Made by a program: the position numbers and the translations under genes. A DNA stretch of 20,214 nucleotides from Hyphomicrobiales bacterium (GTDB taxonomy: Bacteria; Pseudomonadota; Alphaproteobacteria; Rhodobacterales; Rhodobacteraceae), in contig PWLT01000325.1 of the NCBI GenBank assembly GCA_003558415.1, forward strand, positions 1 through 20,214. The letters are read 5' to 3'. Shown here piece by piece: positions 1-20,214 of this stretch; position 1 is the first letter of the stretch, and every line of letters starts with the position of its first letter. The notes under the pieces were generated by a model. The model made no database searches. It had not been told where the DNA came from and saw only the letters and a program-made list of their open reading frames with translations.

Positions 1-127
1 CGGCCAGGCCGGGGACCTTGTCGCTCGGTTTTTCCTCGAGCGCGCCGATGTCCAGGCGCATGTAGATGGCTTGGTAGCGACTGTAGTAATTAGGCCCGCG
101 CAGTGCCCTGTGCTCGAGAATCTGCAA
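1..127 (-). CDS. cphA: Cyanophycin synthetase CphA, N-terminal fragment
   Basis: CphA polymerises aspartate and arginine into the cytoplasmic nitrogen store cyanophycin. Only the first 42 codons lie in the window; the gene continues off the left edge. The visible protein contains ALRGPNYYSRYQAIYMRLD followed by an EKPSDKVPGL segment, which matches the conserved CphA N-terminus (LRGPNYWS, MRLDL, EKPS, PG). The start is a TTG at 127-125, preceded by GGAGG seven bases upstream, and conservation begins directly after it. No ATG could serve, because the first in-frame Met lies inside the conserved block. The start lies within the last codons of cphB in another frame, so translation is probably coupled. 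The ATP-grasp and Mur-ligase-like domains are outside the window. Confidence 0.9.
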   Translation of the reverse strand, partial: MQILEHRALRGPNYYSRYQAIYMRLDIGALEEKPSDKVPGLA

Positions 128-1001
128 CCGTTTCCTCCGATCTACTCGTCAACATATCGTCTTTACACTTCACCATCTCGTCGGGATGGATGACCCGGCG
201 CGCGCTCACATCGAAGCCATAACCGCTGATGAGCGCGTGCATCGTGACGTTGTGGACCGTCACCGCCTCGCCTTCATTGACGTCGGCGACATTCGAACCG
301 GTGATACCGGTACTGTCAACGATAATGACATGGCCGGGGCCGATCGCCTCGAGAATCTTGCCGCCATCGAGGATGACGCCGGCATCCTCGCCGATCCCTA
401 CGCCGAGGATCTCCGGGTTGGTCGCGCCAACCTCCATGAGCCGGGTGAAGCGGCCGCGCTGGAGGAAATGGCTGTCGATGATCATGTTGTGAACGAAGGC
501 CAGCCCGGCGGTCATTTGCACCGCCCCCCTGCGCAGCGAGTCGTTTCGGTCGCCGCCACCATAGATCATCGTCGAGGACATGCAGGCCGCGCCGGCACTG
601 GTGCCTGCCACCACCGCGCCCTGCGCGAGGCGCTCACGGATCGCCGCCAGGGCGTCCGAGGCACCGAGCGTATTGGTCAGCCGCATCTGATCGCCGCCGC
701 TGAGGAAGATCACGCTGCACTTGCGGATCAGGTCGACGTTCTCCTTGTCGTTGGCGTGGGCACGCTCGCGCATGTTGATATGATGCACTGCCCTGGCGCC
801 GAGGCGCGAGAAGACCTCCTCATAGCCCTCGAACACCTTTTCGGGGATGCTGCTGGCGGTGGTGATCACACCGACCGTCGGTTTGTCGTCCTGTGCGAGC
901 GAGAGGACGCATTGAAGGATCTCGGCATCCGACGTCTTGTCCTCGGAGCCGCCGATGGCGATAAGCGTGCCGCGCCGCGCCGCCTTTTCTCGATTGTTCA
1001 T
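90..1001 (-). CDS. cphB: Cyanophycinase CphB (peptidase family S51)
   Basis: Cyanophycinase hydrolyses cyanophycin to beta-Asp-Arg dipeptides in the cytoplasm. The 303-residue protein opens with GTLIAIGGSEDK (11-22), carries FLSGGDQ (99-105), the nucleophile elbow GTSAGA (133-138, Ser135) and DSHFLQRGR (176-184, His178), all standard for S51 cyanophycinases; length is slightly above the usual 270-300. The start is ATG 1001 because AAGGCAGG lies just upstream. An in-frame TTG at 1040 would add 13 residues but lies only about ten bases below a TATAAA box. The C-terminal tail past about residue 290 is not recognisably conserved and overlaps the cphA start by 38 nt. The cphB-cphA order and the overlap indicate one operon. 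Confidence 0.93.
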   Translation of the reverse strand: MNNREKAARRGTLIAIGGSEDKTSDAEILQCVLSLAQDDKPTVGVITTASSIPEKVFEGYEEVFSRLGARAVHHINMRERAHANDKENVDLIRKCSVIFLSGGDQMRLTNTLGASDALAAIRERLAQGAVVAGTSAGAACMSSTMIYGGGDRNDSLRRGAVQMTAGLAFVHNMIIDSHFLQRGRFTRLMEVGATNPEILGVGIGEDAGVILDGGKILEAIGPGHVIIVDSTGITGSNVADVNEGEAVTVHNVTMHALISGYGFDVSARRVIHPDEMVKCKDDMLTSRSEETVADSRAQGTARA

Positions 1002-1050
1002 TGCCTGCCTTGCCGCCGCATTCGCAGCGCCTTTCCACAACCTCTCCCCC

Positions 1051-1079
1051 TTTATAGCATTGCGGGCGGGGCGTTACAG
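1051..1079 (-). promoter_or_regulatory. Candidate cphBA promoter
   Basis: On the minus strand a TATAAA box (1051-1056) is preceded at 17 bases by CTGTAA (1074-1079), which matches 3 of 6 positions of the -35 consensus. It would start RNA near 1044, leaving a leader of about 43 nt to the cphB ATG at 1001. The -10 is good and the -35 weak, so an activator or another sigma factor may be involved. Confidence 0.4.
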
Positions 1080-1169
1080 TCCAAAGCAGTGTGACGGCAG
1101 GTTTGGCACGCACTCGTGTCGAAGAGGGATCACCATGGGACCGGTCGGACGCGCGGCGTCGGAGCGCGC

Positions 1170-1360
1170 GCCCAGGCGGCATAGGCGCGCGATGGCATCG
1201 CCGTCGTTCACGCTCACGGTCCGGCGAGATCGACGAAGAGGGCCAGACCGCAGCCGGTTTGCAGGCGCTTGCGGCGCAGGAAACGCGCCTCGTAGTCGAG
1301 CGCGAGCGCGACCGCGGCCTGCGCGCCGGACCAGTTGCCGGCGCGCTGCAGGACATGGCT
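1170..1360 (-). pseudogene. ureE: ureE remnant (urease accessory protein), frameshifted
   Basis: UreE is the nickel chaperone of urease. One minus-strand frame (1360 down to a TGA at 1214-1216) reads VLQRAGNWSG, then LDYEARFLRRKRL and LALFVDLAG, which resembles the N-terminal domain of alphaproteobacterial UreE. The similarity continues in a second frame from 1220 as TVSVNDGDAI, aligning to the TTSLDHGDAL block that follows in UreE. So the reading frame is broken exactly where the protein should continue. An in-frame TGA lies just upstream (1361-1363) and no start codon or ribosome site is seen. Nothing downstream resembles the metal-binding C-terminus. It is downstream of the ureC remnant on the same strand, as in a normal ureC-ureE order. 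Recognition is from family memory, not a search. Confidence 0.65.
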
Positions 1361-1394
1361 TCAGAGCGCGCTCATGGCGCGCCCCGCGACGGGG

Positions 1395-1619
1395 TCAGCA
1401 GCCGAGCCGGTCGCGGAAGACGTGGAGCGGTATGTCCTCGCGCGTCAGGCCCATCTCGGCGAGTTGCGCATCGCTCTTGGCGTAGAGCTCCTCGATCTCG
1501 TGGCGGCGCGACATGATTTCCATGTAGGAATTGAACCCCTGTCCGACGGAGGCGAAGAACGCGTCGAACTTTCGCTGGATGCGCGCGGATAGCGGATTTC
1601 TGATTGCGGTATAGGCCAT
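1395..1619 (-). CDS. DUF1127 domain small protein
   Basis: This 74-residue protein ends with YAKSDAQLAEMGLTREDIP (46-64), the DUF1127 signature (arginine-rich, 'LsDreLaDIGltRsdI'). DUF1127 proteins are common in alphaproteobacteria; some affect RNA turnover or phosphate and carbon metabolism, but no role can be assigned here. The ATG at 1619 has GGAGG seven bases upstream. Longer in-frame starts up to 1661 lack such a site and lie on top of the -10 box. It is intact and lies between remnants of ureC and ureE, so it is probably maintained for its own function rather than as part of urease. Confidence 0.8.
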   Translation of the reverse strand: MAYTAIRNPLSARIQRKFDAFFASVGQGFNSYMEIMSRRHEIEELYAKSDAQLAEMGLTREDIPLHVFRDRLGC

Positions 1620-1659
1620 CGGAAACCTCCGGATGCGGTGGTCTCCTCCCATGCCGATC

Positions 1660-1688
1660 AATATAGGCGATTCCTGCGTTCATGGCAC
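1660..1688 (-). promoter_or_regulatory. Candidate promoter of the DUF1127 gene
   Basis: On the minus strand GTGCCA (1683-1688) and TATATT (1660-1665) are separated by 17 bases, a 4/6 and a 5/6 match to the sigma70 boxes. RNA would start near 1653, about 34 nt before the ATG at 1619. The promoter lies between the end of the ureC remnant and the gene, so the gene can be transcribed without the old urease operon. Confidence 0.5.
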
Positions 1689-1755
1689 TGCTCTTTCTGC
1701 ATAGCAGCATTGCAGCGCGACATTCCTGCTGCATCGCGGCATTCCCTCTCTCGCC

Positions 1756-2110
1756 TCAGTCCGGGAAATAGCGTTGTGCCAGCGGCAGGTCGCCGCCGGC
1801 TCGCAGGTCAGAACGACGCCGTCAGCGCGCAACTCGGAGGTTTCGCGGTCGACCTCGATCTTCGGGCACAGATCGTTGAGTTTCGCGTCCGATTTCCCGA
1901 TCTGCGCGCATGTCCCGGCGACCTCTGGCGTGGCCTTGGCCAGCCCCTGCCTGCGACACCTTCGGCCCGCGATGCTGCAAGGACGAAGCTGACCGAGCTT
2001 CGCGCAACGCTGCTGCCGAATGCGGCAGACATCGGCTGCGAATGAACCGGCTGAACGGGTATCGAACCGTTCGTGGCCCATCGCGTGGAGCATGCCTGTT
2101 GTGCAGGATG
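1756..2110 (-). pseudogene. ureC: ureC remnant (urease alpha subunit, C-terminal part), multiple frameshifts
   Basis: UreC is the catalytic subunit of urease. Minus-strand pieces in alternating frames align in order with its last 110 or so residues: HAMGHE, then NGSIPVQPVHSQPMSAAFG and SSVSFVLAASRAEGVAG (matching IPTPQPVHYRPMFGAFG and the following block), then GLAKATPEV, IGKSDAKLND, CPKIEVDRETSELRADG and LTCEPAA, and finally LPLAQRYFPD with its TGA at 1756-1758. At least three single-base frameshifts separate these pieces; the last needs one added base between LTCEPAA and LPLAQRYFPD. The nickel ligands and catalytic domain are absent. The intact stop with the classic C-terminus shows this was once a functional operon member. 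Confidence 0.88.
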
Positions 2111-2204
2111 AACCGATGATCCCAAGAGTAGAAATGCTTGCCGTTCACGATGGCTCATCGCTCCCTGCGCGACACTTCTTCCGTTCAGAGTGGAAAGAGG
2201 CCTC

Positions 2205-2218
2205 AGCCGGTAACGGCT
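2205..2218 (-). terminator. Weak stem-loop after the DadA-like gene
   Basis: A 5-bp stem AGCCG/CGGCT with a four-base loop lies about 22 nt past the stop codon of the minus-strand oxidoreductase gene. Only a short pyrimidine stretch (CTCTTTCC) follows, so it is at best a weak terminator or an RNA 3'-end stabiliser. Confidence 0.25.
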
Positions 2219-2240
2219 TCAGGGCGGCATCCACTTCAAT

Positions 2241-3527
2241 TCACGCGAACCGCGAGGCACGGAAGGCCGAGATGTCCATATTGATCGGGCGATCCAGGAA
2301 AAGGTCGCGAACGATTCTTGCCGTGGCGGGCGCGCCGGTCATTCCGAGATGTCCATGACCGAAGGCAAGTATTACATTTGGTAAGCCTTCGACTCGGTCA
2401 ATGATGGGTATGCTGTCGGGCAGGGACGGACGACAGCCCATCCAATAGGTCGGCTCGCCTGCCGGCGGATGCGAAAACATCGAATGATAATGGGTCAGGA
2501 GAGCTTTCGCGCGCCTGTAATCGGGAGGGGCATCGACCCCCGCTATCTCGACAGTGCCGGCTATGCGCAGCCCCGACGCCATGGGCGTGACAATCGTGCT
2601 GTTGTTCACGTCCATGATGGGGCGCGTGCAAAACCCGCTCACACCCGGAATGGTGGCATGATACCCTCGTTCGGTCTCAAGCGGGATCCTGCACCCGAGT
2701 TTCGCGGCGAGGCGCGCGGACCAGGCACCGGCCGCTATCACCAACCTGTGGGCGTGAACGGATCGCCCGCCATCAAGCCGCAGCGCAACAGTTCTGTCGG
2801 CGCAGACGTCGATATCTGCGACGCGGTCCTTGACGAAAGCGCCACCCGCGGACCGGAAATGCCGCGCAAGCGTCTGCACGGCGTCCTGTGGATCAACGAG
2901 ATGTCCATGGCGCTTCAGCAGCAGCCCGCGCGAAAAGACCGGCGCCAGTTCCGGTTCAAGCTCCGCGATTTCCGATGGTGTCAGCCACTCCATCTCGACG
3001 CCGTGCAACTCGCGCAATTGATGCCCGACCGCTTCGGTTCGATCGGGCCGCGCGGAGCGCCAAACCAGAAGTTGCCCGTGCCGCCGGATAAGGCGCGCCG
3101 ATTCCTCCGGCCCGAGGAGTTCCTCGAAATCCTCGATCGCCGTGTCGAGCAGGGAATGCAGGGCGGCGGCGGAGCGATGTACGGTGCTCATGCGGCTCGC
3201 CCGCACCCATTTCCAGAGCCAGGGCGCGGCTTTGGGAAGGTAACTCCAGCGCACATGCAGGGGGCCGGCGGGATCGATCAGCCACTTTGGAACCTGGCGC
3301 AGCATTCCCGGCAATGCGATCGGTACAACTGACTGAGCGCTCAGACTGCCGGCATTTCCCGAGGAAGCACCGTTTCCGGGGTCCTGCCAGTCGACAAGCG
3401 TGGTCCTGACGCCCGCGCGCGCGAGTTGAACGGCGCAGGCCGAACCGACAACACCGGCACCGACGACGATGGCGGTTTCGGGTGAGGTATCCGGACCAGC
3501 TGCCGGAATCTCAGTAGCCGACGGCAT
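2241..3527 (-). CDS. DadA-like FAD-dependent amino acid oxidoreductase
   Basis: A 428-residue member of the DAO/DadA family, which oxidatively deaminates amino acids, often D-isomers, with FAD. The N-terminus holds the dinucleotide-binding motif VVGAGVVGSA (21-30), followed about 20 residues on by DW in the beta-2 position. The body has RHGQLLVWRS and KRHGHLVDP segments and ends with LAFGHGHLGMT, the usual C-terminal FAD motif of DadA. No signal peptide is seen; such enzymes sit in the cytoplasm or at the inner face of the membrane. ATG 3527 is chosen because AAGGA lies six bases upstream; an earlier in-frame start at 3560 lacks one. It overlaps the GGT gene by 17 nt, so the two are co-translated. 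The substrate is likely an amino acid released by the GGT-family enzyme, but that is inference. Confidence 0.85.
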   Translation of the reverse strand: MPSATEIPAAGPDTSPETAIVVGAGVVGSACAVQLARAGVRTTLVDWQDPGNGASSGNAGSLSAQSVVPIALPGMLRQVPKWLIDPAGPLHVRWSYLPKAAPWLWKWVRASRMSTVHRSAAALHSLLDTAIEDFEELLGPEESARLIRRHGQLLVWRSARPDRTEAVGHQLRELHGVEMEWLTPSEIAELEPELAPVFSRGLLLKRHGHLVDPQDAVQTLARHFRSAGGAFVKDRVADIDVCADRTVALRLDGGRSVHAHRLVIAAGAWSARLAAKLGCRIPLETERGYHATIPGVSGFCTRPIMDVNNSTIVTPMASGLRIAGTVEIAGVDAPPDYRRAKALLTHYHSMFSHPPAGEPTYWMGCRPSLPDSIPIIDRVEGLPNVILAFGHGHLGMTGAPATARIVRDLFLDRPINMDISAFRASRFA

Positions 3528-5094
3528 TGCCGTCCTTTCGGTGATCGGATCCCGCAACATACCCCGCCGGGGTGCGCCGTATCAACTGGGCGCCGCCAAA
3601 GCCGAATGCGCTGTCAGGAGCCTCAAGGCTGATCTCGTGCCCGAGATCCGAGAGTGCTTCCAGCGTTGCCCGTGGCATTGCGGCCTCCAATGCCACCTTG
3701 CGATCCGAGACAAACCGCCAGCGTGGCGCGTCACTCGCAGCCTGGGGGTTCTGACCGGCGATCAGGCAGCGCATCACCATTTGCACGTGACCCTGTGCCT
3801 GCATGGGCCCGCCCATGACTCCGAAGCTCATTTCGGGAAGACCGTTGCTCGTGACAAAGCCCGGAATGATCGTGTGGAACGGGCGCTTCCGGGCGCCCAC
3901 CTCGTTCGGATGGCCGCGCTCAGTCGTAAACCCGTACCCGCGGTTTTGAAGATGGACGCCAGTACCCGGCACAACGACCCCTGACCCGAAACCCGAATAG
4001 TTCGACTGGATGAACGACACCATCATCCCCGCGTCGTCGGCGGCGGTGACGTATACCGTGCCGCCCTCGCGCGGGGCACCCGCGGTGGCGACCTGCGCGC
4101 GCGAGGGGTCGATGGCCCTTGCCCGTGACGCCAGGTAGTCCGGGTCGAGCAGCGCATCGACGCCAGTCGCCATGTATCCCGGATCTCCCACGTAGCGTTT
4201 GGTGTCGGCCAGTGCCAGCTTGATAGCCTCAATCTGGAGGTGAATTGCCTGCGGGTCGTCGGGCTCTCTCACTGCAATGTCGGTATGCGCCAACATTCCA
4301 AGGGCGATGAGCGCTGCAATTCCCTGACCGTTCGGAGGGATCTCGTGAAGGTCGAAACCTTCGAATGCCGTGGAGATCGTGCCGCACCATTCGGGTGTGT
4401 GCTCTGCGAGGTCTTCCGCGCCTAGCGCCGCGCCATGCCTTGCGGCCTCCGCGGCGATCTGCTCCGCGATCACACCGCGGTAGAATGCATCGCCACGAGA
4501 TTCGACAATGAGTCGAAGGGTTTTCGCCTGTGCAGCGTTCCGGAAAAGCTCTCCCGCTCTCGGCGCCCGGCCGTTCGGCATGAATGTCTCGGCGAAGCCG
4601 GGTTGGTCCGAAAGCAGGTTGGCGCCATTTTTCCACAGTGTTGCAATCGTGGGAGAGAGGGCAAAGCCCTGCTCGGCGTACTCGATAGCGGGTTCGAAAA
4701 GGTCATCGAATGGAAGCCTTCCGAAACGGCTTGAAAGTGCCTCCCAGGCAGATACCGCGCCGGGCACGGTCACGCTCTCCCAGCCACGCTGGGGCATCGC
4801 CGCACTTCCGGCGAACCGCTCCGGGGTCCAGGCTGCCGGGGACCGGCCGGACGCGTTAAGGCCGTGCAACTCGCGACCATCCCAGATGATGGCGAAAGCG
4901 TCGGACCCCAGCCCGTTGCCGGTTGGCTCGACCACGGTCAGCGCGATCGCGGCGGCAAGGCCCGCATCGACGGCGTTGCCGCCCGCAAGCAGCATCCTCA
5001 GGCCCGCCTGGGCCGCCAGCGGCTGTGACGTGGCGACGACGTTGCGGGACAGGAGGGGCACGCGCCTTGAGGGGTAGGGTGTTTCAAAGTTCAT
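3511..5094 (-). CDS. ggt: Gamma-glutamyltransferase family Ntn-hydrolase (YwrD-like)
   Basis: A 527-residue GGT-family protein. These enzymes self-cleave before a threonine, which then attacks gamma-glutamyl or related amide bonds. The putative nucleophile is Thr346 in REGGTVYVTAAD, followed by SGFGSGVVVPGTG (367-379), the conserved small-subunit glycine-rich stretch. The N-terminus has the GGNAVDAGLAAA block (38-49) and TGNGLGSDAF (58-67). No signal peptide is seen, unlike periplasmic GGTs, so it is predicted to be cytoplasmic. ATG 5094 has GGAG eight bases upstream; an extension to 5202 is possible but is poorly conserved in character. It follows the MmgE/PrpD gene after a 141-nt gap and overlaps the DadA-like gene. 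The real substrate may be a non-glutathione amide. Confidence 0.9.
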   Translation of the reverse strand: MNFETPYPSRRVPLLSRNVVATSQPLAAQAGLRMLLAGGNAVDAGLAAAIALTVVEPTGNGLGSDAFAIIWDGRELHGLNASGRSPAAWTPERFAGSAAMPQRGWESVTVPGAVSAWEALSSRFGRLPFDDLFEPAIEYAEQGFALSPTIATLWKNGANLLSDQPGFAETFMPNGRAPRAGELFRNAAQAKTLRLIVESRGDAFYRGVIAEQIAAEAARHGAALGAEDLAEHTPEWCGTISTAFEGFDLHEIPPNGQGIAALIALGMLAHTDIAVREPDDPQAIHLQIEAIKLALADTKRYVGDPGYMATGVDALLDPDYLASRARAIDPSRAQVATAGAPREGGTVYVTAADDAGMMVSFIQSNYSGFGSGVVVPGTGVHLQNRGYGFTTERGHPNEVGARKRPFHTIIPGFVTSNGLPEMSFGVMGGPMQAQGHVQMVMRCLIAGQNPQAASDAPRWRFVSDRKVALEAAMPRATLEALSDLGHEISLEAPDSAFGFGGAQLIRRTPAGYVAGSDHRKDGNAVGY

Positions 5095-5235
5095 ATCTGA
5101 TCTCCAGGCATTTGCGCCGCCAGAGGTTTTCGGGAAGGCCGAGTCAGCCGGTTGGCGCTTGGAACTTGGCGGGCGGCAGACCGTGGAGCTTGCCCCGGTC
5201 ACCTCCTGCCCGAGAGTGGGTTCGCTGCTCGAGTA

Positions 5236-6612
5236 TCATCCGGCTGACAGCATGTCGCTGATTTCTTGCAATGCGCCGGGCCTTTCGAATTGCATCACGG
5301 TCTCGAACAGGCGGTGCGCATACGATTCTCCCATGGCCGGGACGACAAGCGACATGAACTTCGTTTCGAATTGCTCGATGCTCATGGGATTTTCAGGGTG
5401 CCCGAGAAAGCACTTGGTCTCACTGCGGGTGTGCAACCCGTCCTGGCACCAGATTTCGAGGTAGGCTTCCGCTTGTGGCTGATCCCGAACAGGTTCGATC
5501 TCGATCAGCGGAAGCAATCGGCGAATCTCCTTTTCCGTGAGAACCGGGGGTTCGAAATCGCAGATATTCATGCTGTACCCGGATAGCGCCGCGGCGATGC
5601 AGTATGCGACGCTGAACTTCGCCTCGAGTGGCGTCCGCGGTTCCGTGTGGCCGGCGGTGAACTGTGCGCTCCAGTGCACCTTGGCATGAACGCGTGAGAT
5701 CGTCCGCCCCTGAATCTCTCCACGCAGTTTCTGGGCAGCCAGGATTGACGCATGTGCAGCCCTGCAGCAGGCATAGGGCTTGTATCCGTTCTGATCCAGC
5801 TCCCACCCCTCGAAAGGGGTTTCGGGCACCTCGACCGAACCATCCTGAATGAAGGCGCGCAGCAGGCCAGAGTTCAGCTCGAAAAGGGAGCGAGACGCCG
5901 TGAGCCCCTTGCTGGCCAGCTCGGCAGCCAGGATGCCGTTCCACGCAGACCGACCCGCATGATAGGGTTTCGCATCGGTCCCGAAGGAGCCGACGAGGCC
6001 CGCAGCCGAGGTTGCGGCCAGGCCCAACGCATTTGCCGCCATTGTTTCGTCGTGGCCCGACATTGCCGAAACGGCGGCGGCGGCGCCGACAACACCATTG
6101 ATGCCGGTTGGATGTAGCCCGCGCTCCTGCAACGCCTTTCCTATCCCCCTTGTGCCGCCGTGACCGAGCCGGGCCATGATTTCGTAGCCGGCAATGAAAC
6201 CGCGAAGCGCCAACTGTTCATCCAGGCCGCGGTCGACGGCAACGGCGAGCGCTGTCGACCAGACCGGAGCGCTGATATGCCCCGCTCCCGCCGCATGAGT
6301 GTCATCGAAGTCGAGGCAATGTGCGGCCGTGCCATTCACGAAGGCCGCCAGAGACGCATTGGTCCGCGGCCCGAGGAAGACCGGTGCATTTCCCGGTGCC
6401 TTCCACCCGTCAGCGATGGCGCGAGCGCCTCGCGCGGCTGGTTCGTGAATTCCGCCGATGCCAACTGCAACGTGGTCGATGAGCGCAAATCTTGCTTTCT
6501 CGACGATCCGTTCCGGAATGAGCATGCTTTGTGCGTTGGCCACAAACGTCGCGAAATATTCACCGCGCGGGTGTCTTTTTGCCGTCTCGCTGGACGTGTC
6601 AGACAGTGTCAA
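5236..6612 (-). CDS. MmgE/PrpD family protein
   Basis: A 458-residue member of the MmgE/PrpD family, which contains 2-methylcitrate dehydratase, cis-aconitate decarboxylase and various carboxylate dehydratases and isomerases. Family marks include FALIDHVAVGIGG near the N-terminus, FVNGTAAHCLDFDDTH, HPTGINGVVGAAAA, GSFGTDAKPYHAGRSA and the YKPYACCRAAHA segment. The start is unresolved. A TTG at 6612 with GGGAG six bases upstream gives the family's usual length. In-frame starts reach a GTG at 6756, but that one has a poor ribosome site, and the extra 48 residues look non-conserved. It is the first gene of the minus-strand arm and lies about 160 nt downstream of a good promoter. It probably processes a carboxylate released or imported by the cluster; the reaction is unknown. 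Confidence 0.88.
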   Translation of the reverse strand: MTLSDTSSETAKRHPRGEYFATFVANAQSMLIPERIVEKARFALIDHVAVGIGGIHEPAARGARAIADGWKAPGNAPVFLGPRTNASLAAFVNGTAAHCLDFDDTHAAGAGHISAPVWSTALAVAVDRGLDEQLALRGFIAGYEIMARLGHGGTRGIGKALQERGLHPTGINGVVGAAAAVSAMSGHDETMAANALGLAATSAAGLVGSFGTDAKPYHAGRSAWNGILAAELASKGLTASRSLFELNSGLLRAFIQDGSVEVPETPFEGWELDQNGYKPYACCRAAHASILAAQKLRGEIQGRTISRVHAKVHWSAQFTAGHTEPRTPLEAKFSVAYCIAAALSGYSMNICDFEPPVLTEKEIRRLLPLIEIEPVRDQPQAEAYLEIWCQDGLHTRSETKCFLGHPENPMSIEQFETKFMSLVVPAMGESYAHRLFETVMQFERPGALQEISDMLSAG

Positions 6613-6762
6613 GACGTGCTCCCGTGCGAGATGGACCTGGCACGCCCGCTCCGGGGCGCAGGTCTCTCTTGCCAGAAGCAGCGACCTCCGGCAGCCTTCG
6701 ATGCCGGCGCGGTAACGGCGCTTCCCGGCCATTGCCGAACAAGGATGATGCGTCACTCTCCA

Positions 6763-6791
6763 TTGACCGGCATTCTCATATAGGTTAACAA
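6763..6791 (+). promoter_or_regulatory. Candidate promoter for the regulator-tct arm
   Basis: On the plus strand TTGACC (6763-6768) is followed after 17 bases by TAACAA (6786-6791), a 5/6 and a 3/6 match to sigma70 boxes. RNA would start near 6798 and carry a leader of about 150 nt to the regulator ATG. It interleaves with the opposing minus-strand promoter. Confidence 0.4.
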
Positions 6792-6806
6792 TTTAGTCCA
6801 GATCAA
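6777..6806 (-). promoter_or_regulatory. Candidate promoter for the MmgE/PrpD-GGT-DadA arm
   Basis: On the minus strand TTGATC (6801-6806) and TATATG (6777-6782) are 18 bases apart, a 4/6 and a 5/6 match to sigma70 boxes. RNA would start near 6770, giving a leader of about 158 nt to the TTG at 6612. The boxes overlap those of the plus-strand promoter, and an AT-rich stretch with GTTAAC and AATTT/AAATT half-sites lies between, a plausible operator for the XRE-cupin protein. Confidence 0.5.
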
Positions 6807-6947
6807 AATTCACCGCCTGGCAGTTGGCTGCGCATGAGCGCGGTGTCTGGACGGCGAAAGGTGGAGGCGAATCATGGGGCTGATCCTTGTAGAGCGCCGT
6901 CGGGGGCAGGTGTGACCACGCCGCCCGGGGAGTTCTCCGAGGTGCGC

Positions 6948-7568
6948 ATGGACACCGCCCCTGACAAGGAGCGAGTGGAGGGGCGGCCTTCGCATTCCAC
7001 ACTCGGAGCGCGCATACGCACGTATAGGAGAGAAAAAAACCTTTCTCTTGCAGAGGTTTCGCGTTTGTCGGGCGTTTCCGTTGCGATGCTGAGCCGAATC
7101 GAACGCGGAAAATCCACACCCTCCCTCAAGGTCCTCGAGAAGCTGCGCGGCGCTCTCGGCTTGACGATGGGCGACCTTTTCCCACCTTTCGCTGCCACAG
7201 CGCACGGTGATCCGTGTCCCGTGGTCCGGGAGCGGGAGCGCATCTCGCTCGACTTCGACGAAATCGGACTGACCAAGCAAAGATTATCCCCCGGTGATAA
7301 TTCTGATCTCGAGTTGCTGTTGCTTGTCATCCAGCCTGGCGGCGGCTCCGGCCCCGAGCCCTGGACTCGGCCCGGCGAAAAGGCGGGGGTTGTGGTATCC
7401 GGAGCGGTGCGGCTGGAGATAGGTGGTGACGCCTATGAGTTGCATCCGGGCGACAGTTTCCAGTTCGACTCGGGGAAGCCTCACCGTTTTGAAGCTCTCG
7501 GCGATCAGACGGCGCAGCTCCTGTGGATCATCAAGTCGAACCCCCTGGCCAAGGCAGTGGACGCATGA
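6948..7568 (+). CDS. XRE-family transcriptional regulator with cupin domain
   Basis: A 206-residue repressor or activator of the HTH_3 plus cupin_2 architecture, the same layout as PuuR. The helix-turn-helix spans about 19-75 (LGARIRTYRREK, LSLAEVSRLSGVS, recognition helix AMLSRIERGK). The C-terminal cupin spans about 125-200 (GAVRLEIGGDAYELHPGDSF, then GKPHRF), where a small effector usually binds. ATG 6948 has GAGG six bases upstream; longer in-frame starts to 6834 add a low-complexity extension. It stands between the two arms, 43 nt before tctB, so it probably controls both from the overlapping promoters. The effector may be the transported compound or a breakdown product. Confidence 0.88.
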   Translation: MDTAPDKERVEGRPSHSTLGARIRTYRREKNLSLAEVSRLSGVSVAMLSRIERGKSTPSLKVLEKLRGALGLTMGDLFPPFAATAHGDPCPVVRERERISLDFDEIGLTKQRLSPGDNSDLELLLLVIQPGGGSGPEPWTRPGEKAGVVVSGAVRLEIGGDAYELHPGDSFQFDSGKPHRFEALGDQTAQLLWIIKSNPLAKAVDA

Positions 7569-7611
7569 GCGTGAAGCCGCCCCGACCACTCGCTGAACGG
7601 AAGCACGGACA

Positions 7612-8061
7612 ATGACCTTCAGAAGTGCAGAGGTGATGGCGGGACTGATGCTGGTGGCATTTTCGGTCTTCGCCTGGCGTGAGGCAGCCTCGATCCGCGG
7701 CGATGCGGCCTTCTTTCCATCTGCGATAATCGTGGCGCTTGGTTTCTTTTCGCTCGTCTATCTGGTGCGATCGGTGGCAGCCGGGCGCAGGACAGAAGCG
7801 GTGTTCGAGCGCTGGTGGATCTTTGTTGCCGCCCTTGCAATCTCGCTGATCTACGCCAACGCAGTGGCATATGTCGGCTACGTTACCTCGACCGTGGTCT
7901 TCATTCCGGTGATGGCGTGGGTGATAGGCTTTCGCCGTCCAGCCTACATCGCTGTGACTACGCTCGTATACCTTCTTTGCGTGTATTTCATGTTCGAGGT
8001 TGTCTTCCGCCGGCCGCTTCCGTCAGAGATGCTGCTCGAACTCCTCAGGAGTGTTCGCTGA
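7612..8061 (+). CDS. tctB: TTT transporter small membrane subunit TctB
   Basis: The small integral membrane subunit of a tripartite tricarboxylate transporter, a secondary carboxylate importer in the inner membrane. The 149-residue protein has four to five hydrophobic segments: about 5-22, 32-54, 68-86, 89-106 and 109-131. The early FFPSAIIVALGFFSLVYL segment is typical of TctB. Sequence conservation in this family is low; the call rests on size, hydrophobicity and position directly before tctA. The ribosome site is weak (GGAAGCACGGAC). The stop overlaps the tctA start as TGATG, so translation is coupled. Confidence 0.88.
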   Translation: MTFRSAEVMAGLMLVAFSVFAWREAASIRGDAAFFPSAIIVALGFFSLVYLVRSVAAGRRTEAVFERWWIFVAALAISLIYANAVAYVGYVTSTVVFIPVMAWVIGFRRPAYIAVTTLVYLLCVYFMFEVVFRRPLPSEMLLELLRSVR

Positions 8062-9587
8062 TGCTGGCTGCCTTCACGGATGCACTGATTGCAGTCATGA
8101 CGCTCAGCAACTTGGTTGCCATGGTTTCGGGTACCATCGCCGGCATCATCATCGGCGCCCTTCCGGGTATCAACGTCACCGTCGGTATCGCAATCCTCAT
8201 CCCGCTCACATTCGGCATGGAGCCACTTTTCGCACTTGGCCTGATCGCCGGCATCTTCAATGGCGCCTCCTACGGCAACGCAATACCGGCCATTCTGCTC
8301 AACGTGCCGGGTACTCCGGCGGCGGTGGCCACCACGTTCGACGGGCATCCAATGGCGCAAAAGGGCCGGTCAGCTCATGCGTTGCGCATCGCGTGCTATG
8401 CCTCGGCGCTGGGGGCTATTGCTTCGGCGATTTCGCTCATTCTCATCGCGCCGCCACTTGCGAGGGTCACTCTCCTCTTCGGTCCGGCGGAATATTTCTG
8501 GTTGGCGATTCTCGGCCTCAGTTCCATCGCCGTTCTGCTGGGCAGCGACCCGGTGAAGGGGCTGATTGCTGCCTGCGTTGGCATGTTGCTTGCCACGGTC
8601 GGCATTGATCAAATGACTGGCGCGATGCGCTTCCACTTCGGCTACTGGGAGCTCGCCGACGGCCTCCCTACAGTTGTGGTCCTGACCGGTCTGTTTGCCT
8701 TCTCGCGTGTCCTCATGATGGCACAGGAGGGAAAGCTGACCGGAGTTAGCTGCGAAGACCTCAAGCTGTCGCGTGACAAATCCGAAGGCCCGATCCTCAA
8801 GGGCATGCTGCCCACCCTGACCCGCTCCGGGATAATCGGAATCATCGTCGGTATTCTGCCGGGCGTCGGCGGCAACGCAGCGGCACTTCTCGCCTATAAC
8901 GAGGAAAAGCGCGTGGCGAAGGACGCCGAGACCTTTGGCAAGGGCAATCCAAAGGGTGTCGCCGCGGCCGAGTGCGGAAACAGCGCCGACAACAGTTCTT
9001 CGCTCATTCCAATGCTGACACTGGGCATCCCCGGCAATGCCATCGCCGCGATCATCATGGGCGCATTGCTGGTGCACGGGCTGGTTCCCGGCCCCCAGCT
9101 GTTCCGGGAAGAACCCCTTATCGTCTATGGCTTCATGATACAGATGCTGTTTACCGCGGCGATTCTGTTCGTGCTCGGCGGCATGGTGGCAACGCGCATA
9201 TTCGCGCAGGTGCTAAGGCTGCCCAGCGTCGTGCTTGTGCCGCTAATCGTCTCTCTGATGACCATCGGCATCTATACCACGACCTATGAGATCATGCATC
9301 TCTACATGGCCATCGGTTTCGGCCTGGTCGGGTATTTCATGATAAAGCTCGACTTCCCGGTCGCACCGTTCGTTCTTGGCCTGATCCTTGGTGGCGTGGC
9401 CGAGTTCAACTTCCGCGTCGCGATGCGCATCGCGCAGGGGGACTGGACATATCTTTTCCAGAACGTCGTGTCGAAGATACTGGTGGCGCTTCTTGCGCTG
9501 ATCGTGCTCACGGCGCTGTCGCGCTTCATCAGGGATTTGCGCAGCCGAACTCGGGGCACCGAGGCCGAGCGGATGACCGAGGAGTGA
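8061..9587 (+). CDS. tctA: TTT transporter large membrane subunit TctA
   Basis: The large permease subunit, 508 residues with about 10-12 membrane segments. Both halves carry the diagnostic loop motif: GALPGIN (32-38) and a second copy, GILPGVGG, near 263-270. The conserved GHPMAQKG (95-102) and ECGNSADNSS followed by LTLGIPGNAIAA are also present. The ATG at 8061 shares bases with the tctB stop and has AGGAG nine bases upstream. A longer in-frame reading back to 7815 only overlaps tctB in another frame and is rejected. With TctB and the binding protein TctC it imports a carboxylated solute using the proton or sodium gradient. Confidence 0.96.
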   Translation: MLAAFTDALIAVMTLSNLVAMVSGTIAGIIIGALPGINVTVGIAILIPLTFGMEPLFALGLIAGIFNGASYGNAIPAILLNVPGTPAAVATTFDGHPMAQKGRSAHALRIACYASALGAIASAISLILIAPPLARVTLLFGPAEYFWLAILGLSSIAVLLGSDPVKGLIAACVGMLLATVGIDQMTGAMRFHFGYWELADGLPTVVVLTGLFAFSRVLMMAQEGKLTGVSCEDLKLSRDKSEGPILKGMLPTLTRSGIIGIIVGILPGVGGNAAALLAYNEEKRVAKDAETFGKGNPKGVAAAECGNSADNSSSLIPMLTLGIPGNAIAAIIMGALLVHGLVPGPQLFREEPLIVYGFMIQMLFTAAILFVLGGMVATRIFAQVLRLPSVVLVPLIVSLMTIGIYTTTYEIMHLYMAIGFGLVGYFMIKLDFPVAPFVLGLILGGVAEFNFRVAMRIAQGDWTYLFQNVVSKILVALLALIVLTALSRFIRDLRSRTRGTEAERMTEE

Positions 9588-9634
9588 TGTTAAGTTTCCG
9601 TCAAGAACCAAACCCAACCACAGGAGGTAGACTA

Positions 9635-10603
9635 ATGCACATGAAATTCAGGACAGCGCTCTGCGCGATGGCAGTCGCAGCCGTTGGTACAACGGCTTCG
9701 GCTCAATCGGACTATCCCAGCCGCACCATCGAGATCCTGGTGGGATTCGCCGCAGGCGGACCGGTCGACTCCACTACGCGCGCGGCCGCGCCTTTCCTCG
9801 AAAAGCATATCGGAGACGGCGCTTCGATCGCGGTGATCAACCGCCCCGGCGCGGCAGGCGTCGTGGCGTCGATCGCCGCATCGCAGGCCGATCCCGATGG
9901 GCATACGCTGATGATGTACTCCTACCCGGCATTGGCGACCGCGCCCATCGGTCAGGACGAGGAACCATACAACGTTGACGACTTCGAGTATCTCGGCAAC
10001 GTCACCTCGGATCCGCACAACTTCTTCGTGGCGCAGGATTCGCCGTACGAGACTCTCGACGATCTGATGGAGGCGGCGCGCGAGAACCCGGGAACGATCA
10101 ATGTCGCTGCTGCTGGTTCCGGTGGAGCCGCGCATCTGGCGCTGCTGGTGTTCGAGGCCGAGACCGGGCTCTCATTCAACTATACCCCTGCCGATGGCGG
10201 CGCGGGTACGTTGACCCAGGTGCTGGGTGGACATGTCGACGCCGGCATCACCACGCTCAGCGCGCTCGTCCCCTATGTGGAGGAGGAGCAGATGCGCATC
10301 ATCGCGAGCTTCGCCGATGAGCGGCCCGCGGCGCTGCCCGATGCCCCGACTGCCCGTGAACAGGGGGTCGACGTGCTGTGGGGCGCCCTGCGCGGCATCG
10401 CCGCGCCGGGACCGCTGCCGGACGATGTGCGCGACAGACTTGCAGAGGCCGTCGAAGCGACCATGTCGGATCCCGAGTTCATTGAACTCGCCGAGCGCCA
10501 GGGGATTCCCCTCATGTATCTCGATGGCGAGGCGTTCAGGGAAATCGTCGACACCGATCTGTCACGGCTGAACGAGCTCTGGGAGACTTCGCCCTGGCAG
10601 TGA
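9635..10603 (+). CDS. tctC: TctC/Bug-family periplasmic solute-binding protein
   Basis: The extracytoplasmic binding protein of the TTT system, 322 residues. A signal peptide is clear: MHMKFR, a hydrophobic core, and an ASA cleavage site at residue 23 before QSDYPSR. Bug marks follow: YPSRTIEILVGFAAGGPVD near the mature N-terminus, NRPGAAG, and DPDGHTLMM. Its ATG has an AGGAGG seven bases upstream, the strongest ribosome site in the cluster, which fits the excess of binding protein over permease. Bug proteins bind carboxylates through water-bridged carboxylate contacts near these loops, and known ligands include dicarboxylates, amino acids and aromatic acids, so the family does not settle the substrate. 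Confidence 0.95.
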   Translation: MHMKFRTALCAMAVAAVGTTASAQSDYPSRTIEILVGFAAGGPVDSTTRAAAPFLEKHIGDGASIAVINRPGAAGVVASIAASQADPDGHTLMMYSYPALATAPIGQDEEPYNVDDFEYLGNVTSDPHNFFVAQDSPYETLDDLMEAARENPGTINVAAAGSGGAAHLALLVFEAETGLSFNYTPADGGAGTLTQVLGGHVDAGITTLSALVPYVEEEQMRIIASFADERPAALPDAPTAREQGVDVLWGALRGIAAPGPLPDDVRDRLAEAVEATMSDPEFIELAERQGIPLMYLDGEAFREIVDTDLSRLNELWETSPWQ

Positions 10604-10617
10604 GGGGTTGAAGAGCG

Positions 10618-10641
10618 GGCCGGTCGCAGCTGCGGCCGGCC
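10618..10641. promoter_or_regulatory. Intra-operon stem-loop after tctC
   Basis: A 24-base near-perfect palindrome, GGCCGG-T-CGCAG against CTGCG-G-CCGGCC with one T-G wobble, starts 15 nt after the tctC stop. No T-run follows, so it is probably not a full terminator. Stem-loops of this kind after binding-protein genes are known to protect the upstream message and raise its level over downstream genes. Confidence 0.6.
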
Positions 10642-10679
10642 TGTGCGTTGATCGAAAACCGATCCGGAGGAGCACCACG

Positions 10680-12371
10680 ATGACCTGCAAACCCCTCGTG
10701 ACAGGACGACGCTATGCGGTGGCGGCCGGGCACCCACTGGCCGCAATGGCCGGATCGGAAATCCTGCGCAGTGGAGGAAATGCGATCGATGCTGGCGTCG
10801 CCGCAGGGATCGCCACCGAAGTTCTCGAGAGCATCTTAGTCGGTTTTGGCGGCGTGGCTCCGATCATTCTCTACTCCGCGGAACACGACGAGATAGTGAC
10901 GATCAGCGGTCTTGGAACTTGGCCAAGGTCGGTGGATTCCGACTATTTCAACCGGCTACATGGCGGGCGGATCCCTCTCGGAATTCTGCGCACCGTGGTT
11001 CCTGCGGCGCCGGACGCCTGGATCACCGCGCTGTCGCGCTATGGCCGCATGAGCTTTGGCGAGGTCGCCGCCTTTGCCATCGAGTATGCGCGTGACGGCT
11101 TTCCGATGTACGAATTCTTCAGCGCGCGCATTGCCGAAAAGCACGAAGGATATGCACGGTATCCATCCACAGCCGCAATCTACCTGCCGAACGGTGCGCC
11201 CCCCGTCCCCGGAGAGAACTTCCGCCAGCCGGAGCTGGGTGCCTCGATACAGTTCCTGGTCGAGGAGGAGCGCGCCGCGGCGGCGAAGGGCGGCAGGGCA
11301 GCGGGCCTCGCCGCGGCGCGCCACGCGTTTTACGAGGGAGATATTGCGCGCGAGATGGTCGCGCACGTTCAGTCGGAAGGTGGCGAACTGACCCTCGACG
11401 ATCTTAAGGACTTCTCGGTCGATGTGGAAAAACCCGTCTCGATCCGTTTCGGCGACTGGCAGATCAATGGCTGTGGACCGTGGTGCCAGGGGCCGATGCT
11501 GCTGCAGGCACTGAACATCGTCAAGACCTTCGACCTGCGCGCGATCGGCCACAACTCCGCCGATTACGTGCACCTGTTGTGCGAGGCGATCAAGCTCGCC
11601 GCGAGCGACCGCGACCGTTTCTACGGCGACCCGAGATTCGTCGATGTGCCCATGGAAAGGCTCCTGTCCGATTCACATGCGCGCGCGCAAGCCGAGCGCA
11701 TCCGCAATGATCGGGCGACCTCCTTCGCGGATGCCGATGACGCCGCGGCCGAAGCCAAAGCCGATCTCGCAGTCGGGGACTCCAGCATGGATACGAGTTA
11801 TGTCTGCGTCGTCGACAAGGATGGCAATGCGTTTTCGGCCACACCCAGCGACGCGCCACATCACGCTCCGGTCGCGCCCAAGCTGGGTTTCCTTGTCTCC
11901 GCGCGCGGCTCGCAGTCCTGGACAGATCTCGGGCATCCGGCCAGTGTCGCTCCCGGCAAGCGGCCCCGGCTGACACCCAATCCGGCGCTTGCGGTGGGCC
12001 CCGATGGCCGGATCATGCCATTTGGTTCACCCGGAGGCGATGTGCAGACCCAGGCGATGCTGCAAGGCTTCATCAACCGGGTGGTCTTCGGGTTCGACAC
12101 GCAGCGCGCGGTGGAAAGCCCACGCTTTGCCACTTATGACTTCCCCTCGTCATGGGAGCCGCATGAGCGGCAGCATCTCGTCCTCAAGCTCGAGAATACC
12201 CTTGATACCGAGGTTGGCTCGGACCTTGCCGCGCGGGGCCACAACGTTCAGTCTTGGCCCGATCTCATGTGGACGGCCGGTTCGCTCTCGCTGGTCGACT
12301 TCGACCGTCGCAGCGGGTACATGGCGGCGGGCTCCGATCCGCGACGCGAAGCTTATGCCATCGGCTGGTAG
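10680..12371 (+). CDS. Second gamma-glutamyltransferase family Ntn-hydrolase
   Basis: A 563-residue GGT-family protein, clearly divergent from the one at 3511-5094. It has the GGNAIDAGVAAG block (32-43), followed by GFGGVAP (55-61) where classical enzymes read GGGGF. The likely autocatalytic threonine is Thr372 in SMDTSYVCVVDKDGNAFSAT, in a DTSY context rather than the GGTVY of its neighbour. The C-terminal FGSPGGDVQTQAMLQ matches the family's GSPGGS/D oxyanion and product-binding stretch. No signal peptide is visible, so it is predicted to be cytoplasmic. GGAGG precedes the ATG at 10680, about 40 nt after the stem-loop. The family includes oxamate amidohydrolase and beta-lactam acylases, so the substrate need not be gamma-glutamyl. 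Confidence 0.88.
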   Translation: MTCKPLVTGRRYAVAAGHPLAAMAGSEILRSGGNAIDAGVAAGIATEVLESILVGFGGVAPIILYSAEHDEIVTISGLGTWPRSVDSDYFNRLHGGRIPLGILRTVVPAAPDAWITALSRYGRMSFGEVAAFAIEYARDGFPMYEFFSARIAEKHEGYARYPSTAAIYLPNGAPPVPGENFRQPELGASIQFLVEEERAAAAKGGRAAGLAAARHAFYEGDIAREMVAHVQSEGGELTLDDLKDFSVDVEKPVSIRFGDWQINGCGPWCQGPMLLQALNIVKTFDLRAIGHNSADYVHLLCEAIKLAASDRDRFYGDPRFVDVPMERLLSDSHARAQAERIRNDRATSFADADDAAAEAKADLAVGDSSMDTSYVCVVDKDGNAFSATPSDAPHHAPVAPKLGFLVSARGSQSWTDLGHPASVAPGKRPRLTPNPALAVGPDGRIMPFGSPGGDVQTQAMLQGFINRVVFGFDTQRAVESPRFATYDFPSSWEPHERQHLVLKLENTLDTEVGSDLAARGHNVQSWPDLMWTAGSLSLVDFDRRSGYMAAGSDPRREAYAIGW

Positions 12372-12417
12372 GTACCTCATCCATCGGCTTGTTGCCGGAG
12401 GTGAACATCCGATTCCG

Positions 12418-12434
12418 GGCCGGGGGTGCCGGCC
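12418..12434. promoter_or_regulatory. GC-rich hairpin between the second GGT gene and the oxidoreductase gene
   Basis: GGCCGG (12418-12423) and CCGGCC (12429-12434) form a perfect 6-bp stem with a five-base loop. The GTG at 12426, a possible long start of the next gene, would lie in the loop, which argues for the TTG at 12462. No T-run follows. Confidence 0.45.
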
Positions 12435-12461
12435 GGACTCGCTCAATCAGAGGCCCTGATC

Positions 12462-13763
12462 TTGGAAAACATCTTTCTCGAAGACTTCACGCCTGACAAG
12501 CCGTATTGGTGGGAGTTTTTCCAACCCCGCGATGACCTCCGAGCGGACCTTCCGCTCCATACGGATGTCGCGATCATCGGCGGTGGCTATACAGGTTTGA
12601 CCGCCGCACATGTTCTGGCGGAATCCGGCATTGATGTAACAGTGATCGAAGCGCAGGAGTTCGGCTTTGGTGCCAGCACCCGTAACGGCGGGGGCGTTGG
12701 CGGGGCCGTCAATGTCGGAAAATCATTGAGTGGGCGGCGATTGCAGTATCGGACGGGGGAACGCGAGGCGATCCTCGCCGAATCCGCCCAAGCCTTTCGT
12801 TCGATCGAAAACCTCGTGGAGACAGGAAATATCGCCTGTGATTGGCAGTCCAACGGGCGCTTCATCGGTGCGTGGACGCCAAAGCACTTTCGCGACCAGG
12901 AAGCCTCGCTGCCCCTGATGAACGAACACGCCGACCTTGGAGCGGAAATGCTGCCGCGCGAACGCCAACGCGAGCATCTCCAGACCGACCTCTATCACGG
13001 CGGTATGCTTGTGAAGCGTTCCGCCACGGTCAATCCATCGCTTCTTTACAAGGGGCTTCTGGAGCGCAGCATGGCATCCGGCGCGCGGCTTTGCGGGCGC
13101 ACGCGGGTCACCGGCCTCGCCCGTTCGGGAAGCCGCTGGGAACTGAGCACGGACCGCGGAGTTCTCAAGGCCGACAAGGTGATCGTTGCGGCCAACGGCT
13201 ATATCGATCCCGCGGTGCCAATGCTGCGCAAGAAGATCATCCCGGTATTCAGCAACATCATCGTCACCGAAGAACTGCCCGATGGACTGGCCAGCCACCT
13301 CTTTCCCACAAATCGCTATGTGAACGACACGCTGAGGATCCGCTCCTACTATCGGCTTACTCCGGATGGAAAGCGCGTGCTTTTCGGGGGGCGCGGGCGT
13401 TTCAGTACCGCAAGTGCGATAGATCACGCCCGCTCGCTTTATCCCATGATGGTCCAGCGCTTGCCGGATCTGAAGGGTATCAGGATCGCCTATGCATGGT
13501 CGGGACGGATCGCATTCACGCTCGATTCCGTCCCGCATGTCGGCGAACAGGATGGCGTGCATTTCGCACTTGGCTGCAACGGAAGTGGCGTAGCCATGAT
13601 GACCTATCTGGGCGATTACCTCGGAAAGAAGATTGCAGGGAAGGCAAACTATGTCAGCCGTTTCGAGCGCCCCCTACCGGGCCATCCGCTTTATGGCGGC
13701 AACCCGTGGTTTCTCCCACTGATAGGGCGTTACTTTCAGTTCCTCGATCGCCTGGGTCGGTGA
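12462..13763 (+). CDS. PuuB/OrdL-like FAD-dependent oxidoreductase
   Basis: A 433-residue DAO-superfamily flavoenzyme, closest in style to gamma-glutamylputrescine oxidase PuuB and OrdL. The N-terminus ENIFLEDFTPDKPYWWE is typical of these proteins. The dinucleotide-binding motif IIGGGYTGLTAAH is at about 38-50, followed by ASTRNGGGVGG, a variant of the flavin-contact segment. The C-terminal half has YAWSGRIAFTLDSVPH and LGCNGSGVAMM. Start: TTG at 12462 preceded by AGAGG at eight bases, matching where conservation begins; a GTG at 12426 is the alternative. It is the last gene of the plus arm. A natural role would be to oxidise an amine or amino acid released by the GGT-type enzyme, but a gamma-glutamylated amine is also possible. 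Confidence 0.87.
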   Translation: MENIFLEDFTPDKPYWWEFFQPRDDLRADLPLHTDVAIIGGGYTGLTAAHVLAESGIDVTVIEAQEFGFGASTRNGGGVGGAVNVGKSLSGRRLQYRTGEREAILAESAQAFRSIENLVETGNIACDWQSNGRFIGAWTPKHFRDQEASLPLMNEHADLGAEMLPRERQREHLQTDLYHGGMLVKRSATVNPSLLYKGLLERSMASGARLCGRTRVTGLARSGSRWELSTDRGVLKADKVIVAANGYIDPAVPMLRKKIIPVFSNIIVTEELPDGLASHLFPTNRYVNDTLRIRSYYRLTPDGKRVLFGGRGRFSTASAIDHARSLYPMMVQRLPDLKGIRIAYAWSGRIAFTLDSVPHVGEQDGVHFALGCNGSGVAMMTYLGDYLGKKIAGKANYVSRFERPLPGHPLYGGNPWFLPLIGRYFQFLDRLGR

Positions 13764-13794
13764 ATCGTACTCATCGGCGTATGCTGTACGATTC
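13762..13794. terminator. 9-bp perfect inverted repeat at the end of the plus arm
   Basis: GAATCGTAC (13762-13770) and GTACGATTC (13786-13794) flank a 15-base spacer, and the left arm overlaps the oxidoreductase stop codon. As RNA it would form a 9-bp stem right at the end of the operon. It lacks a following T-run, so it may be a stabilising 3' end, a weak terminator or a protein-binding palindrome. Confidence 0.45.
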
Positions 13795-14251
13795 CCATGT
13801 CTTTGAATTATCAGAGGAAGTGGGCTTCGATGATGTGCCCGCCCAGACGGCATCGATGTGCCAAGGTGGGTCCGCGATGATCCCCGCAGACCACTTGGAG
13901 AACGTCGGTTGACCGGGACCTACTGCTGGACCTTTATGTCAACACTTGAGCAGGCCCGGCACGTGGCGGCACTTCCAGACCAATAGAGAAAACGTAACGG
14001 ACAACTGAGCTGCACCTTCGTCCGGCGGCTCGGCTACGACGTGCGTTGCAACTCTGCGGATGTCGGCGATCCCAGTCCGTCGGCGGCCTCGAACGCGCCT
14101 CAGCAGGCCCCGACCGCCGCGTCAGATCGGTTCGGGGCCATTGGGGCATCACCAGCGCCACCCTCACACCGGCGACGCGCAGGAAAGATTGCGCCAAAGG
14201 CTTGCGACGCGATGTCAGGCCGTCTGCAATCGCCCTTGTGCCGTCCGTTGC
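13795..14251. other. Gene-poor spacer between catabolic island and ars operon
   Basis: No convincing gene was found here. Short open frames exist on both strands (for example 13781-13912 plus, 43 codons; 13934-14197 minus, 87 codons), but none has a ribosome site, a recognisable motif or a credible composition. It may hold degraded sequence from insertion of one of the flanking modules, but no direct evidence of a mobile element was seen. Confidence 0.5.
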
Positions 14252-14280
14252 TTGCTGCTACATCGTATTTCGACGATAAA
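14252..14280 (+). promoter_or_regulatory. Candidate ars promoter with ArsR operator palindrome
   Basis: TTGCTG (14252-14257) and GATAAA (14275-14280) are 17 bases apart, both 4/6 matches. A palindrome ATCGT-N6-ACGAT (14262-14266 and 14273-14277) lies over the spacer and touches the -10 box. An ArsR-family repressor bound there would block RNA polymerase; it lies 21 bases before the arsR ATG. Confidence 0.55.
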
Positions 14281-14297
14281 CGGAAACGGGTGTACCG

Positions 14298-14678
14298 ATG
14301 CTTGACCGTGATCCCCATCATGACCCCCGCGCGATCGATGCCGAGGCAATCGCCGCGGTCGCCAAGGCGCTGGCGCATCCCGCGCGGGTGAAGATCATCG
14401 CCTTCCTGCTGTCGCGGCCCGGATGTATCGGGGGCGACATCGTGGGCGAGGTTGGCCTGGCGCAATCCACCGTGTCCGAGCATCTGCGCATTCTCAAGGC
14501 GTCGGGGCTCGTCGTGGGTACGATCGAGCGTCCGCGTATCTGCTATTCGCTCAACCCGAAGGTGCTCGCACCGCTGCACGCGCTGATCGGCATGGTCGAG
14601 GCGCGCGATGCTTCGCAGGCCGACGCGCCCTGCTGCTACACCCCGCAAGGCTGCATTCCCAAGGAGAACAACCAATGA
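14298..14678 (+). CDS. arsR: ArsR-family arsenite-responsive repressor
   Basis: A 126-residue winged-helix repressor that leaves its operator on binding As(III) or Sb(III). The HTH core spans about 16-90: KALAHPARVKIIAFLLS, then the recognition helix AQSTVSEHLRILKASGLV and the wing. It lacks the ELCVC metal site of plasmid R773 ArsR. Instead the C-terminus has Cys112, Cys113 and Cys119 (PCCYTPQGC), the same CC-x5-C spacing as Cys95/96/102 of the Acidithiobacillus ferrooxidans ArsR, so inducer binding is probably at the C-terminal tail. It leads the operon; its TGA overlaps the next ATG (ATGA). Confidence 0.93.
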   Translation: MLDRDPHHDPRAIDAEAIAAVAKALAHPARVKIIAFLLSRPGCIGGDIVGEVGLAQSTVSEHLRILKASGLVVGTIERPRICYSLNPKVLAPLHALIGMVEARDASQADAPCCYTPQGCIPKENNQ

Positions 14679-15208
14679 CCAATATGACCGTCTTTGATCC
14701 GGCCATGTGCTGCTCGACCGGGATCTGCGGCACCGAAGTGGACCAGAAGCTGATCGATTTCGCCGCCGATCCCGCGATCAAGGCGTTGATGGAAGAGTCG
14801 GGCAGCGAGGGGCTTCCGGCCATCGTGGTGGATGGCCGGATCGACTCGACGAGCCGCCATCCGGCACGCGCGGAACTGGCCGGATGGGCCGGTATTGCCG
14901 CGCCCGAGGTCGAGGTCACCGAGGCCGTGCGCGAGTTGATCGCGCTCGGCGCGGCCATCGGCGCAAGCTGCGAGCCGTGCCTGAAGTATCACGTGAAGAA
15001 GTCGCGCGAGCTGGGCCTGAGTGACGCCGCCATGCGCGAAGCGATCGCCGTTGGCCGCATGATCAGGGAGGCATCCGCGAAAAACATCCTCGGGCTGGCC
15101 GACAAGCTGATCCCCGATGAGGGCACTGCCGCCAAGGGCTGCGGCGTCGACAAGGCCGAGGAGATGCAAGCGTCGCCCGAGAAGGAGAAAACCGGCGCCT
15201 GCTGCTGA
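14675..15208 (+). CDS. arsD: ArsD / AhpD-like (carboxymuconolactone decarboxylase) fusion protein
   Basis: ArsD carries As(III) to the ArsA ATPase. The N-terminus of this 177-residue protein is ArsD-like: VFDPAMCCSTGICG with Cys12, Cys13 and Cys18 at the same positions as in R773 ArsD, then VDQKLIDFAAD. By comparison with ArsD, about 25 residues (the second strand region) are then missing, and similarity resumes at IKALMEESGSEGLPAIVVDG (35-54). From about 80 a second domain follows with Glu87, Cys99, Cys102 and His106, the E-x11-CxxC-x3-H relay of AhpD and other CMD-family thiol enzymes. The protein ends with Cys156 and Cys176-Cys177, echoing the ArsD cysteine tail. AAGGAG precedes the ATG, which overlaps arsR. 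A joint metallochaperone and thiol-redox role is inferred. Confidence 0.88.
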   Translation: MTNMTVFDPAMCCSTGICGTEVDQKLIDFAADPAIKALMEESGSEGLPAIVVDGRIDSTSRHPARAELAGWAGIAAPEVEVTEAVRELIALGAAIGASCEPCLKYHVKKSRELGLSDAAMREAIAVGRMIREASAKNILGLADKLIPDEGTAAKGCGVDKAEEMQASPEKEKTGACC

Positions 15209-15239
15209 TCCGCGGGCGAGGCGATCCACCCAAGTGCAA

Positions 15240-15281
15240 GTGCCGGGGCGCAATGCCCCCGCACGCCCATCATCTGTGGGC
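15240..15281. promoter_or_regulatory. Tandem stem-loops between the arsD fusion and arsA
   Basis: Two hairpins abut. The first is GTGC-c-GGGGC / GCCCC-c-GCAC (15240-15264) with loop GCAAT and one C-C mismatch. The second is GCCCA / TGGGC (15265-15281) with a seven-base loop. The arsA ribosome site GAAGGAG begins two or three bases later. They may tune arsA translation or mark a processing site. Confidence 0.5.
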
Positions 15282-15293
15282 GAAGGAGAGTCC

Positions 15294-17048
15294 ATGTTCA
15301 ACGATCTGCCGAAATTCGTGTTTCTCACCGGCAAGGGCGGGGTGGGAAAGACCTCGCTGGCCTGTGCGACGGCTGTCAATCTCGCAGATACGGGCCGGAC
15401 CGTGCTGCTCGTGAGCACCGATCCGGCTTCGAATGTCGGACAGGTCTTCGGGCAGGAGATCGGCAACGCGATCACCCCGATCGCCGCGGTGGAAAATCTC
15501 AGTGCGCTGGAAATCGACCCTGAGGCGGCGGCGCAGGCGTATCGCGACCGTATTCTCGGCCCGGTGCGCGGCAGCCTGCCCGAAGCGGTGCTCAAGGGCA
15601 TGGAGGAACAGCTCTCGGGCGCCTGCACGACCGAGATCGCGGCCTTCGACGAGTTCACGGCGCTTCTGACCGATGACGCGGTGACGGGCCGCTTTGACCA
15701 TGTCATTTTCGACACCGCGCCCACCGGCCACACCATCCGCCTGCTGCAACTGCCCGGCGCCTGGAGCGGGTTCCTGGAAGAGGGAAAGGGCGACGCCTCC
15801 TGCCTCGGGCCGCTGGCCGGGCTGGAGAAGCAACGCGCGCGCTACGCGGCAGCGGTGGACAGCCTGTCGGATGCGGCGCTGACGCGCCTGATCCTCGTGG
15901 CGCGGCCGCGCGCGTCCTCGCTGGCCGAGGCGGCGCGCACCTCGCACGAGCTGGCCGAGATCGGCCTGACCAACCAGCACCTGGCGATCAACGGGATCAT
16001 GCCGGGGCAGGCGCGCGGCGACAGCCTCGCCGCCGCGATGATCGCGCGCGAGCGCTCGGCGCTGTCGGAGATGGATGCGCATCTCGCCGCCATGCCGCAG
16101 AGCCGGTTCGAGCTGCGCCCGGAGAACCTCGTCGGGCTGGAGGCGCTCCGCCGCATGGCGCAGCCGGCCGATCCGCAGGCGCCGGCCTCGGCCAATGCCC
16201 TGCCCGACCTGCCGCCGCTGGGCCGGATGATCGATGAGTTGGAAGGCCCCGGCAAGGGCCTGATCATGACCATGGGCAAGGGCGGGGTCGGCAAGACCAC
16301 CATTGCCGCCGCCGTCGCCGTGGAACTAGCCGCGCGCGGACACGACGTGCTGTTGACCACCACCGACCCCAGCGCGCATCTGACCGAGACGCTCGCGGGC
16401 GACGTTCCGAATCTGAGTGTCAGCCGGATCGACCCCGAGGCCGAGACCCAAGCCTACCGCGATCACATCATGCAGACCCGTGGCAAGAGCCTGGATGCAC
16501 AGGGGCGCGCCATGCTGGAGGAGGATCTGCGCTCGCCCTGCACCGAGGAGATCGCGGTGTTTCAGGCGTTTTCGCGCACGATCCGCGAGGCCTCAAAGCG
16601 CTTCGTGGTTATGGATACCGCGCCGACCGGGCACACGCTCCTGCTGCTGGATGCGACAAGCTCCTATCACCGCGAGACGCTGCGCCACGCAGGTGAGAGC
16701 GCGGCGCGGATGACCACGCCGATGATGCGCCTGCAGGATCCCGAGCAGACCAAGATGCTGGTCGTGACCCTGCCGGAGACCACCCCGGTTCTCGAAGCCG
16801 CGCGGCTTCAGGAAGACCTCGGCCGCGCCGGGATCACGCCCTTCGGCTGGGTGGTCAATTCAAGCCTCGCCGCGGCAGGCACCACGCATCCGCTGCTGGC
16901 CGCACGCGCCGCAACCGAGGCACCCGAAATCGCGCGCGTGCGCGACGAACTTGCCCCCCGCCATGCCGTGGTGCCCATGCTCGCCGAGGATCCGGTGGGT
17001 CCCGCTCGCCTGCGCGCGCTGTGCGGTGGCGAGGCGGCGCTGGCGTGA
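15294..17048 (+). CDS. arsA: Arsenite-stimulated efflux ATPase ArsA
   Basis: ArsA is the cytosolic ATPase that energises the arsenite efflux permease. At 584 residues it matches the usual 583. It is duplicated: P-loop GKGGVGKT at 13-20 (A1) and 328-335 (A2), with DTAPTGHT signal-transduction motifs at 140-147 and 441-448. The three arsenic-site cysteines are all present: Cys111 in SGACTTEI, Cys170 in ASCLGPL and Cys416 in SPCTEEI, equivalent to Cys113/172/422 of R773. ATG 15294 with GAAGGAG upstream is preferred; an open frame back to 15117 only overlaps the previous gene. It lies between its likely chaperone (the arsD fusion) and the permease acr3. Confidence 0.97.
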   Translation: MFNDLPKFVFLTGKGGVGKTSLACATAVNLADTGRTVLLVSTDPASNVGQVFGQEIGNAITPIAAVENLSALEIDPEAAAQAYRDRILGPVRGSLPEAVLKGMEEQLSGACTTEIAAFDEFTALLTDDAVTGRFDHVIFDTAPTGHTIRLLQLPGAWSGFLEEGKGDASCLGPLAGLEKQRARYAAAVDSLSDAALTRLILVARPRASSLAEAARTSHELAEIGLTNQHLAINGIMPGQARGDSLAAAMIARERSALSEMDAHLAAMPQSRFELRPENLVGLEALRRMAQPADPQAPASANALPDLPPLGRMIDELEGPGKGLIMTMGKGGVGKTTIAAAVAVELAARGHDVLLTTTDPSAHLTETLAGDVPNLSVSRIDPEAETQAYRDHIMQTRGKSLDAQGRAMLEEDLRSPCTEEIAVFQAFSRTIREASKRFVVMDTAPTGHTLLLLDATSSYHRETLRHAGESAARMTTPMMRLQDPEQTKMLVVTLPETTPVLEAARLQEDLGRAGITPFGWVVNSSLAAAGTTHPLLAARAATEAPEIARVRDELAPRHAVVPMLAEDPVGPARLRALCGGEAALA

Positions 17049-17115
17049 GAGGATCCGATCGCCGGGGCTGCACGACGCTACGCCGGTGATTGATTGCGAA
17101 GAAAGGTCTGTATGA

Positions 17116-18192
17116 ATGCCTGTTTTTGAACGCTATCTTTCCATCTGGGTGGCGCTGGCGATTCTTGCCGGGCTGGGGCTGGGGCAGGTCGCGCCCGCGG
17201 TGGTCGGGTTTCTGGCGGCGCTGGAATACGGCTCGATCAACTTCGTCGTCGCGGTGCTGATCTGGTTCATGGTCTACCCGATGATGGTGGGGGTGGATTT
17301 CACCTCGCTGGCGCGGATCCATGAGCGGCCCAAGGGGCTGATCATCACGCTGACCGTGAACTGGCTGATCAAGCCCTTCACCATGGCCGCGCTCGGGGTG
17401 CTGTTCTTCGAGTTCGTCTTTGCGCCCTTCATCGAGCCGGGCACGGCGGGGCAGTATATCGCCGGGATGATCCTGCTGGGTGCGGCCCCCTGCACGGCGA
17501 TGGTCTTCGTGTGGTCCACGCTCACCAAGGGCGATCCGAACTACACGCTCGCGCAGGTCTCGCTCAACGACGCGATCATGATCTTCGCCTATGCGCCGAT
17601 CGTGGCGCTGCTTCTGGGGGTGACCGACATTACCGTGCCGTGGGAGACGCTGGTGCTCTCGGTGGTGCTTTATATCGTGATCCCGCTGGCTGCGGGAGTG
17701 CTCACGCGGCTGCGGCTGACACAGCGCGCGCGCAGCGCGGCCGAGGGCGAGGCGGCAGTGGCCGCCTTCACCGCGCGCATCAAGCCGCTCTCGATCCTCG
17801 GGCTTCTGGCGACGGTTGTGCTTCTGTTCGGTTTTCAGGGCGAGGTGATCCTCGAGCGTCCGCTGGTCATCGTGATGATCGCCATTCCGCTTCTGATCCA
17901 GTCCTACGGCATCTTCGCGGTGGCCTACTGGGCGGCGAAGGCCTGGCGCGTGCCGCACAAGGTGGCCGCCCCCTGCGCGATGATCGGCACCTCGAACTTC
18001 TTCGAGCTGGCGGTGGCGGTGGCGATCGGGCTGTTCGGGCTCAACTCCATCGCCGCGCTGGTCACGGTGGTGGGGGTGCTCGTGGAGGTGCCGGTGATGC
18101 TGTCGCTGGTATGGTTCGCCAACCGCACGCGGCACTGGTTCCCGCTGGAGGAAACCGCCATCCGCGCGGCCCGCAACAAGGAGCAGCTCTGA
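17116..18192 (+). CDS. acr3: ACR3-family arsenite efflux permease
   Basis: A 358-residue inner-membrane As(III) exporter with about ten membrane segments. Family marks are [15 protein letters not shown] (48-62), [13 protein letters not shown] (122-134) with the essential Cys126, and [14 protein letters not shown] (291-304) with Glu297 in the last third. This is Acr3, not the unrelated ArsB. The start ATG at 17116 lies just after an overlapping short ATG at 17112 that stops after five codons; GAAAGG is the probable ribosome site. Its TGA overlaps the usp start (TGATG). With arsA in the same operon, ATP-driven pumping through an ArsA-Acr3 complex is likely. Confidence 0.96.
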
Positions 18193-19049
18193 TGTTCACC
18201 ACGGCACTTGTGGCACTCGATCTGTCGCCGGCCGAGGCGGCGATGCTCGACTGTCTGGGGGATCTCAAGGATCTGGGGGTTGCGCGTGTCATCCTCACCC
18301 ATGTCATCCGCGTGGGCTATGCCCAGGGTGCGGGGTTCGGCAAGGAAACGGATTACGGCGCCTGGCTCGACCGTCGTGCCGCGCCCCTGCGTGCGGCCGG
18401 GCTCGAGGTTGCGGTCGATATCCGCGCCTCCGGCGAGCCGGCGGCAGAGATCCTTGCCTGCGCGGCCGAGCACCACGCCGATCTGATCGTGATCGGCTCG
18501 CGCGGGCAGAACATGGTGCGGGGGCTGTTTCTGGGCTCCACCGCGCGCGAGGTGATCCGCCAGTCCCCGCTTCCGGTGCGGCTGGAATGGATCGAATCCG
18601 ACGGCCGCGACGATGCGCCGGACTGCGCGCGGGCCTGTGATGGCGGGCTGACCCGGCTGATGCTGGCCACCGATTTCTCACCCCATGCGGCTGCCGCCGA
18701 AGCCGCTGCGGCCAGGCTCGCCGCCCATGCCGGTGGTGTCGACCTGGTGCATGTGCTTACCGATGCCGACTGTGCCCGCTACCCCCGCTGGCCGGTGATG
18801 GCGCGCGCCGCGCTTGGCGCCATTGCGGACGAGGTCGCGGCGTCGGGCGGCAAGCCCGATTTGCATCTGCCCGCCGGCAGACCCTCGGAAGAGATCGCCC
18901 GCATGGCCGAGGCGTGTGAGGCGCAACTCATCGTGGTTGGCAAGCATGGCCGGAACTGGGTGCAGAGCATGGTGATCGGCTCGACTGCGGAGAACCTGTG
19001 CGAGATCGCCCGCCGGCCGGTTCTGATGGTCCCGTTGCAGGAGGGCTGA
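18192..19049 (+). CDS. Tandem-domain universal stress protein
   Basis: A 285-residue protein of two UspA domains (about 1-133 and 152-282). Each domain ends with an intact ATP-binding motif G-x2-G-x9-G-S/T: Gly102-Gly105-Gly115-Ser and Gly250-Gly253-Gly263-Ser. ATP-binding Usp proteins act as stress-linked signalling or regulatory proteins, with no defined chemical reaction. It is translationally coupled to acr3 and sits 7 nt before arsC, so it belongs to the arsenic response. It may modulate the transporter or ATPase, but nothing in the sequence proves this. A second in-frame reading back to 17511 is a shadow of acr3. Confidence 0.92.
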
Positions 19050-19056
19050 GGCAGAG

Positions 19057-19440
19057 ATGCGCATCCTGTTCCTTTGCGTCGCCAATTCCGCCCGCAGCCA
19101 GATGGCCGAGGGGCTGGCGCGCGCGATATTGCCGGCCTGGGTCGAGGTCGCGAGCGCCGGCTCGGCCCCCGGGGCGCTGAACCCGCAGGCCGTGGAGGCG
19201 ATGGCAGAGATCGGCATCGACATCTCGGGGCATCACGCCAAGGGGCTGGAGGCGGTAGATGCCGGGCGCGCCGACATCATCGTCACGCTCTGCGCCGAGG
19301 AGGTCTGCCCCTATGTGCCGGGCCATGCGGAGCGGCTGCACTGGCCGATCGACGACCCTCGGGGCGCCGATGGGTTCCGCAGAGCGCGCGAGGAGATCCG
19401 CGCGCGCATCAAGGCGCTGGCGCAGGAACGGTTCCGGTAA
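19057..19440 (+). CDS. arsC: Arsenate reductase ArsC, LMW-phosphatase type
   Basis: Reduces arsenate to arsenite, which Acr3 exports. The 127-residue protein begins with the phosphatase loop CVANSAR (Cys7 to Arg13, CX5R), followed by SQMAEG, and carries the general-acid region HWPIDDP (95-101). Two further cysteines, Cys79 and Cys84 in TLCAEEVC, take the place of the redox pair of thioredoxin-coupled ArsC (Cys82 and Cys89 in Staphylococcus), but with CX4C rather than CX6C spacing. This suggests the Cys7-Cys79-Cys84 disulfide relay, regenerated by thioredoxin or possibly another thiol partner. GAGG lies upstream of the ATG. It is the last gene of the operon. Confidence 0.93.
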
Positions 19441-19653
19441 GGCGACCGGGTCGCGCATGCTGCACTCGGCGTTGTTGCAGAACCGACGCTTGAGGCGTGA
19501 CTGCCGCAGCAATTGATCTCGCGGATGAGCAAGCAGGCCCAACGCTCGAAGGAACGCCCGTTCCGACCGATCTGCCAGCCACCTGTTCCCTTCGGCCACT
19601 GAACCGAAGCTCCCACCCCAATTCTAGTTGGCCACCTTCCACCTGAGCCGCAT

Positions 19654-20214
19654 TCATTTCGTCGAGCTGTGTAGAGTGCTGGCATCGTCTTTTGCGTGGC
19701 CGCTCAATAGCGTCTTTTTCAGGTCAGTCTCGGGATCCGCAATTGCTCTGGGATCAACCGAGATGCCCGACTGGAGCGCGCGCTTCGCAATCATGAAGCT
19801 GCGCGGGTCGTTGATCGCATCGGCGGCCAGCAACCCCTTATCCCCGAAATACCAGTGCGAGCGCGGGCCCCGATCCGCCCCCCGCACAACCACATGGCGG
19901 TATCCGGTGCAGAGCCCCGCGATCTGTAGTTTCACATCGTACTGATCCGACCAGAACCAAGGCTCCGGCACGTAGGCCTTGCCCGCGCCGAGCATGTTTC
20001 CCGCTACGCGTTCGGCCTGGTCGATGGCGTTCTGCACACTTTCCAGACGCACAGGTGCGCCGGCATAGGGGAACGAGGCGCAATCGCCCGCCGCCCAAAT
20101 GCCGGCCACGCTCGTGGCGCCGAACTCATCCGTGGCGATCCCGTTTTCCAGGGCAAGGCCGGCAGCCTGTGCAAGGCGGGTATCCGGCTCGATCCCGACG
20201 CCTGCGATCACGAA
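19654..20214 (-). CDS. Rhodocoxin/putidaredoxin reductase-like FAD oxidoreductase, C-terminal part
   Basis: The gene enters from the right edge in an open frame (the last three whole codons read F-V-I) and shows about 186 residues. It begins with VIAGVGIEPDT, the second-domain dinucleotide region, then GIWAAGDCASFP, the second FAD-binding motif, and the C-terminal reductase domain WFWSDQYDVKLQIAGL. This pattern fits NADH-dependent ferredoxin reductases of the rhodocoxin and putidaredoxin reductase type, which pass electrons to a [2Fe-2S] ferredoxin, often for a P450 or a dioxygenase. Its N-terminus and partner genes lie outside the window. It is convergent to arsC, 213 nt away. The tail after about LKKTL looks like an unconserved extension. 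Confidence 0.88.
   Translation of the reverse strand, partial: FVIAGVGIEPDTRLAQAAGLALENGIATDEFGATSVAGIWAAGDCASFPYAGAPVRLESVQNAIDQAERVAGNMLGAGKAYVPEPWFWSDQYDVKLQIAGLCTGYRHVVVRGADRGPRSHWYFGDKGLLAADAINDPRSFMIAKRALQSGISVDPRAIADPETDLKKTLLSGHAKDDASTLHSSTK

What the first reader, a model, noticed from the sequence alone, without database searches (positions are those of the whole stretch)
2241..13763. Divergent catabolic island: TTT importer, two GGT-type hydrolases, two FAD oxidases, MmgE/PrpD, XRE-cupin regulator
Nine genes arranged around one regulator combine a carboxylate importer with two cytoplasmic Ntn-hydrolases and two amine/amino-acid oxidases. The set resembles a Puu-like logic (PuuR-like regulator, PuuB-like oxidase) but lacks a gamma-glutamyl ligase, aldehyde dehydrogenase and PuuD. 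Instead a ready-made amide may be imported, cut by GGT-type enzymes and oxidised. I know of no characterised pathway with this exact set.
Basis: inference. Interest (0 to 1): 0.8.

Follow-up and report, generated by a model that had tools for sequence, protein, structure and literature searches.

The report
Uptake-and-breakdown island with LmbA-like hydrolase
A nine-gene bacterial cluster appears to import a nitrogen-containing carboxylate and break it down with two amine oxidases and two unusual hydrolases, one of which is related to an antibiotic-pathway enzyme that cuts carbon-carbon bonds rather than to ordinary gamma-glutamyl enzymes; the compound itself is still unknown.

Summary
Eight recur in the same order in a related MAG, whose contig ends before the place of the ninth, with dN/dS 0.05-0.17. 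Nine exact contig-length matches among the closest hits for GGT-B, PrpD and OX2 suggest that the linkage recurs in diverged relatives. Two clusters in one genome of another family carry TTT, GGT-B and the DadA-like oxidase.

Best reading: an inducible uptake-and-oxidation unit using acyl-Thr, probably oxalyl-type, hydrolysis. Substrate and bond type (C-C or C-N) are unproven. New variant of a known kind.

The parts
2241..3527 (-). OX1: DadA-like FAD-dependent amino-acid dehydrogenase/oxidase (DAO family); an alternative start at 3560 is possible; overlaps the end of GGT-A
   Evidence: Pfam DAO 198.6 bits; PRK00711 D-amino acid dehydrogenase 188.8 bits, below its cut-off of 383; orthologue in L006 81% identical; same subfamily in L109 and L114
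3511..5094 (-). GGT-A: GGT-type Ntn-hydrolase of the B. halodurans 2NLZ / T. acidophilum 2I3O branch; predicted nucleophile is the Thr of GGTVYV
   Evidence: Pfam G_glu_transpept 480.5 bits; TIGR00066 306.6 bits, below its cut-off of 357.85; tree; pocket residues
5236..6756 (-). MmgE/PrpD family protein; the true start is unresolved, profile similarity begins near 6600
   Evidence: Pfam MmgE_PrpD_N and _C; best solved relatives IDS-epimerase 139 bits and B. subtilis IRG1 134 bits
6772..6788 (.). candidate promoter/operator ATTCTCATATAGGTTAA in the divergent region
   Evidence: 17 bases identical in L006 inside otherwise poorly conserved intergenic DNA; only copy in the window with up to 3 mismatches, 0 in 100 shuffles; function not tested
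6834..7568 (+). XRE-cupin transcriptional regulator; a second possible start is 6948
   Evidence: Pfam HTH_3 and Cupin_2; PuuR model 71.7 bits, below its cut-off of 211; 29% identity to E. coli PuuR over 163 aa
7612..8061 (+). TctB, small membrane subunit of a tripartite tricarboxylate transporter
   Evidence: Pfam TctB 51.3 bits
8061..9587 (+). TctA, large membrane subunit
   Evidence: Pfam TctA 466.5 bits; 632 bits to the TctA of L109, against 346 bits or less for the other TctA matches seen outside L006
9635..10603 (+). TctC, periplasmic binding protein with a signal-peptide-like N-terminus
   Evidence: Pfam TctC 154.3 bits; 325 bits to the TctC of L109, against 160 bits or less for the others seen outside L006
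10680..12371 (+). GGT-B: LmbA-like Ntn-hydrolase; predicted self-cleavage between Asp370 and Thr371 (numbered from the second codon, as)
   Evidence: Pfam 352.8 bits; TIGR00066 268.2 bits, below cut-off; LmbA2991 is the best solved structure; Asp-Thr invariant in the 22 aligned sequences, own included; tree split support 98
12426..13763 (+). OX2: PuuB/AmaA-like FAD-dependent amine oxidase; start uncertain (12426 or 12462)
   Evidence: Pfam DAO 205 bits; pipecolate_AmaA 149.9 bits, below its cut-off of 600; 30% identity to PuuB over 422 aa

Best explanation
The island is an accessory, regulator-controlled unit for uptake and breakdown of a nitrogen-containing carboxylate. Step 1 (family-based): TctC captures the anion and TctAB imports it. 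Step 2 (inferred): a PuuB/AmaA-like oxidase (OX2) and a DadA-like oxidase (OX1) oxidise amine C-N bonds to imines or enamines and then 2-oxo acids. Step 3 (family placement shown, reaction inferred): GGT-B matures by cutting itself at Asp370|Thr371 and uses Thr371 to take an acyl group, most likely an oxalyl (2-oxo-acid-type) group as in LmbA, from the substrate, releasing it by hydrolysis; the bond broken may be C-C (as in LmbA) or C-N (as reported for HpxW on oxamate). GGT-A does a second, non-gamma-glutamyl acyl hydrolysis. PrpD, an epimerase/dehydratase/decarboxylase-fold enzyme, reshapes a hydroxy- or imino-polycarboxylate fragment. The XRE-cupin protein is the likely substrate sensor acting on the divergent promoter region. 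Separate estimates: co-functional import-plus-oxidation unit without gamma-glutamyl chemistry about 0.8; oxalyl-type chemistry by GGT-B about 0.35.
Against: GGT-B is only 34% identical to LmbA2991 and none of the calls shows an activity for it. Across 33 wider GGT-B-subfamily stretches (some cut short by contig ends), 10 have an importer within 3 kb against 2 of 20 control stretches (p = 0.08), and 7 of 33 against 1 of 20 have a DAO oxidase (p = 0.11), so the association outside the close clade is weak. Other importers (TRAP, peptide ABC) stand near some GGT-B genes instead of TTT, so one fixed substrate for the subfamily is unlikely. Of 79 PrpD loci, 23 have TTT within 3 kb but only L006 has a GGT within 3 kb, and L024 within 6 kb.
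Confidence: 0.5

Rival explanations
1. GGT-A and GGT-B are plain C-N amidohydrolases: an imported amide of a dicarboxylic acid, oxamate or N-acyl amino acid is cut into a dicarboxylate and an amine or (D-)amino acid, which OX1 and OX2 then oxidise. No C-C chemistry occurs.
For: PMC5519988 (2017; passages) says that the other Ntn-hydrolase-fold enzymes characterised until then cut only C-N bonds. HpxW, a GGT-fold enzyme, is reported to release oxalate and ammonium from oxamate (PMC5270733 passages). A FmdA/AmdA-type amidase gene lies near GGT-A in 5 of 29 stretches of the same order and next to GGT-B in L126 and L135. GGT-A relatives end TTT operons with no DAO-type oxidase annotated in the fetched flanks.
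Against: GGT-B falls with LmbA2991, not with 2NLZ or the GGTs, and shares its Asp-Thr and pocket signature.
Confidence: 0.35
2. A Puu-like pathway for gamma-glutamylated amines: a ready-made gamma-glutamyl amine is imported, oxidised by OX2 and cleaved by the GGT-type enzymes.
For: OX2 is 30% identical to PuuB and the regulator 29% identical to PuuR.
Against: Recalled gamma-glutamyl contacts are lost in both GGT-type proteins; both are below the GGT cut-off and the regulator is below the PuuR cut-off; none of the nine genes is a ligase, aldehyde dehydrogenase or PuuD type.
Confidence: 0.05
3. Two separate functional units share a regulator region by chance: TTT, GGT-B and OX2 on one side, and PrpD, GGT-A and OX1 on the other.
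For: The parts are found apart: GGT-A with TTT only, PrpD with TTT only, GGT-B with TRAP or peptide ABC importers.
Confidence: 0.1

Closest known systems
LmbA / LmbA2991 / Ant6 (gamma-GT homologues of lincomycin and anthramycin producers; PDB 6J3A)
   Same: GGT fold, Asp-Thr self-cleavage site, Arg at E. coli position 430, RPRxT and PGGD motifs, same side of the tree; only LmbA2991 was compared
   Different: 34% identity; LmbA and Ant6 act in antibiotic biosynthesis in actinobacteria and the role of LmbA2991 is described as unclear, whereas GGT-B lies in a proteobacterial uptake and oxidation island; no activity is known to me for GGT-B
B. halodurans 2NLZ ('cephalosporin acylase' by annotation) and T. 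acidophilum 2I3O
   Same: GGT-A branch: Thr start of the small subunit after Gly or Asp, QNRG, K-R-x-[FY]-H-T motif
   Different: No pathway context known from these calls; GGT-A is in a TTT-linked island
E. coli Puu pathway
   Same: XRE-cupin regulator related to PuuR and a PuuB-like FAD oxidase
   Different: No PuuA, PuuC, PuuD or PuuP type among the nine genes; adds TTT, two GGT-type hydrolases, PrpD and a second oxidase
D. shibae pDSHI05 and S. pontiacus tctCBA-GGT operons
   Same: TTT importer directly followed by a GGT-A-type hydrolase, 67% and 62-64% identical to GGT-A
   Different: No DAO-type oxidase, PrpD or second GGT annotated in the 8-kb flanks; divergent LysR rather than XRE-cupin regulator
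HpxW oxamate amidohydrolase (PDB 5HFT)
   Same: GGT fold; solved relative of both proteins
   Different: Not the nearest solved relative of either; its own paper was not held

Membership tests
Canonical gamma-glutamyltransferase | NCBIfam TIGR00066 equivalog score at or above 357.85 bits | tested here: not met
   GGT-A 306.6, GGT-B 268.2 bits
Canonical gamma-glutamyltransferase | Residues at E. coli R114, Q430, D433, S462, S463 (roles in gamma-glutamyl binding recalled) | tested here: not met
   GGT-A S/R/G/H/T, GGT-B L/R/Q/L/T; B. licheniformis GGT as control keeps D433, S462, S463 and has E at 430 (114 not covered)
Canonical gamma-glutamyltransferase | N-terminal nucleophile Thr of the small subunit | tested here: met
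   Thr at E. coli 391 in both; autocleavage itself not tested
LmbA-like gamma-GT homologues | Asp-Thr at the self-cleavage site | tested here: met
   D370-T371 invariant in GGT-B and 21 homologues; motif described in PMC5519988 (passage). T. acidophilum 2I3O also has Asp-Thr, so the pair is not unique to the group
LmbA-like gamma-GT homologues | Groups with LmbA apart from canonical GGTs | tested here: met
   Split support 98; small subunit only; LmbA2991 the sole characterised LmbA-like member included
LmbA-like gamma-GT homologues | C-C bond hydrolysis releasing oxalate | not testable with these tools
   Needs enzyme assay
HpxW oxamate amidohydrolase | Nearest relative of GGT-A or GGT-B by sequence or fold | tested here: inconclusive
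   5HFT matched by both but below other chains; substrate residues not compared
Puu pathway | PuuR equivalog score at or above 211 bits | tested here: not met
   71.7 bits
Puu pathway | gamma-glutamyl ligase, aldehyde dehydrogenase and PuuD in the same cluster | tested here: not met
   None among the nine genes; PuuA-like proteins on other contigs
Tripartite tricarboxylate transporter | TctA, TctB and TctC above Pfam gathering scores | tested here: met
   466.5, 51.3 and 154.3 bits against 28.9, 29.1 and 27
MmgE/PrpD superfamily | Both Pfam domains above gathering score | tested here: met
   175.2 and 85.6 bits against 32.1
2-methylcitrate dehydratase PrpD | NCBIfam PrpD equivalog score | tested here: not met
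   Only PrpD_hiGCgrampos listed, 30.2 against 950 bits
L-pipecolate oxidase AmaA | NCBIfam score at or above 600 bits | tested here: not met
   OX2 149.9 bits
D-amino acid dehydrogenase DadA | NCBIfam PRK00711 score at or above 383 bits | tested here: not met
   OX1 188.8 bits

The most novel reading that the evidence does not exclude
The island is a degradative pathway in which a GGT-fold Ntn-hydrolase (GGT-B) breaks a carbon-carbon bond: the FAD oxidases turn an imported cyclic or secondary amine carboxylate into an imine/enamine carrying a 2-oxo-acid side chain, and GGT-B clips off that side chain as oxalate, the same chemistry LmbA uses in antibiotic biosynthesis but run for nutrition. The relatives at 44-60% identity in the same class would then be a large reservoir of C-C hydrolases likely to be named gamma-glutamyltransferases.
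Probability: 0.2. Interest if true: 0.75.

Novelty: new variant of a known kind. Interest (0 to 1): 0.5.

Why it matters
If GGT-B does LmbA-type chemistry, C-C cleaving Ntn-hydrolases are not confined to actinobacterial antibiotic clusters, and many proteins named gamma-glutamyltransferase may be misnamed (25 of 289 sampled genomes of the class, own included, hold a match at E 1e-130 or better). The intrinsic role of LmbA2991 is described as unclear (PMC5519988, passage); an operon with its own importer gives a direct genetic handle: find the ligand of TctC and the substrate class follows.

Tried and rejected
Gamma-glutamyl amide catabolism: rejected on lost pocket residues and branch position.

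Oxalate as product, tested through oxalyl-CoA decarboxylase (TIGR03254, E 1e-150): absent from the own genome (75% complete) and from G306; over the cut-off in 5 of 24 GGT-B-bearing against 2 of 46 other genomes of the class. The groups were not size-matched, so inconclusive.

General GGT-B-importer linkage: 33 stretches (30 covering the 32 non-own places, 3 covering those; some short because contigs end), 10 with an importer within 3 kb, against 2 of 20 control stretches from GGT-B-bearing genomes, p = 0.08; the importer queries came partly from these same loci, which favours the test set. Not claimed as significant.

Of 7 named plasmids looked at out of 50 with a match, 4 have TctC or a whole TTT directly beside GGT-A (two of them TctC alone); S. 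alexandrii and Erwinia do not, and Ketogulonicigenium has TTT about 5 kb away. Of 4 plasmid hits for GGT-B I looked at 3: a TTT set within 4 kb in Sulfitobacter sp. W027, a lone TctC within a few kb in both Roseomonas, which also have an ABC binding-protein gene directly before GGT-B.

PrpD as guide to function: 79 loci; TTT within 3 kb in 23, a GGT within 3 kb only in L006 and within 6 kb also in L024.

Cyanophycin link: cyanophycinase adjoins the island, but in the 1.3 kb that L006 shows beyond OX1 there is a DUF1989 gene instead; treated as a neighbour only.

RNA elements: no Rfam match at gathering thresholds. Inverted repeats in 6600-7000: one imperfect pair, not convincing.

Literature: searches returned no paper; one search returned 479, of which 25 were listed and seen only as listing entries with abstract starts, on clinical or other GGT topics; two searches returned 5 and 2. 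Passages were read of PMC5519988, PMC6085292, PMC4780272 and PMC5270733, plus the abstract and opening text of PMC5519988; PMC4780272 proposed a different, glutamate-transfer mechanism for LmbA. PMC6085390 was seen in the listing only. Absence from print is not claimed.
Full report
What is there. The window is contig C323 of a 2.37-Mb, 75%-complete genome. Family searches confirm nine open genes between 2241 and 13763. Minus strand: PrpD (5236 to about 6756), GGT-A (3511-5094), OX1 (2241-3527). Plus strand: XRE-cupin regulator (6834 or 6948 to 7568), TctB, TctA, TctC, GGT-B (10680-12371), OX2 (12426-13763). The genes are tightly packed; TctB ends where TctA starts, and OX1 overlaps the end of GGT-A. 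GGT-A and GGT-B have no signal-peptide-like N-terminus, unlike E. coli GGT and TctC (crude hydropathy only). On the left lies cyanophycinase, on the right an arsenic-resistance operon.

Is it a unit? In L006, a Rhodobacteraceae MAG (record name CSSed162cmA_174R1; soda-lake sediment is my reading of that name, recalled), eight of the nine genes occur in the same order and orientation; the contig stops right after GGT-B. The eight pairs are 77-92% identical with dN/dS of 0.05-0.17. The protein lists give indirect evidence for more cases: exact longest-contig lengths recur among the closest hits, 17862, 11129 and 10465 in all three lists (GGT-B, PrpD, OX2), 38086 in PrpD and OX2, 7098 in GGT-B and PrpD, and 9749, 7746, 8728 and 3756716 in GGT-B and OX2 (the 120 listed hits of each, compared by eye). 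GGT-B identity in these cases runs from 88 to 69%. At least two short lengths shared by low-ranked hits (3001, 2326) show that chance matches happen, so this is evidence and not proof; gene order on those contigs was not seen. In G306, a genome of the same class but another family, TctB-TctA-TctC-GGT-B-OX1 stands as one run (L109; TctA 632 and TctC 325 bits to the window, other matches outside L006 at most 346 and 160), and a second run TctC-TctA-GGT-B-OX1 with a SoxB-like and SoxA-like pair ahead of it stands about 23 kb away (L114). The island is rare: GGT-B relatives at E 1e-130 or better occur in 3 of 394 genomes of the family, own included, in 25 of 289 of the class sample, own included, and in 1 of 398 of the phylum sample, the own genome only.

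The rest of the unit. OX2 is PuuB-like (30% over 422 aa) and AmaA-like (149.9 bits); OX1 is DadA-like; neither reaches a curated cut-off of the NCBIfam models shown, so their substrates are open. PrpD is about equally far from IDS-epimerase and from B. subtilis IRG1, and in 23 of 79 PrpD loci a TTT gene lies within 3 kb. GGT-A relatives end tctCBA operons in D. shibae and S. pontiacus. 2-hydroxyacid dehydrogenase genes near GGT-B in L109 and L125 fit a 2-oxo acid product, but both loci are from one genome. A 17-base element between prpD and the regulator is identical in L006 while the surrounding DNA has diverged; it is the best candidate for the regulator's site or promoter.

Judgement. The best explanation is an uptake-and-oxidation unit with LmbA-type acyl-Thr hydrolysis. 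What is shown: gene content, conservation, family placement, loss of the gamma-glutamyl pocket residues. What is inferred: co-regulation, the order of steps, the oxalyl group, the substrate. Results against it are the weak statistics for the wider subfamily, no oxalyl-CoA decarboxylase found in the incomplete own genome or in G306, and the alternative importers near other GGT-B genes. I rate it a new variant of a known kind, interest 0.5.

Noticed in passing
window 14423-19440 (+): Arsenic-resistance operon: ArsD-like protein with a CMD-family region in the same frame, two-domain ArsA ATPase, SBF-family permease (ACR3-type by recall), double Usp protein and a low-molecular-weight-phosphatase-type ArsC.
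   Followed up: partly
window 1-1040 (-): Cyanophycinase gene (above its NCBIfam cut-off), and at the contig edge what looks like the start of cyanophycin synthetase (recalled motif, not searched).
   Followed up: partly
L006 10546-11316 (-): DUF1989 gene just beyond OX1 in the related island; the corresponding place in the window was not compared with it.
   Followed up: no
L151 (K. pneumoniae plasmid NZ_CP141562.1, 99335-116657): Cluster of hydantoinase/oxoprolinase pair, molybdopterin oxidoreductase, two MmgE/PrpD proteins, a TauE-like exporter and an amino-acid ABC importer; two PrpD proteins with a TauE-like exporter, and a TTT importer, also occur on a Rhizobium daejeonense plasmid (L150).
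   Followed up: no
L191, L196, L205, L207, L211: FmdA/AmdA-type amidase gene near GGT-A relatives in 5 of 29 stretches of the same order, hinting at small-amide metabolism.
   Followed up: no
L114 1681-4668: SoxB-like plus SoxA-like pair (opine-oxidase type by recall) directly ahead of a TTT, GGT-B and OX1 run.
   Followed up: partly
L125 15443-16552 (+): DUF1611 gene near a TRAP importer, GGT-B, 2-hydroxyacid dehydrogenase and XRE-cupin set.
   Followed up: no
L149 (Sulfitobacter sp. W027 plasmid, 104481-124124): A GGT-B relative (43% identity) with TTT genes on one side and a TRAP importer on the other.
   Followed up: no
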